This document shows positions 1 through 64,000 of a DNA stretch of 64,000 nt, piece by piece. A program made the position numbers and the translations under genes. The DNA comes from Pirellula sp. (GTDB lineage: Bacteria; Planctomycetota; Planctomycetia; Pirellulales; Pirellulaceae): assembly GCA_021300155.1 (NCBI GenBank), contig JAJTID010000038.1, positions 1-64,000 of the forward strand. The letters are read 5' to 3'. A model generated the notes under the pieces. The model ran no database searches and was not told where the DNA came from. It saw nothing but the letters and a program-made list of their open reading frames with translations. Each line of letters begins with the position of its first letter. Positions within the stretch are counted from its first letter, which is position 1.

Positions 1-63
1 TGCAGATCATTCATGCTTCATGATCGAGGTTGCTGGTACAATGCTCAGCGTGAACGATTCTTA

Positions 64-597
64 CTAGCAAGCGGATGGCAAGTGCATGTCAGCGAAAATT
101 GGGATTCGAGCCTGGATTGATTTTGCGTTTCGCAAGATCTTTAACTTTTCTAAGTTTCGCACTGCCACTCGATGCAATAACGCGGTGTACTCGACTCCAC
201 GCGCCACTTCAAAACCGTTCTTCACTGCACCGATCAGCACCTTGCCTTTACCCAAACCGTAGTCCAACAAGTGGCAATGTCGAATGTCCTCGCCGAGGAT
301 ATTGCGAGCCTCCTCGATTGCCAAGTCAATCAAGCCGAAAGTTGATGGAAAGTAACGATTTTGTAATGCCAATCGCTCCCCTGTGAAAAGGTCTTCTTTG
401 TCAATGGACGAATATGTATCTACCCCGTATCGGTAGTCAAATAGGACGTCGTCCTTGATAAGAGTGTACAGTCCGAAAACACCGTACTTTCTAATCAGAA
501 GCCTGAACACGTCCAGGGAATACAGAAGTCTTTTTGTCGTACGGGTCAAAAGACGCATTGTTTGTAGATGGCTAAAAGAAATCATAGCAGCGTCCAT
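64..597 (-). CDS. Class I SAM-dependent methyltransferase, C-terminally truncated
   Basis: The 177-residue product has an N-terminal helical part followed by a Rossmann motif I (LLDYGLGKGKVLIGA, about residues 110-124) and a motif II acidic residue (GVEY, about 134-137), typical of small class I methyltransferases of 220-250 residues. The reading stops soon after strand 2, so the usual post-motif II loop and the strands that complete the fold are missing. Neither other frame of the remaining 60 bases restores recognisable methyltransferase sequence. It is probably a truncated or decaying gene, though a short divergent family cannot be excluded. Substrate unknown. It is followed at distance by genes on the same strand but shows no operon link. 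Confidence 0.5.
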   Translation of the reverse strand: MDAAMISFSHLQTMRLLTRTTKRLLYSLDVFRLLIRKYGVFGLYTLIKDDVLFDYRYGVDTYSSIDKEDLFTGERLALQNRYFPSTFGLIDLAIEEARNILGEDIRHCHLLDYGLGKGKVLIGAVKNGFEVARGVEYTALLHRVAVRNLEKLKILRNAKSIQARIPIFADMHLPSAC

Positions 598-686
598 ACA
601 GTACTCTCAAAACTGCATCTTGGCATGAGCACTTATGGCAGAAGAACGGAAAATGCAAAATTGCAGGGTATTCCCGTCAAATCGTG

Positions 687-1769
687 CTACTTCGCGAAAC
701 CACCTTCGAAGGCGGAGAACTCGGCCCAGACAGGGAGATGAGAACTCACCTGCATTGCCTGATCGTAACTAAGATTAAGTTGACGAAGGAAATCGATAAC
801 GCCCGCTCGCCCTGTGAATTCGTCTGTTGATCGCGTCGGGATCAGGATGTTGTCGAGCATCGATTCTCCCGAAACCGTTGTCGCGATGTCATCGATCGCA
901 TGTACCATCGAAAGCCCGGTGACATTCTGAAGTTCTTTCGAGGAACATCCAAAATCTCCGAGCAACAATACGTCGTCTTCGATTCGTCCGTCTTGCCGGA
1001 TACTTCTCACTAATCGTGGTAACAACTCACGTTGCTTGGATGAGTAGATCGGATCGAATCGAATATTGACTAACGTGAATGTGAAGGCTCGCTCAGGATT
1101 CACTTGCTTAGCTCGAAACCAACCCACCAACGGATCGTAATCCATCAAAGACTGCGGATCATCCACCGTGTAAAGCTGATCTCGATCGGTTTCGATGCGA
1201 TCAGTATCAAACAGGAATGCGAACTGCTGCTTTTGGCCATCAGTGCCGACGCGAGGTCCTCTCATGTACTCGAAGCGACGATCGCTCATGTTGATGCGAT
1301 CCACGAGGAGTGGCAAGATGTCGTTTTGTCGCGATGATATGTGCTGAATTGCGACCACGTCAAACTGCCGAATGATTCGCGCAAGTGTCTCGGTGACGGG
1401 CGCTTTACGGAGCTTCGTTTCGTTGAAGGCGTGCAGATTGAAGCTAGCGACTCGGATTCGAGGATCGGCTACACTCTTCGTCGAAGCATCTGGTTTGCCG
1501 GCCAATGCGGTCCGTAGCGAGCTATTTTTCCAGACGGGAATCAACTGTTTCGTATTTCTAACGACCTCCGCCGGATTCATCGCATGGGAGGAATTGGGAA
1601 CGCCGCTTGTGCCGAAATCCCAACCGACTGCGGGGGCGGCCATTGGAGTTTGCGTTACCGGATGCAATCGAAGATGCTGCCAGCCATCCAATTGATAATG
1701 CTGAGAGCCGTACGCCAATCCGCCGGCAGTCGCTGCTAATAGTAAGTAACGCTTCCAAAGCCGAAACAT
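687..1769 (-). CDS. Membrane-anchored endonuclease/exonuclease/phosphatase-fold protein with degraded active site
   Basis: This 360-residue protein has one N-terminal hydrophobic segment (about 7-22), a linker, and a domain from about residue 104 that follows the DNase I/EEP pattern: RVASFNLHAF at the first strand, DVVAIQHI, VLLLGDFGCSS, an LDNILIP strand, and a final SSHLPVWAEF. In active family members these blocks read ALQE, GDFN and SDH. Here the metal-binding Glu is His143, the Asn of GDFN is Gly274, and the Asp of SDH is Ser342; Asp272 and His344 remain. Fold assignment is good. Catalysis is doubtful, so it may be a structural or binding homologue. The N-terminal anchor points to the cell envelope. 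Confidence 0.75.
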   Translation of the reverse strand: MFRLWKRYLLLAATAGGLAYGSQHYQLDGWQHLRLHPVTQTPMAAPAVGWDFGTSGVPNSSHAMNPAEVVRNTKQLIPVWKNSSLRTALAGKPDASTKSVADPRIRVASFNLHAFNETKLRKAPVTETLARIIRQFDVVAIQHISSRQNDILPLLVDRINMSDRRFEYMRGPRVGTDGQKQQFAFLFDTDRIETDRDQLYTVDDPQSLMDYDPLVGWFRAKQVNPERAFTFTLVNIRFDPIYSSKQRELLPRLVRSIRQDGRIEDDVLLLGDFGCSSKELQNVTGLSMVHAIDDIATTVSGESMLDNILIPTRSTDEFTGRAGVIDFLRQLNLSYDQAMQVSSHLPVWAEFSAFEGGFAK

Positions 1770-2114
1770 GTTCGTTCGAATGTCATGGTATCAATAGAGA
1801 CTTCACAGACATGCAGTTATCGACAAATAGATTGCAGTCAATGAAGGAACAATAGAGTTCTATGGCGAATCTCCAATCGATCATTGAACTGCAACGAATG
1901 TATCAATTAAATCAACAGAAAACTCGCAAGTGCGCACTTCATCCAGTAGTGACGAGGATAAAGTTCCACTATCCCAGACCGAAACTCAAGCGGATATGCT
2001 CGTTTGTAATTCAGTCCCACCCCTGATCGTGATTCGATTTCGTGTTCCTCGCGCACACTTCGGGTTGTGACAGAACAAGCTTCCGCTTGACAGCGAGAAA
2101 AGTTGTTTCAGGCA
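1770..2114. other. Intergenic region between secA and the EEP-fold gene
   Basis: No gene is supported here. It must hold the 3' end of the secA transcript and the promoter of the leftward gene. A 12-base perfect palindrome AAGTGCGCACTT lies at 1928-1939, and a short hairpin CAAGC-TTCC-GCTTG at 2076-2089 lies just beyond the secA stop without a clear U-run. Neither can be assigned a role from sequence alone. Confidence 0.4.
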
Positions 2115-5100
2115 TCAAACCTGCTTGCGCATGCAGCAGTTCTTGAATTTCTTGCCTGACCCGCACGTGCAAGGATCGTTTCGACCGAGTTTGTCTCCAC
2201 GGTTGCGAATCGTAGGGATCGCTTCTTCGGTGATTCCGGCCCTCTCCGCAGCCTCGAGATCGCGTTGCTTTTCAGCCAACAGTGCTGACGATTCCGCTTG
2301 TAACGTCGATCGCAAATCGAACTCATCATGACGTGCACTGGTTTCCACCCAAGAGTCGGCGACAATATCCGAATCGATCGCTTCCATTCGGAAGATAACG
2401 TCCGTCATTCGTTCACCGATGGAAAGCCACATTTGATCGAACAGTCGCATACCTTCCCGTTTGTATTCGACCTTTGGATCCATTTGTCCCATGCTTCGGA
2501 AGTTCACCCCTGCGCGAACATGGTCCATGGCGAGCAAATGATCTTTCCAAGCAGAATCCAATTGTGTCAGCAATACGGTTCGTTCCATCCTCCGAATTTC
2601 AGGGAAGAAACGATCCTCTATTGCCTGCACAAGCTTGGTAACAAAGACATGCGTTGTCCAAGACCCGATCTCGGACGATTGTCCCGACCACGGAACCGAC
2701 GTGCGTGCCCATTGAGCAATGTTTTCCAATTTTTCTTCATTGCGAACGGTGATGTCATTGATCGTCGACGTTTCATTTCGACCAAAGAGTTCTTGAGCTT
2801 TTGCCTCAACGAGTTGTCGAAGTTCAAACCCTTTCTTGATCGACTTACGAGCGATCTCGACAAGATTTTCAAACGCTTTATTGGGGTCCTCGCTTAGGAC
2901 TTCGACGACTGTATTGTCATCAAATCGAGTGGTCGCCCAGTTCGCGAGGGCTTCACCATCAATGGTCATTTGCTCCGGGCCAGTCATCTGACTGAATCGT
3001 CGGAAAGCAACCAAGATCGGAAATTGGCATTCTCGTTCGGTGTATGTGTCTTCCGCTTTCTTCAGCAGTTTTGCGACAATAGGTTCAACTTCCAGCCCCT
3101 TCAGCTCACTCGGATCTACTCGAATGCCGAATTTGTTCGCCATCCATCCGACGAGTGAGTTAATGCCAAAGTTGTCGCTGAGGTAGATATCACCCTCGCT
3201 AAGGTCGATGTCGCCGATGTACTTCGTTGCTTTTTCAATCAGCTCTTCGTCCATGCGATCTCGATCGATCTTCTTCAAGGAGCTGATGGTATAGTCCATG
3301 TTGAATCGGGAGTTGACCCATTTGGTCATCGCTTCCCAATTCCACTCCGACTGCTCAGTCTCTTGTGGCAAGTTCTCGTCGATCGCATCCAAAATCTGTG
3401 TCTCAGCAACTCTTTCCGCTTGATCCTTAGCGTAAAGAACAGCCGTAGCAGCTTCTACACCTCGAAAATCCTTTGGATCCAGTTGAACACCTAAACGTGC
3501 ACCGGCCCACTTTGCATAGGATTCTGCGCCGAATAGAGGATCGCAATACTGAACTACATTGGAATGGATCTGCTCCGAGAGTTGCTTCATTACCAAGTCA
3601 CGACAACTGGTACCATCCAAGATTTCTTGTCGATAGCCGTAGACCTTTTTGCGCTGAAAGTCCATGACTTCGTCGTATTCGAGCAAACTCTTGCGAGCTT
3701 CGAAGTTTCGTTCTTCCACTTTTCGTTGGGCGCCCGAGATTCGTTTAGAAACATAAGGGCTTTCGATAGCCTCGCCGTTCCCCATCCCCATTTGCTTCAT
3801 CCAATTGCGAACCCAATCGCCCGCAAAGATGCGCATCAAGTCATCTTCGAGAGACAGATAAAAGCGGCTGGAACCCGGATCCCCTTGCCGACCGCATCGT
3901 CCACGAAGTTGCAAATCGATCCGACGTGACTCGTGGCGTTCGGTACCAATAACGTAGAGTCCACCTTTTTTGCGAACGACCTCCCCTTGCGCTTTCATTC
4001 CTTCGCGTTGTTCGATCTCGTGCACCAGGGTGTCCCACTCTTCCTTCGGAACTTCGAGACGCGTGGGGTATCGATCCTGGAGTTGTGCCCAAGCCATCGT
4101 CTCTGGATTGCCACCCAAGATAATGTCGGTACCACGACCAGCCATGTTCGTTGCAATGGTGATGGCTCCTGAACGGCCGGCTTGTGCCACGATGTCGGCT
4201 TCACGACGATGCTGTTTGGCATTGAGCACTTCGGCCTTTACGCCTCGCCGCTCGAGCAGTTTCGCGAGTCGTTCACTTTTCTCGATCGACACTGTACCAA
4301 CCAAGATGGGCCGACCTGCCCGCTCGATCGATTCGATCTCGGATTTGGCTATCGTCTCGGTTTCCTTCGAGTCTGATTTTTTGACAACGATCTGGTTGTC
4401 ATCTTCGGATTGGATCGTGCCAACCAAAGAAAGCCGTTTGCCCCCTTTGAATACAATCGTATCGTATTTGTTGACTCGTTCGACTTCTTGCGCGACCGCG
4501 TCAAATTTTTCTTCTTCGCTTAAATAAATCGAGTCCGGGTACTCGATTCGTTGCAAGACTTTGTTCGAAGGGATGGCAATGACACCGAGCTTGTAGATCT
4601 TGTTGAATTCGTTGGCTTCGGTCATGGCCGTACCGGTCATCCCCGAAATCTTTTTGTAGAGCTTGAAGAAATTCTGTAGCGTGATGGTCGCAAGCGTTTG
4701 CGTTTCTTCTTTAATTCGCACTCCTTCTTTTGCTTCCACCGATTGATGCAAACCATCGCTCCACTGGCGCCCTTCCATGAGTCGACCGGTGAACTCATCC
4801 ACGATGATGATCGCACCTTCTTTGACTACATAGTTGACGTCACGCTTGTACAAGTGATGCGCCTTCAACGCATTGTCCAGCAAGTGAGGCCATTCCATGT
4901 TTCCAACGGTGTAGAAGCTTTCCACGCCAGCAAGCTTTTCCGCTTGTCGAATCCCTTCGTCGGTCAAATTGACGGTGTGATCTTTTTCATTGACGACGAA
5001 GTGTTCTTCCTTCTTGAGTGCACGGGCAACTTTGTCTGCTTCGGTGTATTTGCCAAGATCGCGTGCTGCGCTACCGGAGATAATCAGTGGTGTTCTCGCT

Positions 5101-5840
5101 TCATCGATCAGGATATTGTCCACTTCGTCGATCACGGCGTAGTGAAGCGGACCTTGGACTTGTTGTTGCTCTGGAGGGAACCGGTTATCACCGCGAGCGG
5201 CCATGCGCATGTTATCTCGCAGGTAGTCGAAGCCGAGTTCGTTGTTCGTTGCATAGGTGATATCGCATGCGTAGGATCGTTGACGTTCGTCATTCGACAT
5301 GCCGCTTTGAATATTGCCGATGGTCATTCCAAGACCCGTGTAAAGCGGTGCCATCCATTCCATATCGCGCCGAGCCAAGTAATCGTTCACCGTAACTACG
5401 TGAACGCCTTTGCCTTCGAGTGCGTTCAAGTAAGTCGGCAATGTTGCGACAAGCGTCTTGCCTTCTCCGGTGATCATTTCTGCGATATTGCCACCATGGA
5501 GAACCATGCCTCCGATGAGTTGGACATCGTAATGTCGCATGCGCAAAAAGCGTCGCCCCGCTTCACGACATGTTGCGAATGCTTCCACCAATAAGTCATT
5601 GACCGTTTCACCTTTTGCAATTCGCTTTCGAAACGTCTCCGTCAGGCCTTTCAAATCGCCGTCACTCAGAGCCATCATTTTCGGCTCAAGTTCGCCGATC
5701 TGTCTGGCGAGTTCGGTGAAACGTTTGATCTGCCTAGAATTCGCGGAACCGAAGAAGACGGTAAGGCCTCGATCTAAACCACCCAAAACGCCATTGACTG
5801 CGTTGGTTGTGCCTTCCCAAAATTTCTCTAGCAATTGCAT
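2115..5840 (-). CDS. secA: Preprotein translocase ATPase SecA, long planctomycete form
   Basis: SecA is the motor that drives unfolded preproteins through SecYEG. The 1241-residue product (E. coli SecA has 901) shows Walker A GEGKTL at 125-130, DEVD at 238-241, the NMAGRGTD motif at 565-572, and the ERHESRR...QLRGRCGRQGDPG arginine-finger region at about 634-655. A SEC-C zinc tail carries Cys1224, Cys1226, Cys1235 and Cys1236. Two additions stand out. One is an insert at about 465-508 inside NBD2. The other is an expanded scaffold between 775 and 1003, where a W-A-N-x-R-F-G helical unit recurs about four times. It lies alone on its strand, with a divergent gene upstream at 5996. Confidence 0.97.
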   Translation of the reverse strand: MQLLEKFWEGTTNAVNGVLGGLDRGLTVFFGSANSRQIKRFTELARQIGELEPKMMALSDGDLKGLTETFRKRIAKGETVNDLLVEAFATCREAGRRFLRMRHYDVQLIGGMVLHGGNIAEMITGEGKTLVATLPTYLNALEGKGVHVVTVNDYLARRDMEWMAPLYTGLGMTIGNIQSGMSNDERQRSYACDITYATNNELGFDYLRDNMRMAARGDNRFPPEQQQVQGPLHYAVIDEVDNILIDEARTPLIISGSAARDLGKYTEADKVARALKKEEHFVVNEKDHTVNLTDEGIRQAEKLAGVESFYTVGNMEWPHLLDNALKAHHLYKRDVNYVVKEGAIIIVDEFTGRLMEGRQWSDGLHQSVEAKEGVRIKEETQTLATITLQNFFKLYKKISGMTGTAMTEANEFNKIYKLGVIAIPSNKVLQRIEYPDSIYLSEEEKFDAVAQEVERVNKYDTIVFKGGKRLSLVGTIQSEDDNQIVVKKSDSKETETIAKSEIESIERAGRPILVGTVSIEKSERLAKLLERRGVKAEVLNAKQHRREADIVAQAGRSGAITIATNMAGRGTDIILGGNPETMAWAQLQDRYPTRLEVPKEEWDTLVHEIEQREGMKAQGEVVRKKGGLYVIGTERHESRRIDLQLRGRCGRQGDPGSSRFYLSLEDDLMRIFAGDWVRNWMKQMGMGNGEAIESPYVSKRISGAQRKVEERNFEARKSLLEYDEVMDFQRKKVYGYRQEILDGTSCRDLVMKQLSEQIHSNVVQYCDPLFGAESYAKWAGARLGVQLDPKDFRGVEAATAVLYAKDQAERVAETQILDAIDENLPQETEQSEWNWEAMTKWVNSRFNMDYTISSLKKIDRDRMDEELIEKATKYIGDIDLSEGDIYLSDNFGINSLVGWMANKFGIRVDPSELKGLEVEPIVAKLLKKAEDTYTERECQFPILVAFRRFSQMTGPEQMTIDGEALANWATTRFDDNTVVEVLSEDPNKAFENLVEIARKSIKKGFELRQLVEAKAQELFGRNETSTINDITVRNEEKLENIAQWARTSVPWSGQSSEIGSWTTHVFVTKLVQAIEDRFFPEIRRMERTVLLTQLDSAWKDHLLAMDHVRAGVNFRSMGQMDPKVEYKREGMRLFDQMWLSIGERMTDVIFRMEAIDSDIVADSWVETSARHDEFDLRSTLQAESSALLAEKQRDLEAAERAGITEEAIPTIRNRGDKLGRNDPCTCGSGKKFKNCCMRKQV

Positions 5841-5995
5841 TTTTGGACAACTATTGGAGGATGGATACGAATGAGTCCCTAGAATCGAGGACTCTTCGAC
5901 ACCCGAATGAGTCTATTCTACGGATTTTCTTGATTTGGTCGCGGGGAGCGTATCGATTCATGGATCTTGCGTCAATTCAAGCATTCTGAAAGCCA

Positions 5996-6478
5996 ATGAA
6001 TTCAAACAGCAACGACGGGGAAAAAGCGGAAATCGACGACCGAGATCCGTGGTATGCGAAAGGTTTGTCTTTCGAATGCACTCAATGCGGGAATTGTTGC
6101 AGCGGCCCTGGTACAGGATTCGTCTGGGTTTCCGAGGCTGAAATTTCCGCCATCGCCGCTCGGATAGGCATGGATGATGACATTGACGGCTTCGAAAGGA
6201 AATTCACCCGCCGTATCGGCGCCCGAGTGAGTTTAGTGGAGTATTCGGACGGGGACTGCATCTTCTTGGATCCGAAATCTAGGAATTGCTCGGTTTACGA
6301 GGCGCGTCCGGTCCAATGTCGAACTTGGCCTTTTTGGGATTCGAATGTTGTTACCCCGAAAGCCTGGGGAGCGGCTGCCAAAAGTTGTCCTGGATGCAAC
6401 CATGGCAAACTGTATTCGCTCGTTGAGATTCAGAAAACTCTGAGGACAGATAAACTGGGAGCAGAGAACTCCAATTAG
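5996..6478 (+). CDS. YkgJ-type Cys-cluster protein (UPF0153)
   Basis: The 160-residue protein carries the family pattern CTQCGNCCSGPG near residue 25, then CIFLDP, NCSVYEARPVQCRTWPFW and a late SCPGC. These cysteines are expected to bind a metal, zinc or an iron-sulfur cluster; the family has no settled biochemical role. The start is the ATG at 5996, divergent from secA with about 155 bases between them. The gene ends two bases before a perfect inverted repeat followed by a T-run, so it is probably transcribed as a single gene. Confidence 0.88.
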   Translation: MNSNSNDGEKAEIDDRDPWYAKGLSFECTQCGNCCSGPGTGFVWVSEAEISAIAARIGMDDDIDGFERKFTRRIGARVSLVEYSDGDCIFLDPKSRNCSVYEARPVQCRTWPFWDSNVVTPKAWGAAAKSCPGCNHGKLYSLVEIQKTLRTDKLGAENSN

Positions 6479-6480
6479 CA

Positions 6481-6512
6481 CGTAGTTCGACTAAAGTCGA
6501 ACTACGATTTTT
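6481..6512 (+). terminator. Rho-independent terminator after the YkgJ gene
   Basis: A perfect 12-base-pair inverted repeat (CGTAGTTCGACT, two-base AA gap, AGTCGAACTACG) is followed by ATTTTTCTT. It starts two bases after the YkgJ stop codon. The left arm also encodes the last codons and stop of the convergent PIG-L gene. On the minus strand no T-run follows, so it should mainly stop rightward transcription. Its perfect symmetry also fits a REP-like dispersed element. Confidence 0.8.
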
Positions 6513-7135
6513 CTTGCATGAAATGCTTCGGCGAATCCGCTTTCTGCACGCGACTCTAATCCGCGGATTCGCATCATCGCTTGAAACGTTTCGCGATCAA
6601 ACCAAGGTTTTTCTCGTTGGGTGGGAAACTCATCCAAAAGGTATTGGATTTTCGATTGAACGGTCTCGGCCTTTAGCGGAAAGAACACATTGGGATTACC
6701 CAAGTCGCCCTCGTACTTCGGGATTTCATATTCCAAGATGAGATGGCTTCGAAACGTTTGCCAGGTTAGCTCAGCCAACAGTCGGTGATCTTGATGCCTA
6801 TCCTCAAGGCGATGTGTGAAGATGACATCCGGCGAAATACTCGGCGACAGTATTCGAAACTGCTCCTTGATCCCAGATTGTTGGGATGGGAAGTGGGTGT
6901 CGCTGAAGAAGTGCGTATGGATTGTGCGCGATGGGTTGTTGCCAAACCAACGGCGGAAGCTTGATATCGCTTCAATTTCGCGAACTCGATTGCAACCAAA
7001 CACAATCCAGTCCATTCTCGCGGCTGGATTTCGCGACATTAACTCAAGCAATGTTCCTCCGCAACCTATCTCGATATCATCGGGATGGGCACCGATGCAC
7101 AATACCGAATGGAGATTTGAGAATTCGAGCTGCAC
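6491..7135 (-). CDS. PIG-L (LmbE-like) family deacetylase
   Basis: The 214-residue product has the family zinc site: AHPDDIEIGCGGTL near the N-terminus (His, Asp-Asp) and HRLEDRHQDHR in the middle (His-x3-Asp-x-His-x-Asp-His). Members remove N-acetyl groups from amino sugars or related substrates, usually in the cytoplasm. The only in-frame start after an upstream TAG is GTG at 7135. It is the last gene of the leftward GT2-cytidylyltransferase-PIG-L operon, separated by 37 bases from the cytidylyltransferase. The context suggests it acts on an N-acetylated sugar of the surface polysaccharide or its precursor; this is inferred. Confidence 0.85.
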   Translation of the reverse strand: MQLEFSNLHSVLCIGAHPDDIEIGCGGTLLELMSRNPAARMDWIVFGCNRVREIEAISSFRRWFGNNPSRTIHTHFFSDTHFPSQQSGIKEQFRILSPSISPDVIFTHRLEDRHQDHRLLAELTWQTFRSHLILEYEIPKYEGDLGNPNVFFPLKAETVQSKIQYLLDEFPTQREKPWFDRETFQAMMRIRGLESRAESGFAEAFHARKIVVRL

Positions 7136-7172
7136 GTATCGATGTTCCTATGTCTGAAATCGGCTTGCCGTT

Positions 7173-7979
7173 TTACGATTTGGCTTCCTTAGGATCGTGC
7201 CGTGGATATCGCCAAACTTCCCATGGTCGCTCTCCACTTTCTTGCAGATCATCTAACATTTGTTTTTCTTTGTAAGTGTCCATGCATGCGAAAAAGCCTT
7301 CGTAGGGAACGCTAAACAGTTTATTCTTGGCGATCAGTCGATTGAATGGTGCAGGAATGATCTCTTCGCCGTCATGAATCTCTCCAAAGATGGCACTGTC
7401 TAGAACAAAAAAACCAGCATTTGCTCGAAGACCTGATTCGCTCACCGCCACGATTTCGCTGACCGAGCCATCGCTTCGCGAATCTACGCAGTGAAACGTT
7501 TGCACGGGTCGAACAGACATAAAGGTTGCGATCGCATCGTTCCTTTGATGTGTGTCAATGATCGAATCCAAAGAAACATCACTGAGACCGTCTGTGTAGT
7601 TTGCTAAGAACGTTTTTTCTCCGTCCAGAAAACTCTCCACAACTTTCAGTCTTTGACCAATATTGGACATCAAACCTGTATCCACAAACTTGATGTTCCA
7701 ATCGTGAACGTCACCTGTCGAAGACTCGTTGGCCAATTTATTCTCCTTTTCAACAAAATCACGTGGAAGGCGATCGCTATAGTTCTGGAAATACTCCCTG
7801 ATCATTTGGCCTTTCCAACCAAGGCAAAGAATAAAATCTGTGTGACCATAGTGCGCGTAGTACTTCATGATATGCCACAAGATTGGCCTATTCCCAACGT
7901 GAACCAATGGCTTAGGGATGGACTCCGAGAATTCTCGCAATCGCATTCCAAGTCCTCCGCAAAACAGCACAACTTTCAT
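7173..7979 (-). CDS. rfbF: Glucose-1-phosphate cytidylyltransferase-like nucleotidyltransferase
   Basis: This enzyme family makes CDP-glucose from CTP and glucose 1-phosphate. The 268-residue protein starts with the nucleotide-binding signature FCGGLGMRLREF...PKPLVHVGNRPILWHIMKYY, carries the metal site region NYTDGLSDV, and ends with the typical EGFFACMDTYKEKQML...PWEVW block. The middle position of the GGxGTRL signature is Met rather than Thr. The start ATG at 7979 overlaps the stop of the upstream glycosyltransferase by four bases, so translation is probably coupled. A CDP-glucose 4,6-dehydratase lies in the divergent operon, which supports CDP-sugar rather than dTDP-sugar chemistry. Confidence 0.87.
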   Translation of the reverse strand: MKVVLFCGGLGMRLREFSESIPKPLVHVGNRPILWHIMKYYAHYGHTDFILCLGWKGQMIREYFQNYSDRLPRDFVEKENKLANESSTGDVHDWNIKFVDTGLMSNIGQRLKVVESFLDGEKTFLANYTDGLSDVSLDSIIDTHQRNDAIATFMSVRPVQTFHCVDSRSDGSVSEIVAVSESGLRANAGFFVLDSAIFGEIHDGEEIIPAPFNRLIAKNKLFSVPYEGFFACMDTYKEKQMLDDLQESGERPWEVWRYPRHDPKEAKS

Positions 7980-9052
7980 CGAAGCCGAGACTCCTGACGT
8001 TCCAAGTCATTTGCAACAATGGTGATGTCTTCGAAAGCTGGAGGATTTCCTGAGGAACCAAATTGAGGTTCCGCATGTTTTCGGAGTGTTTCCCGTGTGC
8101 TGCCGCCGATCCCTGTATTCTTCACGATCTGCGGAATTACGGATAGCCACTTTTGAAACTGAAGCAGGTAACTCATGATTCCCCAAAAGCAATTAGCTCG
8201 CTCCCAGTATCCGATGGGCGCTTCGAGAACATTGCGAATATGTCCGACCAAAAGTTGAAAACGAACCACAAAGTTGAAGGTAGCGCTCGATTTGTTTGGG
8301 TTTGACCATGCAGTTTCTTCTTCCAACGTACCACTCGCCGAACAAGCATCTTCGTGTACGCGAAAGAAAAAAAGTTCGTCGGGGACCTCAGCACATTTTC
8401 CTTGTAAAGCGAGAGCACTCATTAGCACTTTCTCCCACCCGAAATAGGGCTTCCAGAGAGAAATTCTCTGTAGTGCTTCTCTACGGATCAGTCCATAAAC
8501 ATCAAAGCATGCATTGTTTCCGAGCAGCACATTGCGGAAACGTTGGTGGGCGAATCGCATCGCCTTAGAATCTGCTAGCACGAACTTGCTGTCTTCTCGT
8601 GCAGTCAATACTTCGGCCGCACCGCTGAGGTCACACCCTTGAGTGCGAACGGGAATCCCGTGGGAATCAATAACCCCTACTCGCGTTTGACACCAAATAA
8701 CGGAAGGGTTTAAGTCCAAAACATTTACGCATGTAGCAAGGAAATTCGGAGTGCACAAATCATCGTGAGCAGCCCATTTGAAGTAAGCTCCTTGGGAGAG
8801 CTTAAATACACGGTTGTAGTTCCAAGGCGCTCCATAGTTTCTTTCCTGCCGCTCATACCGAATGCGCGAATCCCTCGCTACATAATGTCGACAAATATCG
8901 TCGGTTCCATCCGTGGATGCGTTGTCGGAAATCACCAATTCGAAATTTTCAAACGATTGAGCAAGAAGGCTGTCGATTGTCTCCGATAGATATCTCGCAC
9001 CGTTGTATACCGGAATTCCTATACTGACCTTAGGATCACGATCAATGATAAT
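7976..9052 (-). CDS. Family 2 glycosyltransferase, probable non-ATG start
   Basis: The protein has the GT-A nucleotide-binding pattern: VSIGIPVYNG near residue 10-18, LVISDNASTDGTDDI at about 39-53, and WAAHDDL at about 94-99, where the Asp pair should bind metal and donor. The first 38 residues are only obtained by reading upstream of the TTG at 8938. The frame stays open to a TAA at 9071-9073 but contains no ATG, GTG or TTG there. AGGAG lies seven bases before ATT at 9052, so I place the start there. The alternative is an ATG at 9057 in another frame plus a frameshift. First gene of the leftward sugar operon; the acceptor is unknown. Confidence 0.85.
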   Translation of the reverse strand: MIIDRDPKVSIGIPVYNGARYLSETIDSLLAQSFENFELVISDNASTDGTDDICRHYVARDSRIRYERQERNYGAPWNYNRVFKLSQGAYFKWAAHDDLCTPNFLATCVNVLDLNPSVIWCQTRVGVIDSHGIPVRTQGCDLSGAAEVLTAREDSKFVLADSKAMRFAHQRFRNVLLGNNACFDVYGLIRREALQRISLWKPYFGWEKVLMSALALQGKCAEVPDELFFFRVHEDACSASGTLEEETAWSNPNKSSATFNFVVRFQLLVGHIRNVLEAPIGYWERANCFWGIMSYLLQFQKWLSVIPQIVKNTGIGGSTRETLRKHAEPQFGSSGNPPAFEDITIVANDLERQESRLR

Positions 9053-9351
9053 GTCATCTCTCCTGACTGATTAGCAAGTAGATATCAATCCAATCGGCAA
9101 AAGTTTGACATGTCGCCGCCAACCACGAATCTTTCGATTTCCTAGAATCTTGTGCGGGCAACAACAGGTCGATTGCACCAAAGTCTTCCTGATATTTGTT
9201 TAGCTCTCCCGAACGCCTGTACTATACTCCCAAGAGGACCAAAATCAATTCAAACCCAACTGTCTTTCCCTTGGTTTAAACGAGGGCACCCATTTGACTT
9301 TATCTTCCTTTGAATTGGACCTATCCCCGACGCGATGACACAAAGTGATCT
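9053..9351. promoter_or_regulatory. Divergent promoter region of the sugar locus
   Basis: About 300 non-coding bases separate the leftward GT2 operon from the rightward rfbG operon, so both promoters must lie here. AGGAG at 9060-9064 (minus strand) serves the GT2 gene. A TATACT hexamer at about 9222-9227 could be a -10 element for the rightward operon, but I see no well-spaced -35. No operator repeat is evident. Confidence 0.4.
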
Positions 9352-10482
9352 ATGTTCAGTAATTCATTTGTTGGTAAATCGGTATTGGTAACTGGTCATA
9401 CCGGATTCAAAGGTTCTTGGCTTTGTCTATGGCTGCATCGCCTTGGTGCCAAAGTAACTGGACTTTCACTAGAGCCACCCACAAGCCCGAACCACTTCAC
9501 GGAAGCGAACATCATCGATCTGCTGGATTTGCATATTCATGCGGATGTCAGGGACGAGAAAGCTGTCGGGCAGGCCATCCAGCAATCGGCCCCCGATCTC
9601 ATTTTCCATCTCGCGGCTCAAACGGTCGTTAGACGTGGCTACCGCGAACCGCTGGAGACTTTTTCGACTAACGTGATGGGAACCGCATGCGTGCTTGAGG
9701 CCATCCGAATTGCTAGAAGACCGTGCAGCGTTGTGGTTGTCACCAGCGACAAATGCTATGACAATCGAGAGCAAGTATGGGGGTATCGCGAATCAGACCC
9801 TATGGGAGAGAAAGACCCCTATGGCGCCAGCAAAGGAGCTGCGGAACTGGTCGTTCGATCGTATCGCGATTCTTATTTCCCTGTGTCAAAGATCCCGCAA
9901 CATGGAATCAAGGTCGCAAGCGCCCGAGCAGGAAACGTCATTGGAGGAGGAGACTGGACCGAAGACGCTCTCATCGTCGATGTGATAAATGCCCTTTCGA
10001 AAAACAGCCCTGTTCTCATTCGAAACCCGAATGCACATCGCCCCTGGAATCACGTGCTTCAAGCCTTGAGTGGTTACTTAACGCTCTCAGCCAAATTGAT
10101 GACAAGCGACGCCCCAGCATTTTGTAGCGGGTGGAACATTGGGCCAATACCCGGGAATGAAATTCCAGTTCGAGAGGTGGTCAAATTGCTGCTCGAAGAA
10201 TGGGGCGAAGGCAGTTGGATCGACGGTAGCGACGAAAGTGCTCCTCCCGAAGCACGTGTATTGCGTCTGTGTATCGACAAAGCCCTCTGGGAATTAAACT
10301 GGAAGCCGTGTTGGGATGTCCGAGAGTCAATTCGGCAAACGGCGAAGTGGTATCGGAATCGCCACGTAGCCAAGGGTAACATGCGAGATTTCAGCCTGAG
10401 TCAGATCGTGGAGTACGAGGAAGCTATGCGACTCAATTCGAAAGCTAACTTCGTTTCTTCAGGCTCATCCAGGGTAACATGA
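9352..10482 (+). CDS. rfbG: CDP-glucose 4,6-dehydratase
   Basis: An extended short-chain dehydrogenase that converts CDP-glucose to CDP-4-keto-6-deoxyglucose. The 376-residue product shows the NAD-binding GHTGFKGSW at 15-23 (the family variant of GxxGxxG), HLAAQTVVRRGY, VVVTSDKCYDN around 128-138, and the catalytic YGASK pair Tyr157/Lys161. It also has ARAGNVIGGGDW and HRPWNHVL, which are characteristic of RfbG rather than RmlB. It opens a rightward operon of five genes and pairs functionally with the cytidylyltransferase at 7173. Confidence 0.93.
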   Translation: MFSNSFVGKSVLVTGHTGFKGSWLCLWLHRLGAKVTGLSLEPPTSPNHFTEANIIDLLDLHIHADVRDEKAVGQAIQQSAPDLIFHLAAQTVVRRGYREPLETFSTNVMGTACVLEAIRIARRPCSVVVVTSDKCYDNREQVWGYRESDPMGEKDPYGASKGAAELVVRSYRDSYFPVSKIPQHGIKVASARAGNVIGGGDWTEDALIVDVINALSKNSPVLIRNPNAHRPWNHVLQALSGYLTLSAKLMTSDAPAFCSGWNIGPIPGNEIPVREVVKLLLEEWGEGSWIDGSDESAPPEARVLRLCIDKALWELNWKPCWDVRESIRQTAKWYRNRHVAKGNMRDFSLSQIVEYEEAMRLNSKANFVSSGSSRVT

Positions 10483-10492
10483 TCGAAGAAAT

Positions 10493-11830
10493 ATGGACTT
10501 TCAACATTCCAAGAAACAAAGAGCCAGAGCTCATGAATTAATTCCCGGTGGATGCCACACGTACGCCAAAGGGGACGATCAATATCCACTGCTTTCCCCA
10601 GGTTTTATCAGCCATGGCCTCGGCGGTCGAGTTTGGGACATTGATGGCAATGAGTTCATAGAGTTTGGACAGGGGAATCGGAGCGTTGGACTTGGGCACG
10701 CTTTCCCGGCAGTCGTAGAGGCCGCTCAACGAGAGCTTTTGCGAGGAGCAAACTTCTCTCGTCCATCTTTGATCGAAGTTGAGGCGGCAGAGGCACTATT
10801 AAGCGTGGTGCCGAACGCTGACATGGTCAAGTTCTGCAAAGATGGCTCAGATGCCACGACAGCTGCTTTAAAGATTGCACGGGCTTACACCGGTCGAGAG
10901 ATGATCGCCTATTGTCGCGATCAACCATTCTTCGCGACCAACGACTGGTTTATTGGTACGACGGCAATCGATGCGGGAGTTCCAGAATGCGAAAAATCAC
11001 TTTCGCTGGGGTTCAACTACGATGATATCACTAGCCTTCAATCGCTTTTCGAGACGCATCCCAGCAAGATCGCATGCGTCATCATGGAGGCGGCGAAATA
11101 CGCAGATCCAAAGCCTGGTTACCTGCAAGCGACTCGAGAACTGTGCCATGCGAATGGAGCATTATTCATCATGGATGAAATGATTACTGGGTTCCGATGG
11201 CACAACGGAGGAGGGCAGGCATATTATGGCATCGATCCCGACTTATCATGTTGGGGAAAGGCTCTAGCGAATGGCTTTTCTGTTTCTGCTCTAGCAGGAA
11301 AGAGAAAGTACATGGAACTAGGTGGCATACAGCATCGATCGGAACGAGTCTTTGTACTCTCAACGACGCACGGTGGTGAGACGCACGCCTTGGCTGCAGC
11401 GATCGCGACTATCAACACGTACAAGAACGAGCCAGTGATCGAAACACTTTATCGAATCGGTGGCCGACTCAAGGACGAGGGCAATCAAATCATCGCGGCA
11501 CATGGACTGAGTGATTACGTGGAAATTGAAGGCAAGCCGTGTTGTATGGTGGTAAAAACGCTCAACCAAAAAAAGGAACGATGCCAATCGATGCGAACTC
11601 TATTGCTCCAAGAGACAATCCAGCGCGGAATACTGATGACCTCTCTAGTTGTAAGCTACACACATAGCGACGAAGATGTAGATAGAACGTTAGAGGCCCT
11701 CGACGGAGCATTGGCGGTCTACAAGCAGGCCCTAGAACATGGCGTCGAGAAATTCTTGGTAGGAGCGCCTTCCCAGGCTGTCTATCGGAAGTTCAACTTC
11801 CCAGACCAACTTGCCTCCCACCATAAATGA
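10493..11830 (+). CDS. Class III PLP aminotransferase of the glutamate-1-semialdehyde mutase (HemL) type
   Basis: The 445-residue product is HemL-like: LIPGGCHTYAKG near the N-terminus, GSDATTAALKIARAYTGR around 118-135, FIMDEMITGFR with the cofactor Asp228, and SCWGKALANGF with the Schiff-base Lys256. The C-terminal part, with an extra tail after ALAVYKQAL, differs from true HemL. It sits 10 bases after rfbG and before a sugar C-methyltransferase, so it probably aminates or otherwise modifies a keto-sugar instead of making 5-aminolevulinate. That substrate is inferred from context. Such HemL-like proteins recur in polysaccharide loci. Confidence 0.82.
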   Translation: MDFQHSKKQRARAHELIPGGCHTYAKGDDQYPLLSPGFISHGLGGRVWDIDGNEFIEFGQGNRSVGLGHAFPAVVEAAQRELLRGANFSRPSLIEVEAAEALLSVVPNADMVKFCKDGSDATTAALKIARAYTGREMIAYCRDQPFFATNDWFIGTTAIDAGVPECEKSLSLGFNYDDITSLQSLFETHPSKIACVIMEAAKYADPKPGYLQATRELCHANGALFIMDEMITGFRWHNGGGQAYYGIDPDLSCWGKALANGFSVSALAGKRKYMELGGIQHRSERVFVLSTTHGGETHALAAAIATINTYKNEPVIETLYRIGGRLKDEGNQIIAAHGLSDYVEIEGKPCCMVVKTLNQKKERCQSMRTLLLQETIQRGILMTSLVVSYTHSDEDVDRTLEALDGALAVYKQALEHGVEKFLVGAPSQAVYRKFNFPDQLASHHK

Positions 11831-11876
11831 TTCTCTAACAACGATCGCTCCATACGGTTCGATACCACTGAACACT

Positions 11877-13133
11877 ATGATAGCAACATCAACTGCTGCC
11901 AGACGGCGAACACATTGTAGGCATTGCGGTGCGTCTCTCGTTCGTAGTGTAGTGGATTTAGGCGCCCAGCCACCCTGCGAAGCAATCGTGCCGGAATCCC
12001 ATTTCTACGCACCTGAGCCCTTTTACCCTCTTCATGCGAAAGTATGTTCGAATTGCCTTTTGGTCCAACTCGATGCCGATGTCGCACCTGAGTCCATTTA
12101 CACGGAATACGCCTATTTCTCTTCTTACTCAGATAGTTGGCTACAACACTGTCGTGAGTTTTCCGAGAGAATGATCCAGGAATACGGGTTGGGAAAGGAC
12201 AGTTGTGTTGTAGAACTAGCCAGTAATGATGGATATCTGCTCAGGAATTTCGTCGACCGCAAAATACCATGTTATGGAGTTGATCCCGCAGCAAATATTG
12301 CTGTAGTTGCTGAAGCGAAGGGAGTACGAACGCATGTATGCTTCTTTGGAAAAGAATCGGCGGAACGGCTCGCGATAGAAATCGGAACGGCGGACCTTAT
12401 CATTGCGAATAACGTTTTTGGCCACGTTCCGGACATCAATGATTTCGTAGTTGGCATGAAGCGATTGCTCAAACCGAGTGGAACAATAACGATTGAGATC
12501 CCTCACTTTCTCAAGCTAATGCAGAATAACCAGTTCGACACGATTTATCACGAGCATTATTGCTACCACACGTTGCTTGCCGATCAACATATCTTTGCTG
12601 CATTTGGGCTCAGGCTCTTCGATGTCGAAGAACTCGCGACTCACGGTGGCTCGATTCGAATGTTCGTGTGTCACGACGAGGACAACCGATCTACTAGTGA
12701 AAATGTATTTCGTCTCCTTTCCTCAGAACAACTGTATGGACTCGAGACAATGGATGCATACGAAGCCTTTGGGGAACAAACTCGAGAGACAAAACGAAAA
12801 CTCCTATCCTTCCTGATCGATGCCAAACGGAATCAGAAACGAATTGCTGGTTATGGAGCACCAGGTAAAGGAAACACGTTGCTCAACTATTGTGGAATAC
12901 GCAACGACTTCATTGATTTCGTGGTTGATCGCAATCCCTACAAACATGGTAAGTTCTTACCTGGCTCAAGAATCCCGGTCTTCCCTCCCGACAAAATCAT
13001 GGAAGAAAAACCTGACTATGTACTCATTCTTCCCTGGAACATCAAGGATGAGATTATCCAACAGATGCAGGTGATCCGCGGGTGGGGTGGGGCGTTCGTG
13101 GTTCCCATCCCGGAAGTTCAAATTATACCATGA
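11877..13133 (+). CDS. Sugar C-methyltransferase (zinc N-domain, SAM domain, C-terminal domain)
   Basis: The protein follows the NovU/TylCIII/EvaC-type layout. An N-terminal zinc-binding module has CRHCG and VCSNC pairs, then a SAM domain with VVELASNDGYLLRNF, YGVDPA and NNVFGHVPD, the IYHEHYCYHTL region seen in these enzymes, and a C-terminal domain with RIAGYGAPGKGNTLLNYC. They add a methyl to C3 of 4-keto-6-deoxysugars, giving branched sugars. I chose ATG 11877; a TTG at 11811 would extend it and overlap the upstream gene by 20 bases. The stop overlaps the next start by four bases (ATGA). Confidence 0.88.
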   Translation: MIATSTAARRRTHCRHCGASLVRSVVDLGAQPPCEAIVPESHFYAPEPFYPLHAKVCSNCLLVQLDADVAPESIYTEYAYFSSYSDSWLQHCREFSERMIQEYGLGKDSCVVELASNDGYLLRNFVDRKIPCYGVDPAANIAVVAEAKGVRTHVCFFGKESAERLAIEIGTADLIIANNVFGHVPDINDFVVGMKRLLKPSGTITIEIPHFLKLMQNNQFDTIYHEHYCYHTLLADQHIFAAFGLRLFDVEELATHGGSIRMFVCHDEDNRSTSENVFRLLSSEQLYGLETMDAYEAFGEQTRETKRKLLSFLIDAKRNQKRIAGYGAPGKGNTLLNYCGIRNDFIDFVVDRNPYKHGKFLPGSRIPVFPPDKIMEEKPDYVLILPWNIKDEIIQQMQVIRGWGGAFVVPIPEVQIIP

Positions 13134-13678
13134 TCTTTACCCCCACCGATCTTATTGGCGCCTACATCATTGATATTGAACCTCGCTCAGATGATCGAGG
13201 GTTCTTCGCTCGTTCCTATTGCCAGCACGAGTTTGCTGCGCACGGACTTTTGCAACCGCTTGCCCAGTGCAACATTGCACATAATAAAAGAGCAGGCACG
13301 CTCCGAGGAATGCATTGGCGAGCGGAACCATCGCCAGAGGCAAAGGTTGTTCGAGTTTTCCGAGGAGCCATATTGGACGTGATTGTCGATTTAAATCCGA
13401 GTTCGCCATCTTATCTTCAGCACATTGCGATTGAACTCACAGAAGAGAATCGCAGGGCACTTTACGTACCTCCACTTTTTGGGCATGGCTTCCAAACACT
13501 GGTCGACAATACGGATGTGTTTTATCAGATGAGTGAGTATTACGATTCGTCGTTCGATCGAGGGGCTCGCTGGAATGACCCAGTTTTTGCAATCCGCTGG
13601 CCGATCGCGAATCCGATCCTCAATGATCGTGACCGTACTTACGAAGACTATGTCCCCGAGGTGAACGATCATGCGTGA
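13130..13678 (+). CDS. RmlC-type nucleotide-sugar epimerase (dTDP-4-dehydrorhamnose 3,5-epimerase family)
   Basis: The 182-residue cupin protein shows the family blocks DDRGFFARSYCQHEF, CNIAHNKRAGTLRGMHWR with the expected active-site His, KVVRVFRGAILDVIVDL, ALYVPPLFGHGFQTL and a C-terminal Tyr-Tyr after SE. In the family this enzyme epimerises C3/C5 or C5 of 4-keto-6-deoxysugars. The neighbours suggest a CDP-linked substrate. ATG at 13130 overlaps the stop of the methyltransferase (ATGA), so this start is preferred over one 48 bases upstream. It overlaps the next gene by eight bases. Confidence 0.9.
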   Translation: MIFTPTDLIGAYIIDIEPRSDDRGFFARSYCQHEFAAHGLLQPLAQCNIAHNKRAGTLRGMHWRAEPSPEAKVVRVFRGAILDVIVDLNPSSPSYLQHIAIELTEENRRALYVPPLFGHGFQTLVDNTDVFYQMSEYYDSSFDRGARWNDPVFAIRWPIANPILNDRDRTYEDYVPEVNDHA

Positions 13679-14945
13679 ATTGGGAGCATCGGGTGAGTCG
13701 CTTCATGAACTTATTCGCATACTCTATCCGATCAACCGGAGCATCACAGGAAACGGTGTGCGCGAGACGCTGTCCATCCTGGGTTCGTACGTTCCTTTAG
13801 AAATCCATGAAGTACCGAGCGGTACCCAAGTGTTTGATTGGACCGTGCCGCTTGAGTGGAATGTGCATGAGGCCTGGATTGAAGATCCGTCAGGAAAACG
13901 TGTGGTTGACTTCGCCAATCACAATCTCCATTTGGTGAGCTATAGCGTTCCTGTACGCACCAAGTTACCGCTTTCCGAATTGCGAAGGCATTTGCATAGT
14001 ATCCCAACACGGCCTGACGCCATTCCGAATCGGACCAGTTACTACAAAGAGGATTGGGGGTTTTGTGTTAAAGACCGTGACTTGAGAGAATGGCTCGATG
14101 GCGAGTACTCGGTTTGCATCGACACGACGCTAGAGGCGGGGAGTCTTACGTATGGTGAATTATTTTTGCCAGGGAAAAAGTCGGATGAAGCCTTGATCTC
14201 GTCGCATATTTGCCATCCAGCTTTGGCGAATGACAACTTGTCTGGCATCGTTGTTGCGGTTGCGCTAGCACAGTGGCTTGCGAGAATACCGGACCGAAAT
14301 TTGAGTTATCGATTCTTGTTTGCCCCAGGAACGATTGGAGCGATCACTTGGTTGGCTCGCAACGAAGCGCATGTAAAAAACATTTTGCATGGCATGGTAT
14401 TGAGTGGAGTAGGCGACGCTGGTGGATTTACTTATAAGAAGAGTAGACGTGGGAACGCAGGTGTCGATCGTATCGTGCAGCACGTGCTAAAAAATTCATC
14501 GACAAATCATTCCGTTGTAGACTATTCTCCTTATGGTTACGACGAACGCCAGTTCTGTTCCCCAGGCTTCAATTTGCCTGTAGGTGTTTTTTCTCGCACT
14601 CCTTTTGGAACGTATCCAGAGTACCACACGTCCGACGACAATCTTGAATTTGTAAAGCCAGGGTCTCTCACGGAATCTGCGGGAATACTTCAAGAGATTT
14701 TGTTCGTCATGGAGAATGACCATACGTTCCTCAATTTGAACCCGAAATGCGAACCACAATTGGGGCGTCGCGGATTGTATGATCAAAGAGGAGCGGGCAT
14801 CATGCCGATGTTGTGGTGTCTGAATCTCTCCGACGGCGAACACTCTCTATTCGATATCGCGGAGAAAGCAAAACTGTCGTTCCGGTCGATAGAAACCGCT
14901 TCTCGGCTTCTTCACGCGAAAGGTTTACTGAGTAAGAAGCAATGA
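13671..14945 (+). CDS. DUF4910/DUF2172 M28-like aminopeptidase-fold protein with C-terminal winged helix
   Basis: The 424-residue protein has an N-terminal DUF2172-like region, a zinc-peptidase-like core with SSHICHPALANDNLSG (His182, Asp188 region) and EYHTSDDN (His319), and a C-terminal helix-turn-helix-like DUF4910 segment from about 360 (GIMPMLWCLNLSDG...). Family members recur in polysaccharide biosynthesis loci, but I know of no proven substrate. It is the last gene of the rightward sugar operon, overlapping the epimerase by eight bases. The metal-binding residues look intact, so hydrolysis of an amide in a sugar or its substituent is possible but unproven. Confidence 0.82.
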   Translation: MRELGASGESLHELIRILYPINRSITGNGVRETLSILGSYVPLEIHEVPSGTQVFDWTVPLEWNVHEAWIEDPSGKRVVDFANHNLHLVSYSVPVRTKLPLSELRRHLHSIPTRPDAIPNRTSYYKEDWGFCVKDRDLREWLDGEYSVCIDTTLEAGSLTYGELFLPGKKSDEALISSHICHPALANDNLSGIVVAVALAQWLARIPDRNLSYRFLFAPGTIGAITWLARNEAHVKNILHGMVLSGVGDAGGFTYKKSRRGNAGVDRIVQHVLKNSSTNHSVVDYSPYGYDERQFCSPGFNLPVGVFSRTPFGTYPEYHTSDDNLEFVKPGSLTESAGILQEILFVMENDHTFLNLNPKCEPQLGRRGLYDQRGAGIMPMLWCLNLSDGEHSLFDIAEKAKLSFRSIETASRLLHAKGLLSKKQ

Positions 14946-14983
14946 ATTCATTGCAATCGCTCGTTGGATGCCGTCGTTTCTCA

Positions 14984-15493
14984 TTAGGTTTCGAGCAGAC
15001 TCTCTCCACTGAATTCGCTAAGCGGAAAGTAGGAATGTGTTGCAAGTAAATGCGAGATACTGGAGGCTGTTCCGTTGCGAACTTTCCATTCCCGAAGAGT
15101 CCGCCACCATCGCAACATTTTTTCGTAGGCACGATCCGCTGCGTCGCCAAGTTCGTTCAGGTCCGAGATCGGTTTGAACAGACACTCTTCAGCTCCGAGT
15201 TGGGTAGCGCGGAAAATGGTTGCCATCGAAACCATTCCAGTCAACATGATCACTTGGATGCTTCCATCGATCGACTTTATTTGTTCGAGAAGTGACAATC
15301 CGCTTGTCTCGGGCATATCGATATCTAGAATCACAATCCGAGTCCCGGTCTGAGTCATTGACTGGATTGCCAAAGTGGGGTCGTTTATCGAAACGACAGA
15401 ATATCCTCTGTTCGAAAGAACACTGGAAACGATCCGTGAAATGGCAGGATCATCATCGACATGGAGAATCTTGCGAGCTTGGTTGCTGCTCAT
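14984..15493 (-). CDS. Single-domain response regulator with C-terminal tail (paralogue 1)
   Basis: The receiver begins KILHVDDDP (acidic triad), has the phospho-acceptor Asp56 in LDIDMPETSG, the Thr in MLTGMVS and the Lys in FKPIS. After the receiver come about 50 residues with a RAYEKMLRWWRTLREW helix and no DNA-binding domain. ATG at 15493 fits the domain start better than one 33 bases upstream. It is closely similar to the protein at 19816; both lie on the same strand on either side of the large hybrid kinase. Likely output is phosphotransfer or protein contact, which is inferred. Confidence 0.88.
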   Translation of the reverse strand: MSSNQARKILHVDDDPAISRIVSSVLSNRGYSVVSINDPTLAIQSMTQTGTRIVILDIDMPETSGLSLLEQIKSIDGSIQVIMLTGMVSMATIFRATQLGAEECLFKPISDLNELGDAADRAYEKMLRWWRTLREWKVRNGTASSISHLLATHSYFPLSEFSGESLLET

Positions 15494-15812
15494 AGTGTAC
15501 CTCTCACTTCGGATTGAAATGGTCAAGCGAGCGACAACGCATCAGCCTACATCATTTCGTGGATAAAGTTAAAAAACACTAAGCCACGAAATTTCGATTG
15601 ATGATTGGATCCGCGGATGAGTTAAGCCTATTCCCAAAACTTCTTGTCAAGAATTCAAATTGTGAGGCATACTCTAGCGAGTGCAAAATCGTGCAAATCC
15701 CAGGTGTGCCATTGTTGCTCAACTGCCGGTCTTGAAACGCGGTCGGTTTATGACGTAACTCTCAAAAGATTTGACGTATCCCTCTCGATTTGGTCTGTTG
15801 CGACCAAATCGG
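15494..15812. other. Intergenic region between hybrid kinase and receiver paralogue 1
   Basis: About 320 bases without a supported gene. It holds the upstream region of the receiver gene at 14984 and the 3' flank of the hybrid kinase. No convincing terminator or operator is visible. Confidence 0.35.
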
Positions 15813-18800
15813 TTACCCAATGCCACTTTCCGCTAACGAAGCAAATGCTTGGCTATTTTCCACTTTGCCTGCCCACTCGCGACAGATTTCAGTGAGAGTC
15901 GCTTTATCGATAGGCTTGGTAGCGTAAGCATTGCATCCTGCTTTTATGCATCGATTGAGATCGCCACTCATTGCATGGGCGGTTAATGCGACGATCGGAA
16001 TGGTCGCACCGTGATCGCGTAACCATCGTAACGTTTCGTAGCCATCCATTTCAGGCATTTGCATATCGCACAATAGCAAGTCGAAGGGACACGGCTTCAG
16101 AAGCGGACTTTCGAGAGAACCGTCGGACGTCATTTTCTCAATGGCTATTCGGCCGTTCTCCGCAATGAAGACGTCAGCCCCAGACTTACGCAAAAAGTGC
16201 GAGATAAGACGCTGATTATCGGGGCCATCCTCGGCCAACAAGATTCGCATTCCCGCGAGTGGTGATGCGTTTTGCTGCTCGGTGCCTGCCGCCGGTGTTT
16301 GGACTGCGAATCGATGAATGTTTCTATCTGAAAGATTTTCTTCAGCTACCCCAGGAACGATTGGGCCCGTGGCAATCGAGACCGTAAAGAGACTACCCTT
16401 CCCGAGTTGACTTTCGATCGTGATTGTGCCTCCCAGCATTTCAGCCAACCGGTTACTGATGAATAGCCCCAATCCGGTCCCGCCATACTTTCGTGTTGTC
16501 GTGGTATCCGCCTGTTCGAAAGCTCCGAACAATCGAGAGATCTGCTCGGGAGATAACCCAATTCCCGTATCTTCGATTGCGACCTGAAGGAGTTGCTTTG
16601 ATTCCCAACAACTTACGCGCAGTTTGACACTACCGAGCTCCGTAAATTTGATGGCATTCCCAACTAGATTCACCAGAATTTGTCGAAGACGAACAGGATC
16701 CGTATGAATGACGGACGGAATGGAGGGATCGAAAAGAGCACTGAGTCCTATACCTTTTCCCTGCGCCTTAACGCTCATCAACGAAACAACTTCTTGAATC
16801 AACGTCTCGGGGTTCGTTGCAACAAGTTCGACTGACATTTTACCAGCTTCGATTTTGGAAATATCGAGAATATCATTAATGATATCCAACAAGTGCTCTC
16901 CATTGCGTCGGATCGTATCGACATACTCGAAGCTTGATGGTTTTGCGATTGCATCCTCGCATTCATGTAGTAGAAGATCTGCAAAGCCGAGAATCGCGGC
17001 CATCGGAGTTCGGATTTCATGACTCATATTGGCCAGAAATTCGGACTTTGCTGCATTGGCTGCTTCTGCACGCACATTGGCTTCGATCAATGATGTTTCT
17101 GTCAACTTCAGATCGTGAATATCCTGAATGCTACCTGCCATCCGGACAGGAGTACCATTCTCGTCAAACTGCGTCGCTCCTCGCACACGAAACCATCGGA
17201 ACTCCCCGTTCCATTTTCGAAAATGGCACTTGATGTCGAACTCGATCCCCTCTTTGTGATTGCGTCGGACGGCCTGCCAAATAGATGCACGATCTTCAGC
17301 GAGGATATGTTTATAAATCGACTCCAGTTTCGAAGATGGAAACGGTCCTTCCGGAGAATACCCCAAAAGAGTCCAGAATCGATCTGAGTACCAACATTCG
17401 TCCGTTTGGCAATCCCAATCCCATAGCCCGTCACTTGTGCCCGTTGTAGCGGCTGCGTAGCGTTCCGTTAACTTTTTAAGCTGTGTCTGATTGGTTTTGG
17501 ATTCGGTGATATCAAGATGAATTCCTACCATTCGTCTCGGTGTGCCGTCAGCAAAGCGGGAGATGATTTTGCCTGCAGCAAGTACCCAAGCATACGTACC
17601 GTCTTTGCGAAGTAAACGCATTTCATTTCGATAATCGCCTGCTTCACCCGCGAGGTGCTGCTGCACGGTGGTCCAGGTTTGTTGGAAAGTTTCGGGATCA
17701 AGCACTTTCTCCCATGCGCTGACATGCTGTTCGATCTCTTCGAGTTCGTAACCCAGCATTTGCGCCCAATGTTTACTGTAGATCGCCTTTCCTGTGGGTA
17801 TATCCCAATCCCACGTACCAATCTTTGCAGCATCCACGACGACTTCCAAGCGTTGAGACTGCTCTCGCGATTGCGTGATATCGGCAAAGCTCGTCACGAC
17901 CGATGTGATCAATCCAGAGGGGGCACGAATAGGTTCCGAATTTACGGAAATCCATCTGTTGTCACCTTCCGGCGTATGCACTCCGAACACAAAACCGCGA
18001 ATCGGTTTTCCCGTGCGAAGGACGATCATCGCAGGATGACTGTCCCCAGCAAGAGGTTCTCCGTCTTCTCGGATCGCTTGCCAACGAGGGTCCATGGATG
18101 TACGCCCTCGCATTTGATCGGACGTTAATCCCAGGATGCGCTCAGCCGCAACATTGCATTCGACTATTTCACCAGCTGTGTTTTGTACTACGATTCCTTC
18201 CGTGACTGCAGCAAAAACCGTTTGAAGTCGTTGACGTTCAAGCTTTTCTTCCGTCACATCCCGGATGATTGAGATGTACTCTTTGATTTCCCCTGTTTCG
18301 CTACGGATAGGCAGAAACTCTGCTTCGCCCCAATACTCCCTACCGTCCTTTCTTCGATTCAATATCTCTATTCGGAAAGCGATTCCGTTTGCGATCTTCG
18401 AGCGAATCAAATCGCGAGTCTGTGTATCTGTTTTGTCGCTGAAGATCACTTGTCCCATCGTACATCCTGAGACATCCTGCAAGTCATAGCCAGTCAACTG
18501 CGTAAATCCCTCATTGACCCAGACAGCATGCCCTTCGGCGTCAAAACAAATCACCGCATTAGTCGTTTTTTGAGCGATGACCGCGAGTCTCTGAACAGCG
18601 AGTTTCTCTCGGTGTACCATGCGCAGCAACCTAAGAACCATGGATGTTACAACCAACAAGGTTCCAAATGCGGATATCCCACCGATCGACAACAAGGATG
18701 CAAGTTGCGCCTCACGATTCGCCCACTTTGTGGGCACCGTTACCAGCGTTTGAATCCCACCGCCTTCTATGGTGTTATGATTTAAAACACGATTGAGAAC

Positions 18801-19670
18801 ATGAATTTTGTCTTCGCGCTCTATTGTGAGCTGATTGGCATTTCCATTGGCGAGAGGCAAAGTAATTGCCCCCAGATCTTTCTTTGGGATTGGAGGGACA
18901 TCCCCCCTATTTAGATGCTCATCGAAGAAAGCCCCTGCGTCCGTAACGAAATGCGCAGCCCCAAGCCCATTTGCAATCTGACGGTTGGCAATCAAGGAGC
19001 TAATTCGCTCGAATCGCAACCTCGTACTTACTAATCCAATCTGAACATTTTTACCATCGAAAACAGGAATAGAATGCGCTACGGATAGACCACTGGAATC
19101 AAAAAAGGCGGGGGTGATGTCACAATTCGTTTGAAATTCAAGGATCTCTTTTTTGGCCTCGTTGTTGAGGCAGCGAGCAATAATCTGACGATTACTAAAG
19201 TCCGCATCGAGAACCCGCTCTACTCGCTCCACAGGGATCGCAGTACCGTCCGAAAACTCAGAATTAACCGCGACAATCTTTCCGCGAGCGTCAAATAATG
19301 CAATCGCGTCAATCTCCGTAGAGTTCTTGATCATCCGATTGCAAATGTCCGTCATCAACGGGACATCGAGTCGGCTTATCGCGTCTATGAGTTCCGGCGA
19401 AGTAGAAGCCAGACGACCGCGAAGAATCGCTGGTCGTGTTACGCGTTGAACGTCCTCCGCAAGCGATCTCCCGATATCCACTACAGATTGCAGAGCTGCC
19501 GTAGCGTGGGTATCGCCTTGATGTCCCGTAACGGACAGCCACATTCGAATTGCGGCAATCGATAAAACGACAACACCAAGCCCCACCGTCAATAACTGGA
19601 GAAACCGAAGCGTTCTGTCAATTTCACGATTTCTAATCGCCATTTCGTTTTCTCTGGGAAGTTCTCCCAT
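15813..19670 (-). CDS. Hybrid sensor histidine kinase with periplasmic sensor, four PAS domains and receiver
   Basis: The 1285-residue membrane kinase has TM1 at about 22-45, a periplasmic sensor of about 275 residues resembling a Cache-type domain, TM2 at about 323-346, and four PAS/PAC units at roughly 360-475, 480-600, 605-725 and 735-858. The HisKA box is SHEIRTP with His884, the ATPase domain has the N-box around Asn1005 and DTGIG at 1034-1038, and the C-terminal receiver has Asp1202 in CDMQMPEMDG. There is no HPt domain in the chain, so phosphate probably moves to a separate HPt; one is encoded at 23404. It is flanked by two paralogous receivers. The signal is unknown. Confidence 0.95.
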   Translation of the reverse strand: MGELPRENEMAIRNREIDRTLRFLQLLTVGLGVVVLSIAAIRMWLSVTGHQGDTHATAALQSVVDIGRSLAEDVQRVTRPAILRGRLASTSPELIDAISRLDVPLMTDICNRMIKNSTEIDAIALFDARGKIVAVNSEFSDGTAIPVERVERVLDADFSNRQIIARCLNNEAKKEILEFQTNCDITPAFFDSSGLSVAHSIPVFDGKNVQIGLVSTRLRFERISSLIANRQIANGLGAAHFVTDAGAFFDEHLNRGDVPPIPKKDLGAITLPLANGNANQLTIEREDKIHVLNRVLNHNTIEGGGIQTLVTVPTKWANREAQLASLLSIGGISAFGTLLVVTSMVLRLLRMVHREKLAVQRLAVIAQKTTNAVICFDAEGHAVWVNEGFTQLTGYDLQDVSGCTMGQVIFSDKTDTQTRDLIRSKIANGIAFRIEILNRRKDGREYWGEAEFLPIRSETGEIKEYISIIRDVTEEKLERQRLQTVFAAVTEGIVVQNTAGEIVECNVAAERILGLTSDQMRGRTSMDPRWQAIREDGEPLAGDSHPAMIVLRTGKPIRGFVFGVHTPEGDNRWISVNSEPIRAPSGLITSVVTSFADITQSREQSQRLEVVVDAAKIGTWDWDIPTGKAIYSKHWAQMLGYELEEIEQHVSAWEKVLDPETFQQTWTTVQQHLAGEAGDYRNEMRLLRKDGTYAWVLAAGKIISRFADGTPRRMVGIHLDITESKTNQTQLKKLTERYAAATTGTSDGLWDWDCQTDECWYSDRFWTLLGYSPEGPFPSSKLESIYKHILAEDRASIWQAVRRNHKEGIEFDIKCHFRKWNGEFRWFRVRGATQFDENGTPVRMAGSIQDIHDLKLTETSLIEANVRAEAANAAKSEFLANMSHEIRTPMAAILGFADLLLHECEDAIAKPSSFEYVDTIRRNGEHLLDIINDILDISKIEAGKMSVELVATNPETLIQEVVSLMSVKAQGKGIGLSALFDPSIPSVIHTDPVRLRQILVNLVGNAIKFTELGSVKLRVSCWESKQLLQVAIEDTGIGLSPEQISRLFGAFEQADTTTTRKYGGTGLGLFISNRLAEMLGGTITIESQLGKGSLFTVSIATGPIVPGVAEENLSDRNIHRFAVQTPAAGTEQQNASPLAGMRILLAEDGPDNQRLISHFLRKSGADVFIAENGRIAIEKMTSDGSLESPLLKPCPFDLLLCDMQMPEMDGYETLRWLRDHGATIPIVALTAHAMSGDLNRCIKAGCNAYATKPIDKATLTEICREWAGKVENSQAFASLAESGIG

Positions 19671-19815
19671 GGCGTGTCAAGAGTTATCGAATCAGTTTGC
19701 AGCGTTAAAGTAAGCTTACTGTCGCCAATTTTAAACGAATTGGCAACTCGTGAGTAAGCTCGTCATGCCAAAAGACAACCTTCATCGCAACAACCAAGGC
19801 TTGCTAAATGTATTC

Positions 19816-20361
19816 CTATTGGAGTATCGGGTTTGGGTTGGAAGTAGCTGCTGAGATCTCATATCGATAACAGCCGAATGCATTTTGACCATTCGACAAT
19901 AGCTGTGATTCGACCTCTTCCGCTTGAGCAGAATCGGCCGTCGCCTTCTTTCGATCTATCCAATCCCGCAAGGCGATCCACCATCGGTCGATTTTCTCAA
20001 ATGCCCGATCCACAGCCTCCGTGATCTCGTTGAGGTTCACTATCGGCTTGAATATGCAGGTTTCTGCTCCCAACGCCGTCGCGCGGAGAACGGTATTCAT
20101 GGATACCATCCCCGTACACATAATCACTTGAATTCCTGCATCCAGAGCCTTGATCTCCCGTAACAGAGTCAATCCGTCTTTGTCTGGCATATCGATATCG
20201 AGGAGAACGACCCTAGCTCCAGTTACCAATATTTTCTTGATCGCTTCGGTAGGGTCCGTCGTCGAGACGACCTTAACGCCATGTGTCTCGAGTTTTCTCG
20301 ATACAAGGGCCAATATATTTGGGTCATCATCAACGTGAAGGACTAGCGCGGAGGAATTCAT
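19816..20361 (-). CDS. Single-domain response regulator with C-terminal tail (paralogue 2)
   Basis: The 181-residue protein matches the one at 14984 in receiver and tail: LHVDDDPN, Asp55 in LLDIDMPDKDG, CTGMVSM, FKPIVNLNE and RAFEKIDRWWIALRDW. The tail then diverges and has no recognised output domain. ATG at 20361. It is directly upstream of the hybrid kinase with 145 bases between. The duplication on both sides of one kinase suggests that the two receivers are alternative or sequential phosphate acceptors; this is inference. Confidence 0.88.
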   Translation of the reverse strand: MNSSALVLHVDDDPNILALVSRKLETHGVKVVSTTDPTEAIKKILVTGARVVLLDIDMPDKDGLTLLREIKALDAGIQVIMCTGMVSMNTVLRATALGAETCIFKPIVNLNEITEAVDRAFEKIDRWWIALRDWIDRKKATADSAQAEEVESQLLSNGQNAFGCYRYEISAATSNPNPILQ

Positions 20362-20506
20362 AGGGAGTTAATCCAATCGCAGTTATTAGAGGTGCAACTG
20401 TCGCCGGTAAAAATCGAAAGTGTTCAAATCATTTATGTAGCCCGCCATCAGCGCGAACATTTACGAAAAGCTTGCATACTTACGAGGGCTCGACACCCAG
20501 ACTAGA

Positions 20507-20548
20507 CCACAACCGGTGCGATTGCAGTTTTTGCAGTATCGGTTGTGG
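20507..20548. repeat. Inverted repeat downstream of the receiver-PAS-kinase gene
   Basis: CCACAACCG at 20507-20515 is matched by CGGTTGTGG at 20540-20548, a perfect 9-base-pair stem with a 24-base loop that itself holds GCAG-TTTTT-GCAG. It lies about 30 bases beyond the stop of the leftward kinase and about 150 bases before the start of the next leftward gene. It could act as a terminator stem without a U-run, or as a regulator site. Confidence 0.55.
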
Positions 20549-20580
20549 CGACGTTAACGAATCGCCTAACGAGTCGATGA

Positions 20581-22128
20581 TTATCGCGCTGAGGCAGGGA
20601 GTTGCAAGCTAACCAGGAGTCCACCATCATCGCTCTTCTTTATTGCGATCGAACCTCCATGTTCTTCCATAATAGAATGGCTTATACAAAGCCCTAACCC
20701 CATCCCTCCTTCTTTGGTTGAAACCACTGGCTGGAAAAACGCTTCCAGTTCTTGATCCGTTAGTCCTGGACCGTGGTCCAAAACGTGTACCTCAACTCGT
20801 TCATTGGAAGAATTTGTCGAAATGTGACATACTCGATTCGTCGTAGGAACAGAATCGATTGCTTCGGCCGCGTTCTTGAGTAGGTTTACTAGAACCTGCG
20901 AAAGCTGAACGCGATCGCCTTTGACATACAGTGGTCCATCGGCTAACGCTAACTCGGGAATGACTTGATGTTCTCGCATCACCGGTTCCACAAGCCGCAA
21001 AGTCTCATGAATAAGTTCATTCATATTAAAATTTTGGACGTACCCGCGACGCCGCGAAACGAAATTGCGTAGTCGGCTGGTAATCTCACCAGCCCGCAAT
21101 GCATGCTCTTGAATTCGACCAAGATTCTCGACCAGTGTATCCACGGAAATCGTTTCGCTTTTCAATCCGAGCAGCATCCCACCTGCATAGTTACTGATGG
21201 CCCCGAGCGGTTGATTAACTTCGTGAGCAAGCGCATTTGCGATCTGTCCGATCGTGGCGATCCTTTGGGCGTGACTTAAAGTTTGCCTTGATTTCTCAAG
21301 CTCCATAGCAGCACGCCGTTGCTCGCTGACATCTGCAAAGACAAAGATATAACCACGAATCGAATCGGAAGTCTCGGCAACTGGCGAAACCGATAATCGG
21401 AATACGGCATCTGACGCCGACGAATCACGAATAGCATTCGAACCATCGCATGATGACACACGAACTTCTGACTCCCATTTGGTTTCATGAGCAAGGCTCA
21501 TCAAATGCGACTTTATGTCCGCAATACCACCAGATTCTGCGTGACTCGTCAGGGAAAACAAATTCAACGCGTTCATGGCCCATGAGCTTTTCCCCGAGAA
21601 ATGGAAGACCCTCCTTCCAACGGAGTTCATGTAGATGATCTTGAACTCGGCGTCAGTCGCTATGGCGCCAACTTGCACTGCATCCAGCATCCGAATCTGT
21701 AATTCACTTTCACGCTTTACCTCCACCAGAGAATCCAAAAGATGGGCTGACGAAGCCCGCCTTACCTGTTCAACCAAAAAAGCAACTCCGCGAGACTTTT
21801 CAACATAAGCGTATACCCCCAATTCAAGTCCATCTCGCGCCGACTCGAACGATGCATTAGCAGTGTGAATAATGATCTTTGTTTTGGGGCTGCTGTTTGA
21901 AATTTCAGCGACGAGCGTCATGCCGTCTTCGTTCACCAAGCTCAAATCGACTATAGCAACACAAAATTCAAGATGCGCAAGCAGTTCCTTTGCCTCTGAT
22001 ATTGAAGTACAGGAACTGACCAAAAAGCCAGCTTTGCTTAAGCTACGTTCGACTAATTTGCTTAGACTCAAATCGTCCTCAATACTTAATATGCGCAAAT
22101 GCAATTCCTGTTCATAAAGTAAAGTCAA
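20581..22128 (-). CDS. Soluble receiver-PAS-histidine kinase (FixL-like core)
   Basis: The order in this 515-residue protein is an N-terminal receiver with Asp61 (IVDLSLVNEDG) and Lys111, a PAS domain at about 143-268, a short coiled segment, HisKA with His302 in LAHEVNQPLGAISNYAGG (the FixL/DctB-type H-box), and an ATPase domain with N-box near Asn415-419 and DHGPG at 451-455. No membrane segments are seen. The start is uncertain: reading opens at TTG 22128, with other TTG codons within ten residues and no in-frame ATG. A FixJ-like regulator at 24099 is a possible partner. Confidence 0.9.
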   Translation of the reverse strand: MTLLYEQELHLRILSIEDDLSLSKLVERSLSKAGFLVSSCTSISEAKELLAHLEFCVAIVDLSLVNEDGMTLVAEISNSSPKTKIIIHTANASFESARDGLELGVYAYVEKSRGVAFLVEQVRRASSAHLLDSLVEVKRESELQIRMLDAVQVGAIATDAEFKIIYMNSVGRRVFHFSGKSSWAMNALNLFSLTSHAESGGIADIKSHLMSLAHETKWESEVRVSSCDGSNAIRDSSASDAVFRLSVSPVAETSDSIRGYIFVFADVSEQRRAAMELEKSRQTLSHAQRIATIGQIANALAHEVNQPLGAISNYAGGMLLGLKSETISVDTLVENLGRIQEHALRAGEITSRLRNFVSRRRGYVQNFNMNELIHETLRLVEPVMREHQVIPELALADGPLYVKGDRVQLSQVLVNLLKNAAEAIDSVPTTNRVCHISTNSSNERVEVHVLDHGPGLTDQELEAFFQPVVSTKEGGMGLGLCISHSIMEEHGGSIAIKKSDDGGLLVSLQLPASAR

Positions 22129-22639
22129 CGGCGTAAAAGAACTTGATGAGAACTCGAAAAAAGACAGTGCAACGGTCGTGAATTAGCAATTAGGAAAGTA
22201 TCCATACCTCGGGTTCAAAACGGGATCAAGATTTAGAATGACTCGTTGCAGATGAAGAATTAATTTGGCATATCGACCGGATACGCCTCCCGCGTTCCCA
22301 GCATAACACCTGTTGGTTTGTGTAGGAACACCACTGCAAACGAACTTGGCGACGATTGAATCGCCAGTATCCCTGCTTTTGCTTTTCTTCGGAAGCTTCA
22401 TCGATTCGATTCGCAGAAGTTCTCGATCCGCCATTCGTGATGCCGCAAGGAGCTTCTCGGAAGCACACATAGGGATTCCCTTAGCATGAATTCTGAGGCT
22501 AGCTTCACCACGATCGCGTTTCGGCGACGATAATCGCCATGAATGCGTGAAACCGGCGGCGAATTCAATTCCCCTAATGAACCGACCGAGGGCTAAAATC
22601 GATCGGAACACGCACCTTTATTTCAGATCGCGCTATGCT
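22129..22639. other. Divergent intergenic region upstream of kinase and LuxR-type gene
   Basis: About 510 bases separate the leftward kinase and the rightward LuxR-type regulator. A leftward open frame at 22183-22470 would encode about 95 residues with four Cys and no recognised domain; I could not support it as a gene. Both divergent promoters should lie here, but no clear -35/-10 pair or operator repeat stands out. Confidence 0.35.
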
Positions 22640-23314
22640 ATGGATGATTGCGAAAAAAACAATTCGAAACCTATCGTTCATTGGGTATCGGCTGCGGCGC
22701 CCACGGAAGAACGATTCGAAGTTGAATTACTGAAGATCGATTTTGCCGTGCAATTGTACACTTCTGCGGAGGAGTTTTTATCCAGCTACGATGAAAACTC
22801 CATAGGTTGCGTAGTGCTCTGCCGCGACAATTTCGGCCGAGAAGAATCTGATCTCTATCGGCATATCGTTCACAGGAACAAGATCGCGCCTGTCATACTG
22901 TGCCTGTCATCTTTGGACGTGCCAGACGTCGTTCGAGCAATAAAGCTTGGATTTGCAGATGTAGTTCGGATGCATTCAGACGTGGAGCAAATACGCGTAT
23001 CCCTGCAGGAAGCGACTGAACTAGAGCAAACGAGTCGACGCGGGTGTTTCCCGAGCATTCATCAAGAAATCCTCTCCATGCTGAATGCTGAGGAAGTAAG
23101 GATATTTCAACGTCTAGCAGAAGGCGTATCGAACAAACAAATCAGCGTGGAGCTGGGGCTAAGCGTTCGAACCATTCACTACAGAAAGAAGATAATTTTT
23201 GAGAAACTACGCGTCTGCAATAGAATCGAAGCAGTCGAACTGATGCGCACCTATCGAAGCGGAAACGAACATCTTTCCCTCATTGATTCCGCGAAAAACA
23301 ATACGAGCTCGTAG
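22640..23314 (+). CDS. LuxR/FixJ-type regulator with degenerate receiver
   Basis: The product has an N-terminal domain laid out like a FixJ receiver and a C-terminal LuxR helix-turn-helix (LNAEEVRIFQRLAEGVSNKQISVELGLSVRTIHYRKKIIFEKL). The acidic pair near the N-terminus is gone (VHWVSAAAP), and the phospho-acceptor position in GCVVLCRDNFG is Cys61 instead of Asp. It should therefore not be phosphorylated in the usual way and may act constitutively or by another signal. ATG 22640 starts the recognisable domain; an in-frame start 93 bases upstream is possible. It is divergent from the kinase at 20581. Confidence 0.85.
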   Translation: MDDCEKNNSKPIVHWVSAAAPTEERFEVELLKIDFAVQLYTSAEEFLSSYDENSIGCVVLCRDNFGREESDLYRHIVHRNKIAPVILCLSSLDVPDVVRAIKLGFADVVRMHSDVEQIRVSLQEATELEQTSRRGCFPSIHQEILSMLNAEEVRIFQRLAEGVSNKQISVELGLSVRTIHYRKKIIFEKLRVCNRIEAVELMRTYRSGNEHLSLIDSAKNNTSS

Positions 23315-23403
23315 CTAATGGACCGACGACAGCTCGAAGGCATTCCGTATAAAAAACGGGTCCGAGTTCATTACTGAGAAAAAATTCGCGATATCGGATT
23401 CAC

Positions 23404-23748
23404 CTAAGCATCGCTAGCCGATGCATTCGGATCTGGTTCGGCTGTCGCGCACTTGAGCATCTCGATAAACTCGCAGATCCGTATCTCTAATTCAGGGATA
23501 GGATCGCTTGAGCTGATCCTGTCTTCAATCAAACCGGCCGCTTCGGAAAGCATCGGAAAACCGTATCCACCGCATGCTCCTCGCAATTGGTGGAATGTTC
23601 GTCTGAGCGTTGTTGTATCGCTCTGATCCATTGATTTCTGAATCAACGCAAGCTTGTTTGGGATCTCATTCACGAACTCGACCACCAAATCCGAGAAGTC
23701 GGGATCTGCGGCTAGACTCGAGTGAATTGGATTTGTAAACTTTTTCAA
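23404..23748 (-). CDS. Stand-alone HPt phosphotransfer protein
   Basis: This 114-residue protein is a four-helix HPt module: FSDLVVEFVNEIPNKLALIQKSM, then TLRRTFHQLRGACGGYGFP with the phosphorylatable His53, then two closing helices. It should pass phosphate between the receiver of a hybrid kinase and other receivers. The start is a TTG at 23748, required because TAA precedes it directly, and it has a GGAG ribosome site eight bases away. In this island it is the natural partner of the hybrid kinase at 15813, which has a receiver but no HPt. Pairing is inferred. Confidence 0.9.
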   Translation of the reverse strand: MKKFTNPIHSSLAADPDFSDLVVEFVNEIPNKLALIQKSMDQSDTTTLRRTFHQLRGACGGYGFPMLSEAAGLIEDRISSSDPIPELEIRICEFIEMLKCATAEPDPNASASDA

Positions 23749-24098
23749 TTATGGTTCTCCAGGATGCGAAATAAAAGCCGTCGGGATGGGCGTGCATGCA
23801 GAAAGCAACCCTTGCATGTGGAGCACGATTAGTACGAAATGTAGTTTGGCATAAAATTCGAGGAACGGTAGGCCTCGATTCAAGAATGTTGTTAACTGTT
23901 GCTAGTGAAAACCGTTGCTGTTAGTCCAGAACGGCCGTCGGGATCAACAGGGAAGTGGCTTCATAGGAATCGACGAGTTTGAACGAATCCCTCATCCCAC
24001 TCTGGCAGTCACACTCCGCATAAATGAGCACCTATGAGCATTAAAAGAAATAGAAGCACGGTCCAATTGGCGTCAGTTAGAATTTCTGGTTGGGAACT
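23749..24098. other. Intergenic region upstream of HPt and FixJ-like genes
   Basis: About 350 bases between two divergent genes, so it holds both promoters. I see no repeat, RNA gene or conserved operator in it. Confidence 0.35.
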
Positions 24099-24731
24099 GT
24101 GATAGAGAATCTTCAGGCCGAAATCCATGTAGTGGATGATGATCCGGCAATGCTGGAGAGCACTGCGTTCGTACTTCAGCAGGTGGGTTTAAGGTCCGTG
24201 ACTTTTACTGAACCCAAAAAGTTTTTGGCGATGTCTGCGAAGCCAGAGATCGGTTGCGTTCTAATCGATCTGTCGATGCCCTCCATGTCCGGTATCGAAT
24301 TGCTCCGCGAGTTGCGAGTCCGTAATTTTTCGAAGCCTGTCATCGTGTTGACTGGCTGTGGGTCAGTGACGACCGCCGTAGCCGCGATGAAAATGGATGC
24401 TTTCGATTATCTGGAGAAGCCCGTCAAACATACAGATCTATTGGATGCGATCTACAGGGCCTTGGCGTCGGTGGAACCAAAGCAGAGCGAGGAAATTAAG
24501 CAGCAGAGTTTTGCTAGAAAGCTCGAAACATTGACCAAAAGGGAGCGAGAGATCATGGATCTCGTCTTCAATGGGCTCCTTAGCAAGCAAATTGCTGCGA
24601 AGCTTGGCATAAGTATCAAGACGGTCGAAGTTCACCGTAGTCACGTTACTAAGAAGCTTGGTGCTCGTTCGGTAGCTGAGCTGGTACGATGGCTAACTGT
24701 CTACCGACTAGAAAAAGAAACGACTGGCTAA
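24099..24731 (+). CDS. FixJ/NarL-type response regulator
   Basis: The receiver is intact: IHVVDDDPAM, Asp57 in VLIDLSMPSMSG, the Thr in VLTGCG and Lys in LEKPV. A LuxR-type helix-turn-helix follows (LTKREREIMDLVFNGLLSKQIAAKLGISIKTVEVHRSHVTKKLGA), giving the FixJ/TtrR layout of about 210 residues. No ATG opens the frame; GTG at 24099 and TTG at 24090 are both possible, and I use GTG. It probably activates target promoters after phosphorylation, with the soluble receiver-PAS-kinase at 20581 as the likely kinase; this pairing is inferred from gene type and proximity. Confidence 0.92.
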   Translation: MIENLQAEIHVVDDDPAMLESTAFVLQQVGLRSVTFTEPKKFLAMSAKPEIGCVLIDLSMPSMSGIELLRELRVRNFSKPVIVLTGCGSVTTAVAAMKMDAFDYLEKPVKHTDLLDAIYRALASVEPKQSEEIKQQSFARKLETLTKREREIMDLVFNGLLSKQIAAKLGISIKTVEVHRSHVTKKLGARSVAELVRWLTVYRLEKETTG

Positions 24732-24833
24732 TCTGACTTTCAAGCGAATCAAACCTTTACCATGTGGAAAGGCACGACTCTACCTAATTTTCATTTGCAA
24801 AACTTGAATGAACAGATTTGAGGATCGAGCTGA

Positions 24834-25766
24834 TTACCGAGTAGCGAGTTCCAACATGTGTTTCGCGATATCGATTCCGACGGCGGCGGCCGTGGCTCGC
24901 CAGCCAGGGACTGCGTTTACTTCAATCAGGACGTTCCCTCCATCGCTGGCCTCGATCACATCAACGCCGACCATCCAGCCATCCACAATCTTTGCCGCTC
25001 GGTAAGCAATGTCTGCTTGCTCGAAGGTTGGTTCAATCCGTGTGGCTGTTCCACCCAGGGAAACGTTTGCTTTCCAACTGCCACCTGCATCCCGGCGAAC
25101 ACAATAAAGCGATTCACCAAGCACCAGCAGTCTCAAGTCGCTTCCGTCATTGCTAACAAACTCTTGGACGTAGATCACCGATCGCAATTGCTCGAGGGTG
25201 CTGAAGACTCGCCAAGCCATGTCATAGTCTTTGATCCGTACAATGCCACGCCCCTCGCCGCCGAAGATTGGCTTCACGATGCAATCTTCCCCAAGAACGT
25301 TCCACGCATGGAGAGCTTCATCACGAGATTGACAGCAGATTGTTCGCGGTGTCAAAATCCCTTCGCTTCGAGCCTTCTGAATAGTAAGCCATTTGTCGAT
25401 GCAAATCTCTAGGCATCGTGGAGTATTCAACACACGAGTGCCTGTCTCCGTCGCTACGTGCAAGGCATTCATTCGAAAAATCACTTGCTCCAATGATCCC
25501 AATGGCATTGTCCGAACGAGCAATGCGTCGAGAAAACGCACGTCCATCGCCGCGGCATCTCCACGAGCAGAAGCGGATCTAACCTCAAGATTTTTTAGCG
25601 ATCGAACCGAGAGCGAATCGAATGTCAAAGGTACGATGTCGATATTGCGATGCAACTGTGTGTTGAGCTCTTCGGCCGCGCGTTGTAGATCTCGCATATA
25701 CCACCCAGTGGCGGATCCCAGTACTCCTACAGAACAACTCGTTCGACTCATCGGATCTAAATTCAT
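24834..25766 (-). CDS. RimK-type ATP-grasp ligase
   Basis: The protein has the ATP-grasp core of RimK-like amino-acid ligases: NTPRCLEICIDKWLTIQKARSEGILTPRT, CIVKPIFGGEGRGIVRI, YVQEFVSNDGSDLRLLVLG and DVIEASDGGNVLIEVNAVPGW, which supply ATP and magnesium ligands. Family members add glutamate or other amino acids to proteins, folates or methanopterin. The last is a real option because planctomycetes carry tetrahydromethanopterin C1 genes, but no such genes are nearby. ATG 25766 overlaps the stop of the upstream acyltransferase (ATGA), so the two are probably co-translated. Confidence 0.87.
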   Translation of the reverse strand: MNLDPMSRTSCSVGVLGSATGWYMRDLQRAAEELNTQLHRNIDIVPLTFDSLSVRSLKNLEVRSASARGDAAAMDVRFLDALLVRTMPLGSLEQVIFRMNALHVATETGTRVLNTPRCLEICIDKWLTIQKARSEGILTPRTICCQSRDEALHAWNVLGEDCIVKPIFGGEGRGIVRIKDYDMAWRVFSTLEQLRSVIYVQEFVSNDGSDLRLLVLGESLYCVRRDAGGSWKANVSLGGTATRIEPTFEQADIAYRAAKIVDGWMVGVDVIEASDGGNVLIEVNAVPGWRATAAAVGIDIAKHMLELATR

Positions 25767-26710
25767 GCCGCTTGACGTACTCGAATTGGCGTCGGTGGTC
25801 TCCATCGTCGATGCAGCCACCAGTATTGTTCGGGGCAAGCGTGAATGGCTCGCTCGAGACGCTCATTGTACCATCGTGTTAGCGATGAAACGCTAGCCAA
25901 GTAATCGGATGGTTGAAGCGGATCGGCGATGCCTAGAACTTGAAACTCAAATTGAAGTGGTTTTCCGCGACGTACGTTGCTGCATACCATCATGGGTGCG
26001 CCGCTGGTTAGGGTGAAAAGTGCTAACCCTTTGTGGCACGATGCCAACTGTCCCATGAAGTCGACCCAACATCCTTTCGGACCTGCATGCTGATCCGCTA
26101 GCAACGCTAATTTACCGCCATTTTTTAGCAATTCTTGCACTTCCGCAGAACTTCCCTCTTTGGGAAGAAAGTGCTGCCCTCCCATCGAACGAAAGGCCAT
26201 GAAATAGTCGTGGATGTATCCATTGTCCAAGGGTCTGGCTACTGTTGTTGAAGGAATGCCGAACAATCCAGTCACATAACCGGCTAATTCGAAATTGCCA
26301 AAGTGCCCGGAGACGAGCACGGCCGGTCTATTTCCCAAAACAATCTCAACCACCTTCTTACGATTCGGCGCATAGTAATGTTGGTGCCAATTCTCGCGAT
26401 GGATCTTTCGAGGAGCATGAGCGATCTCGCAACACATCAAGAAGAGGTGATGCCACATTTCTCTCTTGACTCTCTTTCGTTGCTGCGGTGTCCAGTTCGG
26501 ATAGATGAGCTGTAGATTCTCTTCCAGCAGAGCTTTTCGAATCGGCAGCCAATCCGTTACCACCTTGGCAAGCAAGCGGCAAATACGATCACATCGCTCC
26601 AAAGAAGTGGATTGAGTGAAAGACATGACCAATCGCAATGCCAAATATCCTAGGTAGTCGACGAAGGTGTAGGTCTGTTGCGATTCTGTTGTTTCTGCGT
26701 CTTTCGACAT
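25763..26710 (-). CDS. LpxL/HtrB-type lipid A acyltransferase family protein
   Basis: The product matches the lysophospholipid acyltransferase family. It has a hydrophobic N-terminal part (VDYLGYLALRLVMSF), AVLVSGHFGNFELAGY with the catalytic His and acidic residue of HX4E, PLDNGYIHDYF, then LALLADQHAG and a C-terminal PEQYWWLHRRW. LpxL adds a secondary acyl chain to lipid A at the inner membrane. ATG 26710 is preferred to TTG 26740. It is translationally coupled to the downstream RimK-type ligase, an unusual pairing. Substrate is inferred from the family. Confidence 0.87.
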   Translation of the reverse strand: MSKDAETTESQQTYTFVDYLGYLALRLVMSFTQSTSLERCDRICRLLAKVVTDWLPIRKALLEENLQLIYPNWTPQQRKRVKREMWHHLFLMCCEIAHAPRKIHRENWHQHYYAPNRKKVVEIVLGNRPAVLVSGHFGNFELAGYVTGLFGIPSTTVARPLDNGYIHDYFMAFRSMGGQHFLPKEGSSAEVQELLKNGGKLALLADQHAGPKGCWVDFMGQLASCHKGLALFTLTSGAPMMVCSNVRRGKPLQFEFQVLGIADPLQPSDYLASVSSLTRWYNERLERAIHACPEQYWWLHRRWRPPTPIRVRQAA

Positions 26711-26818
26711 AAGACCATCCGTGGTCAACGAGTCATCCAAAGAGCGGATGATACCATTGTCTTTGCGAGATAGAAAGAGCGGACAATCATGAACGAGATG
26801 AAAGACGAACGCGAAATG

Positions 26819-27355
26819 CTAGCGTACGGGCTCTAGGCCATGCAACCGCCGCAAAAGGCCGATCTGCCCAGTGTGGATCGATTCATGCAGTGGACAAAAC
26901 AGCAATGCGCCGAGTTTGATCGGATATACGGCATAGGGCATCTCGGTCGCTTCGGCAAGCAGTTCGGATGATAATGTTGGCACGACAGTCATGCTCGCTT
27001 CATGGATTCGCTCCAATGTCGCGAGCAATTCTTCTTTGCTGGGAATGTCCGCCGGATCCGTTGGTGGTTTCGTACCTCTGCCGAATTTCTTTCTCAACCA
27101 ACCCGGCATCAATTCGAGATCTCCCTCAGCGCGCCCCCGCTGACGAAATAGCATTAGCCCATATTCAGAGACTGCCAAATGCCCAACTTGCCAAGCAATA
27201 TGCGAAGTGCCACCATTTGGGACGACGTTCCATAGCGGGGCGGGCACAGAGCTTAGGAGATTTAATGTATACTCGCGTGCGAATCGCATTTGGCCAACAA
27301 CACTGTCACGCATAGCAGCGATCGCGTCGGCATTTGGGATGGTTACGTCGGACAT
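26819..27355 (-). CDS. DinB-family four-helix protein
   Basis: The 178-residue product has the DinB metal-site pattern: HIAWQVGHLAVSEY in the second helix and PLHESIHTGQIGLLRRLHG at the end, giving three His positions for a divalent metal. DinB/YfiT proteins are often thiol-dependent transferases or hydrolases, and the specific reaction here is unknown. ATG 27355 is the best start. Longer frames reach 27550 but would overlap the divergent MoxR gene. It is leftward and shows no operon partner beyond position. Confidence 0.82.
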   Translation of the reverse strand: MSDVTIPNADAIAAMRDSVVGQMRFAREYTLNLLSSVPAPLWNVVPNGGTSHIAWQVGHLAVSEYGLMLFRQRGRAEGDLELMPGWLRKKFGRGTKPPTDPADIPSKEELLATLERIHEASMTVVPTLSSELLAEATEMPYAVYPIKLGALLFCPLHESIHTGQIGLLRRLHGLEPVR

Positions 27356-27537
27356 ATTGGGTTCGAAAAGTGGAATCATCGGAATTTTCAGCAGGAGCAA
27401 TAGAAATGAACCAGCGGAAACGGTCAATCGTCCACTTGTAGTGAATCGATTCCGTTGTGAAAATGCTCGCTCCCTGACGATCTGGTTTTTTGACCGGATG
27501 GCGATCCGGGAATTCGTAGACTTGATGGATAAAATCT

Positions 27538-28602
27538 GTGTCAAACGCACCTTCTGGAAAACCGGTCAAGAGCATTGGCGATCTGCTTCGCGAGTTTCGT
27601 GAGCATCGCGATCAAATGAAGTCCGAATTGGGCAAAACCATCGTTGGACAAGATGAAGTGATCGAGCAGTTGTTCGCGGCTATCTTCACTCGAGGTCATT
27701 GTCTTCTAGAAGGGGTGCCAGGTCTAGCCAAAACATTGATGGTCTCGTCTCTGGCAAAGATTCTCGATGTCAATTTCAAACGCGTGCAGTTTACTCCCGA
27801 CTTGATGCCGTCTGACATCACGGGCACCAACGTTCTCGAAGAAGACTCACATGGCAAACGCGAGTTTCGGTTCGTCGAAGGCCCAATCTTTACTAACATT
27901 TTATTGGCAGACGAAATCAACCGAACACCACCGAAGACGCAGGCCGCCCTCCTACAAGCCATGCAAGAGCGAGAGGTAACCGTCGGCCGACAAACCTACC
28001 AGTTGCCCGATCCATTCTTCACAATTGCAACGCAGAACCCGATCGAACAGGAAGGTACCTACCCACTGCCGGAAGCGCAATTGGATCGGTTCATGTTCAA
28101 TATCATGGTTGGATATCCGAGTGCTGAAGAAGAAGAAAAAATTCTCCTCTCGACTACTCGAAGCGAAAAGCCAGAGGTTTGCAAAGTCTTGTCCGCACGA
28201 GCGATTCTCAACATTCAGAAGTTGGTTGCGAGCGTTGCGGTCAGTCCATTCGTAGTCAAGTATGTGGTTGCCTTGGTTCGCGCGACTCGACCTGGTGAAC
28301 CTGACTCGCCTGAGGTGGTAAAGGAACTCCTTGACTTTGGCGCCGGTCCAAGAGCGGGCCAGTTCTTGATCCAAGCAGGGAAAGCGATCGCCGCGATGGA
28401 TGGTCGTTTTAGTGTTGCGATTGAAGACGTACGCAAAATTGCGGTACCTGTGCTTCGCCATCGCCTGAGTACAAATTTTCAAGCACAAGCGGAAGGGATG
28501 ACGTCCGACAAAGTGATTCAACGATTATTGAAAGAAATCAAGGAACCTGCTGTTCCAAAGTACGGCGGAATCGATCCTGCCACTGCACCGCCCGTTCAAT
28601 AG
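27538..28602 (+). CDS. MoxR-family AAA ATPase
   Basis: The protein shows MoxR signatures: IVGQDEVIEQL, Walker A GVPGLAKT at 59-66, NVLEEDSHGKREFRFVEGPIF, Walker B LLADEINR, ATQNPIEQEGTYPLPEAQLDRF with sensor and arginine finger, and a helical lid ending VLRHRL. MoxR ATPases act as chaperones that mature or insert partner complexes, often with DUF58, BatA and vWA proteins. Here those partners are not adjacent: the BatA/vWA operon is about 17 kb away, and no DUF58 gene is in the window. The start is GTG at 27538. It is followed after 19 bases by the MnmM gene. Confidence 0.94.
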   Translation: MSNAPSGKPVKSIGDLLREFREHRDQMKSELGKTIVGQDEVIEQLFAAIFTRGHCLLEGVPGLAKTLMVSSLAKILDVNFKRVQFTPDLMPSDITGTNVLEEDSHGKREFRFVEGPIFTNILLADEINRTPPKTQAALLQAMQEREVTVGRQTYQLPDPFFTIATQNPIEQEGTYPLPEAQLDRFMFNIMVGYPSAEEEEKILLSTTRSEKPEVCKVLSARAILNIQKLVASVAVSPFVVKYVVALVRATRPGEPDSPEVVKELLDFGAGPRAGQFLIQAGKAIAAMDGRFSVAIEDVRKIAVPVLRHRLSTNFQAQAEGMTSDKVIQRLLKEIKEPAVPKYGGIDPATAPPVQ

Positions 28603-28621
28603 GTTCAATGTAGAATTCGCA

Positions 28622-29191
28622 ATGCACTTTACGGTAGAAGCGCAGAACAAAATTCGTTCCCACATCGAATCTGTTCGAACCTGTGGGCCAATCGTGGCCC
28701 TCGACGGAACAGCGGGGAATGGATTCGATACGTGTTTCCTTGCCGAACTGGTCGGTAAAGAAGGTCGTGTCGTGGCGATGGATCTTCAAGAAGATGCGAT
28801 CCTTATCACTCGTAATAAACTGGAAGCGTTGGGATGGTTGGAACGCGTCAATTGTATTCGCGATTGCCACTCCAATGCCCAGCGTTATCTCGAGCCTCAT
28901 TGCGGCCATGGCCTGAATGTCGCCATGTTCAACCTGGGCTATTTGCCTTTGGGCAACAAAGAGATCATCACCAAACAAGAGACTACATTGGCAGCATTGA
29001 ATGCTGTCTTTGGAGTGCTTGTCGAAAATGGAATCTTGAGCGTTTTATCGTATCCAGGCCACACAGGTGGCAGCGACGAACATGTGGCTGTCGAAGCGTG
29101 GATTGATCAAGTGAAGAAGCACGCTCGGATAGAAACATATCGAGATGAGAACAACAGACTCAGCCCTGTCTTGTGGCTTGTTTTTACTTGA
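28622..29191 (+). CDS. MnmM/YtqB-type tRNA (mnm5s2U34) methyltransferase
   Basis: The 189-residue SAM enzyme has ALDGTAGNGFDTCFLAELVG, MDLQEDAI, MFNLGYLPLGNKEI and SYPGHTGGSDE, the pattern of the PF06962 family. Its B. subtilis member YtqB, now MnmM, methylates 5-aminomethyl-2-thiouridine in the tRNA wobble position. Length is normal for the family. It starts 19 bases after MoxR, probably in one transcript, and its end overlaps the convergent transporter gene by eight bases. I have no independent evidence for the tRNA substrate in this organism. Confidence 0.84.
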   Translation: MHFTVEAQNKIRSHIESVRTCGPIVALDGTAGNGFDTCFLAELVGKEGRVVAMDLQEDAILITRNKLEALGWLERVNCIRDCHSNAQRYLEPHCGHGLNVAMFNLGYLPLGNKEIITKQETTLAALNAVFGVLVENGILSVLSYPGHTGGSDEHVAVEAWIDQVKKHARIETYRDENNRLSPVLWLVFT

Positions 29192-30479
29192 GGGGCTCGG
29201 GATCGTCAGCGGTTTGACGCCAGTGGTTCGCTAGGACAGACCCCGTGATGTTCATCAAAGGGCCGAATATCGTCGCTGCTAGTCCAACCGTATCTAGTTT
29301 TCCCATCGATCTAGCGATTCCAGCCCCCATGGCCCCGTTCTGCATCCCAACTTCGATAGCGATCGTCCGTGCATCTTGACGGTTCATGCCTAGTGCCCTG
29401 CTCGCCCAGTACCCTAAGAAAAACCCCAATACATTATGAAGGAAAGTAACGATTACCAGCACGAAACCAACTTCCAATAATTGATTCCTACCGATGGCCG
29501 TTGTTACCAATGTGTAGTAGACAATACCGATCATACTGACGATCGGCATCCACCCCTTCAACTTGGGTACAAATTCAACTGCATGATGGTAAACGAAGCC
29601 AAATAGGGTCGCAGCAGCGAAGAAACCAGGTATGGAAAGTGCGCTTTGAAAGCTCTCGGACGGACGAACCGCATTCGCGACCATCCATTGCCAGCCACCC
29701 AACATGAGGAATGCGATCCAGACCGATGCCAAGAAAGTTAGCACTTGGACAATCCTTCGTGTTCGTAGCTCGCGAGAGCTCAGCCATTCGTGAACGAATG
29801 CAGCCAAGATGGGAACCAGCACCATCTTCACAATATCCATGGACATCTTGAACGCATTGATGTCAACCAGTGAACCAGCCAACAATTTCATCCACACCGG
29901 AGTCATGACTGGCGCCATTACGGTAGCCATTGCCGTAATGGTTACGGAAAGGGCCAAGTTTCCTTTTGCCATAAATGTCATAACATTCGATGCAAGCCCG
30001 CTAGAACAGCTTCCAATAAGGATTACCCCTGCAGCCACCTCCGGTGGCAATAGAAATACCTTGGCCAAAGTTACGCCCAACAGCGGCATGATGGTGAATT
30101 GGCAAGACAACCCCACAACCACGCCTTTGGGCATCTTTACGACATGGGCAAAATCTCTAAGGCTCATCTGCGTTCCCATGCCAAACATAATCGCCTGGAT
30201 CACAATCAGCATGAGCCAAGAATTGGTGAGACTAAACTCTCCGATGTTTTGAAACCACTGCGGTGCGAGCATCGCGCCAATATTGGCAATCAGTATCCAG
30301 AATGTAAATCGATAACCAGACCAGTCGGGAACGGACATTCCCATGCAACACGCGACCATCGTTATGAAGCCTGCAATCGAAGAGAGCAAAGCAGAATGCT
30401 GCCACCATCCTAGCGCGAGGATTAGCAATCCCAGCATGAGCGTTGCAGCGATGATCTTCTTTAACCAGTTTTGATTCAT
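29184..30479 (-). CDS. BASS-family (bile acid:sodium symporter-like) transporter
   Basis: The protein has about ten hydrophobic segments and the family motifs MGTQMSLRDFAHVV, GSCSSGLASNVMTFMAKGNLALSV in the sodium-site region, and EVGMQNGAMGAGIA near the C-terminus. BASS proteins carry organic anions with sodium across the inner membrane; the solute here is unknown. I place the start at ATG 30479 (MNQNWLKK). A longer frame to 30713 adds about 78 poorly conserved residues and crosses the divergent upstream region. Confidence 0.86.
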   Translation of the reverse strand: MNQNWLKKIIAATLMLGLLILALGWWQHSALLSSIAGFITMVACCMGMSVPDWSGYRFTFWILIANIGAMLAPQWFQNIGEFSLTNSWLMLIVIQAIMFGMGTQMSLRDFAHVVKMPKGVVVGLSCQFTIMPLLGVTLAKVFLLPPEVAAGVILIGSCSSGLASNVMTFMAKGNLALSVTITAMATVMAPVMTPVWMKLLAGSLVDINAFKMSMDIVKMVLVPILAAFVHEWLSSRELRTRRIVQVLTFLASVWIAFLMLGGWQWMVANAVRPSESFQSALSIPGFFAAATLFGFVYHHAVEFVPKLKGWMPIVSMIGIVYYTLVTTAIGRNQLLEVGFVLVIVTFLHNVLGFFLGYWASRALGMNRQDARTIAIEVGMQNGAMGAGIARSMGKLDTVGLAATIFGPLMNITGSVLANHWRQTADDPEPLK

Positions 30480-30849
30480 CGAGTGGAGCTTTTGAAATGG
30501 GATTTGCAGGAACCGGGTGGTTGACTTTGCTGCCGCCTGCGCCGCATATCTTAACACTCTGATTGCTATAGTCACATAGGGCCAGGCCCTCGCTCCGCCT
30601 TTCGTAACGCAACTCGCTATTGCTACTAGAATTGCTGTCAGAGTCGACGAAAGCCATACAACTCTGGGTTTCTTTTCCCAGACAAAACCCACCTGCACGG
30701 GAAAGTGCCTCAACCTAAATTCAAAACAACTCGTTTGTTACGCTTGTTCGAAACATCAAAAACGTCAATCTTGGCAAGATTTGCTGGTTGTAGCGGTTGT
30801 AGCGTCCGATACAAATTGCGAACGACATTAAATTCTAGGGGGGGAAACA
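30480..30849. promoter_or_regulatory. Divergent upstream region of transporter and Cys-rich protein
   Basis: About 370 bases with no supported gene. It holds the promoters of the leftward transporter and the rightward Cys-rich protein. GGTTGTAGC is repeated directly in tandem at 30786-30803, about 46 bases before the Cys-rich start. A run of seven G follows A at 30837-30844, giving an unusually G-rich ribosome site. Confidence 0.4.
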
Positions 30850-31629
30850 ATGAAGTCATTCGTGATAGGCATATTTGGCGTCTTGAGCTTGGCTTTGCAT
30901 GTTGGCTGTTGCGGTGGCCCGATGGGCAACTGTGGAAACCACTGTGGTCGGTCCATAACGGCTGCTCATTGCGGACTGGGGTGCGACGTAGGCTGCAATG
31001 CCGTTTGTGGCAACAACGCATGTGATGTTGGCTGCGAGATCGGATGCGGTGGTGCATTGACAGGCTTGCGAAGTCGCCTAGCATCGAGCGTTCGAATGAA
31101 TCATTGCAACTCTGGATGCGGAGAAGTCTACTGGGACGAGCAGATCAACGAGCGACCTGTTTGCGATCCGTGTGGATGCAACAACGAATTCGTAGGAGGT
31201 GCTGGGTGCGTCCGTTGTCCGGGGGCGCTTCATCGACTTCGCCAGCTTTGGGGCTTCCGATATACTCCGAGCGACTGTACTACTTGCAGCTCCGAGTTTT
31301 CCGACGGTTGTGGTCATGCTGGATGCACTACGTGCAGCAACTGCGACCACGGTGTTAGTCATGAAGCACATACGATGACATCGAGCATGCCAGCAACGTC
31401 AAGTCGAGAGCATGCAACGCACTCACGTAAGGCAACGATCAACTCGGAGCCGACACCAGCCAAGCAACCAGTGTCGGAAGCAGATGAGAATGATAGAGAA
31501 CCATCGGTTATCATTCCTCCTCGCAATCAAAGTATCGAAGTTGGATCTGGACGCCGAACGGTGCCAGCCACTTCCGCATCCAAAACCTCCCGGATGTCCA
31601 AGCCTAGAGCCAACTCGAGCATGAGGTGA
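30850..31629 (+). CDS. Secreted or lipoprotein-like Cys-rich protein
   Basis: I do not recognise the family. The N-terminus is a signal peptide (MKSFVIGIFGVLSLALHVGC), with a Cys at the likely cleavage site that could accept lipid, though the lipobox is weak. The next 150 residues hold about 24 Cys in short spacings such as GCDVGCNAVCGNNACDVGC, TTC and SNCDHG. The C-terminal 90 residues are Ser/Thr/Pro/Lys-rich and probably disordered. Such patterns suggest extensive disulfides or metal binding at the cell surface. ATG 30850 has a strong G-rich ribosome site. It is followed by a convergent gene after two bases. Confidence 0.75.
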   Translation: MKSFVIGIFGVLSLALHVGCCGGPMGNCGNHCGRSITAAHCGLGCDVGCNAVCGNNACDVGCEIGCGGALTGLRSRLASSVRMNHCNSGCGEVYWDEQINERPVCDPCGCNNEFVGGAGCVRCPGALHRLRQLWGFRYTPSDCTTCSSEFSDGCGHAGCTTCSNCDHGVSHEAHTMTSSMPATSSREHATHSRKATINSEPTPAKQPVSEADENDREPSVIIPPRNQSIEVGSGRRTVPATSASKTSRMSKPRANSSMR

Positions 31630-31631
31630 CG

Positions 31632-32957
31632 TTAGCCCAGCCTCTTACCAAGAACGACTTTGATCTTCAAGGTTTGCCTTTTCGGCAAGAGTGATTCCAA
31701 ATCCTTTAGTTCGCGCCCTGGTACATCGTCTAGAGGAGCAAAGGATTGCACGAGACGATCAACTTCGATGGTGACTTCTTCACCTGGTGTAAACTTCCCT
31801 AGTTCTCGCCGAAGATGGTCAAAGCTCTCCAGTCGAATATTGTTCACGCTAACGATACGATCTCTCGGCCTGATGCCGTGAATATCGGCAGCGGAATTTG
31901 GTTCGACTTCGTGAACCACAAGAGCGTTACCTTGGCTGATCACACCTAGATATGCACCACGCAGCACATCGACTTTCACATCGTTCAATGTTCGCGCCAG
32001 CTCATCGGCTCCTGCTGAACTAAGCTTAGATCCGAAGATCCATAACGATCCCCAAATAGGAAGCTGTTGCACGATCGATACGAACTCGTCATCGACGGGA
32101 ATGTACGTGAGCTCCAGGGTATCGAGATCGGGCCCATCCTTGAGCAGCTTTAAGTCGTCTGCGGTTAACGAGGCATTGACGATCTGGAGATGTTTTAGTT
32201 GGGGAAGCTTTAGAGTCGCTTTGAGAATTTCTCGGTCAATCTTCGGTCCCTCGAGTCTTGCGAACTCGATCCAGTCCACTTGGTCTAGGCCTACCAAGTC
32301 TTTCGCTGTCCCTTGAAATTTAGGACTGATGTCCAACGGGTTGGGAACTGTTTTTCTAGAAGAACGCGAAATGAACTCGGATCGAGAGTTTGGGCAAAGC
32401 GTTCTGATTCTCTCCCATGTTTTCAAGCCATATTCCATCCTTATCGATTTGAATGCCTTGGATATCTGAGCACTTCGACTGCCATCGGTGCGTTTCGAGA
32501 GTTGTTTAAGCTCTTCAAACGCTTGGGACGACATTGGAGATATGGGGTCGGCAACGACTTTTCCCAAGAACGACAGAAGCCTATCAAGCGATTCACCAGA
32601 CTGAGTTCGCAGTTCTTCCAACGCAATGGGAACCGATACCGCTTGATTCTCGCTCAACAAATAAGAGGCCAGTTCCCTTTTGCTGTAGCTCGAATCACTC
32701 AGCATCCGAATCCATTCCCGGACAACCTCCTCTTTGACTGGTGGGCTGGATTCTTTTGGGGCAATGAATCGAGAGATCGAGAGATCTGTCTTTTCCGATT
32801 GCATGATGGATTGTCCGTCAGGCTGCACGGCAGGTTGACCGATTGCAATTTGCCTTGTTTGCGCGAGGAAAACAAAGAATGCAATACAGTACCAAAGCAA
32901 CGGTTTGCAAAAACGTCTAGTACGATAGGTAACGAAGGGATAGTCTTTGTCTTGCAT
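31632..32957 (-). CDS. Membrane-anchored LRR/PDZ protein
   Basis: The product has an N-terminal hydrophobic segment (LLWYCIAFFVFLAQ), a helical part (about 60-190), degenerate leucine-rich units of the planctomycete type (LKHLQIVNASLTADDLKLL, LDTLELTYIPVDDEF), and a C-terminal PDZ (GVISQGNALVVHEVEPNSAADIHGIRPRDRIVSVN). It is likely exported and binds protein partners. The start is taken as ATG 32957, leaving 27 bases to the divergent thiL. Longer frames would cross the thiL start. No enzyme motif is visible. Confidence 0.75.
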   Translation of the reverse strand: MQDKDYPFVTYRTRRFCKPLLWYCIAFFVFLAQTRQIAIGQPAVQPDGQSIMQSEKTDLSISRFIAPKESSPPVKEEVVREWIRMLSDSSYSKRELASYLLSENQAVSVPIALEELRTQSGESLDRLLSFLGKVVADPISPMSSQAFEELKQLSKRTDGSRSAQISKAFKSIRMEYGLKTWERIRTLCPNSRSEFISRSSRKTVPNPLDISPKFQGTAKDLVGLDQVDWIEFARLEGPKIDREILKATLKLPQLKHLQIVNASLTADDLKLLKDGPDLDTLELTYIPVDDEFVSIVQQLPIWGSLWIFGSKLSSAGADELARTLNDVKVDVLRGAYLGVISQGNALVVHEVEPNSAADIHGIRPRDRIVSVNNIRLESFDHLRRELGKFTPGEEVTIEVDRLVQSFAPLDDVPGRELKDLESLLPKRQTLKIKVVLGKRLG

Positions 32958-32984
32958 TTTTTGATTTCGCATACAGGTTAAACT

Positions 32985-33890
32985 ATGGAACATAGCTTTA
33001 TCGCTTGGGCAAAACAACGATCATCCAAATTACCATCCGTGAAGTTGGGAATCGGCGACGACTGCGCGTTACTCGCGACGGCGGGAGAGGATATGGTCGT
33101 TACGACCGACTCTCTCTGTGACGGAACCCATTTTATTCTAAAGGAGTGTGGCCCGAGAAGGGCAGGTAAAAAGCTGATTGCGGTCAACTTAAGCGATTTG
33201 GCAAGCATGGCGGCAACGCCCATCGCGGTTTTTTTGTCCTTGTGTTTACCTCGTTCCGCGGCCGGTGACCTTGCGGCAGAGATTTTCGAAGGGGTATTCG
33301 AGGTCGCGAAAGAATATGATGTTTCCATCGCGGGTGGCGATACCAACGTTTGGGATGGGCCGTTGGTCATTCACATGACCGCCATCGGAAAGACTGACCC
33401 CGGTTCTGCGTGGACTCGATCTGGGGCAAATATAGGAGACGCAATTTTCGTCTCCGGCCACTTAGGAGGCAGTATCCTCGGCAAACATCTGGACTTCGCT
33501 CCGAGACTCGAACTTGCGAAGGAGTTGCTTCCGAAAGGACTTGTCACCGCAGCCACGGACATTAGTGATGGGTTAGGAATCGATTTGCTGAATCTGACCG
33601 TCGCGAGCCGGTGCGGGGCCGAAGTGAAATTGGATCAGATCCCGCTCAGTGAAGCTGCGAGAGAATTGGCAAAAACGAGTGGGAAATCGGCTGTGGATCA
33701 CGCGTTGGGGGACGGTGAGGACTTTGAGCTACTGATGACCGTTCGCGGTGAGTTAGCCGACCAATTCCCGTCGCAAGCGCTGGGGATTCCGCTCACTAGA
33801 ATCGGAACCATCGTCGGGCGAACCGGACTGTGGACCAAGGAAAAATCTGGTGTGAAGCAACTTCCGCCCAAAGGTTATGTGCATCGATAA
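32985..33890 (+). CDS. thiL: Thiamine-monophosphate kinase
   Basis: ThiL phosphorylates thiamine monophosphate to the active cofactor thiamine diphosphate. The 301-residue product has the expected GIGDDCALL, VVTTDSLCDGTHF, VNLSDLASMAATP, SIAGGDTNVWDG, ATDISDGLGIDL and GDGEDFELLMTV blocks, with the conserved aspartates that bind metal and ATP. The length is slightly short but complete. ATG at 32985 is close to the divergent LRR/PDZ gene. The next rightward gene follows after 72 bases, so it may run into the sigma-factor operon. Confidence 0.93.
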   Translation: MEHSFIAWAKQRSSKLPSVKLGIGDDCALLATAGEDMVVTTDSLCDGTHFILKECGPRRAGKKLIAVNLSDLASMAATPIAVFLSLCLPRSAAGDLAAEIFEGVFEVAKEYDVSIAGGDTNVWDGPLVIHMTAIGKTDPGSAWTRSGANIGDAIFVSGHLGGSILGKHLDFAPRLELAKELLPKGLVTAATDISDGLGIDLLNLTVASRCGAEVKLDQIPLSEAARELAKTSGKSAVDHALGDGEDFELLMTVRGELADQFPSQALGIPLTRIGTIVGRTGLWTKEKSGVKQLPPKGYVHR

Positions 33891-33962
33891 ATTCTCAAAT
33901 GATTCGGACAACCGCAATATCAGCAAAACAATCGATTTTGCGAGTTTCGTCTAAGGGAGTTC

Positions 33963-34538
33963 GTGTCCGTTGGCGACTTATCCATCAATATGATCGCGAC
34001 GACTTTGAGACCACCCATGGAAGAAGATTTCGAGAGAATTGACTGGCCGGAAGCATTAGAGACTCATCGCCGATGGCTATCGACCGTTGTCCATTCTCGT
34101 CTCGCAGATCATCAGGCGGCTGAGGATGTGCTGCAGGAAGTTGCGCTCGCCGCGATTGTGCAAAATTGCAAACCGTTGGATCCGACGAAAGTCGCGCCCT
34201 GGCTTTATCGGATTGCATTAAGGAAAGTGATAAACCACCACCGGTCGACCGGTAGGCGAAAGCGGTTGATTCACGGAGCCGTTCAAGCGGGACGAGGATC
34301 TGAAGTTTCTCCCGCTCCGACACCCGGCGAGTGGCTTATGCGGTTGGAGGATGATTCCGCTTTGGGAGAAGCGATGAAGAAATTGCCATCGCAGGATCGC
34401 CAAATATTGTTGTTGAAATACACGGAAGGCTGGGGATATCAGGAACTGGCGAAGCACTTAGGTATCACGGTGAAGACCGTTGAGTATCGATTGCTCAAGG
34501 CTAGGAAAGCACTGCGAGCCTTGCTCGGAGAGATGTAG
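33963..34538 (+). CDS. ECF-type RNA polymerase sigma factor
   Basis: The roughly 190-residue product has a sigma-2 region (HRRWLSTVVHSRLADHQAAEDVLQEVALAAI, with the APWLYRIALRKVINHHR part) and a sigma-4 region (MKKLPSQDRQILLLKYTEGWGYQELAKHLGITVKTVEYRLLKARKALR). It probably directs polymerase to envelope-related promoters. The frame opens with GTG at 33963; ATG codons at 33990 and 34017 are also possible. It is followed by a membrane protein and a PDZ protein in the same orientation, the usual setting of a sigma/anti-sigma pair. Confidence 0.9.
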   Translation: MSVGDLSINMIATTLRPPMEEDFERIDWPEALETHRRWLSTVVHSRLADHQAAEDVLQEVALAAIVQNCKPLDPTKVAPWLYRIALRKVINHHRSTGRRKRLIHGAVQAGRGSEVSPAPTPGEWLMRLEDDSALGEAMKKLPSQDRQILLLKYTEGWGYQELAKHLGITVKTVEYRLLKARKALRALLGEM

Positions 34539-34601
34539 CAGATAGTGATTTGTTGGAATGGTGATTGATTTCAAAATTGCGGAGTTAGAAAGTACCGAAA
34601 G

Positions 34602-35390
34602 ATGATCGATCCAATTCAGTTGCAATCCATTGTAGATGGCGCGTGTACTGGTTCTCAGAGAAGAGCATTGCTCGCGGACTGTGAGGGGAAGCCGCAACAG
34701 TGGAAGATCCTCGCTTTGGCGTTGCTGGAAGAGCAACAGTTTCGAAAGCAAATTGCATTGTTCGATGCCAAGGGGAGCAAGCCGGACGTTGTCCCGCAAA
34801 GTCTACCAAATGTGGAAAAAGTGGTTGAAACCAGTTCGTCGGTAACTGATCGCCCATTGAGTATCGTGCAGGATCCGAAAAACGGTTATGCGGGCGTGCC
34901 CAGAAGTGCTCGATCTCCGTGGTCCACATGGGGACCAGTGCTTGCAGCGGGAGTTCTCGGAGTGATGGGCTTTGTTGGTGGTCGATCCTTCTCGGGACTG
35001 ACTGCAACATCCTCGACCGCGTCTTCGGCGAGTTTGGTTGCTGGCATGCAGGATAACGTTGACAAAGCCTTGGAAAAACTGTCGACAGAAAACGATCCTT
35101 CGAACGGATTGGTAGCTTCCTCTGACCCATACGAGGGTATGCCGGAAACAGATCTTCGAGTTCGATTACCTTCTTCCGACTACGAGATTCCGATCTTTGA
35201 TGCAACGGACTTTGATCCGACGATTGCATTGGCAAAACAACAGATCGAGATCCAAGAAGCGAATCAAAAGCTGCGAAAACAAGGATTCGAGATTGATATG
35301 AAACCAGAGTATGTGATGGGAAGACTGCAGGATGGGCGACAAGTAATTGTGCCAATTCACAAAGTAGGTTTACGCCAATACGGCCAATGA
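34602..35390 (+). CDS. Single-pass membrane protein, putative anti-sigma factor
   Basis: The 262-residue product has a short helical N-terminal domain (LQSIVDGACTGSQRRALL), a single TM at about 108-127 (WGPVLAAGVLGVMGFVGG), and a C-terminal domain outside the cytoplasm with a helical stretch IALAKQQIEIQEANQKLR. Its order directly after the ECF sigma gene and its N-in topology suggest an anti-sigma factor. No zinc motif (HxxxCxxC) of the ZAS type is present, so binding would be by another interface. Function is inferred. Confidence 0.62.
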   Translation: MIDPIQLQSIVDGACTGSQRRALLADCEGKPQQWKILALALLEEQQFRKQIALFDAKGSKPDVVPQSLPNVEKVVETSSSVTDRPLSIVQDPKNGYAGVPRSARSPWSTWGPVLAAGVLGVMGFVGGRSFSGLTATSSTASSASLVAGMQDNVDKALEKLSTENDPSNGLVASSDPYEGMPETDLRVRLPSSDYEIPIFDATDFDPTIALAKQQIEIQEANQKLRKQGFEIDMKPEYVMGRLQDGRQVIVPIHKVGLRQYGQ

Positions 35391-35429
35391 TTTCATTCGG
35401 TGATTCACTGTTTATGCAAGGGATTTATT

Positions 35430-36365
35430 ATGAGTTATAGGTTAACAGGACATTTATTCTCCATCGCTGCTTCGTTATCCACGGGAAGTCTTGTGTTCGC
35501 GCAGAACGAAGGGGAGAAAGAAGTTAAGACAGCTCGCATCGTCGTGAACGATGAAAGTTTTGATCAGATACGGAAGCGGGTCGCGGAGCAGCTTGAAAAG
35601 GCCTCTGTTTCCGAGGAAGTGCGGGAACGAGTCCTGAAGGAAATTGACTCCATTTCGGTGAATGCGTCGAAAGCTCGGAGCAAAGCGTCTGAGTTGATGC
35701 AGGATGCGAAAAAGAAGGTTGAGCAAAAGCTGAAGGTCACCGATGGAAATGAACAAGTGGAAGTTCTCATCGAGGACGGGGGTGAACCGAACGAGCGGGC
35801 GATGAGAACATTCGGAAACATCTTCCGAGCTCAAGTGTCGAAAGATTTAGACCAGAGATTCCGAATCGGTGTCGCATGTAGTTCGACTGCCGACGAAGAA
35901 AGTTCTTCTTCGGCTGGGTTAACGATCATCTCGGTGATTCCCGATTCACCCGCCTCTAAGGCAGGAATCAAGGAAGAAGATGTTTTGATCGCCATCGATG
36001 GTGAACAAGTAAAGTCGGTTGAACAACTTTCCAAGTCGGTTCAAGCAGCTGGCAAGGATGGAAAGGAGCTTTCCTTGAAGATCTCGAGAGATTCGAAAGA
36101 ACTCGAAATCAAATTGAAACCTGCGGAAATCAAGGATACCGACAAATTGGTCGAAAGCCTCCAGCTAGACATTCCACCAAGTGGCTTTGTATTTAACAAC
36201 CAAGAAATGTTGGATCAGTTAAAATCGCGAATAGGGGGACAGAATTCAGCTGCAGGCAGTGTATTTGCGTTCGCCGGCAATGATGATCTAAAGAAAGAGA
36301 TCGAACTGATGCGAAAAGAGATCCAAGAGTTGAAGGAGATGATCAAGGAATTGAAAAACAAATAG
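35430..36365 (+). CDS. Exported PDZ protein of the sigma operon
   Basis: The product has a signal peptide (MSYRLTGHLFSIAASLSTGSLVFA), a helical region with Lys/Glu-rich coils at about 35-100, a PDZ domain at about 140-235 (RFRIGVACSS...TIISVIPDSPASKAGIKEEDVLIAIDG), and a C-terminal coiled coil (LMRKEIQELKEMIKEL). PDZ domains bind exposed C-termini, so it could sense unfolded or unassembled envelope proteins and signal to the membrane protein before it. That is inferred from order. ATG 35430 is supported by the signal peptide; its transcript ends at a strong terminator. Confidence 0.8.
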   Translation: MSYRLTGHLFSIAASLSTGSLVFAQNEGEKEVKTARIVVNDESFDQIRKRVAEQLEKASVSEEVRERVLKEIDSISVNASKARSKASELMQDAKKKVEQKLKVTDGNEQVEVLIEDGGEPNERAMRTFGNIFRAQVSKDLDQRFRIGVACSSTADEESSSSAGLTIISVIPDSPASKAGIKEEDVLIAIDGEQVKSVEQLSKSVQAAGKDGKELSLKISRDSKELEIKLKPAEIKDTDKLVESLQLDIPPSGFVFNNQEMLDQLKSRIGGQNSAAGSVFAFAGNDDLKKEIELMRKEIQELKEMIKELKNK

Positions 36366-36405
36366 TGCTCCTCGGAATGCTCTTTTGCTTCTGAATTGAT
36401 TCAGC

Positions 36406-36444
36406 AAGCCCAGCAATCGAACGACTGCTGGGCTTTTTGTTTTT
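36406..36444 (+). terminator. Rho-independent terminator of the sigma-factor operon
   Basis: AAGCCCAGCA at 36406-36415 pairs with TGCTGGGCTT at 36426-36435 over a 10-base loop, followed by a T-rich tail (TTTTGTTTTT). It sits 40 bases after the PDZ gene and marks the end of the operon. It also shows that the RarD-type gene must start downstream, at 36548. Confidence 0.9.
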
Positions 36445-36547
36445 AACCGCCGCGGTTGGGATAGTTCGCAATGGCATTGCCAACATCGGCTGCAGCCCGA
36501 TACTTAGGGATTGTCAGTTCGGAACATATCGAGTCGCTAGGAAAAGA

Positions 36548-37435
36548 ATGCACGAAAAGCACTTTGGTTACCTGCGTGCAATCAGTGCATACACGCTTTG
36601 GGGAGTTTTTCCGCTTTACTGGAAATTGATGCCAGAAGTCGGATCTGTCGAAGTGATTTGCCACCGCATTCTTTTCTCCCTCATCACACTCGTCGCCTGC
36701 ATTACGTTGGTTCGGCAATGGGACAGTATTGCTGCGGTACTGCAAGATCGAAATCGATCATTGCTCTGCGCTCTCGCTGCGGTTTTGATCAGTATCAACT
36801 GGCTAGTTTTTATCTGGTCGGTTCAAAATGACTATGTTATCGAAGGAAGCCTCGGATACTTTATCAACCCCCTGCTTACAGTGCTGCTGGCGGTCGTTTT
36901 GTTTCGGGAACGGATTAGCCGACTGCAATGGATCTCGATTTCCTTAGCATTCCTTGGAGTAGCGATCATGACTATGGAAGCAGGACGATTTCCATGGATC
37001 GCATTCTTGCTTTCAACTTCGTTCGCGTCGTACGCGGCAGTAAAGAAGAAGACAACACTTCCAGCTATCGCTGGTCTGGGAATGGAAACCGCAATCCTCG
37101 CTCCAATCTCAATCGGTCTATTGTTTTATTTCCTGAGGATTCAGAACACAGCCGAGAGTCGATCGATCACGACATGGAGTCTCTTAGCTTTGGGAGGCCC
37201 CATCACCACGCTACCGCTCGTCTTATTTGCGTCAGCAGCCCAGAAAGTACCCTTAGTTGCGATGGGGATGCTGCAGTATGTCGGACCATCTCTACAATTC
37301 TTACTAGGATTGTTTTGGTTTCGAGAGGATGTGTCTACGGTTCGCTTTGTTGGCTTTGGTTTCGTCTGGGTTGCCCTGGTGTTGTTCACTTGGGGAACAA
37401 TTCTTCTAGAACGAGAGAAACGTTTAGCACAATAA
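36548..37435 (+). CDS. RarD/EamA-family permease
   Basis: The 295-residue inner-membrane protein has about ten TM segments in two EamA-like halves. The N-terminal part GYLRAISAYTLWGVFPLYWKLM and the pattern SINWLVFIWSVQNDYVIEGSLGYFINPLLTVLL are characteristic of the RarD subgroup of the drug/metabolite transporter family. Substrate is unknown. ATG 36548 lies beyond the upstream terminator; a frame from 36437 would start inside it. It converges with the vWA gene at 37476. Confidence 0.9.
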   Translation: MHEKHFGYLRAISAYTLWGVFPLYWKLMPEVGSVEVICHRILFSLITLVACITLVRQWDSIAAVLQDRNRSLLCALAAVLISINWLVFIWSVQNDYVIEGSLGYFINPLLTVLLAVVLFRERISRLQWISISLAFLGVAIMTMEAGRFPWIAFLLSTSFASYAAVKKKTTLPAIAGLGMETAILAPISIGLLFYFLRIQNTAESRSITTWSLLALGGPITTLPLVLFASAAQKVPLVAMGMLQYVGPSLQFLLGLFWFREDVSTVRFVGFGFVWVALVLFTWGTILLEREKRLAQ

Positions 37436-37475
37436 GCAGAAAATCGTGAAATCGAGATTCGTGTAGGCTATCGGG

Positions 37476-39698
37476 CTACAACATCCCGATCCACTTACGT
37501 CCAATCCAAAATGCAGTCAGGAGAACAGCCAACACGGTCATCATCCAAGGATGAGCCCAGAGCTGCCAACGCTTGACCATGGATGGTGGATCAGGCACTT
37601 GCCCTACAAGCTGGATAAGAGTTGACAAACGATCGACTGCCACGGTCTCTCCACGACTGACCTTGGATATCTCTTCGAGGATCTTTGGCTTTGCAGCAAG
37701 TCCCACACGCTCTTGGCTTGTTCCCTGAACAAAGAATGTTGCGTCCAGCTTGGCGCCTGTCTCGCGACTCGCGATGAGAACTTTGTGAAGCCCCGGTTCT
37801 TTGATTGGATACCTTCCTTCAAACAATCCCCAGCTTTCCGCCCCGGCACTCTGCAATCGAACGACTTCGGATTTGCCGCTCGGTGCTTCCATTTTTGCCG
37901 TGACTTCACCGGTTACCAAGGGCTCACCGCTGTTGCTCATGACGTTTGCCTTTAGCGAGATGGCTTGCCCAACATTAGGCTGATCAGGCGAATAGTAGAA
38001 GCGAATGGATTCCCCCTTTGCCATATTGCGCTGATAAGCCATCCAGCGTACCACTTGGCCCCAGAATCGATAGTGATACTTATCTTCAACACCCTTTCTC
38101 CAGCGCCATGCGCCATCGGTGGCCATGAATAGTACCTTGCCCGCACCAAATGTCTTGGTCACGATCATAGGAAGCCGGCCGAACTCGTTCGAGGTTTCTT
38201 GATGGACGCTCAGTGTCTCCGTCCCTGCCTTAGCTCGAATCACAGGTGCATGCCATTGAAAGCCGGGTAGAGTCGACCAGACACTGAGGTTCTCGTCTTC
38301 GGTATCAGCTAATTTGGTGAGTAAGCTTCGACGTCCTGATTCCGTTAACTCAAAATGCATCGCATCCCGTTGACCGTATCCCGCTGGCAAATTCGAATCC
38401 ACAACCACAGGGATCAACGACTCCAGTTTCGTATCGCCAAGGGACAACTGGTTTCCTTGGGGGCCAGGTAAGAAAACCAACCCGCTCGCTTGGAACTCGA
38501 CTAATCCCTGGAGCAATTTGCATTGTTCCTCTGTTAGTTGATTGTTGCCGACCCCGATGTCCCCGAGAAATACAACGTCATACTTCGAAAGCTCTTCTTG
38601 AGTGTTTGGAAACTCCTTCAAGTAATCTCGGTTGCCCCCCCCAACTTTGCTAAGCTCGGGATGCAACAACAGGCAAGACACTTCAACGCCTGGGTCGCGT
38701 GACAACGCGTTTCGCAAATAGCGATACTCCCAGCGCGGATAGGTCTCAATCACTAACACTTGGAGTTTTTCTTGCCGAATGGCAATAGGAGCTGAAAGAG
38801 TATTGTTGGAGTTGAGAAGCTCATCGGGATGTTGGGGTAAATCGACTTGGATCGTGTAATCCCCCGCTTCTTTCGGAAGCCATACAACGGAGTCTGAAGT
38901 CCTCCCCATCGCCGCAATACGAACCTCCTGAGTCATTTTCTCTCCGTCTGATGCGACTACCGTTACGTTAGCCACATGATCTCGGGGAAAAGAGGACTCA
39001 ATCGTAAAGGGAATTCGAAGCGATTTTCCAGCGATCCCGAACGTGGGTACGTCCAAACTCAGCATCTCCAAATCGGGCAAACGCTTTGGCGAACCGACAG
39101 GAACCGTGAAGATTGGAATTCCCATCGAGCGATACTTCATCGCGGCATTGATCGGTGCACTCCCTGTAGTCCAATCTCCATCGGAAGCCAGCACCACAGC
39201 CTGAGTTCTATTGGTAGCGTCGATGGCCCCCTCAAGTGCTGCATGCAGGTCCGTTCCTGGAACCGATTCACCCTCGGCAGGAAATTGGCGTACATCTATT
39301 TGAAATCGTTGAGCGATTGATTTCCATGTGTCCGTTAGCAAGAGAGGCTGCGTCGCTTCCGATCGAGATACTACGCGGTTGCCATCACTGTTCTTCGCAG
39401 TGGTCGAAGTGGCAACATCCTGCGTTTCCATACTTCGAGATCGATCAACGAGTACCACCAGTCGAGGTTTTTCCGTGGGACGAAACTCTTGAGTCCATTC
39501 GGGCTGATTCAGCAAAACAATGATCGCACCGATGATCAAACACCGCAGCGTTTCTAATCCGAGGACATCCGACCGAAATTTACTGCGTCTCCAGTTCCAG
39601 TAGCTGAGCGTGATCGCAATCAACAACGTGCAGCAACTAACGGCCACAAGCCAAGGTGCCGAAGAAAAGGTCAAAAAATTCTGTTGCGAGCTATCCAT
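37476..39698 (-). CDS. Membrane vWA protein with C-terminal glutamine-amidotransferase-like fold (paralogue A)
   Basis: The 740-residue protein has two N-terminal TMs (about 14-33 and 50-65), a vWA domain with an intact MIDAS motif DRSRS at 85-89 and ASDGDW, a beta-rich part, and a region with VIETYPRWEYRYLRNAL, VVFLGDIGVG and GLVFLPGPQG. That region resembles the class I amidotransferase-like domain of similar planctomycete proteins, but no catalytic Cys is in place. A last TM lies at about 715-735. It is strongly similar to the protein at 46476. It probably binds metal and protein partners at the membrane; role unknown. It is leftward and alone. Confidence 0.82.
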   Translation of the reverse strand: MDSSQQNFLTFSSAPWLVAVSCCTLLIAITLSYWNWRRSKFRSDVLGLETLRCLIIGAIIVLLNQPEWTQEFRPTEKPRLVVLVDRSRSMETQDVATSTTAKNSDGNRVVSRSEATQPLLLTDTWKSIAQRFQIDVRQFPAEGESVPGTDLHAALEGAIDATNRTQAVVLASDGDWTTGSAPINAAMKYRSMGIPIFTVPVGSPKRLPDLEMLSLDVPTFGIAGKSLRIPFTIESSFPRDHVANVTVVASDGEKMTQEVRIAAMGRTSDSVVWLPKEAGDYTIQVDLPQHPDELLNSNNTLSAPIAIRQEKLQVLVIETYPRWEYRYLRNALSRDPGVEVSCLLLHPELSKVGGGNRDYLKEFPNTQEELSKYDVVFLGDIGVGNNQLTEEQCKLLQGLVEFQASGLVFLPGPQGNQLSLGDTKLESLIPVVVDSNLPAGYGQRDAMHFELTESGRRSLLTKLADTEDENLSVWSTLPGFQWHAPVIRAKAGTETLSVHQETSNEFGRLPMIVTKTFGAGKVLFMATDGAWRWRKGVEDKYHYRFWGQVVRWMAYQRNMAKGESIRFYYSPDQPNVGQAISLKANVMSNSGEPLVTGEVTAKMEAPSGKSEVVRLQSAGAESWGLFEGRYPIKEPGLHKVLIASRETGAKLDATFFVQGTSQERVGLAAKPKILEEISKVSRGETVAVDRLSTLIQLVGQVPDPPSMVKRWQLWAHPWMMTVLAVLLTAFWIGRKWIGML

Positions 39699-39767
39699 CG
39701 GCCAACATCATACCTCAAAAACATGCCGGCTTGAACATTCGCAATTCAACCATTGCGATCCGCAATC

Positions 39768-41003
39768 TTACTTAGGCAAAATACTAACGAGTGCGTTAGT
39801 CAAGCCAGTCGCCATGTCGTTTTGTCCATCCCAAGCCCACATATTGCGTGCTAAGTCGGTCATGAGTACACCGCCTAGGCACATCAACAATAGGATTCCC
39901 AAAAGCAGCATCACATCCACCGTTGTGTAAGGTGTTTCAGGAATTCCTCTGAATCCGGTTGCTGCCGCCATTCCCGCTGCTTCTTCGCCTCCAAAGCCAT
40001 CGAATCCACCTTCTTGAACTGGATCGAATCCACCACCGCCAAATTCACCTGGCATGCCACCAAATTCGCTTGAGTCCTCGAGTTCGATGACTTGCGATCC
40101 ACTGTCTTCATCGGCTTCAATTCCACCGGACGGAGTCAATTGAAACTCTTCGCCTTGGGAGAAATCGACCAATGCACCGCTGCCTAGTCCACTCACACCA
40201 CTAGCGGATCCAACATTGGAACCGACGCCACTTCCGACTTCTCCACCGAGATCGAGACCCGAGATACCAGTTCCAGCCAAATCTAGTGGCTCGTCTTCCA
40301 AAGATAAACCGCTATCGGATGGGCTCATCAGATTGATACCGCTTTCCGATGCGAGCCCGACTCCGGAATCGGATCCCAACACCAGATCATCTTCGTCATC
40401 CTCCGATAGTTCCAGTTCCGATCCGAGACCGCTGCCAATCGGAGAAGCTCCAGGTCCCATCTTCACATTGGAATCCAAAACCCCAGAACCAGTCGATGGT
40501 TTTAGTCCGCTGGAATCTGCATCATCATCGATAAGTTTCAGATCGCTACCGAGATCAAGATCGGATCCGAGTTTGCTTTCGCTTGCCAAGTTTAGATCGC
40601 TGTTGGCGGCCGGTTGTTGAACCAATCGCACTCCGCTGCCACTCTTCGGATCAGCAACCAGTTTCACGTCGCTTCCGACGCGGCTATCGTCTCCCATCAG
40701 CTTGAGATCACTACCAAGACCAATTTCGCTCGAGTTGGCATCTTTACCAATCGTGGAACCACTCTTGCCTCCCGCTGGTCCAACTTGTCGTTCCGAAACA
40801 AGAATCGAGGATCCGCCTGCTTCTTCATCGAGCGCGTCACCCTGCAACTCCGCTTGAACACGCTCGATTTCTTCTTCCTTGAATTTCCAAGACGTACCAT
40901 CGCGATAACCGAATATTTCACCGCGGGAACGCATTTCGACGAGATCTTCGGTAGAGACGCCCAGAATCTTAGCGGCTTGCTCAATCGATACGTAGTTTGC
41001 CAT
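39768..41003 (-). CDS. HTH-repeat-membrane protein
   Basis: The 411-residue product joins an N-terminal excisionase/MerR-like helix-turn-helix (VSIEQAAKILGVSTEDLVEMRSRG...WKFKEEEIERV) to a long acidic, Gly/Ser-rich region with recurrent G-S-D-L-x-L-type units (GSDLKL, GSDVKL, GSGVRL, GSDLDL, GSELEL). A C-terminal TM (VDVMLLLGILLLMCLGGVLM) and a short tail follow. The middle is probably disordered. A DNA-binding head tethered to the membrane by a flexible repeat arm is the simplest reading, but function is unknown. Confidence 0.75.
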   Translation of the reverse strand: MANYVSIEQAAKILGVSTEDLVEMRSRGEIFGYRDGTSWKFKEEEIERVQAELQGDALDEEAGGSSILVSERQVGPAGGKSGSTIGKDANSSEIGLGSDLKLMGDDSRVGSDVKLVADPKSGSGVRLVQQPAANSDLNLASESKLGSDLDLGSDLKLIDDDADSSGLKPSTGSGVLDSNVKMGPGASPIGSGLGSELELSEDDEDDLVLGSDSGVGLASESGINLMSPSDSGLSLEDEPLDLAGTGISGLDLGGEVGSGVGSNVGSASGVSGLGSGALVDFSQGEEFQLTPSGGIEADEDSGSQVIELEDSSEFGGMPGEFGGGGFDPVQEGGFDGFGGEEAAGMAAATGFRGIPETPYTTVDVMLLLGILLLMCLGGVLMTDLARNMWAWDGQNDMATGLTNALVSILPK

Positions 41004-41132
41004 GCCTTGGTAACTTCACTGAAGAAATTGGTGGGAAAAGAGTCCTACTAAATTAATCTACGCTCTTCGTGGATTCTAGACTGGCAAAAAAGATAAAACA
41101 GGGAAAAAGGACCGTTAGTGCGGGTTATTCCA

Positions 41133-42473
41133 TTAAAGTCCCAGCAACCCTTTGGCTTTCTTTATCAATCCACTAGCCTGTTCGGCCGTCGGTGCTTCGG
41201 CGATTAACCTTACAATTGGTTCGGTATTGCTTGCCCGCAGCAAAATCCATTGGTCATCCCAATCGAGCCGAACGCCATCGAGTTGGCTGATGTTCTTCGC
41301 TCCCATGCCGTTTTCCAAGACTTTCAACGACTCCATCAAGACATCTTTCGACATCGACATTTTGTCCTTGATCATCGTCATTGGAGGAAATGAAGAGACG
41401 AGTTGCTCCAGTGTTTTCTTGGATTTCGCCATCAGCTCCAAGATTTGGGCCATCCCTACAAAACTGTCGCGAATCAAACCAACCTTCGGATCGATAGGGC
41501 CTCCGCTACCTTCGCCACCGTAGATCGCATTATTTGCCAAAATGCCATCCGCCACATTGGCTTCACCAACAGCGGTTTGAACAAACGGAACATTGTGCTT
41601 TTCCGCAAGCCAACGGGTCAAATTGCTCGAGGCGCAATTGGTTACCAATGGGCCTTTCTCCCTCGAAAGTCGACCGAGCGAACAGAGGACGGCGGTATAT
41701 TCTTCGCCGATAAAGTGGCCATTGGCATCGATGACGGCCAGGCGATCGGCGTCTGGATCTTGGCAAAAACCTATATCAAAGGGCCCTTGTGCAACAATAC
41801 TGCAGACCGACCCCAGATTTTCCGCAATTGGCTCTGGTGGGTGGTCAAACAATCCGGTTGCTGCGTCACCGAGCACCGTCACTTCGCAACCCAATTCACG
41901 TAGTAAAACCGCCCCCAAGATCCCCCCAGCACCATGGTTCGAATCCAACAGAACCTTGAACTTTGCCTTTCGAATCAAGGGAACATCGACGGTTGCCAGG
42001 ACTGCATTTCCGTGAATCTCGTGTGGATTGCCGACGCGTATTCGCCTACCCAACGATTCAACACCGACCCAATTTGTGGCATTGGCGTTGTACGATTCGA
42101 GCACTTTTTTGCCGGGGCCGGCAGACAAAACTCGACCATCCGGGCCAAACAACTTCATCCCATTGTATGGGGGCGGATTATGGCTCGCCGACACTTGGAT
42201 GCCTCCAGCAGCTCGCAAGTGCCTGACATTGAGGCCGGCTGTAGGAGTACTGGCGACATCCAAGTCCAAGCAGTCGCGACCGTGAGCGACGATGGCTGAG
42301 GCGATTGCATCGACCAGCATTGGGCCGCTGACCCGACCATCTCGAGCTAAAACAAACGGGCCTTTTTCTAGGGAACAGCAGAGTGCAGATGCGAACCGAA
42401 CTGCGATACTCGGGGTGAGCTCGGATCCAATGATTCCCCGGAGACCACTGATACTGATAATGGGATCGGCCAT
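41133..42473 (-). CDS. Phosphohexomutase (GlmM/phosphomannomutase family)
   Basis: The 446-residue enzyme has all four domains of the alpha-D-phosphohexomutase family. It starts ISISGLRGIIG, with the phospho-Ser97 in QVSASHNPPPYNGMK, the metal loop CQDPDADRLAVID, and the sugar loop YGGEGSGGPIDPK. A C-terminal phosphate loop RASNTEPIVRLIAEA ends the protein. Such enzymes interconvert hexose 1- and 6-phosphates; the exact substrate (glucosamine, mannose or glucose) cannot be read from the sequence. ATG 42473 is preferred over a longer frame. Product sugars could feed the polysaccharide locus. Confidence 0.9.
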   Translation of the reverse strand: MADPIISISGLRGIIGSELTPSIAVRFASALCCSLEKGPFVLARDGRVSGPMLVDAIASAIVAHGRDCLDLDVASTPTAGLNVRHLRAAGGIQVSASHNPPPYNGMKLFGPDGRVLSAGPGKKVLESYNANATNWVGVESLGRRIRVGNPHEIHGNAVLATVDVPLIRKAKFKVLLDSNHGAGGILGAVLLRELGCEVTVLGDAATGLFDHPPEPIAENLGSVCSIVAQGPFDIGFCQDPDADRLAVIDANGHFIGEEYTAVLCSLGRLSREKGPLVTNCASSNLTRWLAEKHNVPFVQTAVGEANVADGILANNAIYGGEGSGGPIDPKVGLIRDSFVGMAQILELMAKSKKTLEQLVSSFPPMTMIKDKMSMSKDVLMESLKVLENGMGAKNISQLDGVRLDWDDQWILLRASNTEPIVRLIAEAPTAEQASGLIKKAKGLLGL

Positions 42474-42711
42474 AATGAAAAAGAGAGGCTTAGAGTTTGG
42501 TGGAAAAATCGATACAGTTGGTAGGTCTTGCACTCCGGAGCACCGACAATTGCTTGACACTGGAATTTAGTCAACTTAACATCAATTTGCCGAAAGATTT
42601 GTCAGGATTTCGGAGTTTTGCCAACTAAGATATGGCGAAGCGTCGTTTGCAACATACAGAACGACTTGGCGTACTTTTCATCTCAACCTCGTTCCACCTT
42701 AGGCTGGCTTC

Positions 42712-44229
42712 ATGGAAATGTATCTAGTGTGGGGAGTTATTCTCCTTTCCTTGATTGCCTTTATCGTGTTTTTGGTAAAGGGTTTCAAGGGCTGGGGCGT
42801 TTGGATGACGATTGGGTTCGTCATACTATTCCTCGAATGTTGGGGATTCATCGTCTTTTCTGCAGGTGTGAATGCCAAGCGAATTGCTGCTGTGAAGACG
42901 CACGACTCGCTTTATAACGATATCAAGAAATTGACCGTGCAACGCGACGAAGAGCTGTTTGGCAAGGCTTTTGATCCGGGTCCAGATATGCAACGTTTCG
43001 TGCCGCTTTCAAACGAATTGCATCGATTGATCTTGGAACGAGGTCGGGCATGGAGAGGTGCGAGGGTTACGGCAGCGACACCCGCATCGGCAACTGTCAT
43101 TTTGCCAACGGAACTTGCGAACCTTCCGCCCGACGCGCCTGCGGAAGCAGCCGCTGCGGTAGCTGCGGTACCGGCTCCCGCTGCTGTGCTTGGCCAAGAG
43201 CTAGTCGCTCCGAACAGCGTCGTCTACGTCTTCGGCGAAGATCAACAGATGGTGCCTCGCGTGTATCTCGGCGAGTACAAAGTTACCACTGTTGCAAATG
43301 CACTGGTGACGATCGTTCCTACATCGCCCCTTTCACAAGCTCAGCTTGGTGCACTCAATCAAAGCCCAACGTGGGCAATCTATGAGATGATGCCTCTCGA
43401 CTCGCATACCGCATTCGCAAAGGCAGGCGCACAACCAACCAAAGAAGAGATCTTTGGCAATATGGATCCGGAAGAACTTTCAAATCTTCTCCGAATACCA
43501 TTGGAATTAGCTAAACAGGAACCGAATACTCTCGACATCAACCGAGGAATCAAGGCTCGGGTATTGCAGTCCTACCTTCGCGATGGGACTCAGGCGCCTG
43601 AAGGTACCCCACTCGAGTCATCGGTCTACGAAGTGACCTTTTTGAAAGACTACACAGAAGTCGTCGATTCGACCGACAAAAGAAAAGCTACCGAAGGTGG
43701 CTATTTCGATACGAGCGGACGATCGGTGGACGCACGACTCATGCGTGAAGAAGGAGTCGAAGCGTTTACCTTCAAAGAAGGCGATGAGTTCCGACTCGAC
43801 GGTTTGAAAGCAAAAGAGCTCGAAAAGGAAGGGGTTGTAAAGCTGGGGGCCCAGATATTCATTCGACCACTGAACGATTATGAGTTCAGCTTCCGAGATC
43901 TACGTCGATTGACGTTGGCTGCCATGCAAAATGCGATTCTGGTGAATCGAGAGATCGAGGTGGTCAACCGCACAGAAAAGATCTCACGCGAGGAGCTGAT
44001 CAAAGGCGAAGAGAATGGCCGTCGATATCTTCTCGACAAAGGAATGTACGACAAAGAGATGGCGGTTATCCAGGCAGAACAAGAGCGACTGCAGAATGAT
44101 GTGAATGCGAAAAAAGCAGAACTTAGTCAGCTCTATGCAAAGTTAGTGGAGTACCATGATAAGCTTGTCAGCAGTCAGGCTGGTTTTTCCAAACCGATGA
44201 ACGGAACGCCAGTTTTGGTTTCTCCATAA
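42712..44229 (+). CDS. Two-TM membrane protein of unknown function
   Basis: I do not recognise this 505-residue protein. It has two N-terminal TMs (VWGVILLSLIAFIVFLV and WMTIGFVILFLECWGFIVF), an Ala/Pro-rich linker at about 120-160, a central beta-rich part, and a C-terminal coiled coil (AVIQAEQERLQNDVNAKKAELSQLYAKLVEYHDKL). Most of it should lie on one side of the membrane. It is rightward and followed after 222 bases by the BatA/vWA operon, which it may join. No catalytic motif is seen. Confidence 0.75.
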   Translation: MEMYLVWGVILLSLIAFIVFLVKGFKGWGVWMTIGFVILFLECWGFIVFSAGVNAKRIAAVKTHDSLYNDIKKLTVQRDEELFGKAFDPGPDMQRFVPLSNELHRLILERGRAWRGARVTAATPASATVILPTELANLPPDAPAEAAAAVAAVPAPAAVLGQELVAPNSVVYVFGEDQQMVPRVYLGEYKVTTVANALVTIVPTSPLSQAQLGALNQSPTWAIYEMMPLDSHTAFAKAGAQPTKEEIFGNMDPEELSNLLRIPLELAKQEPNTLDINRGIKARVLQSYLRDGTQAPEGTPLESSVYEVTFLKDYTEVVDSTDKRKATEGGYFDTSGRSVDARLMREEGVEAFTFKEGDEFRLDGLKAKELEKEGVVKLGAQIFIRPLNDYEFSFRDLRRLTLAAMQNAILVNREIEVVNRTEKISREELIKGEENGRRYLLDKGMYDKEMAVIQAEQERLQNDVNAKKAELSQLYAKLVEYHDKLVSSQAGFSKPMNGTPVLVSP

Positions 44230-44451
44230 ACCAGCGCAGCTTCACGCGACTTTCAAAATACAATTCATCGGACTATTCGAAACCTAGGTTGACTCGAATA
44301 GCCGCGGCGCCGTCCGAACCGTTTTTGAAAATCTCTCCCGCAAGTTCGCGATCAATTTCGCAACATTCTTGACTTCGCGTCAGGATAATTGCATCCTACG
44401 GGTACTTTGTTCGAGTACTGAGTATGTTTGGGAGATTTCGATCGGAAGCGT

Positions 44452-46479
44452 ATGACCTTTTTGCAACCATTGCTTTTGATCGCGTTGCCTCTGATCGCAA
44501 TGCCGATCGTCATTCATTTAATGAATCAACGTAGGCATTTGGTTGTCCCCTGGGCTGCCATGCAGTTTCTGCGACGAGCGAAACGACTCAATACGGGAGT
44601 TGCCAAACTACGGTACTGGCTCATCATGGCGATGCGAATGGCAGCGGTCGCTGGAGTGATTCTCGCATTAAGCCGCCCGCTTGCCACTGGTTGGGTCGGA
44701 GGCCTAGGCTCGAATGATCGCATTACCTTGATCGTGTTGGATCGATCGCCAAGCATGGAGCTTCAAGACACAACGACGCAAATGTCGAAACGCACGTCGG
44801 CTCTTGAACGTCTCGATACGTTGTTCGCGACAACCGGGAGTTCTGGCAGACGTTTCTTATTGACTTCAGGGCTAGAAAAACCCATTGAGATCACGTCGCC
44901 GACCAAACTGACTGGGCTGACCGAAACATCTTTCGTTGCTGCGAGCTCCGACATTCCAGGGCTTCTCGAAAAAGCCATCTCTTTCGCTGACGACAACAAA
45001 CTAGGAGCGGCGGACATCTGGGTTGCTTCGGACCTTCAGTCTGGCGACTGGCAACCATCAAGCGATCGTTGGCGCGCGATCCGTGAACAGGTAGGTAAAC
45101 GCCCAGCCACTCGATTGCTATTGCTTAACTTCCCAAACAACGGGGACACGAACTTTTCGGTTTCTGCAACCAATATCAAACCCATTGAAATCAATGGAAA
45201 AGTAGAAACGAGTTTCGATATCCATTTGCACCAAAACTCAGGTCCCTTAGTCCGACGCACTGTTCCCGTACTTGTTCGAATGGGTGGTATACAGAGCACC
45301 GTGGAAGTCACCATGCAAGGTGAAGACGGCTCTGTCACTGGCGTGCGAGTACCAATGGAGGAAGCTTCGCCATCACAGGCGGGTCTGCTAGAGATTCCTC
45401 CCGATGCGAATCTAGCTGATAACCGATTTCATATCGTGTCGCAAAAAACTCGCTCGAGGTCGGCGGTGGTTGTGGGGCAAGCGGGCGAAGAAGTCGATCT
45501 CCTCGCTTTAGCGCTTTCCACCCAAAACGACAACTCTCCAAAAGTTAATCTGCAATCGATTGATCCGACGATGCTACCCACCATCGATTGGAAGAGTTTA
45601 AAGCTCTTGGTCTGGAATCAAGGTAACATCAACTCGGCGACAGCAAGACAGCTCGAGTCCTTGATTGAGAGTGGTGGAACTGTGGTGCTGTTTCCTCCTT
45701 CCGTTGAAACAGATACCTCATCCGAACTTGTTTTGCCATTTGGATTGCAATGGAGTCCAATGGAGCAGTTAGCGACCGCAGAACGCGTTGAATCATGGCG
45801 CACCGATTCCGACCTGTTGCGAAATACGGAAGGTGGCGACTCGCTACCGCTTAGCGAAATCCGGTGGAATCAACATTGGCAAATGAACTCCAAAGGTTTG
45901 ATCGCGTTGGCAAAGTCGGCAAGCGGAAAATCAATGCTATCGAAGTTCCCGACCTCCAATGGACAACTCTTCGTTTGTCACACTACCGTTTCTGAATCAG
46001 CCTCCAATCTGAAAGAAGATGGTGTTTGCCTCTACATCATGCTTCAACGCGCTCTACATGATTCGGCGAGTCTCGCTGATCAATCTCTTTGGACTGCAGG
46101 AATGCCGATCCCATTCACACTGCAAGAATGGACGCCAGCGAATGATGTGTCACAGCAAGTCATTCCATGGGAACGCAGTATTCAGCCTGGTTCGTATTCC
46201 CTCGAAGATAATATGATTGCCGTGAATCGTGCCATCGCAGAAGATACGTCAGCGTCATTACCCAAAGAAACTTTGGAAAGCATGCTTCAAGGAGTAACGT
46301 ATCAATCGATCGTGGACGATGCCGGCAAACCCAACTCGTTAGCTCGAGAAATCTGGAGAGTCTTCATTGTAGGGATGATTCTGTTCTTGCTCATGGAAGC
46401 ATGGCTCTCGATGCCCAATCGAGTGTCTCGTGCATCTGTGCGGGAGAATACGATCGCTCGAAAAGGACTAGCAGCATGA
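44452..46479 (+). CDS. BatA-domain vWA membrane protein
   Basis: The protein starts with the BatA N-terminal domain (FLQPLLLIALPLIAMPIVIHLMNQRRH...VPWAAMQFL, residues 1-45), a second TM at about 56-74, and a vWA domain with a full MIDAS motif DRSPS at 97-101. A beta-rich central part and a C-terminal TM (VFIVGMILFLLMEAWL) follow. BatA/vWA proteins with MoxR ATPases build poorly defined envelope complexes. ATG 44452 is preferred to a TTG at 44428. The stop overlaps the next start by four bases (ATGA), and it begins the tightly coupled seven-gene run. Confidence 0.88.
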   Translation: MTFLQPLLLIALPLIAMPIVIHLMNQRRHLVVPWAAMQFLRRAKRLNTGVAKLRYWLIMAMRMAAVAGVILALSRPLATGWVGGLGSNDRITLIVLDRSPSMELQDTTTQMSKRTSALERLDTLFATTGSSGRRFLLTSGLEKPIEITSPTKLTGLTETSFVAASSDIPGLLEKAISFADDNKLGAADIWVASDLQSGDWQPSSDRWRAIREQVGKRPATRLLLLNFPNNGDTNFSVSATNIKPIEINGKVETSFDIHLHQNSGPLVRRTVPVLVRMGGIQSTVEVTMQGEDGSVTGVRVPMEEASPSQAGLLEIPPDANLADNRFHIVSQKTRSRSAVVVGQAGEEVDLLALALSTQNDNSPKVNLQSIDPTMLPTIDWKSLKLLVWNQGNINSATARQLESLIESGGTVVLFPPSVETDTSSELVLPFGLQWSPMEQLATAERVESWRTDSDLLRNTEGGDSLPLSEIRWNQHWQMNSKGLIALAKSASGKSMLSKFPTSNGQLFVCHTTVSESASNLKEDGVCLYIMLQRALHDSASLADQSLWTAGMPIPFTLQEWTPANDVSQQVIPWERSIQPGSYSLEDNMIAVNRAIAEDTSASLPKETLESMLQGVTYQSIVDDAGKPNSLAREIWRVFIVGMILFLLMEAWLSMPNRVSRASVRENTIARKGLAA

Positions 46480-48644
46480 CATTGGAATTGACGACATTCT
46501 CGATCCTGGTCTCATGCATTGGTGTCCTTGTTACGATCGTCTTGGGTTGGACTGCTTGGAAAAGAAATGACTACCATTGGAAGAGTGGAGTCCTTGAAGT
46601 CGTGCGTTTCGGCTTGGTTTGCTTAGCCATCATCACTTTGTTGAAGCCTGAGTATGTTACGGTGGAGAGACCGACGACCGAGGGGACAGTGCTCTTTCTG
46701 CATGATGCATCCGCAAGTATGCAAACCGAAGATGAAAGCGATGCCACCGGTTACCATTCGAGACAAACGCAAGTGGATCCGTGGCTAGACAAAGAAAAAT
46801 GGACGAGCGTACCTTCATCTACAACGATTGCAATGGAGCCCTTCGATTCCAGCGAGTATTCTTCGAAGGGGACCGATATTCAAGAGGCATTGATGCGAGC
46901 CATAGAACGCTATCCTGATTTGCGGTCGATCGTACTGGCGTCGGATGGTGATTGGAATCTTGGTGGGAATCCTATTGAGGCTGCGAAAGTGCTTCGTCAA
47001 CGCGAGATTCCTGTCCATACAGTTTCGGTTGGATCAGAACAACGCATGCCGGACCTCGCGATTCAGAGCTTTGAATTGCCAACTTTTGCTGTCGTCGGCA
47101 AACCTTTGCGTGTTCCCTTTTCCCTGTCCAGTTCGTTAGCGCAAGACACGGATGCAACAATTCAGCTAGAGCTTCCTGGAGGAACAAAACTAAGTCAGAC
47201 TATTCGTGTGCCCGCGATGGCCATCGCCAAAGGCACATTCGAATGGCGTCCTGAAAAAGTCGGTGAAGAGAGTATCACGATTCAGATACAACACGATCCA
47301 CGCGACCGAATCGCTTCGAACGACTCCAAACGAGTTGCCATCTCGTTTCGCAATGAATCACTCAAGGTGTTGATGATTGAGTCCTTTCCTCGATGGGAGT
47401 ACCGATACACAAGGAACGCATTAGAGCGAGATCCCGGAGTAGAGGTACACTGCTATCTACTTCACCCTGATATCAAGGAGTTGGGAGATGGTCGAGGATA
47501 CCTAAAATCATTTCCTCAAGATGATGCTTTGTTTGCATACGATGTAGTTTTTCTCGGCGATATCGGAATTGGACCCGATGAACTTACAGAATCGCAATGC
47601 CAACAACTGCGGAGGCTGGTCCAATCGCAAGCGAGCGGACTTGTCTTCATGCCAGGCATGCGGGGTCGACAATCCTCATTGCTCAACTCGCCTCTCGAAG
47701 AACTTTTCCCGGTAGATTTAGAGGCGGCTCGCCCTCGTGGTGTTGGAGCCTCCAAGCCTGGACAATTTCAATTGACAGAACAAGGGCACCAGAGCTTGCT
47801 CACACGATTTGAGTCCAACGAACAAGAGAATGAACAGGTATGGCGGAGTCTTCCTGGCTTTTATTGGTATGCTTCCGTCGAACGCGCTCGAGCCGGTAGC
47901 CAAATCTTGGCGACGCACGAACGCGACTCCAACCGATTCGGACGCATCCCATTGATCGTCACCAAGACCTTTGGCAATGGCAAGGTATTGTTCATGGGCT
48001 CCGATGGCGCCTGGAGATGGCGCAAAGGTGTCGAAGACAAATACCATTATCGCTTCTGGGGCCAAGTTGTTCGTTGGATGGCCTACCAAAGATCCATGGC
48101 TGCAGGTGAATCGATGCGATTGTTTCACGCTCCTGATCGCCCTAACGAAGGAGACGTGGTTACGCTCCAAGCAAACATCATGGGCAGCAATGGCGAACCC
48201 TTACAGGATGGAACTGTCACCACATCCGTTGTCGATCCCAATGGCAAAATGGAGATTGTAAGCTTGAAACGAGACGATCCTCAAGCTTGGGGACTGTTTC
48301 GCGGAGAGTTCAAGCCAAAAATGGGTGGTGAATTCAAATTGACCACTCACTGCAAACAGACTGGAAAAACGCTTGAATCTACACTCTATATTCAAAGTAC
48401 CGAACGAGAACAGATTGGGAAACCAGCGCGGCCGGATGTGTTGCGTGATATCGCCAATGCGACACGAGGTAAGTTTACTTCGATCAGCGACATCGAAGAT
48501 GTTCTCAAAGTAGCAACAATAGCTCGTGAGCCAGAGCCGGTAGAACGACGACTTCAATTATGGAGCCATCCGCTTTGGGGAGCCGCTATACTGTTCCTGT
48601 TGGGTTTGTTTTGGGCCGGTCGTAAATGGATGGGGTTTGTATGA
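46476..48644 (+). CDS. Membrane vWA protein with glutamine-amidotransferase-like fold (paralogue B)
   Basis: The 722-residue product repeats the layout of the protein at 37476: two N-terminal TMs, a vWA domain with DASAS at 77-81 and ASDGDW, and blocks such as IESFPRWEYRYTRNAL, DVVFLGDIGIGPDEL, TKTFGNGKVLFMGSDGAWRWRKGVEDKYHYRFWGQ and a C-terminal TM. The last block is nearly identical between the two. ATG 46476 overlaps the BatA stop; the earlier frame start lies inside the upstream gene. The stop overlaps the next start, so the proteins are probably made together. Confidence 0.85.
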   Translation: MTLELTTFSILVSCIGVLVTIVLGWTAWKRNDYHWKSGVLEVVRFGLVCLAIITLLKPEYVTVERPTTEGTVLFLHDASASMQTEDESDATGYHSRQTQVDPWLDKEKWTSVPSSTTIAMEPFDSSEYSSKGTDIQEALMRAIERYPDLRSIVLASDGDWNLGGNPIEAAKVLRQREIPVHTVSVGSEQRMPDLAIQSFELPTFAVVGKPLRVPFSLSSSLAQDTDATIQLELPGGTKLSQTIRVPAMAIAKGTFEWRPEKVGEESITIQIQHDPRDRIASNDSKRVAISFRNESLKVLMIESFPRWEYRYTRNALERDPGVEVHCYLLHPDIKELGDGRGYLKSFPQDDALFAYDVVFLGDIGIGPDELTESQCQQLRRLVQSQASGLVFMPGMRGRQSSLLNSPLEELFPVDLEAARPRGVGASKPGQFQLTEQGHQSLLTRFESNEQENEQVWRSLPGFYWYASVERARAGSQILATHERDSNRFGRIPLIVTKTFGNGKVLFMGSDGAWRWRKGVEDKYHYRFWGQVVRWMAYQRSMAAGESMRLFHAPDRPNEGDVVTLQANIMGSNGEPLQDGTVTTSVVDPNGKMEIVSLKRDDPQAWGLFRGEFKPKMGGEFKLTTHCKQTGKTLESTLYIQSTEREQIGKPARPDVLRDIANATRGKFTSISDIEDVLKVATIAREPEPVERRLQLWSHPLWGAAILFLLGLFWAGRKWMGFV

Positions 48645-50563
48645 TCGTTCTTCTGAGCTTGATCTCCAAGATTAGGAATGTAGCCCCCACATTCACCTGC
48701 TTTGCTTTCATGTGCATGGCTTGCGTTCATCTGCCTCTCGTGTGCCGTGCTGAGGATCAGACCGAGCCAAGCAGTTCGATGGATTCTCTTCAAGATATCG
48801 AAAAGAAAATTTTGCAGGTTTTACCCAAAATCAAACCCTGTGTTGTCTGCGTTCAAACGGGAGGAGGATCTGGCTCGGGGGTCATTGTATCAACAGATGG
48901 TCTTGTATTGACAGCCGCTCACGTGATCGATAACGCAAAGGAGCTCACCATCGTCTACCCGGATGGACGCAAATTCAAAGGGGAAGCCTTGGGCACCTAT
49001 GGCCCCGCCGATGCGGGCATGGCGAGAATTCTAGAAGGTGCCCCCCACCCTTTTGCAGAGGTTCACTCTGGCAAAGGTCTTAGTTTGCATGAGACCGTTA
49101 TCGCGTTAGGACATCCTAGCGGATTCGATCTTCAGCGAGGGCCTCCACTGCGAATCGGGCATGTTACTGCGCTAGATGAAAACTACATAACGACGGACAC
49201 TTCATTGATTGGTGGAGACTCGGGCGGACCATCCTTTGATCTAGAGGGAAAGGTACTTGGTATTCACTCCCACATCGCTGGTGAGATTCAAACCAATCGC
49301 GATTCACACATTGCTAAATTCCATGAAAATTGGGAACAGATGAAAACGGGCGTGCATCACCCACAACACTACAGCAAATCGATAGGAAGTGGAAAACCCC
49401 AGCCCGGACAGGATCAAGAAAGCAAAACAGAGCCGGTCCCACCCCGAGATCCCAACGAGCAATCACGATTGCAAGACCTTGCTCAAAAGGCAAAAGCGAG
49501 CGGCGGAAAAATAAAGCTTAGCCGAGATGAGTTGCGTGAATTGCGAAAGAATCTTGCTTTGCGAACAGAAGCTCTCGCGCCTGCTGGTGGCACGAGGTTA
49601 ATCGATAAATGGGCAACGAAATGGATTACTGGATTCCAGTCGCTACTTTCCAACGACAAAGCATCAAGTGACCGACCGTCGGTCGTCAAGGTGCAAGTGG
49701 ATGGACGGAATGTTGCGTTGGCAACGTGTGTACATCGAGACGGTTGGTTCGTTACCAAGGCTTCAGAGGTCAAGAACCGTTCTGTGAAGCTGGAGATTTC
49801 AGACCAAGAGTCTCTTTCGGCTGAAGTAAAGAGCGTTGATGATGCTCTGGATCTTGCGCTTCTCTATGTCAAGACGGCTCGTAGTATTCCCATCCGGCTA
49901 CTACCGAATATTGGTAGCTCGGATACTTCGAAACAGCCGATGGGCAGTTTATGTTTTTCGGTAGGCACTTCAGACAAGCCCGCTGGCTTCGGTGCTATAA
50001 GCGTTGCGGCTCGTCCACTGAACGGAAAGTCTGGGGCATTTCTAGGGGTGGGAGTCAAACCTGAAAAGGAATCACTTCGAATTGAAAGTGTCGCTCCAAA
50101 CTCCCCTGCATCCAAGGGCGGACTCAAGGTGGGAGACTCGATTGTGACCATCGACGGTACAGCCGTTCGCTCGGAAGAAGAACTGCAGAAGATTGTTCAA
50201 TCTCATTTGGAAGGGGACCAGCTCAAAATAGATATTGAGCGTGGAGATGCATCGCTTACCGTTCTAGCCAGATTAGAAGATGCAACGCAACTTGCTCCAA
50301 TGCCTGGAGCACGCGAACAGGCGATGGATAGCATTACTGCCTCTTTAAGCAAACGTCGTTGGAACTTCTCGAATGGAATTCAACACGACTGTGCGATCTC
50401 CGCCAAGGACGTCGGCGGTCCCTTGGTCGGCCTGGATGGTCGAGTCATGGGAATCAATATCGCTCGGGCTGGTAGAATTCAATCCTATGCGATACCCATC
50501 TCGGACGTGTGCAGCTTCTTGATTTCGGCCAACATGTTCACCGTGGAGGGAGTGACCAAGTGA
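48641..50563 (+). CDS. Deg-like serine protease with a second, inactive protease domain enclosing a PDZ
   Basis: A signal or anchor segment (about 1-36) leads into a trypsin-like domain with an intact triad: His94 (TAAHVID), Asp124 and Ser194 in GGDSGGP. A Pro/Gln/Lys-rich linker and a helix at about 240-310 follow. The second half repeats the protease pattern with VTKASEV (Ser375 for His), DALDLALL (Asp404 kept) and KDVGGPLVG (Val591 for Ser). A PDZ domain (GVGVKPEKESLRIESVAPNSPASKGGLKVGDSIVTIDG) sits inside this second domain, at about 464-545. So it is an active protease joined to a pseudo-protease. It is coupled by ATGA upstream and GTGA downstream. Confidence 0.87.
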   Translation: MIVLLSLISKIRNVAPTFTCFAFMCMACVHLPLVCRAEDQTEPSSSMDSLQDIEKKILQVLPKIKPCVVCVQTGGGSGSGVIVSTDGLVLTAAHVIDNAKELTIVYPDGRKFKGEALGTYGPADAGMARILEGAPHPFAEVHSGKGLSLHETVIALGHPSGFDLQRGPPLRIGHVTALDENYITTDTSLIGGDSGGPSFDLEGKVLGIHSHIAGEIQTNRDSHIAKFHENWEQMKTGVHHPQHYSKSIGSGKPQPGQDQESKTEPVPPRDPNEQSRLQDLAQKAKASGGKIKLSRDELRELRKNLALRTEALAPAGGTRLIDKWATKWITGFQSLLSNDKASSDRPSVVKVQVDGRNVALATCVHRDGWFVTKASEVKNRSVKLEISDQESLSAEVKSVDDALDLALLYVKTARSIPIRLLPNIGSSDTSKQPMGSLCFSVGTSDKPAGFGAISVAARPLNGKSGAFLGVGVKPEKESLRIESVAPNSPASKGGLKVGDSIVTIDGTAVRSEEELQKIVQSHLEGDQLKIDIERGDASLTVLARLEDATQLAPMPGAREQAMDSITASLSKRRWNFSNGIQHDCAISAKDVGGPLVGLDGRVMGINIARAGRIQSYAIPISDVCSFLISANMFTVEGVTK

Positions 50564-53500
50564 ATAGCGAATCTAAAAGAAACATGACTCGCGAGGCCGG
50601 GACCATCCAAACGCTTCCCGAAGGTATTCGGCAAAAATTAACGGACTATCGGTCGTTGGTTCGCAGGATCAAGATTGGCGAGGGAATCGTAGCAGGGCTG
50701 TTTGGCTTTCTTGCATCCTATGCGATGATCTTTGCCATCGATCGATTTGTCGAAACGCCTCATTGGTGTCGTCTACTTTTCTTTCTGTGCGGACTGATCG
50801 GTTTCGGAGTGTACCTGCCTTATATGCTACATCGGTGGGTATGGAACACTAGGCAATTGGAGTCGGTTGCAAGGCTTCTCTCGCATTCTTTCCCATCGTT
50901 GAGCGACCATGTTCTCAGTATCGTGGAATTAGCGAAGAACAGCCACGAGCAGAGACGCAGCCCACAATTGATTGCCGCGGCGATGGCGCAAGTGGACGAT
51001 AGGCTTTGCCGTGAAGATCTATCGAAGGGTGTCCCCAATCCAAAACTAAAACGGTGGTTATTCGGAGCGAGTCCATTCGTTCTGGTAGCGATTGGAATTG
51101 CGATTGTCGTTCCGTCGGTTGCTCAAAATACTTGGTCGCGATTTATGCTCCCATGGGCCGACATCGATCGATATACGTTTGCGCGTTTCGAGAAATTGCC
51201 AAATGAGATCGTGGTTCCGTATGGTGAACCATCAATGCTTCATGTTTCTCTGAAGCCCGATTCGGATTGGAAGCCAAAAACCGCTAATCTCGCGGTAGCC
51301 AAGAATCGTTTGGATGCTAATCAAGTTGCAAACAACTACGAGTTTTCCGTTCCAGGTCAGTTAGAACAGTTACCGGTATCCCTCCGCGTCGGCGATGCAA
51401 CCCAAACGATGCAACTGGTCCCGATGGTGCGCCCCGAACTTAGCCAGATCATCGCAAGAGTTTCTTTACCTGGATACCTGCAACATTCTGAACCACAATT
51501 ACTACCAGTAAAAAGCAGCGCGGTTTCGATCCTGAAAGGAAGCAGCGTTTCTATTCAAGCGAAAGCAACTCGTGAACTCTCCTCGGCATTCGCAACCATT
51601 CGGACATTGCCTGAAGCGACTGTTGAAAGCGCAGCCAAAGAAGATAATCGAAACGCGGAGTCGCAAACCTCTTTGACGGTGGATGGCGATTCCTTCATGA
51701 CCGAATTGATCTCCTTTGCCGAATCATCACAACTCGAGCTTGATTGGAGAGATACACACGGATTGAGCGGCTCGAAGAAAAGCCAATTCATGCTGAGAGG
51801 TATCGATGATTTTGCGCCCGTGGTAAGTTGTTCTGAATTCCCGGATCCGCTGATACTCTTGCATAGTGAGCTGCTAACATTTCAAGTCAATGCTTCCGAC
51901 GATTTCGGATTAAAGCATATCGGAATCGAGTGGAGTTCCGCATCTCCGGATGGAACCACAGCACCCGTGAAAGGTGAACGACTCGTTGTTGCCGGCAACA
52001 GCACGGCTAACAAACTTAGCGGACTGGCCACACTTTCTTGCAAGAATGAAGACATTGCACCTCAACGACTACAGATTCGTGCATTTACCGAAGATCTAAA
52101 GCCGGATCGTGGACGGATTTACTCCGTTCCTTATGTGATCCACATCATGTCTGCCGAAGAGCATGCACAATGGATCGCGGAACAGCTTCGTCGATGGAAA
52201 GCGAAAACCGATGCCATCTACGAAGAAGAATTGCGACTTCTCGACGAGAATCGACAAATTCGAGACCTGGCTGCCGGCGATATCGATTCCGAGTCGACAA
52301 GGGAACGGATGAAGAATCAAGCGAACGCAGAGCGCGACAATGCAAAGCGGCTTGAGAACGCAGTCGAAGACGGCGCGAAGATATTGGAGCAGGCTCTGAG
52401 AAACGAAGAGATACGTTCGAAGCAAGTTGAGGATTGGGCCAGATCTCTTCAGAAGCTAAACGAGTTGTCGAACGAACGAATGCCCGACGTCGCAGAGCAG
52501 ATTGGTCGAGTCGGTGAAACTCCTGCCTCAAAGTCATCTGACTCGAAGCCGAGCGATGCTGAATCCAGCTCGCCCCCCAGTTTGCGGGACAACGAAAAGT
52601 CCCCTTACGACAAGCGACCTGCGGAGGGTTCTGGCAGCGGAGCTGGTGGCGGGTCGTCGCTGCCAGAAACTCAACTTGGGCCAGGTGCCAGCAAAATGGA
52701 ATCTGGCGGCGACAAGGAGAAAGACTCCGAGGAGAAGAATGATACCAATGAGAAGATGGACCGCGCAGTCAAAGACCAATCCAAACTAATCGAAGAGTTT
52801 CGAAAAGCCAAACAGGCCTTTGAACAGTTGATGGCTGAATTTGAAAACAGCACTTTCGTCAAACGGCTGAAATCGTCCTCGCGTTTTCAAAAAGAGATTG
52901 TGAACTTGCTGACACAAGCCATCGGTAGCAACTTTGGACTCAGTTCCTCGAAAGCGAAAGCCGCTCAGCAAGAGACAGAGGTCATCATGCAACATCAAAA
53001 GAAACTCGCGGAAAGTATAGCCGCAATTCAAAGTGATCTGGCTGCTTACCAGAACAATAACCCCTCAGCAGATCGTGAAGCCGTTCTCAAAGACATGAAG
53101 GACCAGAATACTCAAATCAAGCTTGAAGAAATGCCACTTCGGATGGAAAGAAATCTTCGAGGCGATGCACTCAATCGTAGCGAATATTGGGCTGACACTT
53201 TTGATCGATGGGCCGAGGAATTAGCCGGGTCCGGCGGAGGTGGAGGTGGAGGGGGAGGAGAGGAAAAAGACAAATTACCACCCGCGATTCTGTTAGAAAT
53301 CATGCGAATCATCGGCGATGAGATCGATCTGCGAGATGAAACACGAACCCTTAATCAACTTTGGATACCCGATAAAGAGATGTCAGAAGATCTGCAGGAT
53401 CGAACGACTGCACAAGCGGTCGAGCAAATGGCTATCCAAGAAAGAACACTCAATGTCATCCAAGACATCCAAGCTCTCCCCAACGGGAGTGGCTTTGGAG

Positions 53501-53856
53501 AGGAGCTACAGAAACTCAACAAAGGTGTTCAAGCGATGGACGATGCATCCTCGATGTTGAGTGATTTGCGACTTGGGGAGAATGTCATTGCAGCAGAGAC
53601 AGCCGCTATCGAAGCCTTGATTGAAGCCAAACGAGGCGGCGGCGGTGGAGGAGGTGGAGGCAGCACACCTGGCATGGGAGGCGATGGTGGCACCACCGAT
53701 CGTTCCCCGCTTGACATGATTGGCCCCGGATCGGATCGCAATGCAAAAGTTGCGAAACGACAAGTCGGTGAAGCTACCGGCAAGACAGGCCGAACGCTCC
53801 CGGAACAGTATCGGCGTGGACTGGATGAGTTTCTTAACAAAGCAACTCGACGATAG
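50560..53856 (+). CDS. DUF4175-type membrane protein with long coiled coils
   Basis: The product of about 1098 residues has two TMs near residues 45-95 and one near 165-185, a beta-rich periplasmic part with repeated Ig-like blocks, a long helical region from about 530 (EEHAQWIAEQLRRWKAKTDAIYEEELRLLDE), Ser/Gly/Glu-rich linkers and two pure glycine runs. It matches planctomycete DUF4175 proteins that accompany BatA/vWA genes. A GTG at 50560 overlaps the upstream stop (GTGA) and an ATG lies 24 bases on; I use GTG. It may be a scaffold for the vWA proteins; role not known. Confidence 0.85.
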   Translation: MNSESKRNMTREAGTIQTLPEGIRQKLTDYRSLVRRIKIGEGIVAGLFGFLASYAMIFAIDRFVETPHWCRLLFFLCGLIGFGVYLPYMLHRWVWNTRQLESVARLLSHSFPSLSDHVLSIVELAKNSHEQRRSPQLIAAAMAQVDDRLCREDLSKGVPNPKLKRWLFGASPFVLVAIGIAIVVPSVAQNTWSRFMLPWADIDRYTFARFEKLPNEIVVPYGEPSMLHVSLKPDSDWKPKTANLAVAKNRLDANQVANNYEFSVPGQLEQLPVSLRVGDATQTMQLVPMVRPELSQIIARVSLPGYLQHSEPQLLPVKSSAVSILKGSSVSIQAKATRELSSAFATIRTLPEATVESAAKEDNRNAESQTSLTVDGDSFMTELISFAESSQLELDWRDTHGLSGSKKSQFMLRGIDDFAPVVSCSEFPDPLILLHSELLTFQVNASDDFGLKHIGIEWSSASPDGTTAPVKGERLVVAGNSTANKLSGLATLSCKNEDIAPQRLQIRAFTEDLKPDRGRIYSVPYVIHIMSAEEHAQWIAEQLRRWKAKTDAIYEEELRLLDENRQIRDLAAGDIDSESTRERMKNQANAERDNAKRLENAVEDGAKILEQALRNEEIRSKQVEDWARSLQKLNELSNERMPDVAEQIGRVGETPASKSSDSKPSDAESSSPPSLRDNEKSPYDKRPAEGSGSGAGGGSSLPETQLGPGASKMESGGDKEKDSEEKNDTNEKMDRAVKDQSKLIEEFRKAKQAFEQLMAEFENSTFVKRLKSSSRFQKEIVNLLTQAIGSNFGLSSSKAKAAQQETEVIMQHQKKLAESIAAIQSDLAAYQNNNPSADREAVLKDMKDQNTQIKLEEMPLRMERNLRGDALNRSEYWADTFDRWAEELAGSGGGGGGGGGEEKDKLPPAILLEIMRIIGDEIDLRDETRTLNQLWIPDKEMSEDLQDRTTAQAVEQMAIQERTLNVIQDIQALPNGSGFGEELQKLNKGVQAMDDASSMLSDLRLGENVIAAETAAIEALIEAKRGGGGGGGGGSTPGMGGDGGTTDRSPLDMIGPGSDRNAKVAKRQVGEATGKTGRTLPEQYRRGLDEFLNKATRR

Positions 53857-53903
53857 AAGTACAAAATGACCAAGGACCTAGTATACGAAATGGAGATGTC
53901 TTA

Positions 53904-55043
53904 ATGCTTTCAACGCAACACAACAAAACGGGCACCAAGATTGCCATGATGGTTCTTCTTTGTTTATTGGGCGTAGAGAAGCTGTCGGCGCAGGCTATTC
54001 AGTTTGCCCCGGCCTTTGGACAAGATGAAGTCTCCATCAAGGATAACTTGGTAAGCTCGATGAAGATCGAGATCGACGCGATCCGACGAATCGCGAATCT
54101 TCCTGAGAATACTGTCAAGAAACTAAACATTGCGGCGATCCAAGCGGTTGATGCAGCCATCAAGAACAATCCACCACAGAGAATGGGGGGGCGTATGCCA
54201 CCACCGCTTCCTCGCGCAGGAGGTAAGCCGCCGAAAGTAGGTACGCTATCTGACGAAGATGAAGAGGACAAAGCAAAGAAGGAGGAAGAAGACCCCGCTG
54301 CTAATGCAAACTTTCTTCCCGGGATGTTTTCTCAGATAGACATAAGGACTGTCAAGAAACAAGAGCCATGGAAAAAGGTTCTCGCTTCATTAGATCCTGA
54401 GAAAGTCGCCGCGATCGATGCGTTTGAAAAGAAGCGAACCAAGGATCTTCGGGATTTCCGAGTGGCATCCAAAGTCCAAGAGCTAGACGACATGCTTTTG
54501 CTATCCGCATCACAACGAACAGAGTTGACGGAAATCGTGGATCGTATTTTGGGCGACCATCTCGCTCAACAACCTCGCAATAATGGAATCTTTGCAGGAG
54601 GTGCTATGGTGGTCGTAATGGCAGGACAAGCAAGCAAAGAAATACCAAAGGACGAACTCAAAAAGGTGTTGTCCGAGGTCCAGTTTGCTGAATACGAAAA
54701 CATGCTTAACCGACAAGCCCAGGGTCCGTTCAACGCCGCGATGCCTCCTGCTGGTTTCGGCAAGAACAAGAAGAACAATAATGATGATCCTCAGAGTAGT
54801 TCGCTTGGCTTTACCTTCAAGGAGAAGGAGAGTGGACTGAGCGTAGAATCGGTTACTCCGGAGTCTCGTGCGGATCAAGCAGGACTCAAGGCTGGGGATA
54901 TCATCGACGGTATCGATGGCAAACCCATCGATAACACAGTGCAACTAAAGCGAGCCATCGCGCTGAACACTTCTAAGACCTTGACCATGCAAGTGAAGCG
55001 CGAAGGTACCGATTTGAAGCTTGAGTTTCCGAGCAAGAAGTAA
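53904..55043 (+). CDS. Exported PDZ protein with helical body
   Basis: This 379-residue product has a signal peptide (IAMMVLLCLLGVEKLSAQA), a helical body with two charged segments (DEDEEDKAKKEEEDP, and a Gly/Pro/Met-rich MGGRMPPPLPRAGGK), and a C-terminal PDZ at about 300-375 (LGFTFKEKESGLSVESVTPESRADQAGLKAGDIIDGIDG). It contains no protease motif. It starts 47 bases after the DUF4175 gene and ends three bases before the next gene, so it belongs to the same transcript. It may present clients or bind the C-termini of partner proteins. Confidence 0.8.
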   Translation: MLSTQHNKTGTKIAMMVLLCLLGVEKLSAQAIQFAPAFGQDEVSIKDNLVSSMKIEIDAIRRIANLPENTVKKLNIAAIQAVDAAIKNNPPQRMGGRMPPPLPRAGGKPPKVGTLSDEDEEDKAKKEEEDPAANANFLPGMFSQIDIRTVKKQEPWKKVLASLDPEKVAAIDAFEKKRTKDLRDFRVASKVQELDDMLLLSASQRTELTEIVDRILGDHLAQQPRNNGIFAGGAMVVVMAGQASKEIPKDELKKVLSEVQFAEYENMLNRQAQGPFNAAMPPAGFGKNKKNNNDDPQSSSLGFTFKEKESGLSVESVTPESRADQAGLKAGDIIDGIDGKPIDNTVQLKRAIALNTSKTLTMQVKREGTDLKLEFPSKK

Positions 55044-55046
55044 CCT

Positions 55047-56117
55047 ATGAGGCTAACATATCAACTTTGCAGCATAGCAGTTTGCCTTTATGTCCTGAGC
55101 AACTGCCTGTTGGCAAAGGGGCAAAGCGTTCGATCAGGTATCGACGTACCAGCCGATGTCGAGCGCATCTCGAGCGCTGCCGTCGAGTGGCTAGCCAAGA
55201 ATCAAACAAAGGCCGGGAATTGGGACGGTGGACAAGACAGTCACAATGCCGAATCGGGAAACTGCGGAGTGACAGGACTGTGCGTAATGGCTTTCCTGTC
55301 CACGGGAATCGACCCGAACTTTGGCGAGTACGGCACCAACATTCGAGCAGCCCTTCGCCACATGATCGCTAGCCAAGATCCCAAAACAGGTTATTTACCC
55401 AACAGCATGTATCATCATGGTTTCGCGATGCTGGCATTGGCTGAGGCGTATGGAGCAGTCGACGAAGAATTGCTTTGGTCCGACCCCGAGATTGATATCC
55501 CCAAGGATCGACGAAGGACCCTTGGAGAAGCCCTCCATCTCGCCGTTCGATGCGCAGTCACGTCGCAAGAAAACAATCCGTGGAAAGCTTGGAGATATCG
55601 GCCCGAATCACGGGATGCGGATACTTCTGTTACGGGTGCTGTCCTCGTCGGATTGTTCGCCGCGAGGAACGCAGGCATCAAAGTTCCTGACTCCAACATC
55701 GACGATGCGTTAGTTTACATGCGCGAGGTCACCGGAAAACGAGGAGACGTGAACTATACGCCGGGATTTAGTATGGGGACAGGTACAAACCTCCCCGCAA
55801 TCGCTTGCTTGGTTTACACGATTAGTAAACATCAAGATTGGCCGGAGTACCGCGCTGTTTCTGCTCTCGTAAAGTCGAACCGTGAAGTCGTCGATCCTAG
55901 CTATCCTCACTACAACATGTATTACATGTCACAAGCGTTGTTCCAATCCGACTTTGATTCATGGACTAAATGGAATCAAATCACGACTCGACGTCTCCGA
56001 CGTGAACAAAACAAAGATGGTAGTTTTGACTCAAACCATGGACAACCCTACGGCACTGCGATGTCGGTGTTGGCTCTAGCTCTCAATTATCGTTTTTTAC
56101 CCATTTATGAACGTTAG
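55047..56117 (+). CDS. Exported prenyltransferase/squalene-oxidase-fold (alpha-alpha barrel) protein
   Basis: A signal peptide (LCSIAVCLYVLSNCLLAKG) is followed by repeated helical units of the terpene-cyclase type: AVEWLAKNQTKAGNWDGG, HMIASQDPKTGYLP, WRYRPESRDADTSVTGAVLVGLF and LRREQNKDGSFDSNHGQPYGTAMSVLALAL. Such exported proteins in planctomycetes are not true cyclases as far as known, because the DxDD motif is absent; DADT is the nearest. It overlaps the next gene by 11 bases and lies three bases after the PDZ gene. A binding role is likely. Confidence 0.82.
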   Translation: MRLTYQLCSIAVCLYVLSNCLLAKGQSVRSGIDVPADVERISSAAVEWLAKNQTKAGNWDGGQDSHNAESGNCGVTGLCVMAFLSTGIDPNFGEYGTNIRAALRHMIASQDPKTGYLPNSMYHHGFAMLALAEAYGAVDEELLWSDPEIDIPKDRRRTLGEALHLAVRCAVTSQENNPWKAWRYRPESRDADTSVTGAVLVGLFAARNAGIKVPDSNIDDALVYMREVTGKRGDVNYTPGFSMGTGTNLPAIACLVYTISKHQDWPEYRAVSALVKSNREVVDPSYPHYNMYYMSQALFQSDFDSWTKWNQITTRRLRREQNKDGSFDSNHGQPYGTAMSVLALALNYRFLPIYER

Positions 56118-58578
56118 AACTATATCCATATGTATCGGAGGCCTGTTCGCACTAAGCAGTTTCGGACTACCCTTCGTCCGTTCTCAGGATCGAGATAACA
56201 CTTCAAGGCCTGCTGTCAATGTAGAGTGGCGAAACGGTGACATTCTACCGGCTGAGCTACTTGCCATGGACCAAAAGACCATTCGGTTGCAATCCAGGCT
56301 GTTTTTGGAACCGATTGTCATTGATCGCAGCGAGATTCGTTCGCTCCGATTCGTCAAACCCTTGAAATCGGATCGTGAATCTGGGAATGTCATTCTATCG
56401 ATGACTAATGGGAATAAGCTTCGTGGCACGATAACTCAGGATAACAAAGACTCTCCCTTTCTCGAGTTCATGGACGATGTCATTGGGAAACTGCAAGTCC
56501 CAAAGAAATTCATCCAACAAAACTCTAGTTCGAGTACGGCCCTCTATGAATGGAATGGAAGCACTGAGCCATGGGTGAGCCCCAATTCAGATCCATTATC
56601 CTGGGTCGTAGACGATCTAGGATGCTTCGCGAGCAAAGCATCCAATCAATCGGCTCTCTTGCCACTTGCAATCAAAGGTTCCTTTGCGATTGAAGCGACT
56701 TTGCATTCACCCTGGCGTCCTGACTTCGTACTTTCGTTTGGCAAAGATCCCGAAGAGTCAATCCGTGTCGAGACGATTGAAAAATCGCTTATCATCGGAA
56801 CTTCCACCGACTTTGAAGTCGTTGAAGATTTGCCGAGCAAGGGATGGACATACACGTTTCGCCTCGAATGGAATGATGAAAAACGCGAGCTGTCAATTTT
56901 GCAGATGAGCGAAAAAAAGCCAGATGAAACAGCAATAGTAACGAAAAGTACTCGTTCAGAAAACGTCGAAGGAATCTTCCTGACCAATCGCGGCTCTTCA
57001 CTTCGACTAGAGAAGTTGCGTTTATTCAACACATTGACGAGAGAAAACGAAGAGACTCAGGTAGCGAATGTTCCTTCGAATGCGAAGAGCGATCAGCAAC
57101 TAGCAGCAGATGATAGTTCATGGTGCACGCTTCGTTTTGCAAACAACACAGTTATCACAGGGAACGTTCTCAGTTTTCGGGAAGGTTTCTTTACGATTGA
57201 AAACGAATTCATTCAGAATGCGGCGATTCACTTCACGTCACAACAATTAGTAAAGCTGGACCAGCCTATAGCGCCAGCAAACGTATCTCGACCGCATAAG
57301 CTCAGACTCGGTACGAATGCAATCCTCGGAGAATGTACCATTCGGGGAGGAATGAACCCGATCCTCTGGAAATGTGTTGGGCAAGATTTGCCAGTCCCCC
57401 TTTCGACCGATTTGCCAGCCACGATTCAGTACGACTTGAATCCAAAACAACGCCCCAGTGGTTCTCAGTTTCCGGATATTGTCTATGCAACGAATGGTGA
57501 CAATCTGCCAGCGAGCTTGTTGAAGATGCGGGAACAACAGATAGAGATCGACTTACCATTTATTTCCGGATGTCGAATCGGAACATCCCATCTGCAAGCT
57601 ATTGAGCTCGCATGTAAGGGCAAACGGCTGGAACACGGTTTTACGAAAGAGTCTCGGGAGCAACTACTATCGTTTCCTCGCGGAACTGAACTATCGCTTT
57701 ACCCCCATGCGCTCGTGGGAAAGAATGATGACTTGTTGCGTGGCATGATCATGAGTATTTCGCCTACGGCAATCGAGATGGATGTGAAACTTGAGCCGTG
57801 TCTTATAGGTCGCGATGCTGTCAATGCGATCGTCTTCCTGCCGATCGCATCGTTAGATTCCAAGAGCAACGAAAACGAACGCAAAGTAAAGGACAACGAA
57901 GAGGATTCGATTACCCTCTCGCTTACCAATGGATTTCGAATCTCAGCAAATATACTGAACGTAGAAGACACAACTCTAAAGTGCCGATCTTCCTGGTTGG
58001 GCGACTTTGATATCTCGACGGAATGGATCTCCGCATTGTCGTTTGGCTCGGTGACTGTTAGCGAATCGTCACTGTACGCGAATTGGGAAGTGAAGACACT
58101 TCGTGATCCGGCGTGGCTTGAAACTCCGAAAAATGAACAAGCGAAATCACTGTTGGGAACAGTGGTAGAACCATTTTCACTATCGACACTTCAAGGTGAG
58201 ACATGGAATTTGCAAGACCACGCGGGTAAAGTCATTATTCTCGATTTTTGGGCGACATGGTGTGGACCATGCGTCAAATCCCTTCCCGAGTATCTTTCTG
58301 TCGCTAGCAAGTACAACACGAACGATGTTGTTTTTCTTGGCGTGAACGCGACAGAAACGCCAGAGGTTGTGCGAGAGTTTGTGTCGAGGCAGAAACTGGA
58401 CGCCTTTGATACGCTATTTGATTTTGATGGTGAACTGACCAGAAAGATGCAAGTGAATGGGATCCCGCATACTGTCGTGATCGGGCCAACGGGCACCATC
58501 GAACACGTGCATGTCGGTTATTCCAAAAACGCGTCGAAGGAACTCGACACCAAAATCAACAATTTCCTTAGAAAGTAG
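56107..58578 (+). CDS. Multi-repeat protein fused to a TlpA-type thioredoxin domain
   Basis: An N-terminal signal peptide (about 1-26) leads to repeated 40-50-residue units with the pattern N-G-D-x-L-x-A/G-x-L...T-I...I...I-x-x-L at about 39-82, 95-138, 340-385, 398-440, 458-502, 530-578 and 600-648. A LamG-like beta sandwich lies between units two and three (about 165-305). The C-terminus is a TlpA thioredoxin (684-823) with Cys719-Gly-Pro-Cys722 and the cis-Pro787 in VNGIPHTVV. It should reduce or exchange disulfides outside the cytoplasm, perhaps of partners in this operon. Last gene of the run. Confidence 0.86.
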   Translation: MNVRTISICIGGLFALSSFGLPFVRSQDRDNTSRPAVNVEWRNGDILPAELLAMDQKTIRLQSRLFLEPIVIDRSEIRSLRFVKPLKSDRESGNVILSMTNGNKLRGTITQDNKDSPFLEFMDDVIGKLQVPKKFIQQNSSSSTALYEWNGSTEPWVSPNSDPLSWVVDDLGCFASKASNQSALLPLAIKGSFAIEATLHSPWRPDFVLSFGKDPEESIRVETIEKSLIIGTSTDFEVVEDLPSKGWTYTFRLEWNDEKRELSILQMSEKKPDETAIVTKSTRSENVEGIFLTNRGSSLRLEKLRLFNTLTRENEETQVANVPSNAKSDQQLAADDSSWCTLRFANNTVITGNVLSFREGFFTIENEFIQNAAIHFTSQQLVKLDQPIAPANVSRPHKLRLGTNAILGECTIRGGMNPILWKCVGQDLPVPLSTDLPATIQYDLNPKQRPSGSQFPDIVYATNGDNLPASLLKMREQQIEIDLPFISGCRIGTSHLQAIELACKGKRLEHGFTKESREQLLSFPRGTELSLYPHALVGKNDDLLRGMIMSISPTAIEMDVKLEPCLIGRDAVNAIVFLPIASLDSKSNENERKVKDNEEDSITLSLTNGFRISANILNVEDTTLKCRSSWLGDFDISTEWISALSFGSVTVSESSLYANWEVKTLRDPAWLETPKNEQAKSLLGTVVEPFSLSTLQGETWNLQDHAGKVIILDFWATWCGPCVKSLPEYLSVASKYNTNDVVFLGVNATETPEVVREFVSRQKLDAFDTLFDFDGELTRKMQVNGIPHTVVIGPTGTIEHVHVGYSKNASKELDTKINNFLRK

Positions 58579-58754
58579 TCGCTTCTATCGACTTCAGTTT
58601 GTATGACGCATTGCGGGGACACAGTTATTTGCGAATTTACCCTCCGTTGGAGGAGATGTTTTGCGGGTTGGAATCTGCTCAAATACGAAGGTCAGCTGAT
58701 GGATTGGTTACCAGTTCCGTTGCCCAGGAGACTCGCCATGGCACGCATCATCGC

Positions 58755-59289
58755 GAAGCCGCTCGTCGTTGGCTTATGATTTGTCCGAAACGAAGGGACA
58801 AGAACGGGCTTGCTTTCGAACCGAACGAATCCATTCTCAGCAATCCCGTAACATGGAAGACCGTTCGTCTGCGTCTAAGCGATGTTTCTTGGTGGACGCG
58901 TACAATTGTGCCAGAAAATCGCCAAGCAACAGACGCCCCATCCTAGTACTGGACCCGATAGTTTCTTAGCTCCGATCATGCTGGATTCGACGAAAGACAG
59001 TGAAGGCCTCAAGCCAGGTCGATACAAGAAGCGTTGTAGCGAAAAAGGGGTGTTACCATTGTCTAGCCTCGACTATTTGCAACTGCCAGATTTGACCGCT
59101 CGCATGCAGAGATCGGACAAACGAGGCTACACACCGCGTGATTTGCCCCCGCTTTTAGAGCGGTTGGGAATCGATACTGAGCGATGGCGAATGTTAATGA
59201 AGGATTTCGGTCGTTCCTGTTGCAGTAGATCAACTTGGACACGACAATCGTTTTCGTTGGGTAGCGTCTCATTGCAAGGTTTGGAATGA
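58755..59289 (+). pseudogene. Decayed REP-associated tyrosine transposase
   Basis: Two frames carry fragments that I recognise from a planctomycete Y1/REP-associated transposase of about 330 residues. Frame one (about 58755-58923) reads ARRWLMICPKRRDKNGLAF and RLRLSDVSWW. Frame two (about 58890-59289) begins with LCQKIAKQ and continues with RCSEKGVLPLSSLDYLQL, ARMQRSDKRGYTPRDLPP and LERLGIDTERWRM. The N-terminal HUH catalytic part and the central RFWQDRY-type region are missing, so there is a frameshift, an internal deletion and 5' loss. It is inactive and fills most of an otherwise gene-free gap. Confidence 0.72.
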
Positions 59290-59347
59290 TCAACCGTGAA
59301 GTGCCCGCTGTCGTCCGTTGCAAGCTATGCATCAATATTGCGGGCTT

Positions 59348-60277
59348 TTAAGCATTCACGGGCAAGTAAGTAACTTGAATCGAATGCTGCAATCGTTCCA
59401 GTGGATCGCCGTAGCGATATTCGAATTCAACCTTAAGATTCTGACCGAGTGTAATGGGTGAAGGGTCTTGCAATGGGACAATCAAAAACTGATTCGACCA
59501 CACCGGAGATTCTCCGTTTGCTTCAACGGATAGAAAGTTCTGCGTCACAAACCGAATTGCGGATAGAAACCCATTGGACTGTGCGTTGATGATACCACTC
59601 CAGCGAATGGAGTCCGAGAACAGCTCATCATAGAAGAGATGTTCGTAGTCAATCAAAGGTGACAATTCATGCAATCCATCGTTTGCGTAAAGATCGGGGT
59701 TCTGGAAAATTGGCAATGGTGCGTAATATCCATCAAATTCGAACGGATGATCAATCAGTTGCAGCATCAATCGTGACGCTTCGGGAAAAAACCGTGGCAG
59801 TGGCTCGTTCCAATGGTTCTGGTAGTTTTGCTTAAACGCAGTTATGACCTCGGTCTGTTTCTCGCGTAACAATCCGACATGCAGCATTTCGCAAATGACA
59901 GCATCGACTGGCTTGTCAGGAATGTATTTGCTAGCATCCTGCAGCACGACTTCAATCTGATTCGAAAGTCCGTTCTCGCGAATCGCGTTTTGCGCGAAAG
60001 CCGCAAGTTGCGGATTGCGTTCCACGCATGTGACTGTTGTACCTAACCTAGCAGCAAAACTCGATAGAATGCCGGTTCCCCCGCCGAGTTCTACGACATG
60101 CATCCCGGGCTGGAGATGCAGTTCCATTGCGCCGCGAAATGCCGCAAGTCGCTGTCGATCTTGCAGCATTTGGAAATGGTAATGGAGTGGAATAAACTGC
60201 CCGAGGACATTCGATTCTAATTCAACTCGCCGATTCGATTCAACTTTCAACGCAGGAACCGAATTGGAAGTTGCCAT
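59348..60277 (-). CDS. PRMT-like class I methyltransferase
   Basis: The product has motif I VVELGGGTGILSSFAARLG, motif post-I VTCVERNP, and a double-Glu-type loop ICEMLHVGLLREKQ that resembles the arginine-methyltransferase loop SExMGxxLxxE. A C-terminal beta barrel-like half (from about 180) ends with GDPLERLQHSIQVTYLPV. Bacterial proteins of this type are predicted to methylate proteins or small molecules, and no substrate is known here. ATG 60277 starts MATSNSV, which is preferred over a frame 42 bases longer. No operon partner is evident. Confidence 0.78.
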   Translation of the reverse strand: MATSNSVPALKVESNRRVELESNVLGQFIPLHYHFQMLQDRQRLAAFRGAMELHLQPGMHVVELGGGTGILSSFAARLGTTVTCVERNPQLAAFAQNAIRENGLSNQIEVVLQDASKYIPDKPVDAVICEMLHVGLLREKQTEVITAFKQNYQNHWNEPLPRFFPEASRLMLQLIDHPFEFDGYYAPLPIFQNPDLYANDGLHELSPLIDYEHLFYDELFSDSIRWSGIINAQSNGFLSAIRFVTQNFLSVEANGESPVWSNQFLIVPLQDPSPITLGQNLKVEFEYRYGDPLERLQHSIQVTYLPVNA

Positions 60278-60388
60278 AGGAATCCATCCCATATTCCGAG
60301 AGTCGTATAGCTGCAACACGGAACTACTGGATTCACATGTTGCTAGAAAACATGACTCTAGCGACTCTCGCTGGATAACGCTAGATGG

Positions 60389-63300
60389 TTACTTCCACTT
60401 GGGTATTGCGCGACCAGGAGTCCATGGTGCTCCCAATTCATCCAATCGCTTGAGCATGGCAGGTATATCTGTTTCAAGCAATTGCTTTAACTCGACCATT
60501 GCTGCTTCGAACTCCTCGCCGGCAATTTCGAATTGGCGTCGGTGTGTGCCTGTTGGGCCAGTCGTGCTTCCCATCGCACCCATCATCGCGTTCATCAAAC
60601 GCCCTTGAAGCCCAGGCATCGAGTCTTCGTTACGTCGTTCTCGCGTTGTATCGCCCGTGAACTTCTCCATCACGTCCAGCATTCGAACCTGTAATGCCCG
60701 GATATCCTTCCATAATGTGGGATCGACTTCCGACGCGGATTTCGTCAATGCCTCAATTGCGGCTAACTGCTCGCTCGCTTCGGATGCACTTTGAGTAGCA
60801 GCCGTAACAGCATTAGCCAGTTTTAGAACTTGCTTGGAGAACTCGTTGATCGCCGCGCGGTTGACCTCCGAAGTGTCACCAAAAGTTAGCGGTTCGATTT
60901 CGAACTCGGTCTTGGGAATGACTTCTGTAACGACGCCCTCTACCATTTGAGCAACCTCGACGGTGTACTTTCCTGGAACCGCCAATGGGCCACCGCCTCC
61001 GCCACCGCGTCGTCCGCCTCCTCCGCCACCGGCTCGGAAGTCCCAACTAGCCCGAACCATGCCTTTGTCGGTAGATGTTGGGATCTTTCGTACAACGGTT
61101 CCTGCAGCATCTCGAATCACGAGCCACCGAGTCGGAGCGACTTCGCGATCTTCCTCCTTGAGAGCTTCCCAGCTAGGATACGGAACGTCTTTCTTGGCAG
61201 CGCTCAGTTCTCGATCCTTCTTGAGGCGTTCTCCCTTTTTGGACTTCAGTTCTTCCTTCAGATGGAATGTAAAGATCGTGCCATAGGTTGGATTGGGAGC
61301 TGTAAAGAAATTCGCGCCTTGGAAGGCTCGGCCGAAAGAACCCATCGGGCTGGTTTGTTGATACATCAACCCCTTCTTGATACTAAACATTTTGTTTGTC
61401 TCGAGAAGCTCGGGCTTCAGTTCTCGAAGAGGTGAATAGTCATCGAGAATAAAAAACCCTCTACCAAAAGAAGCCAGGACAAGATCATCCTCGCGGCGTT
61501 GGATTTCCAAATCTCGAATGGCGATAGTCGGCAAACCTGACGTAAGAGCGATCCACTTCTCTCCACCATCTACAGTGAAGTAGCATCCGAATTCCGTTCC
61601 GCAGAACATGAGTTTCGGATTCACATGATCCTGCTTCAAACAGTAAACACTTCCACGCTGAGGTAGATCGCCGGTGATTTCTTGCCATGTCTTGCCACGA
61701 TCGGAAGACCTGAGAATGTAGGGTTTGAAGTCGCCACGTTTGTGATTATTGATAGCGACATAGACTGTGTTTGCATCGAAAAGATCGGCTTCGATATCGT
61801 TGATGTACCCGAACTCAGGTACATCGAGTGTTCCGAAACGATCTACTTTTCGCCAGTTGAGACCGGCATCTTCGCTAACCTGAACCAATCCGTCGTCGGT
61901 ACCGACGTACAACAAGCCCTCGGCTTTCGTCGATTCATCCATTGACACAATATTGCCATAGAGTGAAGTCGACGTGTTTTTCGCTACGGCATCGACACCC
62001 CAAACACGTCCCATGACTTTGAGTTTGTTTCGATCGATTTGCCGAGTGAGATCTGGGCTGACGGCATTCCAATTGTCACCTCGATCATCGCTTCGGAAAA
62101 GGATTTGCGATGCATAGTAGATTCGTTTGGAATTGTGAGGAGAAATGAAAAGCGGAGAATCCCAGTTCCATCGCAACGGTGGTCCTTGCTTCGCTTCTTG
62201 CGGTTTGATATCGACTCGCTCACCCGTCTTGCGATTGTACCGAACGAGCCCACCGTATTGCCATTGAGAGTAGACGGTATCGGGATCGGTCGGATCAACA
62301 GCTGGTTCGAAGCCGTCGCCAAAGACGGTGATGAACCAGTCGCTATTTCGAATACCATGCGAATTGTTGGTTCGCGAAGGGCCCCCTTGTGTCGCATTGT
62401 CTTGGGTGCCTCCGTACACATAGTAAAAGGGTTTGTCGTTCGAGACTGCTACTTTATAGAACTGCGTGAGCGGTAAATTCTGTTTGAAGTCGTATGTCTT
62501 GCCCCGATCCCACGACTCATAGAGTCCGCCATCGCAACCAACGATCAAGTGGTTTACATCCGTCGGATCGATGATGAGCGCATGATTGTCGACGTGCTTG
62601 TCATCTTCTCCCGCCTGGGTAAAAGTCTTCCCGCCATCTTCGCTCACCATGAGATTGGTGTCGAGAGAATAGATTCGGTCTACACTATGAGGGCAACAAA
62701 CGATTTCGTTGTAGTATTGTGGTCCATTCGAGACATAGCTGCTCATCTTTTCCCATGTTTCCCCATGATTCACGCTTCGAAAGAATCCCCCCTTTCCTTC
62801 GGTGGCTTCAACGATTGCGTAAACGACTTCCGGGTTGACCGGAGAAATGTCTAATCCAATCTTGCCTAGATCCCCCCCTGGGAGGCCGCGACTGGCTTTC
62901 TTCCATGTGGTACCACCATCGGTCGATTTGTAGATCGTCGATTCAGGTCCACCGTCGATCAATACCCAGGTATGTCGGCGGCGTTGATACGAAGATGCGT
63001 ACATGATGTTCGGGTTGGATGGGTCGATATGAACCTCGTTAATTCCAGTCATCGGGCTGATGTCGAGAACTTTGGTCCAGTTCTTGCCGCCATCTGTTGT
63101 TTTGTACAGCCCGCGGTCTCCGCCGTCTTTCCACAGAGGGCCCTGTGCTGCAACAAAGACGGTGTTTCCGTCTTTCGGATGAATCGCAATCATCCCGATG
63201 TGCTCGCTGTTCTCCAATCCGACTCGCGCAAAGGATTGGCCACCATCGGTTGACTTGTAGAGACCGTCACCGTAAGCAACGCTGCGCTGCGAGTTGTTCT

Positions 63301-63679
63301 CTCCTGTACCGACCCAAACCGTGTGTCGGTCGTGTGGGCTGACGGCAACGCAACCGATCGAATAAGAGCCATATCCGTCAAATATCGGTGTGAATGAAAC
63401 GCCAGCGTTGGTCGTCTTCCATACGCCTCCGGATGAAGCAGCGACGTACCATGTGGAGCGAGACGTTGGGTCGACCGCGATATCACCAATTCGACCTGAC
63501 ATCAATGCGGGGCCGATGCCTCTAAACTTGAGAGGGCTGACGAAGCCGGAATTGATCCCCGGCATAGTCTCTTTGGGGACGTCGGAGTCCTGTGCCAGTG
63601 CAGCACTTTGCGTCCATCCGATTGCCCCGAATCCCAGCACTAAAAGCGAACCTCGGCTCCAGAATCTTCTAAGCATCAT
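60389..63679 (-). CDS. Large exported VPS10/BNR-repeat protein
   Basis: This 1096-residue protein has a signal peptide (LLVLGFGAIGWTQSAALAQ) and many beta-propeller units of the sortilin/BNR type with Asp-box motifs (STDGGQSF, TTDGGKNW, SSDRGKTW, SEDGGKTF, SDDRGDNW). A Gly-rich run at about residue 890 and a C-terminal helical part follow. It is about the length of the planctomycete glycosyl-hydrolase-like or sortilin-like exported proteins; catalytic residues of sialidases are not evident. It probably binds a protein or glycan outside the cell. Leftward, with 111 bases to the methyltransferase. Confidence 0.85.
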   Translation of the reverse strand: MMLRRFWSRGSLLVLGFGAIGWTQSAALAQDSDVPKETMPGINSGFVSPLKFRGIGPALMSGRIGDIAVDPTSRSTWYVAASSGGVWKTTNAGVSFTPIFDGYGSYSIGCVAVSPHDRHTVWVGTGENNSQRSVAYGDGLYKSTDGGQSFARVGLENSEHIGMIAIHPKDGNTVFVAAQGPLWKDGGDRGLYKTTDGGKNWTKVLDISPMTGINEVHIDPSNPNIMYASSYQRRRHTWVLIDGGPESTIYKSTDGGTTWKKASRGLPGGDLGKIGLDISPVNPEVVYAIVEATEGKGGFFRSVNHGETWEKMSSYVSNGPQYYNEIVCCPHSVDRIYSLDTNLMVSEDGGKTFTQAGEDDKHVDNHALIIDPTDVNHLIVGCDGGLYESWDRGKTYDFKQNLPLTQFYKVAVSNDKPFYYVYGGTQDNATQGGPSRTNNSHGIRNSDWFITVFGDGFEPAVDPTDPDTVYSQWQYGGLVRYNRKTGERVDIKPQEAKQGPPLRWNWDSPLFISPHNSKRIYYASQILFRSDDRGDNWNAVSPDLTRQIDRNKLKVMGRVWGVDAVAKNTSTSLYGNIVSMDESTKAEGLLYVGTDDGLVQVSEDAGLNWRKVDRFGTLDVPEFGYINDIEADLFDANTVYVAINNHKRGDFKPYILRSSDRGKTWQEITGDLPQRGSVYCLKQDHVNPKLMFCGTEFGCYFTVDGGEKWIALTSGLPTIAIRDLEIQRREDDLVLASFGRGFFILDDYSPLRELKPELLETNKMFSIKKGLMYQQTSPMGSFGRAFQGANFFTAPNPTYGTIFTFHLKEELKSKKGERLKKDRELSAAKKDVPYPSWEALKEEDREVAPTRWLVIRDAAGTVVRKIPTSTDKGMVRASWDFRAGGGGGGRRGGGGGGPLAVPGKYTVEVAQMVEGVVTEVIPKTEFEIEPLTFGDTSEVNRAAINEFSKQVLKLANAVTAATQSASEASEQLAAIEALTKSASEVDPTLWKDIRALQVRMLDVMEKFTGDTTRERRNEDSMPGLQGRLMNAMMGAMGSTTGPTGTHRRQFEIAGEEFEAAMVELKQLLETDIPAMLKRLDELGAPWTPGRAIPKWK

Positions 63680-64000
63680 TTCCCTTCAAAATCAAAATGA
63701 GGTGTATCTAGGTCGTTGAGAGAATACGCCCCAGGATAGTCGAAAGATCAATGATGCGCAAAGGGTTTTTTGGTGCAACCGACGGCAGATCGCTGGATTG
63801 GCTCCGGATTCCCGTTTTCAATCGCGAGATCCCTCTCGATTCACAGCTCTTCCGTAACCTGCAACGAGGGAGAGGCTCCATTTGCCATCAGTGAAGATCG
63901 AGCCACTAGGGTTGCCCTCTACAGGTCGCGAACGAATTTGGAAGTGCACTACTAGCAAAAGTGAACTGACTCGGGGTATTCGAATCAACGGTCCGTTGTT
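63680..64000. other. Upstream region at the right edge
   Basis: About 320 bases to the end of the window. They hold the promoter of the leftward VPS10/BNR gene. A 61-codon open frame at 63770-63955 has no recognisable domain, and I do not call it a gene. Confidence 0.35.

Follow-up and report, generated by a model that had tools for sequence, protein, structure and literature searches.

A seven-gene Pirellula locus is most likely a protease-bearing variant of a wider MoxR-DUF58-BatA-vWA gene cluster

Operons that combine MoxR and vWA proteins are widespread and, to our knowledge, few of their clients have been identified. One of the closest described systems is the RL3499-RL3502 operon of Rhizobium leguminosarum, which we take to encode a MoxR protein, a DUF58 protein, a BatA-domain protein and a vWA/GATase-like membrane protein. 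Work by Vanderlinde in 2011 is said to have linked an operon of this type to envelope integrity and cell morphology. The Rhizobium MoxR protein RL3499 is reported to play an important part in membrane integrity and in cell morphology (PMC3893208). A table within a section on growth-impaired genes gives the mark TGI to both RL3499 and RL3500 (PMC5118466). MoxR ATPases in general are reported to act like chaperones in the maturation of dedicated complexes and to cooperate with vWA partners (PMC3893208, PMC7159879).

The bat operon of Bacteroides and Leptospira is another described relative. According to one study, BatA is named for Bacteroides aerotolerance, moxR is found in the same gene cluster as the bat genes in Leptospira, and bat deletions in Leptospira biflexa cause no growth, shape or oxidative phenotype (PMC3557215).

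Layout of the seven-gene locus

The DNA analysed here (the window) is a stretch of 64,000 nucleotides on contig C241 of a Pirellula sp. genome (G000; 6.46 Mb in 260 contigs). A first-pass annotation of this stretch had proposed a coupled operon of envelope genes, and seven consecutive, tightly packed genes, g1 to g7, were confirmed on the plus strand at positions 44452-58578. The features of the locus are as follows.

44333..44431, plus strand: conserved non-coding block (89 of 99 aligned columns identical to genome G024, locus L039)
44452..46479, plus strand: g1, BatA-type vWA membrane protein (PF07584, 55.6 bits; TIGR02226, 64.3 bits)
46476..48644, plus strand: g2, vWA membrane protein with a GATase1-like stretch (PF07090; MIDAS D77xS79xS81)
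48641..50563, plus strand: g3, exported fusion of an HtrA-type, trypsin-like protease and a pseudo-protease that carries PDZ (PF13365, 1.1e-30; PDZ_2, 1.4e-15)
50560..53856, plus strand: g4, 1098 aa membrane protein of an unnamed family (no convincing Pfam/NCBIfam match in 12 members)
53904..55043, plus strand: g5, exported helical X-family protein with a C-terminal PDZ (PDZ_2, 8.5e-13)
55047..56117, plus strand: g6, exported alpha/alpha toroid with the squalene-hopene-cyclase fold (predicted structure)
56107..58578, plus strand: g7, exported protein that ends in a thioredoxin domain of TlpA/ResA-like type, WCGPC (PF00578, 2.5e-18)

The junctions proposed earlier were all read from the sequence, i.e., ATGA overlaps at g1/g2 (46476-46479) and g2/g3 (48641-48644), a GTGA overlap at g3/g4 (50560-50563), a gap of 3 bases at g5/g6 and an 11-base overlap at g6/g7 (56107-56117); a 47-base gap at g4/g5 has to be added to these. 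In relatives, start and stop codons overlap at several junctions, and some others are gaps of 26-92 bases. The seven genes most likely form one transcription unit.

The gap upstream of g1 comprises 222 bases, and its local alignment with G024, the nearest relative, is confined to the 99-column block listed above, which is probably the promoter or 5' leader of the operon. A sigma-70 scan gave no match inside this block and 11 matches overall, compared with 15.8 expected in shuffles. The terminator scan gave 27 matches, compared with 18.3 in shuffles, and one of them is located on the plus strand just 3' of g7 (58641-58653), which taken alone is no evidence; a tRNA scan detected no tRNA. Since only 12 columns align with G024 past the g7 stop codon and 89 of 99 are identical in the upstream block, the conserved stretch consists of the leader and the seven genes. 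Two neighbouring genes are shared with G024 as well, one located upstream and encoding 505 aa, the other encoding a phosphomannomutase-like protein. The dN/dS ratios against G024 range from 0.05 to 0.16 for g1-g7 and, by this measure, all seven genes are under purifying selection relative to this nearest relative.

A simple hydropathy scan placed an N-terminal hydrophobic segment in every one of the seven products, consistent with the earlier view that all are exported or membrane proteins. Two or three hydrophobic segments each were found in g1, g2 and g4, and g3, g5, g6 and g7 have a single, signal-peptide-like one. From their hydropathy and from the charged loop that separates the first and second membrane segments, the vWA domains of g1 and g2 are expected to lie on the periplasmic side, and the same is expected of the soluble parts of g3-g7.

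The wider cluster, its window-type variant and a candidate MoxR partner

Comparison with other genomes indicates that the window genes are most likely a variant of a larger cluster with the order MoxR-DUF58-BatA-vWA-g4-X-toroid-beta/thioredoxin, where X denotes small helical exported proteins and the last gene encodes a beta-rich protein that carries a thioredoxin tail in some cases and none in others. A search with the g4 alignment found 378 g4 relatives in genome_contigs; the 80 that were kept are, going by their titles, Planctomycetota, Verrucomicrobiota and Poribacteria, with one titled only 'bacterium'. In 54 of these 80 loci, the sequence upstream of g4 extends over 7.5 kb or more, and genes for vWA (40 loci), BatA (41), DUF58 (37) and MoxR (35) were found there on the g4 strand. 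The DUF58, BatA and vWA genes were successive in 36 of the 54, with MoxR first in 32, in counts that skip unlabelled and opposite-strand ORFs. No vWA gene was found upstream on the g4 strand in 14 of the 54, three of which (L120, L135 and L123, the last from the cultivated Thalassoglobus neptunius KOR42) carry the MoxR-DUF58-BatA-vWA set divergently. Downstream of g4, 61 of the 80 loci extend for at least 5.5 kb; 57 of them have the toroid, 58 a g7 relative and 56 both in order. In 20 further loci, which were hand-picked in 18 genomes from the 111 g4-positive genomes of an order sample and include one place already represented (L210, the same as L165), the vWA gene directly precedes g4 in 17, the toroid follows g4 in 17 and g3 is present in none.

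The ORFs for these linkage counts were called by a greedy longest-ORF procedure; the counts are probably low, because opposite-strand ORFs hide some genes (e.g., at the expected place of DUF58 in L161). Manual selection of the HMM seeds took in the window genes, a lone vWA gene at 37476 and some relatives, all of which therefore match by construction. Moreover, the same places were fetched twice for L117/L039, L118/L040, L132/L098, L186/L043, L188/L045 and L210/L165, and the conservation counts for the MIDAS residues, the g6 columns and the g7 WCxxC therefore include a few duplicates. At E<=1e-60, with the own genome included, g4 was found in 15 of 392 phylum-sample genomes and 111 of 396 order-sample genomes; it is thus accessory and patchy and not a phylum-wide envelope system.

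The window-type variant has two hallmarks, namely the gene g3, which lies after vWA and before g4, and an X protein (g5) that ends in a PDZ domain. Its carriers here are five genomes. G024 has the same seven genes as the window, G021 has MoxR-DUF58-BatA-vWA-g3-g4-g5-g6 up to the end of its contig, and G332 and G346, from another genus, have all nine genes in the order MoxR-DUF58-BatA-vWA-g3-g4-g5-g6-g7. The MoxR-DUF58 head thus starts the operon in G021, G332 and G346, and is absent from it in the window and G024. Among 26 same-genus relatives, a window-like g4 was found only in G024 (94% identical) and G021 (49%), and the other strong matches are about 33-37% identical. In trees of a chosen subset of 25-28 rows each, the window-type rows form one clade for vWA, BatA, g4 and the toroid (SH-aLRT 99, 100, 100 and 99, respectively); the toroid tree does not include G021, because the gene is cut by the contig end. 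Conserved gene order had been suggested as a check on the operon; across two genera, G024, G021, G332 and G346 keep this order, in G021 as far as the contig end, and clusters in three phyla have it minus the protease.

The same genome also holds an ordinary copy of the cluster in three pieces, i.e., MoxR-DUF58-BatA on contig C71, g4-X-X-toroid-g7 on contig C80 and the lone vWA gene in the window (37476-39698), which groups within the ordinary vWA clade. The lone vWA gene was placed by tree and not by score, since it had served as an HMM seed. In the single-contig genome G006, the ordinary copy has its vWA gene at 229 kb, its MoxR gene at 2789 kb and its g4 at 3853 kb; the scattering is therefore real, and tight linkage is not needed for function in this genus. 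This split of the ordinary copy, together with the absence of the head genes from the window, would fit chance neighbours, or genes that share only their regulation and serve separate envelope tasks. We regard such a reading as quite unlikely, however, given the order kept across three phyla, the concordant trees and the overlapping start and stop codons in relatives. The scattered copy also provides, within the same genome, an internal comparison for the window-type.

The gene that sets the window-type apart, g3, carries the trypsin and PDZ matches listed above, and it combines a protease with a pseudo-protease. The triad of its first domain (H94/D124/S194) is invariant in 14 of 14 aligned relatives. 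In its second domain, S375 replaces the His, and the nucleophile Ser is replaced by Cys (12 of 14) or by Val (window and G024); according to the sequence, the PDZ lies inside this pseudo-protease, between its two parts. The protein is below the curated cut-off of every NCBIfam model that it matched (TIGR02037, 148.5 bits vs 416.2). A defence system was considered and rejected, as PADLOC matches the g3 trypsin domain and nothing else. Of 20 g3-family loci fetched, two (G332 and G346) hold the cluster; in the other 18, g3 stands without further cluster genes, if one leaves aside weak g7-profile matches in L099 and L103. In the order sample (396 genomes, from which G024 was evidently not drawn), the strongest g3 matches beyond the window are those of G021, G332 and G346. 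A class sample of 347 genomes, which evidently did not include the known window-type carriers, gave a match to the window-type g3 profile at E<=1e-90 in the own genome only.

With its intact triad in all 14 relatives and two PDZ-bearing products in the operon, the locus could be read as a proteolytic quality-control operon that is centred on g3 and in which the other genes provide anchors and substrates. This is unlikely, as g3 was found in only 3 of the 80 genome_contigs clusters and in none of the 20 further ones, and as 18 of the 20 g3-family loci adjoin no cluster gene, bar the weak g7-profile matches in two. On the same counts, the proposal that protease and pseudo-protease belong to the core of the assembly is not supported. 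The preferred reading treats g3 as an addition to the cluster, with the window-type variant as an example of how the set can take up a protease.

The window operon has no MoxR-DUF58 head. The MoxR gene at 27538 in the window had been put forward as its ATPase. The own genome has 14 strong AAA_3 matches, 13 of which were included in a MoxR tree (the one on C30 was left out), and only the MoxR of C71 fell into the cluster clade (22 rows, SH-aLRT 99). The MoxR at 27538 groups with that of C223 outside this clade, in a tree in which ten own-genome rows, the window's included, are flagged as long branches. A cluster MoxR profile built without either protein gave 622 bits for C71 and 446 for 27538, compared with mostly 597-673, and a few lower values, for cluster members. 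The MoxR at 27538 matches PF20030 (bpMoxR family, 48.2 bits) but lies outside the operon and is not of the cluster type. It was therefore rejected as the operon's ATPase on its position in the tree, with the long branches noted above. The idea of a MoxR partner holds in kind (35 of the 54 testable clusters have one upstream on the same strand), but not for this gene. A search of the own genome with PF01882 (DUF58) gave no match on C241. The MoxR on C71 is followed by DUF58 and BatA, and we infer that this MoxR-DUF58 pair is the best candidate partner, acting in trans.

The gene products and a possible mechanism

The BatA name given to g1 holds (PF07584). The protein has an N-terminal double membrane anchor, a MIDAS motif (D97xS99xS101) and a C-terminal membrane segment, and its MIDAS residues are kept in 58-59 of 60 aligned rows (one row is gapped and one has an S-to-T change). 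For g2, the sole Pfam match is GATase1_like (PF07090), with 20 bits under a cut-off of 27, but a conserved MIDAS motif supports the vWA label; D77, S79, S81 and D157 are found in 61 of 63 rows, and the other two rows are gapped.

The label DUF4175 that the first-pass annotation had assigned to g4 was not upheld, as PF13779 and TIGR02302 match none of 12 members at E<=10, no other convincing family was found for them, and a PF13779 search of the own genome gave two other loci, both under the cut-off, and not g4. The predicted model (mean pLDDT 74.9, pTM 0.41) begins with membrane helices at the N-terminus, is rich in beta structure at about 216-530 and continues as long helices; the linkers of this last part are glycine-rich. 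Its best structural neighbour is RbmA (Z 10.0, 2.7 A, 101 residues), followed by chains of complement C3/C5, CD109 and alpha-2-macroglobulin (Z 8-10, with large rmsd), and the neighbours of this predicted structure are too weak for a functional assignment.

The PDZ domain of g5 was confirmed. At E<=1e-3, the N-terminal part of g5 matches an ORF located between g4 and the toroid in 57 of 85 clusters, two of which are window-type, and at E<=1e-5 it does so in 47; in 17 of the 85, there is no same-strand ORF of 80 aa between the two genes. Matches to the PDZ tail were limited, in 100 loci, to window-type g5 proteins and the window-type g3 PDZ. An origin of the g5 PDZ as a copy of the g3 PDZ was considered but is not supported, as the g5 PDZs mostly have other g5 PDZs as their best match. 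For the window's g5 PDZ, the g3 PDZ of L118 scores near the second g5 and above the g5 of L132.

The terpene-cyclase fold proposed for g6 is supported by an AlphaFold2 model (pLDDT 89.8), for which the nearest solved chain is 2sqc (Z 25.7, rmsd 3.0, 277 aligned). The fold by itself does not show a function, because sugar epimerases and mannanases, which share it, reach Z 23-24. While g6 (P0006) itself has no Pfam match, 32 of the 38 sequences in its alignment do match SQHop_cyclase_C (E<=1). Residues H124, D192 and T193 are shared by all 82 rows, a few of which are duplicates, and 79 of the 82 also have D190. The highly conserved motif at 190-193 reads DADT, which is DxDT and not DxDD, and may or may not occupy the place of the DxDD acid motif; no thioester motif is present among the invariant alignment columns. 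An active class II terpene cyclase, in an operon that modifies a polyprenyl or hopanoid envelope lipid, would account for the modelled fold and for these conserved residues. Considering the DxDT motif, the single-domain, exported form of g6, the absence of a recognised lipid-synthesis gene among the seven and the scores of the same-fold sugar enzymes, we hold this activity to be very unlikely.

The TlpA-type thioredoxin-like domain of g7 was confirmed as well. Its match to the ResA-like model NF002854 (75.8 bits) is under the cut-off of 170, and its long N-terminal region has no family match. WCxxC is present in 50 of 78 collected g7 relatives, and some of the other 28 are cut by contig ends. 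The g7 proteins of L097 and L098 retain the thioredoxin domain with both cysteines replaced, and none of 18 Poribacteria g7 rows matches a thioredoxin profile built from the other rows; disulfide chemistry, as had been suggested for the assembly, is therefore not the core function. The same observations bear on the possibility of a Bat-type oxidative or thiol repair system, in which the BatA/vWA proteins and the g7 thioredoxin domain would reduce damaged envelope proteins. The BatA domain of g1, the intact WCGPC of the window's g7, the 50 relatives with WCxxC and the origin of the BatA name in Bacteroides aerotolerance all fit such a role, but the cysteine losses, the Poribacteria rows and the Leptospira bat deletions, which reportedly had no oxidative phenotype (PMC3557215), render it improbable.

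Taken together, the reading we prefer, and to which we give about an even chance, is that the locus is one transcription unit and a variant of the cluster, and that it encodes a putative MoxR-DUF58-dependent envelope complex with added quality control. In this reading, MoxR as the ATPase in the cytoplasm and its vWA partner DUF58 (for the window, the pair encoded on C71) would act with the membrane-anchored, outward-facing vWA proteins g1 and g2. Together, these proteins might assemble, remodel or maintain a periplasmic complex that is built on g4 with X, g6 and g7 and would preserve the integrity of the envelope. The window-type may add peptide recognition and proteolysis, through g3 and the g5 PDZ tail, as a quality control of the complex or its clients. 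Against this reading stand the scattered ordinary copy in this genus, the patchy distribution of g4, the 14 testable clusters without an upstream vWA gene on the g4 strand, the gapped junctions in relatives and the Leptospira bat deletions without growth or shape phenotype. The presence of the same four extra families (g4, X, toroid and g7) in three phyla suggests that they are likely clients or partners of the MoxR-vWA system.

The g6 toroid presumably has the same general fold as the thioester domain of complement and macroglobulin proteins. A bolder version would see an undescribed ATP-driven trans-envelope machine of planctomycetes, verrucomicrobia and Poribacteria, with a MoxR-DUF58 motor, periplasmic vWA proteins and a macroglobulin-like split pair formed by the beta-rich region of g4 and the toroid g6, to which the window-type couples its own protease; we consider this version highly improbable.

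Comparison with known systems

Several of the products resemble known proteins individually. Like HtrA/DegP, g3 has a trypsin fold, an intact triad and a PDZ domain; unlike these, it is fused to a pseudo-protease that, by sequence, carries the PDZ internally, and it is below the NCBIfam cut-offs. The window's g7 shares the thioredoxin fold and WCGPC with TlpA/ResA thiol-disulfide oxidoreductases. The predicted alpha/alpha toroid of g6 is that of squalene-hopene and other class II terpene cyclases, from which g6 differs by its single domain and its export. DUF4175/TIGR02302 proteins have N-terminal membrane helices followed by a long soluble region, and g4 shares this overall layout, but no profile match was found in 12 members.

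At the level of the operon, g1 resembles BatA of the Bacteroides/Leptospira bat operon in its N-terminal membrane anchor and MIDAS vWA, but no BatD or TPR match was found in g1-g7 (Pfam/NCBIfam, E<=0.01), and we know of no counterpart of g4, the toroid or g7 in the bat operon. The MoxR-vWA ternary systems, which involve VMAP, iSTAND, FtsH or beta-propeller components (PMC7159879), follow a similar logic of a MoxR and vWA chaperone pair; in contrast to these, g1-g7 gave no VMAP, STAND, FtsH or beta-propeller match in Pfam/NCBIfam. Among the papers listed in the literature searches, none was recognised that describes the extended planctomycete cluster, which is no proof of absence, and the main texts on essential genes of Planctopirus limnophila and Verrucomicrobium spinosum contain no mention of MoxR, von Willebrand, BatA, DUF58 or squalene.

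The likeness to RL3499-RL3502 lies in the MoxR-DUF58-BatA-vWA core of the cluster, of which the window has BatA followed by vWA (g1 and g2), and is one of presumed gene content. The planctomycete cluster differs by the addition of g4, X, the toroid and g7, and the window-type further adds the protease and the PDZ tail, in the window with an operon that lacks MoxR and DUF58. The first-pass annotation had known of no described function for the combination; as far as the searched literature goes, this stands for the combination as a whole but not for its core, which resembles the envelope-linked Rhizobium operon in presumed gene content. The MoxR-DUF58-BatA-vWA core is thus already known in kind, and the window-type with its protease is new.

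Genes of the window outside the operon

Three genes of the window that lie outside the seven-gene operon (g1-g7) were noted:

27538-28602: MoxR, adjoining an rRNA-methylase-like gene (28622)
37476-39698 (-): lone vWA membrane protein
42712-44229: 505-residue protein, upstream of the operon

The lone vWA gene, located about 4.8 kb upstream of g1, was placed by the tree in the vWA clade of the ordinary cluster (i.e., the cluster without the g3 protease/pseudo-protease); it is a piece split off from the second cluster copy of this genome. In the MoxR tree, the window's MoxR grouped with the MoxR on contig C223 of the same genome, and it also matched the bpMoxR profile PF20030 (48.2 bits). The 505-residue protein, for which no family match was found at E ≤ 0.01, is common to the window and G024, another genome with a g3-containing operon, but did not turn up in the regions retrieved from the other three such genomes (G021, G332 and G346).

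Divergent clusters, a DUF4175 match and relatives of g7

In L120, L123 and L135, loci from Fuerstiella, Thalassoglobus and one relative, the cluster is divided into two divergent halves, MoxR-DUF58-BatA-vWA versus g4-toroid-g7. The top DUF4175 (PF13779) match in the window's own genome, slightly below the profile cut-off, is on a different contig, C144 (L207, 2837-3322). Two g7 relatives carry a thioredoxin-like domain with both catalytic cysteines substituted:

L097, 16791-19424
L098, 16639-19242

Protease and pseudo-protease pairs away from the cluster

An HtrA-like protease and a pseudo-protease, in tandem or fused, were also observed outside g1-g7-type clusters in many genomes of the order:

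Tandem: L105, L106, L107, L108, L110, L113, L115
Fused: L099-L104, L111, L112, L114, L116

Among the aligned fused proteins, the catalytic Ser is replaced by Cys in the second domain of most.
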